Origin: Gammaproteobacteria bacterium
Lineage (GTDB): Bacteria; Pseudomonadota; Gammaproteobacteria; Pseudomonadales; Azotimanducaceae
Assembly: GCA_026705345.1 (NCBI GenBank)
Contig: JAPPAV010000143.1
Location: forward strand, 1-42,358
Length of the DNA: 42,358 nt
Direction of reading: 5' to 3'
A model generated the notes under the pieces. That model saw nothing but the letters and a program-made list of their open reading frames with translations. It made no database searches and was not told the origin of the DNA. Of this stretch, positions 1 through 42,358 are shown in pieces (positions within the stretch are counted from its first letter, which is position 1; each line of letters begins with the position of its first letter). The position numbers were made by a program, and so were the translations under genes.

Positions 1-181
1 CATTGACGTTCACAGGCTTCCTTCTCCCCTTGTTCCAGGCGGCATCTCCCGGCCCTGGGCGGCCAGGGCCGACACGACTTCGGACCTGAGCACGCTCGCA
101 CGGGAGACAACACTCGTCGCTCCGTTTCTTGCTTCGGCATTCGAGATGTAGCGCTCACCAACGCCGCAGGCGACCTCTGGC

Positions 182-466
182 CTATGCGTCGCGAGGGACC
201 CGATTGGCGACGACGCCTCGATGCCGGGTGCCATCCGACCTCGCCCACAGGACGACTCGCGCTTCGCGCGCAGCCACATCGTAGATCCGCTTGCCGAACG
301 GGTTTCCTGGCACCCGGTGACCGTTTGACTGGCCCGGTCGGCCGCCGGGGGCGTGCTTCCAACGGCAAACCGGCAGGGCCACGAAATCGACGAGTATCTT
401 GCCCTTGTCACGGCGGCTCGCGCCTCGATGGCGCTCCCGAAGGGCGCCCAAGAGCTCCGTCTGCAC
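182..466 (-). pseudogene. IS transposase N-terminal fragment (decayed)
   Basis: The 94-codon minus frame opens with a GTG and reads LLGALRERHRGASRRDKGKI followed by LVDFVAL. This resembles the N-terminal helix-turn-helix part of integrase-type IS transposases, which run roughly LxALxxRYRxAxRxxKGxIL, then GYHRKHAIRLL, then RRxYDxAVxxALxxLWE. A later block, KRIYDVAAREARVVLWARSD, fits the third of these. The middle (CRWKHA then unrelated Gly/Pro-rich residues) and the end do not fit, so base changes or small frameshifts have scrambled it, and no DDE catalytic domain follows downstream on the minus strand before the window edge. I read it as a dead fragment. The family assignment is from memory of the pattern and is moderate at best. 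Confidence 0.5.
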
Positions 467-931
467 GGACTGGCTGACGTTAATGTTGCCCGCTGATCAC
501 CTCCGCGAGCGTCGGTACGATCCCCATAAGGCAACGCCCCTCGTTCTGTAACAGAATCAGGGAGGCAACGCGGCGAAAGAAATGGTTGACGTTGACCACT
601 CCCGCTCACGAGGAGGTGTCAATGTCAGACGAAAACTGCGCACGTTGTTTTCTCTCGGCCGAGGACCAGGCCTCGGCGAGTCGGGGCGGCCGTGCGTAGC
701 CATCGCGAAATGCCTGCGCGGGGCGGGCTTGCGGATCAAACGGAGATGCGGCCGAAGCAAGGCCAGCGCATAGCGCAACTCCGTACAACAGACACAACCG
801 CTTCACTCCCAAACCGTAGCAGCGGTGGCGGGCCGAACGTGCCTATGCCATAGCCGCTGACACACGATGGGATTGTCGTCCCCGCGCGGGACTACAGGGA
901 TCCCTTCTTCGGGGAGTTGGGCCAGGACAAC
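467..931. other. Intergenic stretch with no supported gene apart from a small secreted-peptide candidate
   Basis: Apart from the possible 66-codon ORF at 606-806 (minus), I see no recognisable coding, RNA or repeat signal here. Open frames on both strands are short, arginine/proline-rich translations of the kind that high GC produces by chance. The stretch lies between a dead transposase fragment and an unrecognised gene and probably belongs to the decayed mobile region. Confidence 0.4.
606..806 (-). CDS. Possible small exported peptide or truncated secreted-protein remnant
   Basis: From the GTG at 806 the frame encodes 66 residues. It begins with a convincing signal-peptide pattern: K-R, then LCLLYGVALCAGLASA with an AxA-type cleavage site before ASPFDPQ. 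The rest is short, polar and has no motif I recognise. A TTG two codons upstream is an alternative start. No strong Shine-Dalgarno is visible. It could be the surviving 5' end of a larger secreted-protein gene cut off by rearrangement in this decayed zone, a genuine small exported peptide, or chance. The signal-like N terminus is the only positive evidence. Confidence 0.25.
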   Translation of the reverse strand: MKRLCLLYGVALCAGLASAASPFDPQARPAQAFRDGYARPPRLAEAWSSAERKQRAQFSSDIDTSS

Positions 932-1549
932 CTAACGTGGTGGAATCTGAGGGGGATCGTCCTGATTGAGCTCGGCCAGAATCTCGGTTGCGCGCCTGAT
1001 CTGCGCATATGTCACGCTGTTGCTGTGTTCGGGGTGCGCCAGCACGTTCCGACCGGCGAACGGGAGTGGCACCCTCTCGGGTACGGGGGTCGACTTCCTG
1101 CCGTCGAGATACTCGTCGTACCATGCGTCCTCCGCGTGATCTGCGAGCGACTCTGTCAGCTGGTCCCTTGTTTCCCTCGTCTTGAAGACACCGTACTTCG
1201 CCTGGAACACACCCCAGTTCTGGAAGAACTCTCCAAGCCAGTGGAAAACCGGCGGTTCCCCCTGTATGGCAGCGCGAATTGCAAACGACAAGGCAGGGTC
1301 GTATCCGTCGATGCGCAGCGCCTGGGTCAGGAGGTCCTTGGCCATCTGAACCATCACGAGCCTGCCATCGACTTGGGGGTCGTCCTTGTGGATCCTCACG
1401 TGGGTAAACTGGAATGTCTGGCCGGCTCGTATCTCGTGCATGCCGAGAATTCGGTGGTAGAACCCGTCGGAATGCGGGCTGTCGCCACGCTTCCTGGCTT
1501 CGCGGAGATACTCTCTGAGCCGGCGCGCGCGTATCTGTTTCTCGTTCAT
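932..1549 (-). CDS. Hypothetical protein, 205 aa, unrecognised
   Basis: I do not recognise this family. The ATG at 1549 is preferred over the longer frame (open to 1648) because a GGAG motif sits six bases upstream of it. The product is soluble, with no signal peptide or membrane segment. It has a basic N terminus (MNEKQIRARRLREYLREARK) and a mixed, aromatic-rich middle (VFHWLGEFFQNWGVFQAKYG), ending in an acidic/proline tail. The composition looks like a real protein: low Pro/Arg noise and balanced hydrophobics. Codon use is less GC3-biased than in the genes after 5.3 kb, which fits an acquired gene in a mobile region. It has no operon partner; the IS21 remnant diverges from it. Confidence 0.55.
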   Translation of the reverse strand: MNEKQIRARRLREYLREARKRGDSPHSDGFYHRILGMHEIRAGQTFQFTHVRIHKDDPQVDGRLVMVQMAKDLLTQALRIDGYDPALSFAIRAAIQGEPPVFHWLGEFFQNWGVFQAKYGVFKTRETRDQLTESLADHAEDAWYDEYLDGRKSTPVPERVPLPFAGRNVLAHPEHSNSVTYAQIRRATEILAELNQDDPPQIPPR

Positions 1550-1728
1550 CCGTGACTCCAGTCGCCGCCAATCCTTCGCTACGAAACAATCGCATTGAGT
1601 AGAAGCTTGGCACAACGTCTTCAGTTTTGGCGGACGAGGAACTCCCACTTTTCGGGGCGAGGCCCGTTGCGCAGCGGTTGGTCAACTCAACGGCCGGAGC
1701 GGCGACTTTGCACAAGTGGGAGACGCGC

Positions 1729-2231
1729 ATGCTGCTGAAGCACTATCTGGATCAGGGATTGACGAAGGCGGAGCTGGTGCGCCGCTTCGGCGTGGACCGG
1801 CGGACGATCCACAACTGGATCGCGTCGGGTCAGCTGGAGCGGGACGAGGCTGCGGGCGAGGTGCGCTACAAGCCGCGCTCGTGCCGGCCGCACCGGGCCC
1901 AGACCAAGGGCAAGGTGGAGTGGCCGATCCGCTACATCCGCGAGAGCTTCCACTACGGTCGGGACTTCGTCGACGGCGGCCACGTCAACGACTCAACGAC
2001 GAGGTCGAACGCTGGCTGACCCAGGTGGCGAACGTGTGCCGGCACGAGACGACGGGCGAGCGGCCTGTGGATCGGTTCGAGCGCGACGAGCGTGGCGTGG
2101 CCAAGCCGCTGGCGCGCCAGCCCCACCGCGGCACCAAGGCCCACCGGCTCGCCGATGCGGTGCCGCAGTAGGTGCCGCGGATCGACGTCGAACGGCGCCC
2201 GCTGCCCGACTACGCGGCGCTGGTCCGATGA
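1729..2231 (+). pseudogene. istA: IS21-family transposase IstA remnant (deleted and frameshifted)
   Basis: From the ATG at 1729 the frame reads MLLKHYLDQGLTKAELVRRF followed by GVDRRTIHNWI, the N-terminal helix-turn-helix of IS21 IstA. After KPRSCRPHRAQ it jumps straight to TKGKVEWPIRYIRESFHYGR, which belongs to the C-terminal half of IstA. The whole DDE core, about 200 residues, is therefore missing. Near 1990 the frame shifts to LNDEVERWLTQVANVCRHET and then TGERPVDRFERDER, the usual IstA tail. An in-frame TAG at 2169-2171 and a final TGA at 2229-2231 follow. No IstB helper ATPase is present downstream. The element is immobile. Assignment to IS21/IstA is firm from these blocks, and the defects are read directly from the sequence. 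Confidence 0.85.
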
Positions 2232-2271
2232 GCGCCGACGGCGACCGCCGCGACCGCCCGCAGGACGTCAC

Positions 2272-2335
2272 GCGCCCCGTCACTACCCCCGCCGACGCTC
2301 CTGGGCGGCGGCGGGGTCCGGTAGTGACGGGGCGC
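2272..2335. repeat. Large perfect inverted repeat (15-bp arms, extended stem)
   Basis: GCGCCCCGTCACTAC at 2272-2286 is exactly complementary to GTAGTGACGGGGCGC at 2321-2335. Inside it, CCCCGCCG (2287-2294) pairs with CGGCGGGG (2309-2316), leaving a 4-nt bulge (2317-2320) and a 14-nt loop. That makes a 23-bp interrupted stem beginning about 40 bp after the last istA codon. Possible roles are transposon end, terminator or recombination site. No T-run follows, so a simple intrinsic terminator is unlikely. Confidence 0.75.
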
Positions 2336-2841
2336 AATGCGGCATTCGGGCCAGTGGCGGCCAGCGATTCGGTAAGAAAATAGTCGGTGATGGCGTGGTG
2401 AAGCGCCGCTATGATGCCTCGCATCACCTTGTCGCCCTTTGGCGACGTGGCTGGGCACAAGGCCCGGCGTGATGGCGTCACCGGAATTGAGGTGACGACC
2501 CAGTGCCTCGCTGCAACCGCTGCAGCACAGGCGGTCGACGCATCGCACGGCACGGCTCGCCACATCCGCTGTAGCGCGCGGATGGGGGCGATGCCACCGA
2601 GACCTGGAGACTGCCGTGGAGCGCGGATTTCGTCGCGCTGCCGGAGAGTCGATCCGGCGTTTGGCGGGAACCAGGTCACGGCGCGAGGCTTCGCGCGGAC
2701 GGGGAGCGATCCCCGTCGTTGCCGCCGAAAGGGCGCAGCGTGCGGAGTCTCGGGTGCCGATAAGGCTGGCGGTTCCGATGTCGAGAGACACGCCGCGGCT
2801 GCCGCAGGAGACGGCAAGGGAAGACGCGTCGACGGACAGTG

Positions 2842-2857
2842 CCGCACTTCGGTGCGG
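2842..2857. repeat. Short UUCG-loop hairpin
   Basis: CCGCAC (2842-2847), TTCG loop and GTGCGG (2852-2857) form a perfect 6-bp stem closed by a C(UUCG)G tetraloop, an unusually stable RNA fold. There is no T-run after it. A second GC stem, CGGCCGC/GCGGCCG, follows at 2921-2939. The function is unknown. Confidence 0.5.
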
Positions 2858-3045
2858 GGTCTGCATGCCTTGGCGGGCAGCGGGCCGTCCATCAGAACTA
2901 AGCGAATGAGGACCCGCTCCCGGCCGCGCCTTGCGGCCGCGGGGTGCGGCCCGAAGCGGCAGGTCCAGCGACAATGCCGCACCCATCCCGATCCCCGCGA
3001 CGGACTGCGCCGGCGCGTCGGCGGCGATCGACTGGCATTGACGCG

Positions 3046-3062
3046 CTTACCATTTCGGTAAG
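3046..3062. repeat. Palindrome upstream of integrase remnant, possible operator or core site
   Basis: CTTACC-ATTTC-GGTAAG is a perfect 6-5-6 inverted repeat about 105 bp upstream of the truncated integrase start. Its right half plus flank (TTCGGTAAGAA) recurs at 2369-2379. The size and spacing would suit a recombinase core site or a repressor operator. Neither role can be proven from sequence alone. Confidence 0.3.
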
Positions 3063-3165
3063 AACGCGGCCGTTGACGGCCTGTGCGGCGCTCCCTAGCT
3101 TGCAGGGCGATGGCCTCGGGCGCGGCCCGGGACCGGAAGGCAGGACTGGTTGCAGGGAAGAGACG

Positions 3166-3489
3166 ATGCGGCAGCTGCACTTCGACCTGCTGCGCCTGCT
3201 GGAGGACGACCGGCAGGGCTCGCACGGCACGCGGCGCGGCCGGCGATACGTGCTGGCGCAGGCGGCGGAGACGCTGCACGGCCTCGGCTATCAAGGATTG
3301 AGGGCGCGGGGCTTCAAGGGGCGGCACGTCGACGCGCTGGTGGCGGAGTGGCGGCGGCAGGGGCTGTCGGACGGCACGGTGCGGAACCGCATGGCGCACC
3401 TGCGCTGGCTGGCGCGGAGGATCGGCAAGCCGGGCATCGTCAGGAAGGACAACGCAAGCTACGGGATCGGGTCGCCGTGCGGGACCTGA
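3166..3489 (+). pseudogene. Truncated integrase (N-terminal DNA-binding domain only)
   Basis: The ATG at 3166 has an AGGGAAGAG motif just upstream and gives 107 codons. The translation, with blocks QAAETLHGLGYQGLRARGFK, HVDALVAEWRRQGLSDGT, VRNRMAHLRWLARRIGKPGI and KDNASYGI, matches the N-terminal core-binding domain of the integrase-domain proteins of genomic islands (Phage_integr_N type). In that family NASYGIPDR leads into the catalytic domain. Here NASYGI is followed by GSPCGT and a stop. The neighbouring frame continues DRVAVRDLNWDLLRLQRRES, so a small deletion shifted the frame. No R-H-R-Y catalytic domain follows before the direct repeats at 3538. The gene is dead as a recombinase. Confidence 0.7.
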
Positions 3490-3919
3490 ACTGGGACCTG
3501 CTCCGGCTTCAGAGGCGGGAGAGCCACGTCTGTTCCGCGACAATCAAGGTGAGAACGTAGCGACAATCAAGATGAGAAAGCCGATGTTGCGCGCCTGGGG
3601 AGGGAGGGCGTAGCCCGACCGAGCCAGGCGCGCGGCTGCGGATTTCTCGGGAACTGGGCCACGGCCGGATCGAGATCGTGCGGCAGTACTGTGGCTAGCG
3701 GCGTGCGCCGGTTCGTGCGGTCGCCGCGTTCGGCAAGCCACCCTGGACATGACTGAGGGCGTGTCACGCGGTCGTCGCAGTCGAATCCGGCCACCATCCG
3801 GCGCGACCGCCGCGCCAAACGGCGCGGAGAGTACGCTGAAACCCGATTCGCGGCGGAAACTCCTCGACGAGGCCGCTCTCCGCGCCGATGCAGCCAAGTC
3901 ACGGCTGCGCCGTTCCCTT
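3490..3919. other. Noncoding stretch apart from the direct repeats at 3538-3578
   Basis: No gene is supported here. Overlapping open frames on both strands translate to Arg/Ala/Ser-rich sequence without motifs. The only structure noted is the pair of 18-mers at 3538-3578. The stretch ends at the stop codon of the tyrosine integrase and probably contains the right-hand debris of the decayed IS/integrase elements. Confidence 0.4.
3538..3578. repeat. Two direct repeats, 23-bp period, possible IS end
   Basis: CGACAATCAAGGTGAGAA (3538-3555) and CGACAATCAAGATGAGAA (3561-3578) differ at one base and are separated by five bases. They begin just after a TGT at 3531 and directly follow the frameshifted integrase remnant. 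IS21-family elements typically start 5'-TG and carry short reiterated transposase-binding repeats near their ends, so this may be an IS21-type terminus that truncated the integrase. The link to the istA fragment at 1729 is inference. Confidence 0.45.
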
Positions 3920-5086
3920 TCAGGCGACGTACGCGGCCCACTCAGCCATCAGCGCGCGGCGTCTCTCGAACAGGTCGCTGCGCCGGTAGGCGGCTTCCAC
4001 GCGGTCGCCGTTGACGTGCGCCAGGGCAAGCTCGCAGACCTCGCGCGGGGCGTCGGAGCATTCCGCCGCCCAGTCGCGGAAGCTGGAGCGGAAGCCGTGC
4101 GGCACCGCGTCAACGTCGAGGGCGTGCATGAGTTCCGACAGGTGCTTCTGGGGCATCGCGCGACCGCGCGGCGACGGGAACACCCAGCCGCCCGCCACGG
4201 CCAGCTCCTGCGCGTCGTCGAGCACCTCGAGGGCGCGGTCCGACAGCGGCACGCGGTGCTCGCGGCCGTTCTTCATGCGATCGGCGGGAACCGTCCACAC
4301 CGCGCCGTCGCGGTCGATCTCCTCCCACCGGGCGTTGCGCACCTCGCCCGAACGGGCGGCGGTCAGCACGAGGAACTCGAACGCCAGCCGGATGCCGCGG
4401 CTGGCGTCGCAGCCCCGCACCCGCGCGAGGGCGGCGCGGACCTCGGCGTGCGGCAGCGCCCGCTGGTGCCGCCGCACGGCGGCGGTCCTCGGCAGCGCCG
4501 CGGAGATCGCGTCGCCGGCGGGGTTGTCGACGCGCAGGCCCTGCGCGACGGCCCACTTCATGACGGCGCCGATGCGCTGGCGCACGCGACCGGCGGTTAC
4601 CCGCTTCGTCGACCAGATTGGCAGCAGCACGGCCATGACGTCGGCGCTCGTCACTGCATCGACCGTCTTGGCGCCGATGTGCGGCAGCGCGTAGGCGGCG
4701 AGGCTGCTGCGCCACTGGCGTTCGGAGCCGGCGCGGTCCTTCCAGTGCGGGGCGTGGATCCCGATGACGGTCTCCAGCGCCTCGGCGAAGGTCGGCACCG
4801 CCCTGGCCGATCGGCGCGGATCGCGTCCCTGCGCGATGGCCCGGGCGTTCTCCAGCGCGCGCTCGCGGGCCATGGCGAGGGTGACGACGGGGTAGCGCCC
4901 GAGGCCGAGACTGGTGGCCTTTCCGTCGATGCGTACACTCTGGGTCCAGGACCTGTTGAGGCCGCCGCGCAGTGCGGGCCGGACGAGCAGGCCGAGGCCG
5001 AGCCCGCCGCGGCCGTCGCCATAGCGGCCGGGGATTCTGACGTTCCGCACGAAGGTGGCGGACAGCATGAGGGGTCGATTGTTCAC
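3920..5086 (-). CDS. Tyrosine-type site-specific integrase (arm-binding domain, P4-like)
   Basis: This is a 388-aa integrase that cuts and rejoins DNA during integration or excision of a genomic island or prophage. The N-terminal part (about 1-95, with GKATSLGLGRYPVVTLAMAR) is the arm-DNA-binding domain of P4-like integrases, a central core-binding domain follows (about 97-185), and the catalytic domain carries Arg245 (LTAARSGEVR), His330-x-x-Arg333 (HGFRSSFRDWA), His357 (LAHVNG) and nucleophile Tyr367 (VEAAYRR). All catalytic residues are present and the length is normal, so it looks intact. No tRNA or obvious att repeat was found next to it. The cargo it once mobilised may be the debris at 0-3.9 kb. 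Confidence 0.9.
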   Translation of the reverse strand: MNNRPLMLSATFVRNVRIPGRYGDGRGGLGLGLLVRPALRGGLNRSWTQSVRIDGKATSLGLGRYPVVTLAMARERALENARAIAQGRDPRRSARAVPTFAEALETVIGIHAPHWKDRAGSERQWRSSLAAYALPHIGAKTVDAVTSADVMAVLLPIWSTKRVTAGRVRQRIGAVMKWAVAQGLRVDNPAGDAISAALPRTAAVRRHQRALPHAEVRAALARVRGCDASRGIRLAFEFLVLTAARSGEVRNARWEEIDRDGAVWTVPADRMKNGREHRVPLSDRALEVLDDAQELAVAGGWVFPSPRGRAMPQKHLSELMHALDVDAVPHGFRSSFRDWAAECSDAPREVCELALAHVNGDRVEAAYRRSDLFERRRALMAEWAAYVA

Positions 5087-5183
5087 TTCCCGTTCCCTGT
5101 TCGGTTACAAGGGGGTGTTGAGAAGCAGTGTGCCCCGGTGGCGCCCGATACGCCAAAAGGTTTATGTTTATCAGAAGGTTAAG

Positions 5184-5201
5184 GGACTTCCGGCGAAGTC
5201 C
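5184..5201. repeat. Perfect 7-bp hairpin upstream of the integrase
   Basis: GGACTTC (5184-5190), loop CGGC, GAAGTCC (5195-5201). The stem is perfect and lies in the 182-bp gap between the integrase start and the enoyl-CoA hydratase stop. It may assist termination of the minus-strand operon or mark an integrase-related site. No T-run is adjacent. Confidence 0.4.
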
Positions 5202-5212
5202 TGAACCCCCCG

Positions 5213-5231
5213 AAAACCACCTTTCGGCGGT
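5213..5231 (-). terminator. Candidate intrinsic terminator after the enoyl-CoA hydratase
   Basis: On the minus strand ACCGCC-GAAA-GGTGGT forms a 6-bp stem (one G-U pair) with a GNRA tetraloop, immediately followed by TTT. It lies about 38 bases past the hydratase stop codon, the right place for the end of the receptor/oxygenase/exporter operon. The T-run is short, so the call is tentative. A copy of the dispersed palindromic repeat (GGGCTTGTCCCGTCCCG, 5232-5248) abuts it. Confidence 0.4.
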
Positions 5232-5248
5232 GGGCTTGTCCCGTCCCG
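5232..5248 (+). repeat. Dispersed palindromic repeat, partial copy
   Basis: GGGCTTGTCCCGTCCCG matches the 3' half of the repeat family. It lies next to the candidate terminator of the receptor/oxygenase/exporter operon and close to the integrase. Confidence 0.6.
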
Positions 5249-5268
5249 CTGTTTTGTGCCTGGGGCGT

Positions 5269-6057
5269 TTAACGCATACGCCACTCCGGGTCTCGCTTCT
5301 CGGCGAAGGCACGCGCCCCCTCCACCGCGTCCTCCGACGACCAGACGGATTCGATCAGCATCGCCCCCATTCGCCGGGCGTAGTCGAGGGGCATTTCGAG
5401 GCCTAGGTGCGCGAGCTTGCGCGTCGCCCGCACCGCCAACGGGGCATTGCGGGCGATGGTCCCGGCCATCTCGATGGCGGTGTCTAGCAGATCGGGAAGC
5501 GGGACCACGCGGCTCACCAGTCCCATCCTCAACGCTTCCTCCGCGCGCACCGGTTCGCCCGAGAGCAACAGCCACATCGAGTTCGACAGGCCCACGAGCC
5601 GTGGCAGATTGAAGGATCCGCCGGGCGGACAAAGACCCACTTTGACCTCCGCCAGGGCCATGTGCGCGTTGTCCGAGCAGATTCGGATGTCGCAGGTGAG
5701 AGCCTTCTCCAAACCGCCGCCATAGGCCGCTCCGTTGATGGCGGCGATGGTGGGCTTGCCGTGATCGGGCGCGATGCGTTCGAAACGCGTGATGGGAGGC
5801 GGGACACTCGGAGTCCCCCCGCTCGCAGTCGGCCGGGCTTCCTGTTCCGCCGCCTCCTTGAGGTCGCGACCGGCGCAGAAGGCACGGTCTCCGGCACCGG
5901 TGTAGATGCCGATCCAGGCGTCGTCGTCTGCCGCGAACTCGGCCTCGGCCTGCCGCAGTTCCGAACCCAATTCGTTGCCCAGCGCGTTCATCCGTTCGGG
6001 GCGGTTCAGGGTGATGATCGCGACGTGGTCGCGCTTTTCGTAGATCACGTAGGCCAT
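5269..6057 (-). CDS. Enoyl-CoA hydratase/isomerase family protein
   Basis: The 262-aa crotonase-fold enzyme probably hydrates or isomerises a CoA-thioester alkene in the cytosol. The start at 6057 is chosen because AAGGA lies eight bases upstream; the frame is open 20 codons further. Family signatures are LNRPERMNALG near the N terminus, the first oxyanion loop FCAGRDLKE, and the second oxyanion loop IAAINGAAYGGGLEKALTCD followed by IRICSDNA. At the position of one usual catalytic glutamate (E144 in rat hydratase) the segment reads AEVKVGLCPPGGSFNLPRLV, so substrate and exact reaction are open. It is the last gene of a same-strand run beginning with a TonB receptor, 102 bases after the second ABC exporter. 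Whether it belongs to that operon is uncertain. A second, divergent paralogue lies at 38384-39154. Confidence 0.85.
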   Translation of the reverse strand: MAYVIYEKRDHVAIITLNRPERMNALGNELGSELRQAEAEFAADDDAWIGIYTGAGDRAFCAGRDLKEAAEQEARPTASGGTPSVPPPITRFERIAPDHGKPTIAAINGAAYGGGLEKALTCDIRICSDNAHMALAEVKVGLCPPGGSFNLPRLVGLSNSMWLLLSGEPVRAEEALRMGLVSRVVPLPDLLDTAIEMAGTIARNAPLAVRATRKLAHLGLEMPLDYARRMGAMLIESVWSSEDAVEGARAFAEKRDPEWRMR

Positions 6058-6159
6058 CCGGCGTGTCCTTGTGGTTGGTCGGTGCGAAAGTTTCTCACCT
6101 CGAAACGCTGTTGGCATCCCGAAGCAGATGACAAGGGAATCTGCGCCCGAGGCAAGGCT

Positions 6160-8151
6160 CTACGGCGTGGCGAAACGCCGGAACGCGCCGTCCGGCTTGG
6201 CAATCAACTCGGCCGGCGACCCTTGCTCGACAATCTGGCCATGCTCCATGAACACCACGAGATCCGCACTGGCCACGGTGGACAGGCGGTGGGCGATGAG
6301 GAACACGATCCGGTTTTCCTTGATCCCGTTCAGCGCGTCGATGAGCGCGCCTTCGGCATCGGGATCCAGCGCGGCCGTGGGTTCATCCAGGATCAGCACG
6401 GGCGTGTCCCGCACTAGGCCGCGGGCGATGCTGAGGCGCTGTTTCTGGCCCACGGAGAGCGTGCCGCCGCCGGCGCCCAGAACGGTTTGGTACCCGTCCG
6501 GGAGCGCGGCGACGAAATCGTGGGCGCCGCCCATACGCGCCGCCCCTTGTAGCTCGGCGTCAGACGCTTCCGGTCGACCGAGACGCAGGTTGTCGAGGAT
6601 CGTCTCGGAGAACAGCAGGTGCTCCTGGAAGACGTAGGAGGCTTGATCGCGGATCGAGGCCGGATCGAGTTCGCGAGTGTCGATGCCGTCGAACAGGATC
6701 CGCCCGGAAGTCGGTTGCAGGAACCCGGGCACCAGGTAGGCGAGGCTGGTCTTGCCTGCGCCGGTAGGCCCGACAAGTGCGACGGTCTGACCCATGCGGG
6801 CGCCGAACGAGACCCCCGTTAACGCCTGCCGCCCATCGGGATAGACCAGTCCGACGTCGTCGAATTCAATGCTCTCGAGTAACGGCGATGCGGGTGCGAG
6901 TGCGGGTCCGGTCGACGAGCCCTGGTCGCCGGGCAGGTCGATGAAGAAGAACACCCGGCGCACCCCCGCCGCGTTGTTCTGGAAGTCTACCCATAGACGC
7001 CCGAAGGTGATTGACGAGCCCGCTACCGCGCCGAATAGCCCGACGACGACAATGAAGTCGCCCGGCAGCAACTTGCCCCCGATGATCTGGTCGGTGACCA
7101 GCAGGAATGTCCAGACGCCCACCGCGAGCAGCGCCAGGGCGGACGCCACGTCGATGGCGATACCCATCGCGACCACGTGCCGGTGGCGCCGGAACGAGTC
7201 GGCGCTGGCGCTGGCGAATTCCCCGCGTTGCCGGTCCTCGGCCCCGTGGCTCTGCACGGCAGCCATGTTGGCGGTGTTCTCCTCGATTCGGTTGGTGGTC
7301 GCCGCGCCCGAACTCCGGCTCGCCTGGCTGACCCGGCGGGCGATACCAGCCAATGGCGCGGTGAGCAGGAGCGCCAAGGGCATCGTGGCCATGGCAAGCC
7401 AGATCAACTCCGGAATGATGTGACCGAAGCTGTAGTTCATCACGTAGACCGAAACGGCAGCACCGAGGATGGAGACCACGGGCATGAGCGTGATGTCGAA
7501 ACAGATGCCTTGGATCGCGGGCGCGTCGTACATGGTCCGGTAGATACTGTCGCCAATGCGCTGGTCGTCGAGCACGGGCATTGGCAAGCGCACCAGGCGC
7601 CCGAACAGGTGTGTCCGGAATCCGTCGGTCACCCGTTGCACGAGCCGGATGTTGCACAACAGGTCCGCCAAGCCCCACACGCCGCCCGCCATGGACCAAC
7701 CCGCGCTGATCAGGTTCTCGCTCTGGGTTGCGGTGTCCTGTCCTTGCGCCAGGAACGCCTGGTTGCCCCGGGGGTCTCCCGTGCCGGCACCCGTCAGGAC
7801 AACGAGTACCGCGATGAGCGCGAGCGTGGCCAGGAGCAGGCCAGATGGATCAAGACCCGCTACCGCGACGACGAACGGCTCGAAGAAGGGCGGGAAGCGG
7901 ATCGCGGACTCGGCAAGCGGGTGCTGAAGGACCACGTGGTCGATGAGAATCTTGATAGGCCAGGGCGCCACGAGAAAAGGCGCAAAGCTGCCGAGCATCA
8001 GGCCGAACTTCAACGCGAACAGTCGCCAATGGGGGCGAATGTACGCCACGCACCGCCCGAGGATACGAAACACCTCGGGCGCGGTGAGATCGGTGTGGAC
8101 GTCGACGACATCGTCGTACGTCCGCAAACGGCCCTCGGTCGCGTCAGACAC
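6160..8151 (-). CDS. ABC exporter half-transporter, membrane plus ATPase domains (subunit 2)
   Basis: A fused membrane-ATPase half-transporter of about 663 aa in the inner membrane. It should pair with the gene just upstream to form a heterodimeric exporter. The N-terminal half has the six-helix exporter domain, with a first long periplasmic loop. The C-terminal half has Walker A GPTGAGKTS (about 461-469), signature LSVGQKQRLSIARGL, Walker B VLILDEPTAALD and H-loop IAHRLST. The signature is LSVGQ rather than LSGGQ. I chose the GTG at 8151, which overlaps the upstream stop by eight bases and implies translational coupling; an ATG at 8208 would overlap by 65 bases. The substrate is not evident. 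Confidence 0.88.
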   Translation of the reverse strand: MSDATEGRLRTYDDVVDVHTDLTAPEVFRILGRCVAYIRPHWRLFALKFGLMLGSFAPFLVAPWPIKILIDHVVLQHPLAESAIRFPPFFEPFVVAVAGLDPSGLLLATLALIAVLVVLTGAGTGDPRGNQAFLAQGQDTATQSENLISAGWSMAGGVWGLADLLCNIRLVQRVTDGFRTHLFGRLVRLPMPVLDDQRIGDSIYRTMYDAPAIQGICFDITLMPVVSILGAAVSVYVMNYSFGHIIPELIWLAMATMPLALLLTAPLAGIARRVSQASRSSGAATTNRIEENTANMAAVQSHGAEDRQRGEFASASADSFRRHRHVVAMGIAIDVASALALLAVGVWTFLLVTDQIIGGKLLPGDFIVVVGLFGAVAGSSITFGRLWVDFQNNAAGVRRVFFFIDLPGDQGSSTGPALAPASPLLESIEFDDVGLVYPDGRQALTGVSFGARMGQTVALVGPTGAGKTSLAYLVPGFLQPTSGRILFDGIDTRELDPASIRDQASYVFQEHLLFSETILDNLRLGRPEASDAELQGAARMGGAHDFVAALPDGYQTVLGAGGGTLSVGQKQRLSIARGLVRDTPVLILDEPTAALDPDAEGALIDALNGIKENRIVFLIAHRLSTVASADLVVFMEHGQIVEQGSPAELIAKPDGAFRRFATP

Positions 8152-10042
8152 GGGTATCGTCCATCCGCGCAAGGTTCTCGCGGCTGGCGAACGCCCGGTA
8201 GCGCCCATCCGGGAGGCCCATCAGCCGGTCGTGATCGCCTTGCTCGACGATGGCGCCGTGCTCCACGAAGAGAACCTGTTCGGCGCGGCGGATGGTGCGA
8301 ATGCGGTGGGTGATGAGGAAGATGACCCTGTCCCGACCCCAATGGATTAGGCGCTCGAGCACTCGTTGCTCCGTATCCACGTCGAGCGCTGCCGTGGGTT
8401 CGTCGAGGATCAGGATCGGCGCGTTCTTCGCCACCGCGCGGGCGATGGATATTCGTTGCCGCTGACCCGTGGAGAGCTTTGCACCCCGTTCGCCCAGCTC
8501 GGTCGCGAAGCCATCGGGCAAGGCATCGATGAACTCGTCGGCGCAGGCGGTGACCGCAGCTGCTCTCACAGCTTCGTCGTCGGCGTCGGGAGCGGCAAAG
8601 CGGATGTTGTCAGCGATGCTTGTCGGGAACAGCGCGTTTTCCTGTAGCACGATACCGATTCCGTCCCGAAGAGAACGCACTTGGATGTCTCGGAGGTCCC
8701 GCCCGTCAATGCTGATTTCGCCACGGTCCACGTCGTAGAGACGCAGGAGCAGGCTCATCAACGTGGACTTTCCCGCCCCGGAGGCGCCCACGATGGCCGT
8801 CACGGTTCCGAGGCGTGCGGTGAACGTGGCATCGCGGATGACGGGCACTTCCGCCCGGTAGGCGAAGTCGACCTTGCGGAAGGACACGCCTTCTTGCACC
8901 TGGGGCATCGCCTTGGCACCCGGACGATCCTGTACCTCTGGCTCGATATCGAGCAGGAAGAAAGCGCGCTTGAGCCCGATGCTGATGTCCTGCAGCAGGC
9001 TCCAGAGGTTTGACAGCGCGACGCTGACACCGCCGATGGCGATGTTGCGGTCTCGAGCGGCTTGGAAGGCACCGAGATTCCAGACCGCGAAGCCGACCAA
9101 CGCTACCAAGCCGTAGCCGAAGGTCGCCGTCTCGGCCCACACCCACTGGGTCATCAGGTAGTCTGCAGCGATGACGGCGGCGGCCGTCGTGAGGAACACC
9201 AGGAGATTAAGTACGGCGATGCGTCGCCGCAACTCGTAGGCCCGGTCGAGCGCCTGGCCGGAGCGCTGCCGGAACGTGTCGAAGGCTGTGGCCTCCGCCT
9301 GCTGTGCCTTCAGCACGCGGACGCCGTTGACGCTCTCTTGGATGTGCGAGGTCAAGGCGCTGTTGGCGAGCCTCGAGTACTCGCTTCCCTCCCGGAGGCT
9401 AGGCGTGAATGCGCGGGCCGCTACCACGGCCGGCACTGCGGCGACCAGGAACAGAAAGCCGAGGTACGGCTGGAAGAAGCTGATCGCGACCAGGGCGATG
9501 GCGAGGTTGGTGAGAACCGTGACAGGTTGGATCAACGCGTTCTGCACGACCGTGGTCACCATGGCGCTGTCCTGGTAGACGCGGTAGATCGCATCACCCA
9601 CGGGTGCTTCGTCGTGGTAGCGCAGCGACAGGTGCACGGCGCGATCCATCATCGCCAGACGCAGGTGCTGGTTTACCCGCTGCAGAATCCAGGTGAGGTA
9701 GTACCCGAGGCCGGCACCGAGTAGAAACCCGATGGCCATCAGGCCGCCGGCGACCACGAGGAACACCGTTCTCAGCGTGAACCGCGCCGCCTCGTCCAGG
9801 GTTTCGACGTCGACGAACCGGGCGGGATCCAAGCCGAGTAGGCCGGCCTGGGTGGTCGTTAAGGGGTCGCCCAGGAACACCTTGTTGGTCAGCAGATCGA
9901 AGAACACTAGGGTCGAAGCGAGTTCGAGTAGGATGGCGATGCCCGACAGCACCCCGAAGACGATGAAGTGCTTGAGTTGCCCTAGCAGGTAACCCCGCGT
10001 GCGCCACAGCGCGGCGCCTAGGCCGAAACGCTCAGCGGACAT
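8144..10042 (-). CDS. ABC exporter half-transporter, membrane plus ATPase domains (subunit 1)
   Basis: A 632-aa half-transporter with six predicted membrane helices (first at about 25-50, then a roughly 40-residue external loop, second at about 87-115) and a C-terminal ATPase domain. Walker A is GASGAGKST (419-427). The signature LSTGQRQRISIARAV and Walker B ILILDEPTAALD follow, and the H-loop is ITHRIRTIRR. The catalytic Glu and His are both present, so the two subunits look more symmetrical than classic degenerate-site heterodimers, but the signature Gly is Thr here and Val in the partner. It overlaps the partner gene by eight bases and starts 95 bases after the oxygenase. Likely role: export of a small molecule or lipid linked to the oxygenase/TonB-receptor operon (inference). 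Confidence 0.88.
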   Translation of the reverse strand: MSAERFGLGAALWRTRGYLLGQLKHFIVFGVLSGIAILLELASTLVFFDLLTNKVFLGDPLTTTQAGLLGLDPARFVDVETLDEAARFTLRTVFLVVAGGLMAIGFLLGAGLGYYLTWILQRVNQHLRLAMMDRAVHLSLRYHDEAPVGDAIYRVYQDSAMVTTVVQNALIQPVTVLTNLAIALVAISFFQPYLGFLFLVAAVPAVVAARAFTPSLREGSEYSRLANSALTSHIQESVNGVRVLKAQQAEATAFDTFRQRSGQALDRAYELRRRIAVLNLLVFLTTAAAVIAADYLMTQWVWAETATFGYGLVALVGFAVWNLGAFQAARDRNIAIGGVSVALSNLWSLLQDISIGLKRAFFLLDIEPEVQDRPGAKAMPQVQEGVSFRKVDFAYRAEVPVIRDATFTARLGTVTAIVGASGAGKSTLMSLLLRLYDVDRGEISIDGRDLRDIQVRSLRDGIGIVLQENALFPTSIADNIRFAAPDADDEAVRAAAVTACADEFIDALPDGFATELGERGAKLSTGQRQRISIARAVAKNAPILILDEPTAALDVDTEQRVLERLIHWGRDRVIFLITHRIRTIRRAEQVLFVEHGAIVEQGDHDRLMGLPDGRYRAFASRENLARMDDTRV

Positions 10043-10137
10043 CGCTCGCGTAGGAACGCCCTTGCGGCATGCCGACTTCGGTGTTGCCGATGGTGTGGGA
10101 GACCAAGACTCGGGCGACGGCGCGCTCTTCGGGCGCG

Positions 10138-11799
10138 TTAGCGTCGCCCCGACGCGTTGACTGCGCGACGGGGAGGTCGGTCGGCAAGTCGAATGTGATT
10201 CGGATCCCAGCGTCTCGTTTGCAGGTGGCGAACCGCGGCCTTGAGTCCGGATCGCGTCCCAAGTCGTTCGAGGCCCTTGCAGGCGATCGCTTGCGTATAA
10301 CCCGTTTCATCGTCGAGTCCCGCGGTGAACGCCTGCTCCAGACCGTGGGGCGGGTTTGGGCCGGCAACCCGTGCAAGCAGGGCCAACGAAGCCAGGTAGC
10401 GCATGTGGTTCTGCTTGGTCCAGCGTCCGCCCAGACTGGGTTCGCCCATCGCAGGTTCTTCGCCACCGTCGATATCGCGAGACAGCAGTCGACGTAGGCG
10501 AGTCACGGTTTGCGATCCGAAACAGGGCAGGGTACACAGGGCATCCGTGGCGGCACGCGCGACGGCGGCGACCGGATCGTCTAGCAGTTCCCCGATGCGA
10601 TCGGCGACCATCCCAGCGGCATCCGGCCCGGCTTCGCCCAGGGCGTAGGCGGCATTGATCCTCATCCACGGATCCTCGTGGTCGAGCAACGCGGCGAGGG
10701 ATTCGACAGCCGGTGCTCCAATGGTACCGAGCACGACGGCGGCGTCTTCCGGCACGAACTGCCGCGGCGAGAACCTGCGCTCGAGGTGATCGTCGGACTT
10801 TCCGTAGTAGCCCATGTCGTCGGGTGTTGGCGCCACGTGTCGGTCAAGGCCAGCGGTTGCCAGCAGCGCCTCGACCATGTCCGGTACTGCTGTCCCGCCC
10901 AGGGCCGCCAGGTCGTACATGGCTGCCAGGCGCTGTTGCGGGTCCCTAGAGCGCAGGTCCGCCAGCAGCTGTGGAATCTCGGTGGAGGCCGGTGGCGCAA
11001 TGTGCTCATGGCGCGGTGCGCCCCGAAGCCAGTTCCAGAGCGATGTCCATGCTTGCGGCAGGTCGTGGGGCGTGAACAAGCCGTCCGGCGTTCGCCACGC
11101 CGGATCCTGGTGGTTCCAGGTCGCCCGGGTCGGGCTCTGCGTGCGCAATACCACGAACTTCAGCATGTAGCGCGTGGTGTCGGTCCGGTTCGGCGTACCG
11201 GCGTGGCCGACATCGAAGTCGGCGAGGATCGCAGTGCCCTTCGGGATGTCGCGCAGCACCACCTGATCCGGGGTGGCCAGCGTGATGTTGGCGTAGAGGT
11301 GACTGCCGGCGAGCAACCGGGTCGGTCCCTTGGCGAGCGGCGTGTCCTGCGGGAAATAGAACAGGTTCGCGGCGCGGAACGTGTGCCAGCGGCTGCGGCC
11401 TGCCTTCGAGTGGCCGTCCTGGTGCCAGCCGGATCCGGAGATCGACCCGGGACCCATCCGGGCGTTGTTCAGGAAGGGATCGAAGACGTCGGATCGGTCC
11501 CCGGCGGCGAGCGGTTCGCTGTTGTGGGGAAAGCGGTGCGGTGCCCAGGCGTAGTGTTCGCCGAGCAGGCTGGTCATCGCGCCGTCCACGGTGGGCGAAT
11601 CCAAGAGGTCCGCGAGCATCGGAATCCGGGGCAGCAGGTTGTCGCCCAGCAACGCCGACCCCTCGTTCATGCTGATCGAGAGTTCGTCGGCAACCGCGTC
11701 GTGGAAGGCCGAATCGAGCCCCGTGTCGAAGGCGAGGAAGCCGTCCGCCACGTAGCGCCGCACCTGCTCGTCGCCGAGCAGGATCCGATCGCTACCCAC
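10138..11799 (-). CDS. Phytanoyl-CoA dioxygenase family protein fused to HEAT repeats
   Basis: The N-terminal half (about 1-230) is a PhyH-type Fe(II)/2-oxoglutarate oxygenase. It has the metal triad His126-x-Asp128 (SGWHQDGHS) and His199 (DVGHAGTPNRT), plus Arg210 (TTRYMLKF), which would bind 2-oxoglutarate. Such enzymes hydroxylate or halogenate small molecules. The C-terminal half (about 285-540) is a chain of HEAT/PBS-lyase-like helical repeats, for example VESLAALLDHEDPWMRINAA followed by YALGEAG, a protein-protein interaction scaffold. The start is GTG at 11799. The gene begins 21 bases after the TonB receptor stop, so the two are almost certainly co-transcribed. PhyH fused to HEAT is uncommon in my knowledge. 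The substrate is unknown; the receptor upstream suggests an imported compound. Confidence 0.88.
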   Translation of the reverse strand: MGSDRILLGDEQVRRYVADGFLAFDTGLDSAFHDAVADELSISMNEGSALLGDNLLPRIPMLADLLDSPTVDGAMTSLLGEHYAWAPHRFPHNSEPLAAGDRSDVFDPFLNNARMGPGSISGSGWHQDGHSKAGRSRWHTFRAANLFYFPQDTPLAKGPTRLLAGSHLYANITLATPDQVVLRDIPKGTAILADFDVGHAGTPNRTDTTRYMLKFVVLRTQSPTRATWNHQDPAWRTPDGLFTPHDLPQAWTSLWNWLRGAPRHEHIAPPASTEIPQLLADLRSRDPQQRLAAMYDLAALGGTAVPDMVEALLATAGLDRHVAPTPDDMGYYGKSDDHLERRFSPRQFVPEDAAVVLGTIGAPAVESLAALLDHEDPWMRINAAYALGEAGPDAAGMVADRIGELLDDPVAAVARAATDALCTLPCFGSQTVTRLRRLLSRDIDGGEEPAMGEPSLGGRWTKQNHMRYLASLALLARVAGPNPPHGLEQAFTAGLDDETGYTQAIACKGLERLGTRSGLKAAVRHLQTRRWDPNHIRLADRPPRRAVNASGRR

Positions 11800-11820
11800 T
11801 TCGTTTCCCGTCCGTCCTGA

Positions 11821-14415
11821 CTATTCCGTTTCCCACCGGAATACCAGGCCCATGAACTGCGGGTCAGTCAGGGTCGCGTCCTGGTAGTAGCCGTCGCTCC
11901 AGCCGTTCGACTCCAGCTCCATGATGCCGATCTGGTCCGTGATGTTCTCCACGAAGAACGTCAAGGAGCGATTGCCGGTGGCGGGGATCCAGGTGACGCT
12001 GGCATCCCAGCGGGTGTAGCTGTCCAGCACGTCGTAGGGGATGTTGTGGATGCGGTTGAACCGTTCACCCGTAAACGAGTAGCTGGTGCTGAAGAGCAAT
12101 TGGCTGCCATTGCCCAGCGGATGTGCGTAGTCGGCGGTGACGGACCACTTGTGATTCGGCATGTTGGGCAAATCGTTGCCCTCGAGGTCGACTGGCCGTT
12201 CCAGGAACGCGACCGCCGGCTGCCCGGTGGTTGGACTGACGTACTCCACGCGATCGAACTCCTGGTCGGGATCGAGTCGGTCGGGGACCATCACCGGTCC
12301 AAGCGACGATGTCTGGTAGGCGTAGAAACCGCTCAGTCTGGCGTTTTCCGAGATGTTGAAGGTCGCTTCGATCTCGACGCCCTGCATCGTCGTGTCGGGC
12401 AGATTGTCGATGACGGTGAAGTTCCGGGGCACCGGCTCCAGTTCGCGCAGGCGGATGATCTGCTGGTAGTTGCCGAAGTCATATCGGAACCCGGATACAA
12501 GCAGCCGCACTCGGTCCTCGAACAAGTCGCCCTTGTACCCCGCCTCGTAGGACACGAGATTCTCGTCGTCGTAGCGATCGAAAGGTGGTGGCCGGTCGAT
12601 CACCGGTCCGCCGGAGCGATACCCGGTGGAGATTCGACCGTAGATCAGCTCGCCGCGTGCCGTGGTGTGTTCGATGGACACGTTGCCGGTGACCTTGTCG
12701 AAGTTCTGTACCAGGAGCGGGGTGATCCGGTTGAAGACCGCTGGCGCGGTGAGCGTGAAGTCCGAGCCGTCGCCGAGCAACGCCCCGAGCGGGTCGAATT
12801 CGCCGATCACCACGTGATCCTCGTCTTGGATGATCTTCTTCTCGTCTTCCGTGTAGCGCAGTCCGGCGGTAACGCGCCACGCATCGTTGAGTTCGTAGGT
12901 GGCTTGGCTGAACACCGCCCAAGACTCGACCGTTCTAACCGTGGGTGCGAAATACCAGCGGCTGGATCCGTCCGGGACGTGGGGCGAAATCCAGCGGTCG
13001 TCTCCCAGGACCAGCCTTTCGCCGAAGATATCGGTGAACCCGATACCGATGACCGAGCGCCACAGGTCGTCGGTATTCGTATGAACCGCCCGGTTGGCGT
13101 AGTCGAAGATGTTGATGTTGCTCTCGTATTCCTGGTCCAGGTAGTAGGCTCCCGCGATGGCGCTCAGCCGCTCGGTGTCGAACGCCAACTGCAGTTCGTG
13201 CGTGGTGAGCAGGACGTCGTAGACGAAGTCGATGGCGATGTCGGGGAACGGTCGCATGGCGTTGGACGACAGGAAGGGGTCCGCGTCGCTGCCCACCAGG
13301 CTCGTACCGTCGAAGTCCTGTCCCAAGAGCCCGAGCGTGAGATCCGAGTCGCCGAGGATGTACTTGACGCTTAAGTTTCCGTTAATCTCGTAGGTCGCGT
13401 GCAGCGTGATGGCATCCCGGGACACGTCGGTCGAGCCCTGGCGGTTCATGTCCACCTTGTTCGCGAGATCGCGCCCGGCGCTGGCCGGCGGCGTCGACCT
13501 CGGGTACATGTAGTAGTTGTTCCGTTCGCCGCTCGGTTGGCCATCGATCGGATTGGGATGGAACTCGACGTGCGTGGACGGGTAGCGAACCGGAACGCGC
13601 ACTTCGCTCTTGGCGTCCTGTTCAAACGAGCTGTAGCGGAGGTTCAACGTAACCGGACCGTGCTGGAAGGCAAGCTGCGGGCTCAAGTTGTAGTCACCCC
13701 TGGCGCCGAGGTCGGGTCCGCTGATGTTTTCCTGGTTGCCATCCGTCTCCTGCCACTCCACCGTGAGCCGGTAGGCCACGTTCTCGTTGATGGGACCCGT
13801 GACGAAGCCGTTCAGGCGATGGCCATTGAAGGTCGAAAGTTCCGCCGTGGTGCCGGCCCCGAACTCCCATTCGGGTCGCTTGTTGATGTAGTTGATGGCG
13901 CCGCCGATGGAGTTGCGCCCGTAGAGCGTACCTTGGGGTCCCCGAAGCACCTCCACGCGATCGATGTCGTACAGCGAACTGACGACGCCGTAGGGTTCGT
14001 CGAAGTAGAGATCGTTCGAGTACTGCGCCACGGCGACGTCGCCGGCGAGTCCGCGGTAGAGGGATCCCATGCCGCGGATCGTTGCCGGGCTGTCCAATCC
14101 GAACTGCAGGCCCGGAACGCGGACCTCGAGGTCCTTGTTGTTGGTGATCTGGTAGTCCTCGATCATGTCGCTGTCGAAGGCGGTCACCGAGATGGGCGTG
14201 TCCAGCAACGACTGTTCCTTCCGGTCGGCGGTCACGATGACCTCTTCCAGCATAAAGCCGTCTTGATCCTGGTCTTCGGAATCCTCTTCGCCCAGGGCGT
14301 GGGAACCGCCGAGAAGGTAGCTCGTGCCAGTCATGATCATTGCCAGCCTGGCCGCTCGTCGCATGGCGGCAGTTCGACCGATTACCAGACGACTAGGTCG
14401 TTCACCCATGAACAT
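11821..14415 (-). CDS. TonB-dependent outer-membrane receptor
   Basis: An outer-membrane beta-barrel importer of about 864 aa energised by TonB. There is a signal peptide (RRAARLAMIMTGTSYLLGGS, cleavage after HALG), a TonB box (LEEVIVTADRKEQ, about 57-69), a plug domain with VEVLRGPQGTLYGRNSIGGA followed by INYINKRP, and a long barrel ending in GLVFRWETE. The plug matches the large proteobacterial group of receptors often found beside catabolic genes rather than siderophore genes. Start: GGGAGG lies four bases before the ATG at 14415 and ten before the ATG at 14409; either is possible, and a TTG at 14427 overlaps the ribosome site and is unlikely. It heads the operon with the PhyH-HEAT oxygenase and exporter pair and diverges from the sigma factor across 272 bases. 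Confidence 0.93.
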   Translation of the reverse strand: MFMGERPSRLVIGRTAAMRRAARLAMIMTGTSYLLGGSHALGEEDSEDQDQDGFMLEEVIVTADRKEQSLLDTPISVTAFDSDMIEDYQITNNKDLEVRVPGLQFGLDSPATIRGMGSLYRGLAGDVAVAQYSNDLYFDEPYGVVSSLYDIDRVEVLRGPQGTLYGRNSIGGAINYINKRPEWEFGAGTTAELSTFNGHRLNGFVTGPINENVAYRLTVEWQETDGNQENISGPDLGARGDYNLSPQLAFQHGPVTLNLRYSSFEQDAKSEVRVPVRYPSTHVEFHPNPIDGQPSGERNNYYMYPRSTPPASAGRDLANKVDMNRQGSTDVSRDAITLHATYEINGNLSVKYILGDSDLTLGLLGQDFDGTSLVGSDADPFLSSNAMRPFPDIAIDFVYDVLLTTHELQLAFDTERLSAIAGAYYLDQEYESNINIFDYANRAVHTNTDDLWRSVIGIGFTDIFGERLVLGDDRWISPHVPDGSSRWYFAPTVRTVESWAVFSQATYELNDAWRVTAGLRYTEDEKKIIQDEDHVVIGEFDPLGALLGDGSDFTLTAPAVFNRITPLLVQNFDKVTGNVSIEHTTARGELIYGRISTGYRSGGPVIDRPPPFDRYDDENLVSYEAGYKGDLFEDRVRLLVSGFRYDFGNYQQIIRLRELEPVPRNFTVIDNLPDTTMQGVEIEATFNISENARLSGFYAYQTSSLGPVMVPDRLDPDQEFDRVEYVSPTTGQPAVAFLERPVDLEGNDLPNMPNHKWSVTADYAHPLGNGSQLLFSTSYSFTGERFNRIHNIPYDVLDSYTRWDASVTWIPATGNRSLTFFVENITDQIGIMELESNGWSDGYYQDATLTDPQFMGLVFRWETE

Positions 14416-14687
14416 CAAACCTCCCAAGGGGTCTTCTTGAATCGATTCGCCATATTGCCCGATGCGGAGCTAGACGGCTAGGTGGTCACCGTCAGGAAAC
14501 CTGCTAGGACAGCTGCCGCGCAAGCGCCATTCGTTCGGCGGCAGGCGAACCCACCTCGACGGTCCGGCCCTGAGGTCGTTATGCTACGGCGACGGTCCAC
14601 CGATTAGTCCGTGCGCCCGGTCCGCATCGGGCTTCGTTGGGGCGTTGCGGGGAAGCGGGCCCGAGAGGGAGAGTCACCGAGGCTGCC
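14416..14687. promoter_or_regulatory. Divergent control region between TonB receptor and ECF sigma factor
   Basis: This 272-bp gap must hold the promoters of both divergent operons. Visible elements: the small palindrome CAGG-AAA-CCTG (14493-14503) containing GGAAAC, which resembles an ECF-type -35 box, and an inverted repeat CTGCCGC (14513-14519)/GCGGCAG (14538-14544) with an 18-bp loop. No good sigma-70 pair was found. Control of one or both operons by the adjacent sigma factor is inference. Confidence 0.4.
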
Positions 14688-15287
14688 ATGGCGGATTCCA
14701 GCGAAACCGGGGCGGGCAAGGGCAAGGGGTTGTCGGGAGTCACCCGTGCTTTCGTCGAGAACAGCGGCTCGATCAGGAACTTTCTCGGTCGTCTCTTAAC
14801 CCAACGAGAGGATATCGAGGACATCGCCCAGGAGGCGTACCTGCGGGCCTATGTTGCCGAGCAGAGCAGGGAGATCGACAAGCCGGAAGCCTACCTCTAC
14901 CGGTCGGCGAGGAACCTGGCGCTCACGAAGCTGACCCAGAAATCGCGCCAGATGACCGATTTGATTGATGATTTGGGCCCGGCGGTAGTCTTACGGGGAG
15001 AGGCTCCGCTTCAGGAGGAGGTCGAAGCCGAGGAATCCTTGGGTTTGCATTGCGAGGCCGTCGCTCACTTGCCGGAGAAATGTAAGCAGGTGTACATCTT
15101 GCGCAAAGTCTACGGACTGACACACAAGGAGATCGCCGAACGAATGTCCTTGTCTGTCAGCTCGGTGGAGAAATACATGCTTAAAGGGGTGCTCGCCTGT
15201 CGGGCATACGTGAAGCGACGCGAAGGAGCGGCGCGAAGGTCACGTTCCCTGCTCGACTCGTTGGTCGGGCAAGAACACAGACGATGA
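14688..15287 (+). CDS. ECF sigma-70 factor, FecI-like
   Basis: A 199-aa extracytoplasmic-function sigma factor that would direct RNA polymerase to its target promoters when released by the FecR partner. Region 2 includes RLLTQREDIEDIAQEAYLRA with YLYRSARNLALTKL following. Region 4 is LPEKCKQVYILRKVYGLTHK then EIAERMSLSVSSVEKYM, a typical FecI helix-turn-helix. The ATG at 14688 is chosen because GAGG sits five bases upstream; the frame is open to 14637. The stop overlaps the FecR start (ATGA, 15284-15287), so the pair is translationally coupled. Downstream lies a receptor with an N-terminal signalling domain, completing a Fec-type cell-surface signalling trio. Confidence 0.92.
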   Translation: MADSSETGAGKGKGLSGVTRAFVENSGSIRNFLGRLLTQREDIEDIAQEAYLRAYVAEQSREIDKPEAYLYRSARNLALTKLTQKSRQMTDLIDDLGPAVVLRGEAPLQEEVEAEESLGLHCEAVAHLPEKCKQVYILRKVYGLTHKEIAERMSLSVSSVEKYMLKGVLACRAYVKRREGAARRSRSLLDSLVGQEHRR

Positions 15288-16405
15288 GACCGACCATTCT
15301 CAAGTTCCCCGACCGACGCACCGTCGAGGCAGAGGCAGGCGCTTGGCTCGTCAGGCTCGACGGCGATGAAACGCTGTCTCCCGACGAGCGCGAGGAGCTC
15401 GAGACGTGGCTTGCCGCGAGCCCGGCACACGGCAGGGAACTCCGTAGCCTGGCGGGGTTCTGGGGTAGGGCCAACGTATTGACCGAGTTGGCCATTCCGC
15501 TGGACAAGCCCGGACACGTGGGCCGGCGCGGACAGGCGGGAGGAACGCGCGCACCCCGTCTCGGCCTGGTTCCGATGGTTGCCGGCCTCGCCGCCGTGGC
15601 CGTGTTGGCAGGTGTCGCTGTCTTCGTCGCCGACACCCCTTTCATCGGCACGAACACGAGCGGCGTCGACAAGGCGGTCGGCGGGATCGACAGCGAGGGG
15701 CATTACGCAACCGCCATCGGCCAGCAACGGACGATCACACTGGCCGACGGTTCCGTAGCCCGCTTGAACACCAACTCCCAGCTGTCTGTCGAGTACGGCG
15801 AGCGCAACCGGGACATCCACCTGCAGGCGGGCGAAGTTCACTTCACGGTGGCGCGGAACGGGGAACGGCCCTTTCGGGTCTACGCAGGAAACAGTCGGAT
15901 TCAAGCGGTGGGCACCGCGTTCGCGGTCCACATCAAGGACGGCGACGTGGATGTGCTCGTCACCGAGGGAAGCGTCGAGATCGCCGCTACCCGCAACCAA
16001 CCGCAACCCGCGGGTCTCCTTGACCACGACCCTGCCGCCGACGCACTGCAAGTGCTCGGTACGTTGCGTGTCGGGCAGCAGACGACGATCAGGCGGTCGG
16101 GACGACACGCCGGTGTGATCGACGAGATCCAGACCGTCGAGCCGATCGACATCGAAAAAAGGCTCGGCTGGCGGGACGGGTTGTTGACATTCGCCGGCGA
16201 CCCCTTGGAGCAGGTGGTGGCGGAAATCAACCGCTACACGACGGTCACGGTCGACATCCCGGATCCCGAGGTAAGAGCCATCCGGATCGGGGGACGGATC
16301 GCCGTGGGTGAAACCGACGGCATGATCGCTGCCCTCGAGACCAACTTCGGTCTGCGGGTCACCCGCATTGGCGACGATCGCATCGAGATCACCGCGGACC
16401 GATAG
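15284..16405 (+). CDS. FecR-family transmembrane sigma regulator
   Basis: A 373-aa inner-membrane protein that passes the receptor signal to the sigma factor. The cytosolic N terminus (about 15-60: AGAWLVRLDGDETLSPDERE, then ELETWLAASPAHGRELR) is the sigma-binding DUF4880-type domain with its conserved Trp residues. One membrane helix lies at about 95-117 (GLVPMVAGLAAVAVLAGVAV). The periplasmic FecR domain follows at about 141-235, with LADGSVARLNTNSQLSVEYG and the QAGEVHFTVA block. The C terminus (about 295-373) resembles the STN-like fold that contacts the receptor's signalling domain. It overlaps the sigma gene by four bases and is followed 104 bases later by the receptor. Confidence 0.92.
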   Translation: MRPTILKFPDRRTVEAEAGAWLVRLDGDETLSPDEREELETWLAASPAHGRELRSLAGFWGRANVLTELAIPLDKPGHVGRRGQAGGTRAPRLGLVPMVAGLAAVAVLAGVAVFVADTPFIGTNTSGVDKAVGGIDSEGHYATAIGQQRTITLADGSVARLNTNSQLSVEYGERNRDIHLQAGEVHFTVARNGERPFRVYAGNSRIQAVGTAFAVHIKDGDVDVLVTEGSVEIAATRNQPQPAGLLDHDPAADALQVLGTLRVGQQTTIRRSGRHAGVIDEIQTVEPIDIEKRLGWRDGLLTFAGDPLEQVVAEINRYTTVTVDIPDPEVRAIRIGGRIAVGETDGMIAALETNFGLRVTRIGDDRIEITADR

Positions 16406-16509
16406 CTGCGATGGCTCGGGTGGCGGTCGCACTTTGCCGAGGCCATGCCAAATCCCGTTGCGGGTTGCGTCCCCCCGGCAGTCGTATAGGTGACGAGGCC
16501 GTTTGACAG

Positions 16510-19500
16510 GTGAGACGGTACCTGGGGAGTTCCGGCAGGTGGGGACGAGGGCCATCGGTTGGCGATGCCATGCTGGTGGCGTTCTTGATCGTCGGCTGTT
16601 CGTGGGCATGGGGTGCCACGACCGCTGAGCCACGCTACGACATCGACATACCGTCGTTGGACGCGGCGGAGGCGCTGACCCGGCTGGCCGAGCAGACCGA
16701 CACCGTCGTGCTGTTCCCCTACGACCTTGCCCAGGGCCGGCAGGCCAACGAGGTCGTTGGGCGTTTCACCTTGACCCAAGCCGTGGAAGCACTGCTACGG
16801 GGCACGGGGATTGCAGGCGGCCTCTCCGACAAACGGGTTTTGCAGATCTCACTCGATGGGACCGCTGAACCGGGCAATACGGAGGATGGACCAATGGAAG
16901 AACGCGAGATTGAGAGAACACCGCTACTGCGACGCATCGGGGCCACCCTCGCCGCCGTGCTGGTCGCTTCGTCGGGCGTCGGCGCGGACGGGGCGACGGA
17001 ACAGGACGAGGAGGATTTGAAGGAGGAGCTCCTCGTCGTAACGGGTACCCGATTGCCGACCGGGCCCGAAGCCTCTCCAATCGTCGTCATCACCCGACCC
17101 GAGATCGATGCCCGTGGGCTCACGAGTGTCGAGGATATCGTCCGCTATCTGCCCCAGAACTTCTCCACGATCACCAACGGGGGCAGCTACGACGGTCGTT
17201 CGCCCCGGTTCCAGATCGGCTCGGTTACGATCAATCTGCGCGGCCTGGGTGAGGGGTCGACACTGGTCTTGGTGAACGGGAGGCGCTTGGCGGCCTCGCC
17301 CTCCGAGCGGGGCACCTTCACCGACGTATCCACGCTCCCGTTCAGCGCCATCGACCGGGTGGAAGTGATGACGGATGGTGCCAGCGCCGTGTACGGCTCC
17401 GACGCCGTGGGCGGCGTGGTCAACTTCATCATGAAGAAGGACTACCGGGGGTCGGAAACCTCGGTACGCTACGAAAACAGCAGTTCCGGTGGACACCGAA
17501 CCGCTGTCGAGCAGACCTTCGGGTTCTCCTGGAGCACTGGCAACGTGACTGCGTCCGCGAGTTACCGCGAGGACGATCCGGTATTTGCACGCGATGCCGG
17601 ACTCGACACGGACGGGGACTACCGCGAGCAGGGCGGCAGACTCTACCCCAACACCTTCGGGCAACCCGGCAATCTCCTGCGGTTTGGACTTCCTTCGAAC
17701 GCGCCGCCGAATACGACCTATGGGATCCTGCCGCCCGGCGACGGCACCAACTTCAGTCCGGACGACGTCATATGGGTATCCAACGAGGAGGTCGCGACCC
17801 AATCCGGGAACTTCAATCTCCTGCAAAAGGGGCTTTCGGCTACCGCCAACGGCGAAGCGATTCCATATTCAGAGCACTTGTCTGCCTACCTGAGCGTGAC
17901 GCAGGACATCGGCGAGAGTCTGGCGCTGAGCCTGTCCGCAACGTACGCCCGGCAAGACTCCGTTTTGGAGGCCGTGGGCGCGTCGTTCAGCGGTCCCGTT
18001 CCAGCAAGCAACTACTACAACCCGTTTGGCGAGACGGTCTACATGGCCTACGCGTTTCAACGCGAAATCGCGGATGGCAAGCTAGAGGGTTTCGCGAGGA
18101 CGACCGATCTCGATCGGGTGAATCTAAGCACGTCGGTGACTTGGGAAACGCCAATTCAGGGCTGGACGGCCGTCTTCTCTGCCAATTACGGCGTGGACAA
18201 CCCGTACGGCGGCTATCCAGGTTCCTTCAACTACCGCGGCGCCGCGTTCCAGGCAGCGCTTGCCAGCAGTGATCCGGCAGAGGCCATCAATCCTTTCGGC
18301 GATGGCACCGTGCAGCGCGCCACGCTCAGCGAGTTCTCGGAATACGCCACGCGAGGAGCGCGGGAGGGCCGCCAGCGGGTCGTTGGCCTGAGCCTTTCCG
18401 GCGCGCTTCTTGAACTGGCCGGCGGGCCCGTCGATTTGGCCGTGGGAACCGAGGTGCGGACCGATACGCTCGATTTCGACTCGTTCCTATTGAATCCGTT
18501 TACGTTCCGTGTAGCGGAGGCGCCGGAAATCGTTCCGGAATCGGAAAACTCGGCTTGGTTTTTCGAGCTTTCGGCTCCGCTTATCGGGGATGCGAACTCA
18601 CGCCCCGGCATCCACGGATTGAGACTGTATGCGGCTGGCCGCTATGACGAATACGAGATCGAAGGGCCGTTCGAGGGCATTCTGCAACCGGCGAGCAACC
18701 GAACATTCGATGACTTCGTCACCAAGCTTGGCGTGGTCTACTACCCGGTGGAGGACCTCAAGCTGCGCGCCACATGGGGTCAGGCTTTCCTGGCGGCAAC
18801 GTTGCCGGAGCTGTTCGGGCCGGTGAATACCTATACCTTCTTCAGGTTTCTTGATCCGCTCAACCCCATTGAGAATGGCGGGCCGTTCGCGTCGGTGTTT
18901 CCCACCACCGTCCTTGGCGGAAATCCCGATCTTCAGCCCCAGACATCCGATACCACCACGGTTGGTTTCGAGTTCACTCCCGCTTCAATATCTGGGCTGT
19001 ATCTCTCCGCGACCTATAGCAAGACGGAGTTCGAGGGGCTGATTGGGAGTTTGAGTAGCGCATTCGGCTGGCCGCCGGTGTATGCCTTTGAGAACTGGCA
19101 GCAGTTTCCCGACCAAATCAGGCGCGATGCGAACGGCGTTCTGACGTACCTGTCCCTGCAGAGCATCAACCTGTCCGCCAGGACCAGTGAGGCGTTGGAC
19201 TTCGATGTGCGATATGCGTTCGACACGCCCCGGGGCGAGTTTGGGGTAGGCGTTCTCGGAACCAATACGCTGACGCTGGAAACGGTCTCGGGGCCGGGTG
19301 TTGATCCGGTTGAACAGGAAGGGACGAACCAGGGCCCTGTCGAGCTAAAGGGCAGCGCATACCTGGATTGGTCGCTCGGACCCTGGGGCGCCAACCTGAC
19401 GATCAACCGAGCCGGCAGCTACGAGAATATCGACAACGGCGCACTGCAAACCGATGTGGACGGCTATACGACAGTCGACCTGCAAGGAACGTACGCGCGT

Positions 19501-19653
19501 CCCGAATCCCCTTGGCGCGTTACGGCTGGCATGCAGAATGCCTTCGATGCGGATTTCCCCTTTTTCGACGGCTACTACGGCGTGGATTCCGCACACGTTG
19601 ATTTTCGCCGCCGGATCACCTTCGTCGATTTCGTGATGGAGTTGTCATGGTAG
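16510..19653 (+). CDS. TonB-dependent receptor with N-terminal STN signalling domain (FecA-like transducer)
   Basis: A 1047-aa outer-membrane receptor. After a signal peptide (hydrophobic MLVAFLIVGCSWAWG at 21-35) comes an STN domain (about 43-114, YDIDIPSLDAAEALTRLAEQ and GRFTLTQAVEALLRGTG), which contacts FecR in Fec-type signalling. A second, unexpected hydrophobic stretch (RRIGATLAAVLVASSGVG, 141-158) precedes an acidic linker and the TonB box (LLVVTGTRLP, 174-183). Plug and barrel follow, with VEVMTDGASAVYGSDAVGGV and a C terminus VDFVMELSW ending in Trp as usual for outer-membrane barrels. The start is GTG at 16510; ATG 16570 would leave a signal peptide without its Arg-rich n-region. 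The ligand is unknown. It can both import and trigger its own sigma factor. Confidence 0.9.
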   Translation: MRRYLGSSGRWGRGPSVGDAMLVAFLIVGCSWAWGATTAEPRYDIDIPSLDAAEALTRLAEQTDTVVLFPYDLAQGRQANEVVGRFTLTQAVEALLRGTGIAGGLSDKRVLQISLDGTAEPGNTEDGPMEEREIERTPLLRRIGATLAAVLVASSGVGADGATEQDEEDLKEELLVVTGTRLPTGPEASPIVVITRPEIDARGLTSVEDIVRYLPQNFSTITNGGSYDGRSPRFQIGSVTINLRGLGEGSTLVLVNGRRLAASPSERGTFTDVSTLPFSAIDRVEVMTDGASAVYGSDAVGGVVNFIMKKDYRGSETSVRYENSSSGGHRTAVEQTFGFSWSTGNVTASASYREDDPVFARDAGLDTDGDYREQGGRLYPNTFGQPGNLLRFGLPSNAPPNTTYGILPPGDGTNFSPDDVIWVSNEEVATQSGNFNLLQKGLSATANGEAIPYSEHLSAYLSVTQDIGESLALSLSATYARQDSVLEAVGASFSGPVPASNYYNPFGETVYMAYAFQREIADGKLEGFARTTDLDRVNLSTSVTWETPIQGWTAVFSANYGVDNPYGGYPGSFNYRGAAFQAALASSDPAEAINPFGDGTVQRATLSEFSEYATRGAREGRQRVVGLSLSGALLELAGGPVDLAVGTEVRTDTLDFDSFLLNPFTFRVAEAPEIVPESENSAWFFELSAPLIGDANSRPGIHGLRLYAAGRYDEYEIEGPFEGILQPASNRTFDDFVTKLGVVYYPVEDLKLRATWGQAFLAATLPELFGPVNTYTFFRFLDPLNPIENGGPFASVFPTTVLGGNPDLQPQTSDTTTVGFEFTPASISGLYLSATYSKTEFEGLIGSLSSAFGWPPVYAFENWQQFPDQIRRDANGVLTYLSLQSINLSARTSEALDFDVRYAFDTPRGEFGVGVLGTNTLTLETVSGPGVDPVEQEGTNQGPVELKGSAYLDWSLGPWGANLTINRAGSYENIDNGALQTDVDGYTTVDLQGTYARPESPWRVTAGMQNAFDADFPFFDGYYGVDSAHVDFRRRITFVDFVMELSW

Positions 19654-20951
19654 AGGGTTCCGTAGGGGCGACCCTAATCCGCCCGCCAGGGCGCGCGGTC
19701 CTAACGCGCCCGTCAGGGCGCGCGGTCGGCCGCATCGGGGGCGCTACGGTTCGTTGTTTCCTGCAAGTCGGCACCCCGGCCGCGAGGTGGACACTCGCGA
19801 GTCTCGCCCTGCTCGCGACGATTGGCTGTAAGCCGGCCGGAAACGGCGCCGCTTACGTAAACGACGCGAATTTCCGTCACGAGGTGTTCGAGTCGGACTT
19901 GCCCGTGCTGGTGGACTTCACCGCCACCTGGTGCGTGCCGTGCAGGGAAGTGGACCCGATCGTGGACGAACTGGCGTCCGAGATGGCCGGCAAGGCCAAG
20001 GTCGTGAAACTCGACATCGATGATTCGCCCGAGATCTACCAAGCGCTTCGGGTCAACGGGGTTCCCACCGTCATCTTCTTCAACGAAGGTCGGGAAGAGG
20101 ACCGCATTGGCAGCCCGCAGAAGCGGGAGATCTATGAGCGGTACCTGATCACGATGATTGAAGGCGGGGACATGCTCGATACGCGCCTCGCGATGCTCGA
20201 GCAGGACGAGTACCGACAGCACTTCATCATCTCGCGCGAATTGGCGGATATCGAGGCCATGCTTCCACATCGGCCGGATCTCCTAGTCAAACCCTTTGCA
20301 GACGGCGGTACGCCGTTGTCTGCGGCGATCAAGCGCTCCAGCGTTCGCCAGAAGGCGCTGATCGAACTGATCCTGTCGCATGACCCCGACATCAGTTTGC
20401 ATGACCTGCTGGGTATCGGACGCTGCGACGAGTTCCTGGTGGCAGTCGAGCCGGACTATGATGTCGCCAATGAGCCCGATCCGGACGGTGCGACGCCGCT
20501 CTGGCTGGGGCTGATGGGGAGCGTCAGGGAACGCGACGACCATTGCGCCCGCGCGCTTCTCGAGGCGGGCGCACAACCGATAAGCAGTTCGACCTACTAC
20601 CTGCCGCGCGCGGTGATGTTCTATGAAGACCCCGAGCTCCTGCGCGAGTTTCTCGACTACGGCATGGACCCGGGAGAGACCGACGAGCAGGGGATGAACG
20701 CCCTGCATCTGGCGACCATGTACGGCTACTACCCGCTGGTGGAAGTTCTCCTGGAATTCGGCATGGACCCCGCCACGGCCAACGGCAATGGCGAAACCGC
20801 CGTGGAAATGGTACGCAGCCAGCAGCAGCGGCGCGAAGAACTCTGGAACGAGCGCGGGATGCTGGATACGCCGGAACAGAAGGCAGCATTTCGCGAGTAC
20901 AAGGACGAGTCGAACAGGGTGCTGGCGCTTCTCGAAGACGCTCAAACCTGA
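19647..20951 (+). CDS. Thioredoxin-fold protein with ankyrin repeats, putative periplasmic lipoprotein
   Basis: The only standard start in frame is the ATG at 19647, which overlaps the receptor's stop. Residues 6-35 are encoded by dispersed-repeat DNA (GATLIRPPGRAVLTRPSGRA). A hydrophobic stretch ASLALLATIGC ends in Cys61, a weak lipobox. A thioredoxin domain follows (about 70-180) with active site Trp95-Cys-Val-Pro-Cys99 and the cis-proline loop GVPTVIFF. The C-terminal half (about 200-420) holds ankyrin-like repeats, clearest at QGMNALHLATMYGYYPLVEV and in DGATPLWLGL. Likely role: a membrane-anchored thiol reductase or holdase in the periplasm that binds a protein partner through the ankyrins (inference). 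It sits 24 bases before the TlpA fusion and is probably in the same transcript as the receptor. Confidence 0.85.
   Translation: MVEGSVGATLIRPPGRAVLTRPSGRAVGRIGGATVRCFLQVGTPAARWTLASLALLATIGCKPAGNGAAYVNDANFRHEVFESDLPVLVDFTATWCVPCREVDPIVDELASEMAGKAKVVKLDIDDSPEIYQALRVNGVPTVIFFNEGREEDRIGSPQKREIYERYLITMIEGGDMLDTRLAMLEQDEYRQHFIISRELADIEAMLPHRPDLLVKPFADGGTPLSAAIKRSSVRQKALIELILSHDPDISLHDLLGIGRCDEFLVAVEPDYDVANEPDPDGATPLWLGLMGSVRERDDHCARALLEAGAQPISSSTYYLPRAVMFYEDPELLREFLDYGMDPGETDEQGMNALHLATMYGYYPLVEVLLEFGMDPATANGNGETAVEMVRSQQQRREELWNERGMLDTPEQKAAFREYKDESNRVLALLEDAQT
19662..19727 (+). repeat. Composite repeat at the start of the thioredoxin-ankyrin gene
   Basis: GTAGGGGCGACCCT (19662-19675) opens a composite copy that continues with two AGGGCGCGCGGTC units (19688-19700 and 19715-19727, 27-bp period). 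The whole block lies inside the only open start region of the thioredoxin-ankyrin protein and translates as GATLIRPPGRAVLTRPSGRA. Confidence 0.7.
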
Positions 20952-20975
20952 TTTCTTGCGACAGGAGGCAAGCAA

Positions 20976-23156
20976 ATGCTCGCCAGGAAAATAATATTCG
21001 GCACTCTCGTCATTGCGAGCGGTTGTCTTGCCGCGACGCCTCGGGCAGAGGAAGTCGGCAACGATGAATCGCCGAGTAACGCTGCTGCTGCGTCCGAGGC
21101 CAGCTATGAGGAGGGTGAGCGAGCCTATCAGGAGCGAAACCTCGATGACGCTGTTGCGCATTTCCGGGCCGCAATCGAACTCGATCCCAACAACACCAAA
21201 GCGCATCAGCAGTTCATCCGGGCGGTTCAGGATCTTGGCAGATCGGAAATCAGCGCCGAGCTGGATGAGGACGCGCGCGACGCGGCAATGATGGCCGCCG
21301 GCGATGAGTCCTTTGAGAAGCTGCTAGCCACATACCAGGAGTGGTCACAGGATTGGTCCGAAATCGCAGCGTACAAGTGGGCGCTTGGCGAGCTTCACAT
21401 GTATCGGGACTACGACAAGGTCTTGCAGTACACGAACGAGGCGATCGCCCTGGATCCGGGTCTTGCCGACGGCTACAGCACCTTGGCGCTCATCGCCGAT
21501 GTGAGCGGCGACAAGGAGCGGGAATTGGAGCTTTTGAGAAAAGCGGCTGAGACAGCGCCAGAGAGTCCCGACAAAGCGTTCTACTACGCGGCAACACTGA
21601 ACAAGACCGACCCGGCGTTGGGACGAATTGCGTCCCTCGGAGTTGCCGAACGGTTTCCCGAGAGCGAGCGCGGCGCGCAGGCTCTGTATTGGCTCGCATA
21701 CCGAACAGAGGACCGCAGCGAGCAAATTGCACTGTATGAGCGGCTGCGCACGACCTACCCGCCCGAGGACTTTAGCTGGTCCGCGTCCGGAATGACCCTG
21801 CTGGCGGACCTGTACTCCGAGTCGCATCCGGAAAAGGCCCTCGCCCTTGCAGAGCAGATGGTTGCGGCAACAGCCGAGGAACCGGATGGCTGGAGCGCAG
21901 GAATCTGGAACGACCGGCTGACGTTCCAGCGAAACGTAATGAAGGGTAGCGAACTGATCGCGGACGGCCAGTATCAGCAGGCCGTGGAGTTGCTGGAGGG
22001 CACAACGATCCCACGTTACGTCAACGCCAATGTTTTCCATGAGACCAAGGCCAAAGCGCTGGACGGGGCCGGTCAGACCGATGAAGCCTATGAGTACCTG
22101 CTTCGGCAGGCGGCGAAGGAGCCGACAGACAGGGTCTGGGCGGCGACGCATGTCTACGCCAAGAAACTCGGAAAGGATGACAACACAACAAAGGCTGAGA
22201 TCAGGGAGGCGCTGGAGGAGGACGCGGAGCAAATCGAGGACTATTCCTTTGAGCGTTACGACAACGGCGCGCGGGTGTCATTGTCGGACTTCAAGGGCAA
22301 GGTCGTGCTCTTGAACTTCTGGTACCCGTTCTGCGGGCCTTGTCGGGGCGAAAACCCCGAGCTGCAGAAGGTCCTGGAGGAGTACGGCCCCAAGGGGTTC
22401 GAGATTCTTGCGCTCAACGTACACCCGGAAGAGGATCAGTTCGTCTTGCCTTACGCCAACGGCAACGGATTCGATTTCATCCAGCTCAGAAGCGATATGG
22501 AGTTCGCAAAGACCGAGTTCCAAGCCCGTGGCATGCCGACGAATTTCCTCCTGGATGTGGAGGGGCGGAAAGTGCTCGAACTCCCGCCGATCTCGGGAAC
22601 GAGAGTCAGGACGCTGGAACTGCAGATTGAATCGCTACTGCCCGAGATGAGCCCGGCAAGTGCGGGCGTTTCGGACGTTGTCGTACCGGATCCGGAGCGA
22701 GCGGAAGATACAGAAGCCGTTCTTGCCGGCGTGATCGCATCTGTCAATCCCAAGGAGTTGCCAGCCGGTGCGCAGGCCCTTCTGAAGATTGAGTTGGACC
22801 TGGCCCCCGGCACGCACGCTAACTCGGACTCGCCGACGGACCCCGCGTTGATTCCAACGACGTTTTTCCCCGATTCGGTTGACGGCGTCGTGTGGGAACA
22901 GGTGAGCTATCCGCAACCGACCGAGGTGATCGAGTGGTACTCCGTAGACCCGCTGCCGGTCTTTGAGGATGGCGCCGTGATACGGGCCCGCCTGACCGTC
23001 GAAGAAGATGCCCGGCCCGGTGAGTTTGACGTATCGGGCAAACTGCGGATTCAGGTCTGTGACGCCGAGTCTTGCTATTCGCCGGAGCGGGTACCAATCA
23101 CGGTTGCCGTTACCGTGGTCGACGAGCAAATCCCCGGAGGCGAAACAGGCACCTAG
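20976..23156 (+). CDS. TPR - TlpA-like thioredoxin - DsbD-alpha-like fusion protein, exported
   Basis: A perfect AGGAGG lies ten bases before the ATG. The 726-aa product has a signal peptide (KIIFGTLVIASGCLAATPRA, possibly lipidated at Cys17). A TPR region covers about 43-390 (YEEGERAYQERNLDDAVAHF and further helical pairs). A TlpA/redoxin domain covers about 410-550 with VVLLNFWYPFCGPCRGENPE, the redox pair being Cys453 and Cys456. The C-terminal domain (about 585-720) resembles the periplasmic alpha domain of DsbD and keeps a cysteine pair, Cys695 and Cys700 (VCDAESCYSPERVPI). In DsbD that domain carries electrons to periplasmic thioredoxins, so this protein may hold donor and acceptor in one chain. 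Its stop codon overlaps the convergent hydrolase stop in the tetranucleotide CTAG. Confidence 0.88.
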   Translation: MLARKIIFGTLVIASGCLAATPRAEEVGNDESPSNAAAASEASYEEGERAYQERNLDDAVAHFRAAIELDPNNTKAHQQFIRAVQDLGRSEISAELDEDARDAAMMAAGDESFEKLLATYQEWSQDWSEIAAYKWALGELHMYRDYDKVLQYTNEAIALDPGLADGYSTLALIADVSGDKERELELLRKAAETAPESPDKAFYYAATLNKTDPALGRIASLGVAERFPESERGAQALYWLAYRTEDRSEQIALYERLRTTYPPEDFSWSASGMTLLADLYSESHPEKALALAEQMVAATAEEPDGWSAGIWNDRLTFQRNVMKGSELIADGQYQQAVELLEGTTIPRYVNANVFHETKAKALDGAGQTDEAYEYLLRQAAKEPTDRVWAATHVYAKKLGKDDNTTKAEIREALEEDAEQIEDYSFERYDNGARVSLSDFKGKVVLLNFWYPFCGPCRGENPELQKVLEEYGPKGFEILALNVHPEEDQFVLPYANGNGFDFIQLRSDMEFAKTEFQARGMPTNFLLDVEGRKVLELPPISGTRVRTLELQIESLLPEMSPASAGVSDVVVPDPERAEDTEAVLAGVIASVNPKELPAGAQALLKIELDLAPGTHANSDSPTDPALIPTTFFPDSVDGVVWEQVSYPQPTEVIEWYSVDPLPVFEDGAVIRARLTVEEDARPGEFDVSGKLRIQVCDAESCYSPERVPITVAVTVVDEQIPGGETGT

Positions 23157-23980
23157 TCGGCCTCGCGACGATGCCGAGCCGGCGCACGATCCTCCGCGAG
23201 GAATTCGATGGCGGCCCTCGCCAACGCCGGATCCCGACCAGCAGTGGTATGCCCGCCTTCCACCACCACGGCGGTCGCATTGGGGAGCGCTTCCGCGAAT
23301 GCGTGCGGACTGGCATCTTCGGCCCCGCAGATGGCCAGCACGGGAATGCCGATCCCCCGGGGGTCGAGTCCCGGCTCGGCGCTGTCGCCTGACCGCAATC
23401 GAGCCGCAAGCGCAAGACGGTCGACGCCTCCGCGGTCGGCCGCGTTGCGCCACGCCTGGGCTTGACGATCCGCGATCGTGGAAGGTTCGTCGGCCTCAAA
23501 TCCTTCCGCCAGGCGCTCGGCTTGACGTGCCCACTCCTCCGAGGCGTATTGATCGAGCAGATCAGACGGCGGTCCACCCCAGCCGCACATCACCGCCCGG
23601 GTCACGGGGGCACCGAGGTTGACGACTCGGGACGTGAGCTCTGAACCCACGCCATAGGCGCAAAGCGCGTATTCCGCAAGCCCGAGGTGTTCACCCAGCG
23701 CGATGACATCCCGTGCCATGGCTTGGTCCCGGTAGGCGCCGGGGTCGCGTGGTGCCTCGGAGCGACCATGGGCGCGTAGATCGAGCGAGAACGGGCGTAT
23801 TCCCCTCGCGGCGAGCGAATTCCCTAGGCCGTGCAGTGCGCGAGCACTCGAAAGCAGGCCATGGAGCAGGATCACAGCGTCGCCTTCACCGTCGTCGGCA
23901 TGGACGTAGTAGACCAGGCGCGTGCCGTCGAAGGACCGGAAACTGCGTGATTGGGGCCGCTCTGAAGCGGGACTACCCAT
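23153..23980 (-). CDS. Alpha/beta-hydrolase-fold protein lacking the nucleophile serine
   Basis: A 275-aa cytosolic alpha/beta-hydrolase fold: oxyanion loop HGLLSSARALH, strand/turn FSLDLRAHGRSEAP, and a nucleophile elbow that reads ALCAYGVGSELTSRV. The family expects G-x-S-x-G, here A108-Y-Gly110-V-G, so the nucleophile position is glycine. The acid (ICGAEDAS, Asp222) and histidine (VVEGGHTTAG, His244) are retained. It may be a non-hydrolytic binding protein, use Ser113 one turn later, or catalyse a cofactor-independent reaction. The start is the ATG at 23980, six bases after the SDR stop, so it is the last gene of the six-gene minus-strand run. The stop codon is shared within CTAG with the convergent TlpA fusion. 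Confidence 0.85.
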   Translation of the reverse strand: MGSPASERPQSRSFRSFDGTRLVYYVHADDGEGDAVILLHGLLSSARALHGLGNSLAARGIRPFSLDLRAHGRSEAPRDPGAYRDQAMARDVIALGEHLGLAEYALCAYGVGSELTSRVVNLGAPVTRAVMCGWGGPPSDLLDQYASEEWARQAERLAEGFEADEPSTIADRQAQAWRNAADRGGVDRLALAARLRSGDSAEPGLDPRGIGIPVLAICGAEDASPHAFAEALPNATAVVVEGGHTTAGRDPALARAAIEFLAEDRAPARHRREAD

Positions 23981-23986
23981 CGGTCG

Positions 23987-24766
23987 TCAACGAGCCGTGA
24001 ACCGGCGGATCAGCCTTCTTAGGAAGACTGACTGCAGCATCGGATCGATCCACCGGTAGATTCGTCCCGACACGTACACGCATTTGCCTTTCTCGACGGC
24101 GGCCAATCCCTCCCGTACGACGACATCGGCGTCGTACCACATGAACCCGGGAGACGAGGCCTTCATGTCGAGCATGTCGGCGACTTCGTGGAACTCGGTG
24201 TGCGTGAAGCCGGGGCACAGCGCGCAAACGTGAACGCCCTGGTCCTTGAGGGTTAGATGCAGCGCTTCCGACAGCGCGACCACGTACGCCTTGGTCGGCC
24301 CGTAGTTGGTGTCCCGGGCGCGCGCGATGCGACCGGCGACGGAGGACACGTTGATGATGCGCCCGTAGCCCCGCTCGGCCATGCCCGGCGCGAACAGATG
24401 GCAGAGGTGGGCCATCGACGTCATCATCAACTGGAGGAACGACGCGTGCGCCCCCCAATCGCGGTCCTCGATGAGTTCCGGGCCGGCGGATCCCGCGTTG
24501 TTGACCAGGTAGTCGACATCGAGTCCCAGTTCCGCGACCTTGTCGGCGATCATCCGCGGCGCGTGGATATCGGCAAGGTCGGCCGTGACTACTTCAACCC
24601 TCGCATCGTGGCCATCGCGCAGCTCCTCGGCCAGTTGGTCGAGGCGGTCCCGGCGGCGTGCGACCGCGACGATGTCGTGTCCCCCGGCAGCGAGTTGGCG
24701 GGCGAACTCGGCACCGAGGCCGGCGGACGCGCCGGTGACCAACGCGGTGCGTGTCGCCTCGGTCAT
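23987..24766 (-). CDS. Short-chain dehydrogenase/reductase
   Basis: A 259-aa classical SDR that uses NAD(P)(H) to oxidise or reduce an alcohol/carbonyl. The Rossmann glycine motif TGASAGLG (11-18) is followed by ARRRDRL; the basic residues after the second strand favour NADP(H). The NNAG motif (89-92), Ser141/Ser142 and the catalytic Tyr155-x-x-x-Lys159 (YGPTKAY) are all in place. The C terminus is basic and amphipathic (MLQSVFLRRLIRRF), suggesting membrane association. The start codon overlaps the stop of the luciferase-like monooxygenase gene (ATGA, 24763-24766), so the two are translationally coupled and probably act on one substrate path. The substrate is unknown. Confidence 0.9.
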   Translation of the reverse strand: MTEATRTALVTGASAGLGAEFARQLAAGGHDIVAVARRRDRLDQLAEELRDGHDARVEVVTADLADIHAPRMIADKVAELGLDVDYLVNNAGSAGPELIEDRDWGAHASFLQLMMTSMAHLCHLFAPGMAERGYGRIINVSSVAGRIARARDTNYGPTKAYVVALSEALHLTLKDQGVHVCALCPGFTHTEFHEVADMLDMKASSPGFMWYDADVVVREGLAAVEKGKCVYVSGRIYRWIDPMLQSVFLRRLIRRFTAR

Positions 24767-25998
24767 GCGACGGTCTGAGCGCCGGGGCGGCCCGTGACGC
24801 CGGAGATCATGTTGCGGGCCTCCTTGCTGGATGGTTTGCTCGGCTTGCCCCGGGCCGTGAAGTTGTACGGATCGGTGTCGATATCCTCGAGTTCGATTTC
24901 GCCGGCGAGTACCGCCGCTTTCCAGCGCTCCTGTTCACCGTGGCGGGCCTGGAACTCGGGCATCACTTCCCGCGCGAAGAGTTCGAGACTCGAACAGATG
25001 TCTTCGTGGGTGTTCTTGCCCGCCTGGTTCAGCAGGATGACCTGGTCGATGTTGGCCTGCTCCAGTTCGCGCAGCCGGCCACGGATCGTGTCCGGGGAGC
25101 CAATCAGCTCACTGCCGGTTCGTTTCTGCCCTTCGGGAGTCTGCTTCCACTCCTGGTAGCGCTGCCAGAAGTTCATGGTGCCGGGCTCGAACGGACCTTC
25201 CTTGTTGTATAGCTGCAGGGCGAACTGGAAGAAGGTCCAGCCGTCGGCCTTCTGCCACGCCTCTTCGTCAGTCTCGGCGCACATGAATCCCGACACGACG
25301 GCGATGTTCGGATTGGTCTGGTAGTCCTCGAGCTTCTCGAGGTCCCGGATGAAGGTGTTGTAGTAGGCGTTCACCCATGCGCGGGCCGCATCGAGGCTGA
25401 CGAACTTGAAGCAAAGCGATCCCATGCCCCGGTGCGCGGCGTAGCGCACGGTGTCGAGTTGCGAGCAGGCGATCCAAAGGGGCGGGTGGGGCTTCTGCAG
25501 CGGTTTCGGGACGACCGCGCGCAGCGGGAACTTGAAGTACTCGCCGTCGTATTCCCAGCCGTGGTTCCAGAACATCGGCAGCGTACAGCGCACCGCGTCC
25601 TCCCACACGTCGCGCTTGTCCCGGAAACGCAGGTTGAAGGGATGGAGCTCGGTGACGGACGCGCCTTCGCCGAGGCCGAGTTCGACGCGCCCGTCCGAGA
25701 CGAGGTCCAGGGTGGCGATCTTCTCCGCGACGCGGGCCGGGTGGTTCGTGGTCATCTGGACGATGCCATGGCCTAGGCGGATGTCCTTGGTGCGCTGGCT
25801 GGCGGCCGCCAGGAAGACCTCGGGGGCGGAGGAATGCGAGTACTCCTCCAGGAAGTGGTGCTCGACCTCCCAGGCGTAGTCGAAGCCGAGCTTGTCGGCC
25901 AACTCGATCTGTTCGAGGGAGTCCTTCAAGAGCTTGTGCTCGCTGTCTGGTGCCCAGTCCCTCGGCAACTGGTGCTCGTAGAAGATGCCGAACTTCAT
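24763..25998 (-). CDS. Luciferase-like (LLM class) flavin-dependent monooxygenase
   Basis: A 411-aa TIM-barrel flavin oxidoreductase of the bacterial-luciferase superfamily. MKFGIFYEHQLPRDW, the EVEHHFLEEYSHSSAPEVFL block, RLGHGIVQMTTNHPARVAEK and LVSDGRVELGLGEG are typical. Members use FMN or F420 to hydroxylate or cleave small molecules. GGGAGGGA upstream of the ATG at 25998 supports the start. The C-terminal 60 residues are charged and extend beyond the usual barrel. It is followed with a four-base overlap by an SDR and then a hydrolase-fold protein, a layout that suggests a catabolic module for one substrate. A second, shorter LLM enzyme is at 37483-38349. Confidence 0.9.
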   Translation of the reverse strand: MKFGIFYEHQLPRDWAPDSEHKLLKDSLEQIELADKLGFDYAWEVEHHFLEEYSHSSAPEVFLAAASQRTKDIRLGHGIVQMTTNHPARVAEKIATLDLVSDGRVELGLGEGASVTELHPFNLRFRDKRDVWEDAVRCTLPMFWNHGWEYDGEYFKFPLRAVVPKPLQKPHPPLWIACSQLDTVRYAAHRGMGSLCFKFVSLDAARAWVNAYYNTFIRDLEKLEDYQTNPNIAVVSGFMCAETDEEAWQKADGWTFFQFALQLYNKEGPFEPGTMNFWQRYQEWKQTPEGQKRTGSELIGSPDTIRGRLRELEQANIDQVILLNQAGKNTHEDICSSLELFAREVMPEFQARHGEQERWKAAVLAGEIELEDIDTDPYNFTARGKPSKPSSKEARNMISGVTGRPGAQTVA

Positions 25999-26029
25999 GA
26001 GTCCCTCCCCGATTACCGTCGAAACGGCG

Positions 26030-26800
26030 TCAGCCGTCGATGGTGGCAGCGCCGTTGCGGGACTGCAAATCGGACGCCTGACGGCAGGAAGCGTAGCGCT
26101 CGGTCGAATCGATCATCTCGTCGGCTGCCGCGAACAGTACGTCGAAACCTTCGCCCTTGTCGGCGCACCGCTCCCTGACGGGTTCTTCGTCGGCGACTCG
26201 CCAGGTGGCGCGGCGGTAGCACGGTCCTTCGGCTGCGGGGTCCTTCTCGGCCGCGCGAATGCCTTGGTAAAGGGCGAGGCTGTCTTGGCGACGGCCGCCG
26301 CCGCGACAGAACCAACCACCTGGGCGCAGCGCTTCGTAGTCGCGTGTGTCCGATTGGCGGTCGGCCTCGAAGGCGAGCGTCGAGAAGGGACGGCGCTGCC
26401 GGTCGGTGGCGGTGAGCGCCAGTTCGAACGACGGCACGCGGGCGTAGGCGACATCGAATGCCCGGGCCCGTTCGATGCGGTGTACGACGAAGTCCTGCAC
26501 CACATAGACGAGTATGGCGAGGGAGATCCCGCCGGCGACGATGGTTGTCACCCGCGCAGGTTTCGGCGGCAGGTATGCCGTGACGATCCCCATCGCGATG
26601 GCCGCGAGCAGGGCGATGACGAGTGCGGCGAGGAGAACTGCGAAAGCCGCGGCTCCCGAGACGCCGGCACCGCCTTGAACGGCCACGTAGCGAACGCCGA
26701 GCAGGGCGCCCGCGGCAAATCCGATGGGCGCGGCGGACAGCGCGCCGGCAACAGCGCGCATTCGCCGACCGGTCCTGCGGGTGTCGCCGGATTGCGGCAC
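26030..26800 (-). CDS. Membrane protein of unknown function (three N-terminal helices)
   Basis: Not recognised. About 256 aa from the GTG at 26800, preceded by GAGGG at a plausible distance; an ATG at 26761 is the alternative. Three hydrophobic helices lie in the first half (AVAGALSAAPIGFAAGALLG, FAVLLAALVIALLAAIAMGI, AGGISLAILVYVVQDFVV). The second half is a hydrophilic domain with several Cys residues (GWFCRGGG, GPCYRRATWRV, RCADKG, SCRQASDL) that could form disulfides in the periplasm. The frame stays open upstream across bcp in a different frame, but that extension is a shadow. It lies 35 bases after bcp and 31 before the monooxygenase. Confidence 0.65.
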   Translation of the reverse strand: MPQSGDTRRTGRRMRAVAGALSAAPIGFAAGALLGVRYVAVQGGAGVSGAAAFAVLLAALVIALLAAIAMGIVTAYLPPKPARVTTIVAGGISLAILVYVVQDFVVHRIERARAFDVAYARVPSFELALTATDRQRRPFSTLAFEADRQSDTRDYEALRPGGWFCRGGGRRQDSLALYQGIRAAEKDPAAEGPCYRRATWRVADEEPVRERCADKGEGFDVLFAAADEMIDSTERYASCRQASDLQSRNGAATIDG

Positions 26801-26835
26801 GGTGACCGCCCTCTTGGCGGACGGACGGTGGGCTG

Positions 26836-27300
26836 CTACGCGGTCAGGACCTCGAGCACCTTGCGCGGATGGTCGGCTGCCTTCGCCACCCGACGCCAAT
26901 GCTTGACGACCTTGCCGTTCGGACCGATGAGCACCGTGGAACGAATGACGCCCATGGTCTTCTTGCCGTACATCATCTTTTCGCCATAGGCACCGTACTT
27001 GGTCATCACCTTGCGGTCCGGGTCGGACAACAGCGTGAACGGCAGTTCGTACTTGTCCCGGAATTTCTGGTGCGATGCCTCGGAGTCCGGCGAGATGCCG
27101 AGGACGACCGTGTCGGCGTCCTGGATCTCCTGCCAATAGTCGCGGAAGCCGCAGGCCTCCTTGGTGCAACCCGGCGTGTCGTCGCGCGGGTAGAAGTAGA
27201 CGACGACGTGCTTGCCCTTCAAGTCCTTCAACGCCACCTCGTTGCCGTCCGCATCGTTCAAGGTGAATTGCGGTGCCGCCTTGCCTTCTTCTATCGCCAT
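26836..27300 (-). CDS. bcp: Thiol peroxidase Bcp/PrxQ (peroxiredoxin)
   Basis: A 154-aa atypical 2-Cys peroxiredoxin that reduces H2O2 and organic hydroperoxides using thioredoxin. VVVYFYPRDDTPGCTKEACG contains the peroxidatic Cys45 and resolving Cys50, the five-residue spacing of Bcp/PrxQ. Other family blocks are GISPDSEASHQKFRDKYELP and FTLLSDPDRKV, then STVLIGPNGKV. Length is standard. It lies 36 bases after the amidohydrolase and 35 before the small membrane protein, within a compact minus-strand gene run that includes flavin monooxygenase chemistry, a plausible source of peroxide. Confidence 0.95.
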   Translation of the reverse strand: MAIEEGKAAPQFTLNDADGNEVALKDLKGKHVVVYFYPRDDTPGCTKEACGFRDYWQEIQDADTVVLGISPDSEASHQKFRDKYELPFTLLSDPDRKVMTKYGAYGEKMMYGKKTMGVIRSTVLIGPNGKVVKHWRRVAKAADHPRKVLEVLTA

Positions 27301-27336
27301 GCCCTTGCTCCGAGTGATGGATGGATCGAGCGAAGT

Positions 27337-28770
27337 TTACGCATCGTCGGGTGGGGAACGATAGCGTTCTCGGATGTCGGCCAGTCCCGCGTCGAGTTCC
27401 TCCCGGGAGAGATAACGACCGCGAACCATGACGGCGTCGATCGAACGGGTGTTGGCGATGTCCGCGAGCGGATCGTCTCGGAGCACGATCAGGTCTGCCG
27501 ACCGGCCCGGGGCGATGCTGCCCCACCGGTGGTCCTGACCGTAGAACTCGGCGGGTGCGGTCGTCCCGGTAACGAGGGCTTCGAAGGGACTCAAGCCGGC
27601 CTCGGCCATGGCCTCGAGTTCGTGGTGAATGGAAAACCCCGGCACGTTGAAGATCTGCGGCGAGTCCGATCCTAGGAGAACCGGGACCCCGGCGCGAAAG
27701 GCAGCGCCGATCAGCCTTTTGCGCAGGTCGAGAAAAGTCTTGGCGGAGTCTGCCGTGAAGGCGTTCGCCGAGCCCCTCACGGCGTTGGAATAGCCGGTTC
27801 GCAGGTTGGGTGGAAGGTAGTCGTACTCGTCGCGGGACTGCAGCTCCGTGAGCGAGCCGGCGACGTTTTCCAGCAGGGTCTCTGTCGGGACAAGCGCGGC
27901 ACCCGACTCCAGCAGGGCGTCGAGCGTCGCCTCGATGCGGGTTTCATCAGCCTCGTAGGCGAGATCTGCACCGAACCACGAGGGATTGCGGTTCGACAGG
28001 CGTTCCGACTCGACCAAGGTCTCGACGAAACCGTCGAGGTGGTCGATGGTGCGCTGTCCGGCCTCCAGGCTCGCGATCAGCCCGACGGAGCCGGTGACGT
28101 GGCCGGAGAACTCGATTCCTTCGTCGTTGGCGGTGGACGCTACGGAATGGAACACCTCCGCTGGCAAACCGGGATGGATTTTAAGCAGGTCGTAGCCGGC
28201 CGCCCTCTGCTCGCGGACCCGGCTTGAGGCGCCATCCACTGTGCGGTCGCGGCCACTGAACGACGGACCCGAAGTGATTAGTCGCGGTCCGAGAACTTCG
28301 TTGGCTTCGAGCGCTTCGCGCAGTTCGAGATGGCTCGGATGGCCCATCATGCCGCGGGCCAGCGTCACGCCGTTGGCGACCCAGAGGAACAGCACGTCCT
28401 CGCGGTAGCGCTCGCCGCCCTGGTCGAAACGCACCACCGGTACGTGGGCGTGCATTTCGGTGAGCCCGGGGATCACGAACTTGCCGGCGGCGTCGATGAC
28501 CGCAGCGTCTGCCGCAGCCGCCTCGTTGGCGAACACGCCGTCCCGAACCACGAGGTCCATCTGACGGTACTCGGGACCGTCCAGCATGGTGAGCACCTGG
28601 GCGTTTCGGATCACGGTGTCGTCGGCGAGCAGGACTTGGCCACCCACGGCGATGCAAAGGACAGACAGCACCGAGACGAGTCCTTCCATGGCGGGTCGGT
28701 GTGGCTGGGCGGGAGGCGAACCCGGAACATAGCGGAGCGAAGTGCCGGACCGGCTCTGGGGCGTCTTCAT
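27337..28770 (-). CDS. Exported amidohydrolase (imidazolonepropionase-like metal-dependent hydrolase)
   Basis: A 477-aa metal-dependent hydrolase of the amidohydrolase superfamily; members cleave C-N bonds such as those in peptides, ureas or cyclic amides. Metal-binding signatures run in order: HAH (His107, His109 in LTEMHAHVPV), a likely carbamylated Lys in YDLLKIHPGLP, His in SGHVTGSV, His in TIDHLDGF and Asp in LLGSDSPQIF. The N terminus is unusual: 28 residues of Pro/Arg-rich sequence before a hydrophobic stretch (VSVLSVLCIAVGGQVLLA), which points to export. ATG 28770 has GGAG eight bases upstream and is preferred; ATG 28689 would give a shorter signal peptide. It is the first gene of the six-gene minus-strand run. 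Confidence 0.9.
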   Translation of the reverse strand: MKTPQSRSGTSLRYVPGSPPAQPHRPAMEGLVSVLSVLCIAVGGQVLLADDTVIRNAQVLTMLDGPEYRQMDLVVRDGVFANEAAAADAAVIDAAGKFVIPGLTEMHAHVPVVRFDQGGERYREDVLFLWVANGVTLARGMMGHPSHLELREALEANEVLGPRLITSGPSFSGRDRTVDGASSRVREQRAAGYDLLKIHPGLPAEVFHSVASTANDEGIEFSGHVTGSVGLIASLEAGQRTIDHLDGFVETLVESERLSNRNPSWFGADLAYEADETRIEATLDALLESGAALVPTETLLENVAGSLTELQSRDEYDYLPPNLRTGYSNAVRGSANAFTADSAKTFLDLRKRLIGAAFRAGVPVLLGSDSPQIFNVPGFSIHHELEAMAEAGLSPFEALVTGTTAPAEFYGQDHRWGSIAPGRSADLIVLRDDPLADIANTRSIDAVMVRGRYLSREELDAGLADIRERYRSPPDDA

Positions 28771-29056
28771 GGGGCGTCTCCGATGAACACAGCAGGGAGC
28801 AGTGTAGATTCCGCGCGCGTGACGTTAAAGCGTCCCTTGCTAGGCCGACAGCCGTTGGGGGCGTGCGCCGTGGCAGTCCACGGCCCAGTCGAACCGACCT
28901 CGGTCGGCGTCCCAACGAGCGGGAACCGGGCGTAGGGGACGGGCTTGGCTCCCGTCCCGAGCGGGTCGTTGTTGCCAGCGCGTCGCCCGCACGAGGACTA
29001 ACGGTTCTATACTTGTGCCTTCCCGAGCAGCGTCCGGGCTATGAGGAGTCCTGCCA
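28771..29056. promoter_or_regulatory. Divergent promoter region with palindromic repeat
   Basis: This 286-bp gap separates the amidohydrolase run (minus) from the export operon (plus). It contains one dispersed-repeat copy (GTAGGGGACGGGCTTGGCTC, 28932-28951, continuing CCGTCCCGA) and a TATACT hexamer at 29008-29013, about 44 bases before the next ATG, which could be a -10 box. No matching -35 is convincing. No gene or RNA is seen. Confidence 0.35.
28932..28960 (+). repeat. Dispersed palindromic repeat copy in divergent gap
   Basis: GTAGGGGACGGGCTTGGCTC followed by CCGTCCCGA. The arms GGGACGGG and CCCGTCCC form a stem around CTTGGCT. It lies about 100 bases upstream of the 353-aa gene. Confidence 0.7.
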
Positions 29057-30118
29057 ATGACCGGTCGGCAGTTGAGGTTCAGCGAGTCGGAACTCCTTTC
29101 AGACCACGACTTCGCAACCCCGCACCGGATCGGCGACCAGCGCCTGCACGGCGGGTTCGATGCCGAGGGCACCTACATCCCGCCGCGGTCGAAGGGTCGT
29201 CGCAAAGCCCTCGACAACTGGACGGTGGAGCTTCGCGAGCGTGGCGGTGATCTGCTCGAAGCCGACTCGTCGCTGCTCACCGGGCCACGCGTGCCCAACT
29301 ACGCCCAGCAGTGCCTGTTGATCGAGCACGGCGTCACGCGACCGTTCTGGAACGGGCTGACCATCACCGGCAAGATCGAGGGCCGGGGGCGCATGATCGC
29401 CCAGATGCCCTTGCCGGACCTACAGAGCCTGATCGTCGAGGACATCGGCGACATGTCGATCGGCCACTTGGGCAAAGGCTTGCTCACGGCCCACGGGATC
29501 GACGAGGGCGGCGAGCCGGAGAAGGGCGTCGGCGGCCACGACGTGATGTGGTTCGTGGCCCGGGATCTCGCCTTCGGGCCGTACGCGCATCCCGATGTGG
29601 AGCCACCGGGGGCCATCTCGCGACCCGAAGCCGACGGGAAGGCGCCGGCCCGACGCATGCCGCATATCGAAATGCCCTACGAGATGCTGCTCGGCTTCCT
29701 CATGAACCTGCTCCTCATTGAGTTTCGTGCCGAGATCGGGTTCGCCAGCACCCAGGCGATCCTCCGAACTCCAACGCTATTCACTGACCGACGCGCCGAA
29801 GCCGAAGAAGCCGCGATGATCGTCGAGCGAATCCGCACCGACGAGGAGATCCACGTCGAGTCACTGCGCCTTTATCTCGGAGAGCTTCGCGAGGTGACCC
29901 TGAACACGGTCGACGGCGGCACCGTCCGAGGTGAGGAACTTATCGACCCGTTCTGGACGGGCCTCGTGCGTTGGGCGACGGTGGATCAGCCTCGGCTGGC
30001 GGCGGAAAACACCTACCAGGCGCTGAGGAAGCAGATTCTCGAAGCCGACGACGGAATGCGCATTCTCGACGAGTTCAACGCGCTCGCGGATCCGGGTTAC
30101 TCCCTGGCTGCCGGTTGA
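29057..30118 (+). CDS. Unrecognised 353-aa protein, possibly ferritin-like
   Basis: I do not recognise this family. The ATG at 29057 follows a GAGGAG eight bases upstream. The protein is soluble and acidic, without signal peptide. The segment IEMPYEMLLGFLMNLLLIEF then RAEIGFAS is a long amphipathic helix with Glu residues. Further on, RIRTDEEIHVESLRLYLGEL contains an E-x-x-H motif followed by Glu. An earlier VEDIGDMSIGHL adds Glu/His. Such Glu and ExxH pairs on long helices recall ferritin-like di-iron oxidases, but this is only a pattern-level inference. It lies 31 bases before the HlyD adaptor gene on the same strand, so it is probably the first gene of the export operon and may make or modify the exported compound. 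Confidence 0.7.
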   Translation: MTGRQLRFSESELLSDHDFATPHRIGDQRLHGGFDAEGTYIPPRSKGRRKALDNWTVELRERGGDLLEADSSLLTGPRVPNYAQQCLLIEHGVTRPFWNGLTITGKIEGRGRMIAQMPLPDLQSLIVEDIGDMSIGHLGKGLLTAHGIDEGGEPEKGVGGHDVMWFVARDLAFGPYAHPDVEPPGAISRPEADGKAPARRMPHIEMPYEMLLGFLMNLLLIEFRAEIGFASTQAILRTPTLFTDRRAEAEEAAMIVERIRTDEEIHVESLRLYLGELREVTLNTVDGGTVRGEELIDPFWTGLVRWATVDQPRLAAENTYQALRKQILEADDGMRILDEFNALADPGYSLAAG

Positions 30119-30149
30119 CCAGAGCGGGGGTCGCAAGCCCCGTCGCACC

Positions 30150-31406
30150 ATGGACAAGAAAGCCCTTCTCGACGAACTGAAGATCGACCGCACCGCGCCG
30201 CGTCGCGTTGGCCGACCGTTGAAGATACTCATCCCGTTGGCGGTCGTCGGGGGTCTCGCGGTCGTCGCCTGGGCGTTCGGGGTGCCCCTAATCCGCGGTG
30301 CTGCGACGATCGAGGTGGAGACCGCGACGGCCCGGACGGGCGGGGTTGCCGCGTCGGTGCTCAATGCCACCGGGTACGTGGTGGCGAGGCGCAAAGCCAC
30401 GGTGAGCTCCAAGGCGACCGGCAAGGTCCTTGAGGTGCTGGTGGAAGAGGGCATGAGAGTGGAAGCGGGCCAGCTTCTCGCAACCCTCGATGCCAGTCTG
30501 CCCCGGGCGCAATTGGCGCTGCAGGAGTCCCAGCTCGCGGCCGCCGAGACCGCTCTCGACGAAATCAGGACTTCCATCGAGCAAGCCAGGCTCGATTTCG
30601 AGCGGACTAGGAATCTTGCTGAACGTGAGTTGGCGAGCCAAGCGGAGCTGGATCGAAATCGCATCGCCTTGGAAGGACTTGAGGCGCGGTTCGAGTACGC
30701 GGAGCGGCAATTGGAAATCGCTCGCCGGGGTGTCGAAGTCCAGCGGCTGCTGGTCGAGGACATGGAGATTCGGGCGCCGTTCGCCGGGGTGGTGATCGCC
30801 AAGGCCGCACAACCGGGTGAAATGATCTCGCCGGTGTCGGCGGGCGGCGGCTTTACCCGCACGGGCATCTGTACCATCGTCGACATGGACTCCCTGGAGG
30901 TGGAGGTCGACGTCAACGAGGCCTACATCAACCGGGTCCGGCCGGGGCAAGGCGTGACGGCCAAGCTCAATGCCTATCCCGATCTCGACATCTCGGCGGA
31001 GGTCATCGCGAAGATTCCCGCCGCCGACCGCGGCAAAGCAACCGTCCGGGTCCGCGTCGGCTTCAAATCCCGGGATCCGCGCATCCTGCCGGACATGGGC
31101 GTCAGCGTGGCTTTCCTCGACGAAGATACTGATCGCGCCAACGAGGTCGGCCCGGTCCCCGGTGTGGAGATACCGCGCACGGCACTTGTCGGCGGCGCCG
31201 ACGACCGCCACGTCTGGGTGGTTGTGGCGGATCCGTCCAAGGGCGCCTCGTTCCTGGAGCGGCGTAGCGTTGTCGCGGCTCCGCCCGAAGGGTCTCGGGT
31301 GCGAATCACCGACGGTTTGCGGGATGGCGAGCGGGTCGTCAAGTCGTTTGGCGCCGCGCTAGAGGGAGTATTGCGGGACGGGCTTCAGGTGAATGTGGCC
31401 TACTGA
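30150..31406 (+). CDS. HlyD/MacA-type periplasmic adaptor (membrane fusion protein)
   Basis: A 418-aa adaptor anchored by one N-terminal helix (LKILIPLAVVGGLAVVAWAF). It links an inner-membrane ABC permease to the outer membrane or delivers substrate in the periplasm. The order is lipoyl half (NATGYVVARRKATVSSKATG and VLEVLVEEGMRVEAGQLLAT), a coiled-coil hairpin (about 112-195, LALQESQLAAAETALDEIRT onwards), second lipoyl half (MEIRAPFAGVVIAKAAQPGE) and beta-barrel domains. The Shine-Dalgarno is not obvious because the 31-bp gap before the ATG is taken up by a GC hairpin (GGGGTCGCAAGCCCC). It is followed by the ATPase and two FtsX-type permeases, a MacAB/DevBCA-like export set. Confidence 0.92.
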   Translation: MDKKALLDELKIDRTAPRRVGRPLKILIPLAVVGGLAVVAWAFGVPLIRGAATIEVETATARTGGVAASVLNATGYVVARRKATVSSKATGKVLEVLVEEGMRVEAGQLLATLDASLPRAQLALQESQLAAAETALDEIRTSIEQARLDFERTRNLAERELASQAELDRNRIALEGLEARFEYAERQLEIARRGVEVQRLLVEDMEIRAPFAGVVIAKAAQPGEMISPVSAGGGFTRTGICTIVDMDSLEVEVDVNEAYINRVRPGQGVTAKLNAYPDLDISAEVIAKIPAADRGKATVRVRVGFKSRDPRILPDMGVSVAFLDEDTDRANEVGPVPGVEIPRTALVGGADDRHVWVVVADPSKGASFLERRSVVAAPPEGSRVRITDGLRDGERVVKSFGAALEGVLRDGLQVNVAY

Positions 31407-31460
31407 CCGACGACCGCATGATGTACGACGAACCGGTATCGGCTTGAGAGGAGTAAGCAG

Positions 31461-32144
31461 GTGGCAATCATCGAGCTGACAGACGTCCACAAGACCTTCA
31501 TGAAGGCTCGCGAGGCGGTCGAGGTGCTGATGGGGATCGACCTCGGCGTGGACGAGGGCGACTTCGTGGCGCTCATGGGGCCGTCCGGGAGCGGCAAGAC
31601 GACGCTCTTGAACATTATCGGCGGACTTGACGGCGCGACCGCTGGCAAAGTGGTCGTGGCCGATCGGAATCTCGACGAACTCTCGAACCGCGACCTGGCG
31701 CGCTGGCGAGCCGCCACCATCGGCTTCGTCTTCCAGTTCTACAATCTTCTGCCGGTATTGAATGCCCAGCGCAACGTCGAACTGCCCCTCCTCTTGACCA
31801 AGCTTTCGGGCAAGCAGCGCCGCAGGAACGCACAGACGGCGTTGTCCGTCGTTGGCCTCGACGACCGTGCCGGCCACAAGCCGGGGGAACTGTCCGGCGG
31901 TCAGCAACAGCGCGTGGCCATCGCCCGGGCCATCGTGGCCGACCCGCCCATCCTGGTCTGCGACGAGCCCACCGGCGACCTTGATCGTGAGAATGCCGAG
32001 GCGATCCTCGATCTACTACAGATACTCAACCGCGATCACGGCAAGACGGTGATCATGGTGACCCACGACCCGAAGGCGGCGGACCACGCCAAACGTGTCC
32101 TGCACCTCGACAAGGGCAAGCTGGTCCGGGAGATGGCGGCATGA
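31461..32144 (+). CDS. ABC transporter ATPase, LolD/MacB type
   Basis: A 227-aa cytosolic ATPase of the MacB/LolD/FtsE group that drives FtsX-type permeases by mechanotransmission. Walker A GPSGSGKTTLLNIIGGLD, Q-loop FVFQFYNLLPVLNAQRNVEL (the FNLLP-like segment typical of this group), signature LSGGQQQRVAIARAI, Walker B ILVCDEPTGDLD and H-loop VTHDPKAADHA are all standard. GTG at 31461 is the start, with AGAGGAG ahead of it. The stop overlaps the permease start (ATGA, 32141-32144). It serves the two permeases and adaptor around it. Confidence 0.95.
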   Translation: MAIIELTDVHKTFMKAREAVEVLMGIDLGVDEGDFVALMGPSGSGKTTLLNIIGGLDGATAGKVVVADRNLDELSNRDLARWRAATIGFVFQFYNLLPVLNAQRNVELPLLLTKLSGKQRRRNAQTALSVVGLDDRAGHKPGELSGGQQQRVAIARAIVADPPILVCDEPTGDLDRENAEAILDLLQILNRDHGKTVIMVTHDPKAADHAKRVLHLDKGKLVREMAA

Positions 32145-33301
32145 GCAACTTCCGTCTCGTCTGGGCGAACCTGCACCGCCATCCGATCCGCACCTATCTC
32201 ACCCTGCTGTCGGTGCTGGTGGCGTTCCTGCTGTTCGGGCTGCTCCGCACCCTCGCGATCTGGTTCGCGGCCGGCCCGGCGGAAGGCGCGAGTGCCGACA
32301 GACTGGTTGTCACCGGCAAGTACGCGATCATCGACCTGCTGCCAATCAGCCAGCGCAACGCGATGCTGACGGTCGACGGCGTCGAGGCCGTGACGCACTC
32401 GACCTGGTTCGGCGGCAACTACCAGGATCCGTCGAACTTCTTTGCCAAGTTCCCGGTAGAGCCGCGAGCGTTTTTCGACATGTATCCCGAAAGCGTAATC
32501 GACCCCGTCGAACTCGATGCGTTCGAACAGACCCGGACCGGTGCGGTGGCCTCGGCGGATCTCATGCAGAGATTCGGCTGGCAGATCGGCGACAAGATCC
32601 CCATCGAGGCCGACATCTGGCCGATGCGGGACGGCAACCGGAACTGGGTGTTCGATCTCGTGGGATCCTACACGAGCGACGTGGGAAGTCAGGGCAGCAC
32701 GTTGCTGTTCCACTACGATTTCTTCGACGAAGCCCGCGGCTATGCCCCGGGGACGATCGGTTGGTGGACCGTGCGCATTGCCGACGCCGACCGCGCCCCG
32801 GAAGTCGGGAACGCTATCGACGCCTTGTTCGAAAACTCGCAGAACCCGACCAAGACCGGTACGGAGGACGAGTTCGGTCGCGCTTTCGCCGCCCAGATCG
32901 GCGACATCGGCCTGATGGCCACGGGGATTCTCTCCGCGGTCTTCTTCACCGTGTTGCTCCTAACCGGGAACACCATGGCACAAGCGTTGCGGGAACGCAT
33001 TCCGGAACTCGCCGTGCTCAAGACCCTGGGTTTCGGCAACAACCGGGTTGCCTGGTACGTGCTTGGCGAGTCGGTATTGATGTGTACGCTGGGCGGCCTC
33101 TTGGGAATTGGCTTGGCGGCGCTCTTGGCGCCGGTTGCCAATTCGTTCGCCCAGCAGTTCGCGCCCGGCGCCTTCGGCATGTCCTTGCCCGTCGCCGCCG
33201 CCGGCGTGGGCGTGGCGGCGCTGCTTGGCGTCGTGGTGGGCGCCGTGCCCGCATGGAGTGCGCGGCGCTTGACCATCGCCGACGCCCTCAGGAGGAGATG
33301 A
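32141..33301 (+). CDS. FtsX/MacB-type ABC permease (first)
   Basis: A 386-aa inner-membrane permease with the FtsX topology: one N-terminal helix (RTYLTLLSVLVAFLLFGLLR), a large periplasmic domain (about 45-250) and three C-terminal helices beginning at MATGILSAVFFTVLLLTGNT and ending at the VAALLGVVVGAVPAW segment, then the cytosolic tail SARRLTIADALRRR. The ALRERIPELAVLKTLGF motif between helices 2 and 3 is characteristic. The start overlaps the ATPase stop by four bases, and its own stop overlaps an upstream ATG of the second permease. Two different permeases with one ATPase suggest a heterodimeric, LolCE-like arrangement. Confidence 0.92.
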   Translation: MSNFRLVWANLHRHPIRTYLTLLSVLVAFLLFGLLRTLAIWFAAGPAEGASADRLVVTGKYAIIDLLPISQRNAMLTVDGVEAVTHSTWFGGNYQDPSNFFAKFPVEPRAFFDMYPESVIDPVELDAFEQTRTGAVASADLMQRFGWQIGDKIPIEADIWPMRDGNRNWVFDLVGSYTSDVGSQGSTLLFHYDFFDEARGYAPGTIGWWTVRIADADRAPEVGNAIDALFENSQNPTKTGTEDEFGRAFAAQIGDIGLMATGILSAVFFTVLLLTGNTMAQALRERIPELAVLKTLGFGNNRVAWYVLGESVLMCTLGGLLGIGLAALLAPVANSFAQQFAPGAFGMSLPVAAAGVGVAALLGVVVGAVPAWSARRLTIADALRRR

Positions 33302-33306
33302 CGCCG

Positions 33307-34470
33307 ATGTTCGCCCAAGTGTTCGAAGTCACGGCGATGAACCTCAGGAACCTCCCGAACCGCTTGGGCAGTTCCTCGGTGATCGTCGTCGGCATCGGCG
33401 GCGTCGTGGGGGTCCTGGTGGCGATCCTGGCCATGGCGTCGGGTTTCCAGAGCACCCTTGATCGAGGCGGCGACCCCACACGCGCGGTGGTCCTGCGCGG
33501 CGGCTCGGACAACGAGCTCTCCAGTTTCATGGACACGCAGACGATCAACGTGGTCGCCGGCATGCCGGGAATCGTCGAGGCGAGCCCGGAGCTCTACATG
33601 GTGGCCGACGTGCCGAAGCGCTCCACCGGCACCGACGCCAACCTGATCGTGCGGGGTGTTTCCGGGGACGCCTTCGCGTTGCACGACGAAGTGGCGATCG
33701 TGGAGGGACGACCCTTCGATCCGGGCCGGGGCGAGATCATTGCCGGTCGTGGTGCGCACGCCGAATTCGCCGGGATCGACATCGGCGAAACGGTTCGCCT
33801 GCGCCAGTCCGAGTGGACCATCGTGGGCATCTTCGAGGCCGACGGTTCCGCCTACGAGTCCGAACTGTGGGTGGATCTTCCCGTGGCCCAATCGGCTTTT
33901 CGCCTCGACGGCGGCGCGAGCTCAATTCGCCTGCGGCTCGACTCGCCACAGCGAGTCGGCGAACTCGCCGAGCTGATCGAAAACGACCCGCGTCTGGATC
34001 TGAAGCTCTACGGGGAGATCGAGTTCTTCGCACGCCAGGGAGGCGGGCTAACGAACACCATCCGGACGTTCGGGTACGCCGTCGCGATCATCATGGCCAT
34101 CGGTGCGGTGTTTGCGGCACTCAATACCATGTACGCCGCGGTCGTCAGCCGCACCGTCGAGATCGCGACGCTTCGCGCGCTTGGATTCGGTCGGTTCCCG
34201 GTGGTTGCGTCGGTGATGATCGAGTCGATGGCGCTCGCGCTTCTCGGCGGCGTACTTGGTGCCGCGGTCTCGTACTTTGGCTTCAACGGCTACACGGTCT
34301 CGACGCTGAGCAACGCGTCGTTCTCGCAGATCGCCTTCGACTTCGCCGTGACGCCCGAACTGCTCCGCGACGGGCTGGTCTGGGCTCTAGGCCTCGGCGC
34401 GGTCGGCGGCCTGCTACCAGCGATCCGCGCGGCGCTACTGCCGATCACCGTGGCGCTGCGGGGGGAGTAG
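33307..34470 (+). CDS. FtsX/MacB-type ABC permease (second)
   Basis: A 387-aa partner permease with the same four-helix layout: VIVVGIGGVVGVLVAILAMA, a periplasmic domain (about 50-260) and three C-terminal helices (TFGYAVAIIMAIGAVFAALN, SVMIESMALALLGGVLGAAV, LVWALGLGAVGGLLPAIRAA). The RTVEIATLRALGFGRFPV motif matches the family. Two starts are possible: ATG 33298, which overlaps the previous stop but lies only two bases from AGGAGG, and ATG 33307, which has better spacing and is chosen here. The open frame continues upstream to 32095, but that part is a shadow of the first permease. Three palindromic repeats follow the stop codon at 34470. Confidence 0.9.
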   Translation: MFAQVFEVTAMNLRNLPNRLGSSSVIVVGIGGVVGVLVAILAMASGFQSTLDRGGDPTRAVVLRGGSDNELSSFMDTQTINVVAGMPGIVEASPELYMVADVPKRSTGTDANLIVRGVSGDAFALHDEVAIVEGRPFDPGRGEIIAGRGAHAEFAGIDIGETVRLRQSEWTIVGIFEADGSAYESELWVDLPVAQSAFRLDGGASSIRLRLDSPQRVGELAELIENDPRLDLKLYGEIEFFARQGGGLTNTIRTFGYAVAIIMAIGAVFAALNTMYAAVVSRTVEIATLRALGFGRFPVVASVMIESMALALLGGVLGAAVSYFGFNGYTVSTLSNASFSQIAFDFAVTPELLRDGLVWALGLGAVGGLLPAIRAALLPITVALRGE

Positions 34471-34473
34471 ACC

Positions 34474-34608
34474 GTAGGGGACGGGCTTGTCCCGTCCCGT
34501 TGACGAGAAGCCAGCATGTGCTGTGCGGGCGACCACAAGGGTCGCCCCTACGGCGACACGCGCCATCTCGATTGGACGACCCGTAGGGCACGGGCTTGTC
34601 CCGTCCCG
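34474..34608. repeat. Cluster of three dispersed palindromic repeats
   Basis: Between the convergent second permease and the universal stress gene are three copies: GTAGGGGACGGGCTTGTCCC(GTCCCG) at 34474-34499, the inverted relative GTAGGGGCGACCCTTGTGGT(CGCCCGC) read on the minus strand at 34551-34525, and GTAGGGCACGGGCTTGTCCC(GTCCCG) at 34583-34608. Each can form a GGGAC/GTCCC-type hairpin. They fill the noncoding gap and may act as bidirectional transcript ends. Other copies are listed separately. Confidence 0.8.
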
Positions 34609-34641
34609 TTTGCGACTTCTGTGACAGGGAAGGCGTCTGCG

Positions 34642-35472
34642 TCAGCGGACCCGCACCGCCAGCACGTCGCACCGGGCGCCGTGCAACATCGCATTCGCGG
34701 TCGAACCCGTGAGTAGCTGCAGACCGTGCTTGCCATGGGTGCCGACCACAATGAGATCGGCACCGATCTTCATGGCGAGATCGTGGACCCGGTGTGCGAC
34801 GTTGCCGACCACCTCAAAGACGTTCTCGTCCTCGATGCCATAGCTGTCGGCCAAATGACCCAGTCGCTCCGCGGCTTCGTCCATCACGACTTCGTGGGGC
34901 GTGTGGGTGACATTGCACACCGCCAGTTCCGCGCTGCAATGCAGCGCCACGCGATTCGCTTCCTCCATGACCTGGAACGACTCGTCGCCGAGGTCGACGG
35001 CGGCAAGGACCTTCTCGTAGCGTGGTAGTTCGCCGTCGTGTTTTTCGTCGATGTGCACCGCAAGGACGTCGCAGGGGGTGCCGTGGATCATTGCGTTGGA
35101 TGTCGACCCGAACAGCGTCCGCGCACCGTGGTGTCCGTGGCTGCCGACCACCACAAGATCCGAGCTCTCCCGTGCATAGGTATGTAAGGCATCAGCGGCC
35201 GAGCCGTCCAAGACGCGGACCCGGTTGATTCCGCGTTTGGCACCGACCTGCTTTAGGTAACGGTCGGCTTGGCGAGCGATGGCTTCGTCGAGGGCTTCGG
35301 AGGTGTCGAAGTTGCCTTGGGGGTAGTCGTGGTGTTCGTGGTGAAACCGGTTGCAGGCATGCACGGCTTCTATGCGGTTCGGGTCGGCAAGCTCGCACGC
35401 TCGTGCGAGGACAGCGTCGGCCGTGCGTTGATGCATGTCGAGGCCAACCAGCACGTGTTGGAAAACGCCCAT
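34642..35472 (-). CDS. Tandem universal stress protein (two UspA domains)
   Basis: A 276-aa cytosolic protein with two UspA domains. Each ends in the ATP-binding signature: VVVGSHGHHGARTLFGSTSN and VVVGTHGKHGLQLLTGSTAN, both followed by AM(I/L)HG and CDVLAVH/R. Both keep the G-2x-G-9x-G-S/T pattern, so nucleotide binding is likely in both halves, as in the UspE-type layout. The first half has a His-rich insert (HACNRFHHEHHDYPQGN) that might bind metal. AGAAGGAGG upstream of the ATG at 35472 supports the start. The gene stands alone, convergent with the export operon, consistent with monocistronic stress control. Confidence 0.93.
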   Translation of the reverse strand: MGVFQHVLVGLDMHQRTADAVLARACELADPNRIEAVHACNRFHHEHHDYPQGNFDTSEALDEAIARQADRYLKQVGAKRGINRVRVLDGSAADALHTYARESSDLVVVGSHGHHGARTLFGSTSNAMIHGTPCDVLAVHIDEKHDGELPRYEKVLAAVDLGDESFQVMEEANRVALHCSAELAVCNVTHTPHEVVMDEAAERLGHLADSYGIEDENVFEVVGNVAHRVHDLAMKIGADLIVVGTHGKHGLQLLTGSTANAMLHGARCDVLAVRVR

Positions 35473-35615
35473 CGCTTAAGCCTCCTTCTGTAAGGGTTTC
35501 GGAGTTCCTCAACTGCGAAACTAACGCCCGTCCAATCGTGTTGCGAAGAAACGATTTGTCATAAGCGGATTCGCAGTCGGATTGAACCGGAATTAGCAGC
35601 CAGGGACGGTCGGCA

Positions 35616-36098
35616 TCAATAAATGCCGGCCTCGAGTCCCGCCGCGAGGGCCATGCCCAGTTCCCGGCAGGCCTCCAAGTGGGTGTCCTCCACGCCTCCC
35701 GCGGCGATCACCGGATCCTGCACCTCCGTGAATGGATAGCCGTTGGCGATGCGCCGGATCGCGGTGAGTGCCCCCTGACCGTCGTTGCCGGCGCTGATAA
35801 ACATCGCGTAGGGGAGGGGTTGCAGCTTGCCTTCCACGGGATAGAAGGTGCGATCGAGGAAATCCTTCATGGCCCCGGACATGTAGCCGAAGTTCTCGGG
35901 CGTCCCGAGAATCAAGGCATGTGCCCAGAGGAGATCTTCGGGTCCGGCGTCGAAGGCTCGCTTGAAGCGGACGTCGACACCCTCGATCAGCGCATCGGTG
36001 GCACCCTGATACACGGCTTGGGCCATGGACTCCGTGCTCCCGCCCATCGAGTGGTAGACGAGGAGAAGGTGCTTTTGTGCGGGGCCGGTGCCCGTCAT
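35616..36098 (-). CDS. Flavodoxin-fold NAD(P)H reductase (FMN-binding)
   Basis: A 160-aa flavodoxin/NADPH-dependent FMN reductase fold. The FMN phosphate loop is LVYHSMGGSTESMAQAV, the second flavin loop is ILGTPENFGYMSGAMKDFLD, and FISAGNDGQGALTAI follows the next strand. The ATG at 36098 is chosen because the conserved first strand begins there; the open frame continues 79 codons upstream without homology and would run into the divergent promoter region. It is probably a soluble quinone, azo or flavin reductase. It diverges from the threonine dehydratase with a 115-bp gap. Confidence 0.85.
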   Translation of the reverse strand: MTGTGPAQKHLLLVYHSMGGSTESMAQAVYQGATDALIEGVDVRFKRAFDAGPEDLLWAHALILGTPENFGYMSGAMKDFLDRTFYPVEGKLQPLPYAMFISAGNDGQGALTAIRRIANGYPFTEVQDPVIAAGGVEDTHLEACRELGMALAAGLEAGIY

Positions 36099-36114
36099 GA
36101 CCCAGTCCGATGCG

Positions 36115-36120
36115 TATAAT
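36115..36120 (+). promoter_or_regulatory. Candidate -10 box for threonine dehydratase
   Basis: A perfect TATAAT lies 93 bases before the dehydratase ATG and just inside the divergent gap. The -35 position (about 36092) reads CCGTCA, only a partial match to TTGACA. The 90-base leader carries no attenuator that I can recognise. Confidence 0.35.
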
Positions 36121-36213
36121 CGCGCCGAGCAAAATAGCACAGCCGTCGGGACGAACCCGACCCGTTCGGCTTCTTGACACCTCTTCGCGGGATCTCGCTC
36201 CAAGGAGTGTGGG

Positions 36214-37428
36214 ATGGATGCCAAGCCGGTAACGCTTGATGCGGTCAAGGCGGCTCGCATGCGGCTTGGCGACAGCGTAGTCTGCACCCCGCTCGTGAGG
36301 TCCGAGACGCTGTCGGCGCAACTCGGCGCCGACATCTACCTTAAGTTCGAAAACCAGCAGTTCACCGCTTCCTTCAAGGAACGCGGCGCGTTGAACCGGC
36401 TCCTGCTCCTCGGCGACGCCGAGCGTGCCGGTGGCGTGACGGCGATGTCCGCGGGCAACCACGCCCAGGCACTCGCCTATCACGGGGCGAGGCTCAACAT
36501 TCCGGTCTGCATCGTCATGCCGCGCCACACGCCCAACGCGAAGGTCGAACAGACACGGGTCTTCGGTGCCGAGGTCATTCTGCACGGCAACCAGTTCGCC
36601 GAGACCTTGGACTTCACCAAGCGTCTCGCCAAGGAGAGGGGCTACACGCTCATCCACCCGTTCGATGACGAGGCCGTTATTGCCGGGCAGGGCACGCTGG
36701 GCATCGAGATGTTCGAGCAAGTGCCCAACCTCGACACCATCATCGCTCCCGTCGGCGGAGGTGGCCTGATCGCCGGCACCGCAGTCGCGGCCAAGGCGCT
36801 AAGGCCCAGGGTCGCGATCGTCGGTGTGCAGGCGGACCGGTTCAGCGCGGCGGCGGACATCTTCAACGGCCGGAAGCCGGCACCGGGAAAGCCTGGGACG
36901 GTGGCCGAGGGGATCGCCGTCGAGACGCCGGGGATCAAGACGATGGCGATCATCCGCGAGCACGTTGATCGAATGGTGACCGTCAGCGAACACGACATTG
37001 AAGCCGCCGTCTTCAAACTTCTCGAGGTTGAGAAAACCGTGACGGAGGGGGCCGGGGCGGCGGCGCTCGCGGCCGTCATGGTGGACCGGTCGCTGGCGGT
37101 GGGAAAGACGGCGCTGATCCTGACCGGGGGCAACATCGACATGATGATCCTGTCGTCCGTGCTGCAGCGAGGTCTGGTGCGCACCAAGCGGCTGGTGCGG
37201 CTTGCCGTGGAGACGCCCGACGTCCCTGGCACCTTGGCGCATCTCACGGGAATACTCGGCGATCTGGACAGCAACATCGTCGACGTCGTCCACCAGCGCG
37301 CGTTCGGGGCGTCGTCGGTACGTGCGACCCGAATCGAGTTCGTGCTCCAGATGCGCGGCGAAGAGCAGGTCGAGGTCGTGGTCAAGACATTGAGGGAAGC
37401 GGGCTACGACGCCCAGTTGGCACCGTAG
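36214..37428 (+). CDS. ilvA: Threonine ammonia-lyase with ACT domain
   Basis: A 404-aa PLP enzyme that deaminates threonine to 2-oxobutanoate, the first step to isoleucine. PLP Lys55 sits in FTASFKERGALNRLL, with the SAGNHAQALAYHGARL loop and the glycine-rich phosphate cup PVGGGGLIAGTAV. The C-terminal segment after about 325 (RLVRLAVETPDVPGTLAHLT and onwards) is a single ACT domain, as in the roughly 400-aa threonine dehydratases of many bacteria; long IlvA proteins have two. AAGGAG lies six bases before the ATG. Its TAG stop is contributed by a dispersed repeat (GTAGGAGACGCC..., 37425-37452). A serine/threonine catabolic role (TdcB-like) cannot be excluded. Confidence 0.9.
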   Translation: MDAKPVTLDAVKAARMRLGDSVVCTPLVRSETLSAQLGADIYLKFENQQFTASFKERGALNRLLLLGDAERAGGVTAMSAGNHAQALAYHGARLNIPVCIVMPRHTPNAKVEQTRVFGAEVILHGNQFAETLDFTKRLAKERGYTLIHPFDDEAVIAGQGTLGIEMFEQVPNLDTIIAPVGGGGLIAGTAVAAKALRPRVAIVGVQADRFSAAADIFNGRKPAPGKPGTVAEGIAVETPGIKTMAIIREHVDRMVTVSEHDIEAAVFKLLEVEKTVTEGAGAAALAAVMVDRSLAVGKTALILTGGNIDMMILSSVLQRGLVRTKRLVRLAVETPDVPGTLAHLTGILGDLDSNIVDVVHQRAFGASSVRATRIEFVLQMRGEEQVEVVVKTLREAGYDAQLAP

Positions 37429-37452
37429 GAGACGCCTTCGTGGCGTCCCGTC
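37425..37452. repeat. Dispersed palindromic repeat containing a stop codon
   Basis: GTAGGAGACGCCTTCGTGGC(GTCCCGTC) is a variant of the GTAGGGG...-type repeat with arms GACGCC/GGCGTC around TTCGT. The TAG inside GTAG (37426-37428) is the stop codon of the threonine dehydratase. It lies in the short convergent gap before the LLM monooxygenase. Confidence 0.7.
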
Positions 37453-37482
37453 GCGATGACCGATAGCGCTCGGGACTACGTC

Positions 37483-38349
37483 CTATCCTGCCTTCACCTC
37501 TTCGACGACGGCTGCGTAGCGGTCCAGCAAGGGCACGACGACGTCCTCTTTCGCCGGCGGCACGACGAAGATCACCTGGTCGAAGCCTTGCCCGATCCGA
37601 CCGCGGACTTCGCCGGCGTCCGGTGGCGCGCCGAACAACGCCAAGTCGATATCTTCCAGCCGGCGCCCGTGGGCTTCGACCGCTTCCTTCAGGCGTTCCA
37701 TGTTTCCGGATCCGAGGCCGCCGATGGGCATCCAACCGTCGCCGTAGTCGGCGATGCGGTCGAAGACCCACCTCGAGTTGGCACCGATCCAGATCGGCGG
37801 ACCGTTCTCCTGGATAGGCTTCGGGTAGGACCAGATGGGGTCGAAGTCGACGTGTTCGCCGTGGAACTCGGCCTCCTCGTTGTTCCAGATCTCGCGCATG
37901 GCGAGGACCTTCTCGCGGACCACGGCCCAGCGGCTCTTGTAGTCGGCGCCGTGGTTTTCCATTTCCTCCCGGTTCCACCCGGCGCCGATGCCGATGGTGG
38001 CGCGACCGTCGGATATCGTGTCGAGGGACGCGATCTCCTTGGCCAGCGTGATGGGATCGCGTTCGATGACCAGGCAGATGCCGGTGCCCAGCCGGATTCG
38101 CTCGGTGGCTGCCGCGGCCGCCCCCAACGCGACGAAGGGATCGTGGGCGCGCCAATACATCTCCGGCAGTTCGCCGCCGCCCGGGAACGGCGTCGCGCGA
38201 CTGGCCGGGATGTGGGTGTGTTCGGGAAAGAACAGGCTGTCGAAGCCACGTTCCTCCACGGCCCGGGCGACCTCCACCGGGCCGATGGCGGTGTCGGTAG
38301 GGAACATGGTGACGCCGAACTGGGCATTGTCGAGTCCACGGAAAGCCAT
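37483..38349 (-). CDS. LLM-class (probably F420-dependent) oxidoreductase
   Basis: A 288-aa luciferase-superfamily TIM barrel. FGVTMFPTDTAIGPVEVARA, the EERGFDSLFFPEHTHIPASR block, RIRLGTGICLVIERDPITLA, TISDGRATIGIGAGWNREEM and PPIWIGANS match the group of TIGR03619-like F420-dependent enzymes. Cofactor choice (F420 or FMN) cannot be settled from the sequence. CGAGGAG upstream of the ATG at 38349 is a good ribosome site. A gene for an enoyl-CoA hydratase lies 34 bases upstream on the same strand, so the two are probably co-transcribed. Confidence 0.9.
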   Translation of the reverse strand: MAFRGLDNAQFGVTMFPTDTAIGPVEVARAVEERGFDSLFFPEHTHIPASRATPFPGGGELPEMYWRAHDPFVALGAAAAATERIRLGTGICLVIERDPITLAKEIASLDTISDGRATIGIGAGWNREEMENHGADYKSRWAVVREKVLAMREIWNNEEAEFHGEHVDFDPIWSYPKPIQENGPPIWIGANSRWVFDRIADYGDGWMPIGGLGSGNMERLKEAVEAHGRRLEDIDLALFGAPPDAGEVRGRIGQGFDQVIFVVPPAKEDVVVPLLDRYAAVVEEVKAG

Positions 38350-38383
38350 TGCGTTCTCCTCGCGTAACGGTTGATCGGATAGG

Positions 38384-39154
38384 TTAGATGTCGGAAAAGT
38401 CGCCGTGTCGGCCAGCGCCTTCGTTGAACCGGGTCGCGCCGTGTATGGTCTCGCCGGATTTGATCACCTCGCGCCCGAGCAACGTCTCCTGCTGCAGCGC
38501 ATCGGGAATCGGCTTGCCCCATTGGGTGAGCACGGAGCGCCGGTCGCTGCGCAGGCAGCGCTGAGGAAACCGCGTCAGGGTCTCTGCGAGGCGGACCGCT
38601 TCATGTAGCGCCTCGCCGTCGTCGGTCAGCCGGTTTGCCAGGCCGATTCCTCGGGCCTCTTCGCCGCCAACACCCCGGCCAGTCAGGATCATGTCCATCG
38701 CGTGGCTTTGACCGATCAGGCGGGGTAGCCGGACCGTTCCGCCATCCACCAACGGGACACCCCAGCGCCGGTTGTAGACGCCGAACACGGCAGAACGCGC
38801 CGCCACCCGCAGGTCGCACCACAGCGCGAGTTCGAGGCCGCCCGCAACCGCATACCCCTCCACGGCGGCGATGACCGGTTTCGACAAGGTCATTCGCGTC
38901 GGACCGAGCGGCCCGTCCCCTTCCAGAGTCACCCGGTTGCCTCTCCCGGCCGCCACGGCCTTGAGATCCGCACCGGCACAGAAGTGGCCGCCGGCACCCG
39001 TGAGGACGCATGCCGAGCGCTGCCTGTCGGCGTCGAACGCGCGAAACGCATCCGCCAACGCATTGGCCGTGGCATGGTCGATGGCGTTGCGGACCTCGGG
39101 CCGGTCGATCGTGATCACCAGAAGATCGCCGTGCTTGTCGGTTCTAACGGTCAT
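38384..39154 (-). CDS. Enoyl-CoA hydratase/isomerase family protein (second copy)
   Basis: A 256-aa crotonase. ITIDRPEVRNAIDHATANAL, first oxyanion loop FCAGADLKAVAAGRG, second loop VIAAVEGYAVAGGLELALWC, then the FGVYNRRWGVPLVDGGTVRL segment, where crotonase-type hydratases often carry a catalytic Glu. Here that region has Asp and Arg instead, so a classical hydratase mechanism is doubtful. It is quite diverged from the 5269-6057 copy, so the two are not a recent duplication. The ATG at 39154 is the clear start; no strong Shine-Dalgarno was seen. Confidence 0.88.
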   Translation of the reverse strand: MTVRTDKHGDLLVITIDRPEVRNAIDHATANALADAFRAFDADRQRSACVLTGAGGHFCAGADLKAVAAGRGNRVTLEGDGPLGPTRMTLSKPVIAAVEGYAVAGGLELALWCDLRVAARSAVFGVYNRRWGVPLVDGGTVRLPRLIGQSHAMDMILTGRGVGGEEARGIGLANRLTDDGEALHEAVRLAETLTRFPQRCLRSDRRSVLTQWGKPIPDALQQETLLGREVIKSGETIHGATRFNEGAGRHGDFSDI

Positions 39155-39450
39155 TTGCGGACCTCGGGAACACCACTCGGTCTTGGCGATTCGTGGATGT
39201 TAGCTCGATTCGAACGGACGCGCCCTTACAGGCGTATTGTTTATATAGAACTGGTCTCTTATTCCGTGAATCTGGTGATGATGGGCAATCATCTCGAGAA
39301 ACCGGTGCCGATGCGGGTAGAATCCGCCCGTTTCCGTCACTTGCGGTAACAAGAAGGGGGTTTGGAAGCTAGAAAAGACTTGCAGTCCCCTAGCGTTTCG
39401 CGGACTATCGCCTAAAGCTCCGAAGGGTAACAGGAGGGACCCGCCGGACT
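39155..39450. promoter_or_regulatory. Divergent intergenic region, comparatively AT-rich
   Basis: This gap of about 296 bp separates the hydratase (minus) and the small membrane protein (plus). Its AT content rises around 39235-39265 (TTGTTTATATAGAAC), which would suit promoters on either strand. TAGAAT at 39318-39323 is another possible plus-strand -10. No -35 partner is convincing, and no RNA gene or repeat is seen. Confidence 0.3.
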
Positions 39451-39873
39451 ATGGGATATGTCAACGCGGTCATCGCCGCAGCGCTGTTGTTGCTCGCGGT
39501 GTTGAAACTCGACGACCCGCCCGGAGCATCCATGTTCTTGGTCGGGGCGTTGATTGCCGCGGTGTCGCTGAAGCACTACTTGAGTGCATGGTCGGTTCGC
39601 GTGCTTGCCTTTCTCGCCGCGGGGACGCTCTTCTGCTACTTCGGTCAGTTCTTCTATCTTGTACCGCACCTGCAGCCAAGCTGGTATTGGGAATGGCAGG
39701 GCGACGCACTCGAAGCCACGGCCTTGTTGCTGTCCGGGTTCGCGATGATCCCGGTCCTCTCGGAGTACAGTTGCCGGATGAAGGCGACCCGCGAGTGTGA
39801 ACGCGGTCGCCGCCAGTTCGAGGCTCGCAAACCGCTGCTCGCCGGATTCAAGGGTTTCGAGATCGGTCGCTAG
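39451..39873 (+). CDS. Small integral membrane protein, unrecognised
   Basis: A 140-aa protein with four predicted helices: AVIAAALLLLAVLKL, ASMFLVGALIAAVSLKHYL, VLAFLAAGTLFCYFGQFFYL and ATALLLSGFAMIPVLSEYSC. A basic cytosolic tail (ECERGRRQFEARKPLLAGFK) follows. I do not recognise a family and there are no catalytic motifs. AGGAGG is present upstream but lies about 13 bases from the ATG, longer than usual. It is followed 60 bases later by the UPF0324 transporter on the same strand and might be co-transcribed with it. Confidence 0.7.
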   Translation: MGYVNAVIAAALLLLAVLKLDDPPGASMFLVGALIAAVSLKHYLSAWSVRVLAFLAAGTLFCYFGQFFYLVPHLQPSWYWEWQGDALEATALLLSGFAMIPVLSEYSCRMKATRECERGRRQFEARKPLLAGFKGFEIGR

Positions 39874-39917
39874 GCCGCCCCGCGTGCGGCGTGTGGGCGA
39901 CCTGATCGCGCCGGTCC

Positions 39918-39930
39918 GGGCGCGCGGTCG
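39918..39930 (+). repeat. GGGCGCGCGGTCG repeat copy
   Basis: The same 12-13-mer appears twice at 19688-19700 and 19715-19727 upstream of the thioredoxin-ankyrin protein. Here it lies directly before the UPF0324 start. It looks like a partial member of the dispersed repeat family, with flanks GCGACCTGATCGCGCCGGTC. Confidence 0.6.
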
Positions 39931-39933
39931 CTC

Positions 39934-40893
39934 GTGGCCGTGAACGTGTTCGATAGGTTCGCTTTTCTTGCGAGCCCGCATGCCCTGAAGTGGGCCCTGG
40001 TCCTGATCGCCTTCCTGGGGGTTCTGTGGGTGGGTCACCCGGCACTGGCGCTGTTTGTCGGCGCGACGCTGAGCGTGGCGTTGGCGCCCAGGGTGCCCGC
40101 AATTGTCGAGCGTGGTGGAAAGCTATGCCTCAAGTCCGCGATCGTGGTCCTGGGTTTCACCCTGAACGTCGAGGCCCTATGGCAGACCAGCCGCGACTAT
40201 TCGGGACTTGTCGTCGTTCTCGTGGCCAGCACCCTGATCGGCGGGCTCGTTGTCGGCCGGCTTATGAAGGTCGATGACGACCAGTCTCGGCTGTTGAGTA
40301 CGGGGACGGCCATCTGTGGCGGCACGGCGATCGTCACCCTTGCTCCCGTCATTCGCGCCCGACCGGAGTCTGTGGCGATCTGTATCGGGATCGTGTTCAT
40401 TCTCAATGCCATCGCGATCCTGGTCTTGCCTTGGGTGGGCCACCAATTGCAGATGACCCAGGATCAGTTCGGAGTTTGGGTGGCGCTGGCGATCCACGAT
40501 ACGAGTTCGGTGGTGGGGGCTGCTGCGATCTTCGGTGATCGCGCGTTGGAGACGGCGACGACGGTCAAGTTGGTCAGAACGCTGCTGCTCATCCCGGTCG
40601 TGCTCATCGCCGGCATTTTGTTGCGGCGAAGCGAAACCAAACTTCGAATCCCCGCATTCCTCGTGCTGTTCGTTGCCGCGTCGATGGCCGGGACCCTGTT
40701 GCAACCACCCCTCGAAGTCATCGCGCACGCCAAGGTCGCAAGTCGTTTGCTGCTCATCGTGGCGCTCTTTGCTATCGGGATGGAGATTCGGCGGTCGACG
40801 ATTGCGTCCCTGAACGGCCGGGCCATCTGGCTGAGTCTTCTGCTGTGGTCGATCCTGCTTCCGGCCACGCTGTTTGCGGCGATGTTCTGGTAG
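39934..40893 (+). CDS. YeiH/UPF0324 family putative transporter
   Basis: A 319-aa inner-membrane protein of the UPF0324 (YeiH) family with about ten helices. Typical blocks are KSAIVVLGFTLNVEALW, LLSTGTAICGGTAIVTLAPV, IAIHDTSSVVGAAAIFG-like (here ALAIHDTSSVVGAAAIFGDR) and KLVRTLLLIPVVLI. The cytosolic role is unproven; relatives have been linked to small sulfonate or anion export. The start could be GTG at 39934, 39940 or 39946; there is no Shine-Dalgarno because a GGGCGCGCGGTCG repeat copy (39918-39930) fills the leader. A translated start within the repeat-proximal sequence is therefore uncertain by a few codons. Confidence 0.85.
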   Translation: MAVNVFDRFAFLASPHALKWALVLIAFLGVLWVGHPALALFVGATLSVALAPRVPAIVERGGKLCLKSAIVVLGFTLNVEALWQTSRDYSGLVVVLVASTLIGGLVVGRLMKVDDDQSRLLSTGTAICGGTAIVTLAPVIRARPESVAICIGIVFILNAIAILVLPWVGHQLQMTQDQFGVWVALAIHDTSSVVGAAAIFGDRALETATTVKLVRTLLLIPVVLIAGILLRRSETKLRIPAFLVLFVAASMAGTLLQPPLEVIAHAKVASRLLLIVALFAIGMEIRRSTIASLNGRAIWLSLLLWSILLPATLFAAMFW

Positions 40894-40956
40894 CGGAATA
40901 TCGATAGCCAAAAGGGGTATTTCGTTGGTGCGCGAGATTTGGGTAGTGTGAACACC

Positions 40957-41049
40957 ATGTTGGTCATTCGTTCAGTTCAACTGGACTGGCAGAGCGTCGT
41001 CAGCCTCGCTCTGGTCGTGGGCTTTTTCGTCCTCGCGGTGGCGCTCTGA
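40957..41049 (+). CDS. Possible 30-aa single-helix membrane peptide
   Basis: ATG 40957 to TGA 41047-41049 encodes 30 residues: a polar start (MLVIRSVQLDWQSVV) and one hydrophobic helix (SLALVVGFFVLAVAL). It lies between the UPF0324 transporter and the enolase-superfamily gene, both on the same strand. Short single-helix proteins of this kind are real in many bacteria, often as transporter partners, but no strong ribosome site is visible and chance is possible. Confidence 0.3.
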   Translation: MLVIRSVQLDWQSVVSLALVVGFFVLAVAL

Positions 41050-41150
41050 CCGCGACCTCGCGTCACTAGACTTCCAGCCGTTCCAACTCGCCTCGCCCGC
41101 CTCGCCCGTAACGGGCGTAGACTGCACGGACGCGATTCGGGGAGTTGGGC

Positions 41151-42239
41151 ATGAAGATCACCAACGTCAAGGTGGAAGTCTTCGGGTGGCAGGTCGAGCG
41201 GTGGCGGGTCGGCGCGGGCATGCGGTTCGGCGGTCCGCGCAACCTCGGCGTGGTCACGGTCGAAACCGACGAGGGCATTAGCGGCAACGCCTTCCTCGGC
41301 GGTCCCGACTACCACGCCAAGGTCTTGATCGACATGGTTAAGCCCCGGTTGATCGGTCGGAATCCCCAGGACATCGGTGCCATCTGGGCCGGCATGTGGC
41401 GCCAGACCCGCACCGTCGCGACCAGTGTCATCGGTGCCGTGGACATCTGCCTGTGGGACATCAACGGCAAGCTCGCCGGGGCGCCGATCCATCGCCTGCT
41501 CGGCACCTGCAAGGAGTCCGTGCCGGTTTATTCGAGCACGGCCTACTGGGAGACGGTCGAGGAGTACCAGCAAGAGGCGCTCCGGTTCCAGGAGGCCGGC
41601 TGGAGTGCGCACAAGATACACCCGCATTCGGATCCCAAGGCGGACATCGCCATCAGCCAGGCGGTCCGCGAAGCCGTTGGGGACGACATGAAGCTCATGC
41701 TCGACTCGATGTGGGCGTACGACTACGAGGACTCGGTACGGGTCGGACGTGCCATCGAGGATCTCGGCTACTACTGGTACGAGGATCCCCTCGCCGAGGA
41801 GGACATCTACAGCTACGTCAAGCTGAACGAGAAACTGGATATCCCGATCATGGCCACCGAATTCGCGCCGGGACGCTACTACGGCATGACCCAGTGGATC
41901 ACGCGCTACGCCACGGACATCCTGCGCGGCGACGTTGCGGTCACCGGCGGAATTACGCCGCTGGTTCGGCTCTGCCACCTCGCCGAGGGCTTCAAGATGA
42001 AGTGCGAGATCCACCACGGCGGCAATTCGCTCAACAACGTGGCGAATCTCCACGTCACCATGGCGGTGCCGAACTGCGAGTTCTACGAGTATTTTCCGTG
42101 CACGGGCGCCAACGTTTTCGGCTTGGTGGAAGACATCGACATGACCGGGGGCGTCGTCCATGCGCCGACGGGTCCGGGACTCGGCTACGAGATCGACTGG
42201 GACCGGCTGCGAAGCGACCACCAGGGCACTGTGGAATAG
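41151..42239 (+). CDS. Mandelate racemase/muconate lactonizing enzyme family protein
   Basis: A 362-aa enolase-superfamily enzyme that abstracts an alpha-proton from a carboxylate. The ATG at 41151 has GGGGAG six bases upstream. Metal ligands are Asp185 (LMLDSMWAYDY), Glu211 (WYEDPLAEED) and Glu237 (IMATEFAPG). The base motif on barrel strand 2 is Lys155-Ile-His157 (SAHKIHPHSD) where mandelate racemase has K-x-K. The His/Asp pair of the racemase subgroup is present (RGDVAVTGG Asp261; EIHHGGNS His288/289). This places it in the mandelate racemase subgroup, probably a sugar-acid dehydratase or a racemase. Substrate unknown. Confidence 0.92.
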   Translation: MKITNVKVEVFGWQVERWRVGAGMRFGGPRNLGVVTVETDEGISGNAFLGGPDYHAKVLIDMVKPRLIGRNPQDIGAIWAGMWRQTRTVATSVIGAVDICLWDINGKLAGAPIHRLLGTCKESVPVYSSTAYWETVEEYQQEALRFQEAGWSAHKIHPHSDPKADIAISQAVREAVGDDMKLMLDSMWAYDYEDSVRVGRAIEDLGYYWYEDPLAEEDIYSYVKLNEKLDIPIMATEFAPGRYYGMTQWITRYATDILRGDVAVTGGITPLVRLCHLAEGFKMKCEIHHGGNSLNNVANLHVTMAVPNCEFYEYFPCTGANVFGLVEDIDMTGGVVHAPTGPGLGYEIDWDRLRSDHQGTVE

Positions 42240-42286
42240 GGCAGGCTGGCATGTCGCCGATCTGGCACACGCCTTGAACGGTCGTC

Positions 42287-42307
42287 GTAGGGGACGGGCT
42301 TGTCCCC
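42287..42307 (+). repeat. Dispersed palindromic repeat copy at the right end
   Basis: GTAGGGGACGGGCTTGTCCC(C), followed by a second GC hairpin-like stretch (GGACCCGCAAGCGGGGTC, about 42331-42348). It lies just past the racemase-family gene. The window ends 50 bases later. Confidence 0.75.
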
Positions 42308-42358
42308 ATAAGCGTTAACTTGTTTTGACGGGACCCGCAAGCGGGGTCTATGCTGACG

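Follow-up and report, generated by a model that had tools for sequence, protein, structure and literature searches.

The window analyzed here, a stretch of DNA of 42,358 nucleotides, contains five + strand genes that overlap or almost touch (Table 1). ORF translation and Pfam matches showed these genes to be real and located where an earlier note on this DNA had placed them; position 14688, given there as the start of the sigma factor, is an in-frame ATG inside the sigma ORF. The ECF sigma gene adjoins the FecR gene, as in Fec-type loci, with a 4-nt overlap between the sigma stop and the FecR start. FecR orthologues with 79-85% identity were found in five other genomes among 206 searched. The long receptor consists of a first signal peptide, the STN domain, a linker, a second signal peptide, the plug (E 8e-19) and the TonB barrel (E 3e-24), and it reached the cut-off of no NCBIfam model among the best 25 of 26 listed. 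Its STN domain is weak by Pfam (PF07660, E 4e-4 with the whole protein and E 1e-5 with the fragment, both below the Pfam cut-off) and was detected by our own profile.

Table 1. Features of the locus, in positions of the window
Feature	Position	Strand	Basis
ECF (FecI-like) sigma factor	14637..15287	+	ORF; Sigma70_r2/r4_2 matches (Pfam)
FecR-type anti-sigma factor	15284..16405	+	FecR E 1e-22 (Pfam)
TonB-dependent receptor, long form, 1047 aa	16510..19653	+	ORF, Pfam and own STN profile
STN signalling domain, residues 40-112	16627..16845	+	PF07660 and own profile
GGAGG Shine-Dalgarno, 8 nt 5' of internal ATG	16881..16885	+	Predicted duplex
Predicted short receptor without STN, from internal ATG	16894..19653	+	Start signals, survey, G004 orthologue
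Internal signal-peptide-like segment MEEREIERTPLLRRIGATLAAVLVASSGVGA	16894..16986	+	Sequence features
Thioredoxin-ankyrin protein (TrxAnk), CVPC	19647..20951	+	Thioredoxin E 1e-22 plus ankyrin (Pfam)
TPR - TlpA (CGPC) - DsbD-alpha-like protein (TPR-TlpA)	20976..23156	+	TPR plus AhpC-TSA/Redoxin E 2e-12 (Pfam)
DsbD-alpha-like C-terminal domain, Cys695/Cys700	22698..23132	+	Family-level PF11412
Sigma-FecR-STN stretch, in opposite orientation in G003 and G004	14540..16976		DNA alignment
Sequence that flanks the inverted block on either side in G003/G004	16845..16983		Inverted repeat of 138-139 bp in those genomes, 84-86%

TrxAnk is likely a lipoprotein, its true start being uncertain between 19647 and about 19785, and its CVPC cysteine pair is invariant in five of five sequences. 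TPR-TlpA is a possible lipoprotein with an invariant Cys17, and Cys453/456 and Cys695/700 are conserved in all eight aligned members. The DsbD-alpha end that the earlier note assigned to this protein is supported at the family level, because seven of the eight members match PF11412 (DsbD_N, best E 6.5e-6), the window copy itself giving no match. An hhalign comparison of this domain with E. coli DsbD was weak (20 columns), no solved chain was found for it by sequence, and its AlphaFold models were of low confidence (pLDDT mostly <50). TPR-TlpA was found in 8 of 206 genomes of the family. Outside the family, no match was obtained in the sampled order and class, and a tblastn search of plasmids gave 212 records, none of which reached 80% of the query, the five matches listed being TlpA/ResA-type. 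A read-through or broken TPR-TlpA in G006 and G240 was considered and rejected, as the TAG there is the natural stop.

No iron-uptake components are present among the neighboring genes scanned, in agreement with the earlier note, and an iron-siderophore uptake locus was rejected on this ground. The note had also pointed to a terminator between 19.65 and 20.98 kb as evidence against its reading; the single terminator-like site in that interval lies within the TrxAnk coding sequence, and none stands out between 13 and 25 kb (six terminator-like sites vs 8.5 expected from shuffles).

Predicted internal start and second signal peptide of the receptor

The description of sigma factor, FecR and STN receptor as a standard Fec-type trio holds for its three members but not for the word standard, since a further signal-peptide-like segment with a start lies inside the receptor. 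It thus departs from the FecA-type pattern of one signal peptide, STN and TonB box/plug with no second signal peptide. The segment is located between STN and plug, after the ATG at 16894, for which the predicted Shine-Dalgarno duplex is -9.5 kcal/mol vs -5.9 at the GTG at 16510, as calculated with the textbook anti-Shine-Dalgarno sequence, which may differ from that of the window genome. The internal Shine-Dalgarno is conserved in the window, G002, G003 and G004. In the orthologue of G004, which lacks STN (receptor A), the equivalent ATG is the only ATG/GTG/TTG start, with an in-frame stop ~60 nt upstream; receptor A of G003 has an additional GTG 12 codons upstream.

Of 12 STN receptors examined in a first check, 9 showed a second hydrophobic stretch in the region that separates STN from the plug. 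In a first survey of the GTDB family, a start codon with a Shine-Dalgarno of <= -5.7 kcal/mol accompanied the segment in 18 of 19 non-redundant receptors, vs 1 of 10 without segment, the thresholds having been chosen after inspection of those same data; two of the 21 segment clusters (L028 and L155) were left out, being fragments akin to the window group. The wider survey kept the thresholds and added STN receptors of other plug types (L015/L163, L172, L173, L177 and L179). Its 86 FecR matches gave 60 regions (one spanning two matches) and others, some contig-edge or near-duplicate ones being left out. Among its 45 STN-receptor clusters the start signal was observed in 31 of 32 with the segment and in 2 of 13 without, as compared to 154 of 835 random windows (18.4%). 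The resulting binomial probability of 4.6e-22 is a guide only, as the survey was seeded from relatives of the window FecR within one GTDB family, the clusters, formed at 70%, are related among themselves, and the window and L015 count as two clusters though the signalling unit is common to both. All 12 segment clusters new to the wider survey passed; three of them had been seen earlier, leaving nine of nine unseen. At a stricter threshold of -8 kcal/mol the counts were 19 of 32 and 1 of 13 (null 3.6%), and a hydrophobic-anchored null gave the signal in 6 of 41. The single segment-bearing exception is L213, while L210 (borderline hydrophobic, signal-peptide-like) and L233 have the start signal despite no segment. 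None of nine plasmid-borne alphaproteobacterial STN receptors checked has the second-segment layout, so it may be clade-limited; in three of these nine a start codon scores -6.1 to -6.6 kcal/mol, yet the segment is missing.

Taken together, the data suggest that the internal start is probably used, with both a long and a short receptor being produced. Alternatively, the long protein could be the sole product, which signal peptidase would cut behind signal peptide 2 into an STN fragment detached from the barrel, comparable to VreA, and a free receptor. The internal segments do resemble cleavable signal peptides, with basic n-regions and possible cleavage sites, and a barrel-less STN protein is known in VreA of Pseudomonas aeruginosa (PMC2729926). 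Cleavage, however, needs neither Shine-Dalgarno nor start codon, yet 31 of 32 segment clusters have one, and we regard processing as the sole mechanism as quite unlikely; it may operate together with dual initiation. Among 48 ORFs containing STN only, two were listed as candidates, both being the same G048 gene close to a contig end, and the remaining 46 either run up to the end of a contig or locus or measure at least 400 aa. The ribosome-binding site and signal peptide might also be roleless leftovers, as would be expected from a recent in-frame fusion, and the move in G003/G004 described below is clearly secondary. We find an inert relic rather unlikely, since the start signal is kept in so many segment clusters and survives an indel in G006, and is no commoner than background where the segment is missing.

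Movement of the signalling unit and distribution of the thiol pair

In G003 and G004, two close relatives, the sigma-FecR-STN stretch is inverted with respect to the window. The main piece (14658-16976) aligns with 87% DNA identity on the opposite strand, a smaller piece starting from 14540. Here the unit is attached to another receptor, orthologues of which are elsewhere without STN, and the thiol-linked receptor is left without STN. As judged from these alignments, sigma-FecR-STN is a portable unit. The 138-139 bp inverted repeats flanking it in G003 and G004 could indicate a phase-variable switch that actively flips the unit between two receptors. This was rejected as highly improbable, since the repeat arms are not homogenized (85.5% and 84.2% identity within a genome vs 95.7% between the B arms of G003 and G004); in the window, no repeat pair of this kind is present.

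The receptor core was compared in 19 records, including the partial receptor of G002 and excluding L077. In L077 a weak Plug match lies immediately upstream of TrxAnk. TrxAnk adjoins the core in nine of these records and TPR-TlpA is clustered in seven, so the expectation that the thiol pair would be tied to this receptor type in other genomes was borne out; nine receptor copies have no adjacent TrxAnk. The contigs of G002 stop within the locus, and its genome gave no TrxAnk match. The complete linked set including STN was observed in G000 and G021 only. In the genus g8 (eight genomes), no sigma factor, FecR, TrxAnk or TPR-TlpA was found within 20-kb stretches around the receptor, most of these genomes having a distant TrxAnk relative at another place. 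Two g8 genomes carry egtB/egtD (ergothioneine synthesis) near the receptor, which is a lead only towards a thiol/thione ligand.

The earlier note sees one dedicated system that ties the sensing and uptake of a ligand to thiol chemistry, and both the window and G021 have a gene order that fits this. As a conserved link it did not survive the comparison, since STN is missing from 15 of the 19 cores, including those in G003, G004, G238, L064 and L092, where the thiol pair lies beside an STN-less receptor, and since the signalling unit of G003/G004 sits on the other receptor. A single dedicated system is thus improbable, and, from these gene neighborhoods, the thiol pair goes with the receptor core and not with the signalling unit.

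The thiol proteins could also be chance neighbors serving general periplasmic redox functions (protein folding, cytochrome c or copper-site maturation). In many genomes TrxAnk relatives lie at a distance from receptors, as do those with 42-52% identity in Acidobacteria, Gammaproteobacteria and others, and TlpA-Plug proximity is only weakly enriched genome-wide among the Plug matches listed. In G000, 6 of 26 cases fell within 6 kb vs 2.5 expected (P 0.03), one Plug position having been added by hand, and four other genomes showed no significant excess among the matches listed; TlpA beside TonB receptors as a genome-wide rule was therefore rejected. The genome of the window contains two more loci with a TonB receptor and a TlpA-like protein (C9 and C112). 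We consider mere proximity doubtful, since in L064 and L092 the pair is still linked (TrxAnk 80% and 65% identity, the latter partial; TPR-TlpA 78% and 77%) despite a divergently placed TPR-TlpA, an altered gene order and a receptor only 52-54% identical. TrxAnk is moreover present in all 16 receptor-core genomes of the 206, a count that ignores kinship and includes the mostly distant g8 copies.

Proposed model and comparison with known systems

The explanation we favor, with moderate confidence and on sequence evidence, is a locus of three joined modules, with a predicted dual-start receptor and a thiol pair that travels with the core. A TonB-receptor core is accompanied in part of its range by the two periplasmic thiol proteins, and a portable cell-surface-signalling unit (sigma factor, FecR and STN) would have been joined in frame to the front of the receptor. 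At the junction the sequence still shows a ribosome-binding site and an ATG for the receptor, followed by a signal-peptide-like segment, so one mRNA should give both forms, the long receptor signalling via FecR and the sigma factor and the short, STN-less receptor acting in import only. The short form might instead be a side product, or signal peptide 2 could be a site of cleavage in the long form. Because a recipient receptor keeps its own start and signal peptide, the unit could be gained, lost or moved without breaking it; as the recipient stays complete, such units could change receptors, inversion being one possible way. After import, TrxAnk and TPR-TlpA would act on the ligand, either reducing one that contains a disulfide or thiol or shielding a thiol or metal one. 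They are unlikely to act on disulfides of the receptor, a candidate role that was rejected because cysteine is absent from the mature receptor.

Should initiation occur at the internal start, a single gene would set how much receptor signals and how much does not, an arrangement for which no report was found among the matches listed in the open-access literature searched. The model offers a concrete route by which ordinary receptors may become signalling ones and signalling may shift between receptors. The chances seem about even that across ~12 genera of this one family single genes encode both a transducer and a plain transporter, with units moving between receptors and so changing the nutrient that is sensed. 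The thiol pair would in turn mark a subfamily of receptors with a ligand that may require redox handling, in uncultured bacteria whose ligands are otherwise difficult to guess.

With the E. coli fec region as yardstick, the window resembles Fec-type signalling (FecI-FecR-FecA) in having an ECF sigma factor, FecR and an STN receptor in the same order. The linker of FecA, however, is without the hydrophobic second signal peptide and internal start that the window receptor has, and no fecBCDE-like import genes follow the latter. VreA of P. aeruginosa (VreA-VreI-VreR, PUMA3) shows that STN may occur without an attached barrel (PMC2729926). It is a separate gene lacking a barrel, whereas in the window STN belongs to one continuous ORF, in frame with a complete receptor. 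TPR-TlpA shares the CGPC TlpA-like domain with TlpA/ResA/DsbE, the closest solved chains being ResA, DsbE-like and TlpA, and its DsbD_N-like end with two conserved cysteines resembles the N-terminal (alpha) domain of DsbD; unlike these proteins, it joins both domains in one polypeptide, behind ~400 residues with TPR. In SusC/D loci of Bacteroidota, an outer-membrane TonB receptor lies beside DUF4369-TlpA proteins. The window likewise pairs a TonB receptor with TlpA-like proteins, but with a thioredoxin-ankyrin protein and a TPR-TlpA-DsbD_N protein in place of DUF4369-TlpA.

Architecture of the receptor gene

All five genes recognized in the earlier note lie where it had placed them, each with Pfam support, weak for the STN part of the receptor, and no prominent terminator, which the note had taken to count against a shared unit, is present within the five-gene run. 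The minus-strand genes at 6160-14427, divergent from the sigma gene, encode in succession two half transporters of the ABC-exporter type, a PhyH-HEAT protein and a TonB receptor that lacks STN. At 23153-23156, TPR-TlpA and an opposite-strand alpha/beta hydrolase share 4 bases in a tail-to-tail overlap.

Genes of the window locus, and egt genes near orthologous receptor cores
Feature	Record	Position	Strand	Remarks
ECF sigma factor	window	14637-15287	+	in-frame ATG at 14688; Pfam support
FecR	window	15284-16405	+	Pfam support
TonB receptor	window	16510-19653	+	Pfam support, weak for the STN part
Thioredoxin-ankyrin protein (TrxAnk)	window	19647-20951	+	Pfam support
TPR-TlpA-DsbD-alpha-like protein (TPR-TlpA)	window	20976-23156	+	Pfam support
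egtD/egtB	L143 (genome G108)	10780-13030		egtD 0.4 kb off, convergent
egtD/egtB	L144 (genome G117)	2671-4909		egtD 3.4 kb off, other ORFs between

In nine of the 12 STN receptors checked, a hydrophobic, signal-peptide-like segment sits in the linker that joins STN to the plug; it is the counterpart of the N-terminal signal peptide in STN-less relatives. The window segment starts at ATG 16894, eight bases past GGAGG, and the predicted Shine-Dalgarno pairing there is -9.5 kcal/mol, compared with -5.9 at GTG 16510, where the STN-bearing long form starts, and -10.3 at TPR-TlpA; values for the remaining starts of the window lie between -1.7 and -11.5 kcal/mol. In the STN-less receptor of the window type (receptor A) of the family member G004, an in-frame stop lies ~60 bases upstream of the ATG, which is the sole ATG, GTG or TTG, while receptor A of G003 has an extra GTG 12 codons upstream of the ATG, without a clear Shine-Dalgarno. 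A similar internal methionine and signal-peptide-like segment are seen in an STN ORF of G048 (L184, 1340-2041) that ends where the plug begins or close to it, 50 bases short of the contig end.

To survey this layout, 60 regions around FecR relatives were fetched and every locus was scanned. The first survey gave 31 clusters at 70%, from which two fragments were then removed; a start codon whose pairing reached -5.7 kcal/mol or lower was found in 18 of 19 clusters with the segment, 1 of 10 without it and 20.4% of 574 equal windows, the thresholds (hydrophobicity 1.5, pairing -5.7) having been picked with these data in view. Because some STN receptors had escaped the first Plug profile, the survey was repeated at unchanged thresholds, giving 84 ORFs in 45 clusters, with E. 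coli FecA among the 13 lacking the segment; the window and L015, which have one common signalling unit, were counted as two clusters. The start was now found in 31/32 clusters with the segment and 2/13 without, compared with 154 of 835 null windows (18.4%; binomial 4.6e-22). At -6.4 the corresponding values were 28/32, 2/13 and 11.0%, and at -8 they were 19/32, 1/13 and 3.6%. All 12 segment clusters new in the redone survey pass, nine of them wholly unexamined beforehand, and null windows anchored on hydrophobic stretches showed the start signal in 6 of 41 cases. Clusters with both segment and start span about 12 genera (11 counted, plus genus g22 through L179). The layout was found in none of nine plasmid-borne alphaproteobacterial STN receptors, one of which barely reaches the hydrophobicity threshold, with no start codon there, and three of which lack the segment and have start codons with pairing between -6.1 and -6.6.

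Movement of the signalling unit

Among 19 receptor-core records, which include L064 and L092 from a contig scan and a partial gene in G002, STN is present in four (the window's genome G000, G002, G006 and G021). Orthologous sigma and FecR genes accompany it in the first three, and G021 carries a different signalling unit, with FecR 31% and the STN region 30% identical. The receptor of G006 is frame-broken, its pieces lying in differing frames (L051, 4262-7388). The block matching window positions 14540-16976 is inverted in G003 and G004; there a second receptor (receptor B) carries the STN fusion, and receptor A starts without STN. Receptor B core orthologues without STN were identified in G007, G008 and G149 and as a second copy in G004 (L174, L175, L176 and L177). 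PF00496-type binding-protein genes lie downstream of the B core in G007, G008 and G149, where they were assigned by similarity to the Pfam-tested ones found nearby in G004; in G149, oligopeptide-type ABC permease and ATPase genes also follow receptor B. An inverted repeat of 138-139 bp persists at both junctions of the inverted block. An active invertible switch is disfavoured, as the repeat arms are not homogenised.

The layout is most simply explained by in-frame joining of an STN unit upstream of complete receptor genes. Such a fusion would have left the receptor's ribosome-binding site and signal peptide in place, and one gene would yield a long transducer and a short, STN-less transporter from ATG 16894. 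Cleavage at the segment (signal peptide 2) may also occur in the long form. Persistence of the layout over about 12 genera suggests that the short and the long product each matter, and they could set the strength of the signal or damp it. VreA is a known STN protein without a barrel (PMC2729926), and STN-bearing transducers have been described as a receptor subclass (PMC1790865). In the open-access literature searched, no account of STN receptors with an internal start was found.

The thiol pair and its partners

Across 206 genomes of the window's GTDB family, TPR-TlpA was identified in eight, TrxAnk in 18 (E 1e-40) and the receptor core, plug plus barrel, in 16 (E 1e-180). TrxAnk is present in 16/16 receptor-core genomes (Fisher 5.5e-22, for three genera only and with kinship ignored by the statistic). 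TPR-TlpA was not found outside the family in an order sample (390 genomes) or a class sample (369 genomes), the former returning the window's genome and one same-family genome, the latter the window's genome only. From a TrxAnk alignment scan of contigs, 80 of 266 relatives were taken and 34 examined (L060-L092, L098), nearly all of them complete or almost so. A window-type receptor adjoins TrxAnk in seven (L060-L064, L080, L092), with a TlpA protein between the two in L080; the others are mostly distant from receptors, several in Acidobacteria records. In a Rhodothermales record (L077, 7187-9895), a 902-aa ORF immediately upstream of a TrxAnk relative matches the Plug profile built for this analysis weakly and gave no tblastn match to the window receptor. 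Three or four extra TlpA-domain ORFs lie within 10 kb of the relatives in L083 and L085, and a TonB-type ORF lies ~4 kb away on the opposite strand in the Acidobacteria-type L065-L068 and L071.

TrxAnk adjoins the receptor core in 9 of the 19 records (G000, G003, G004, G006, G012, G021, G238, L064 and L092), with a different TlpA in between in G012, and is not adjacent in nine (eight members of genus g8, plus G240); the G002 locus reaches the contig edge. TPR-TlpA clusters with the core and TrxAnk in seven records and is located elsewhere in G006 (another contig) and in G240, where it comes after a gene for an oligopeptide-type binding protein (PF00496). In L064 and L092, where TPR-TlpA is divergent, the receptor shares just 52-54% identity with that of the window, with identities of 80% and 65% for TrxAnk (the latter from a truncated ORF) and 78% and 77% for TPR-TlpA. 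Based on this pattern, the thiol pair follows the receptor core and not the signalling genes. Of the coupling of ligand sensing and import to thiol chemistry first proposed, the tie to this receptor is supported, and conservation of the tie to sensing is not.

The CxxC pairs are invariant in five aligned TrxAnk and eight aligned TPR-TlpA proteins, and PF11412 matches the DsbD-alpha-like C-terminal domain in 7/8 TPR-TlpA family members (best E 6.5e-6), the window's own copy giving no match. Cys17 of TPR-TlpA, in a lipobox-like position, is kept in 8/8; a lipobox-like cysteine of TrxAnk is present in the window, G003, G004 and G012 copies and absent from those of G021 and G238. Both proteins are probably periplasmic and possibly lipoproteins. 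The window receptor has no cysteine beyond its signal peptide. The presence next to such a receptor of a redox-active thioredoxin, together with a TPR-TlpA-DsbD_N protein, suggests that the ligand or a binding partner undergoes redox handling. As a lead, a peptide-like ligand is plausible from the oligopeptide-type genes near receptor B and near TPR-TlpA of G240. A thiol or thione compound, likewise a lead, would fit the egtD and egtB genes (NCBIfam, above cut-off) that G108 and G117, two of the eight g8 genomes, carry near the receptor core in similar context; these genes were not found in any other fetched locus. L143 also contains two ORFs with sub-cut-off DsbA matches, ~6 kb off.

The genome-wide excess of TlpA proteins beside TonB receptors is weak. 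Two further TonB receptors of the window's genome, on contigs C9 (L052) and C112 (L053), each have two TlpA-domain proteins beside them; of these four proteins, three match DUF4369 weakly, with scores under the cut-off. In Bacteroidota, SusC loci carry TlpA proteins with DUF4369 beside the receptor, and the proteins at the L052 and L053 receptors resemble this arrangement.
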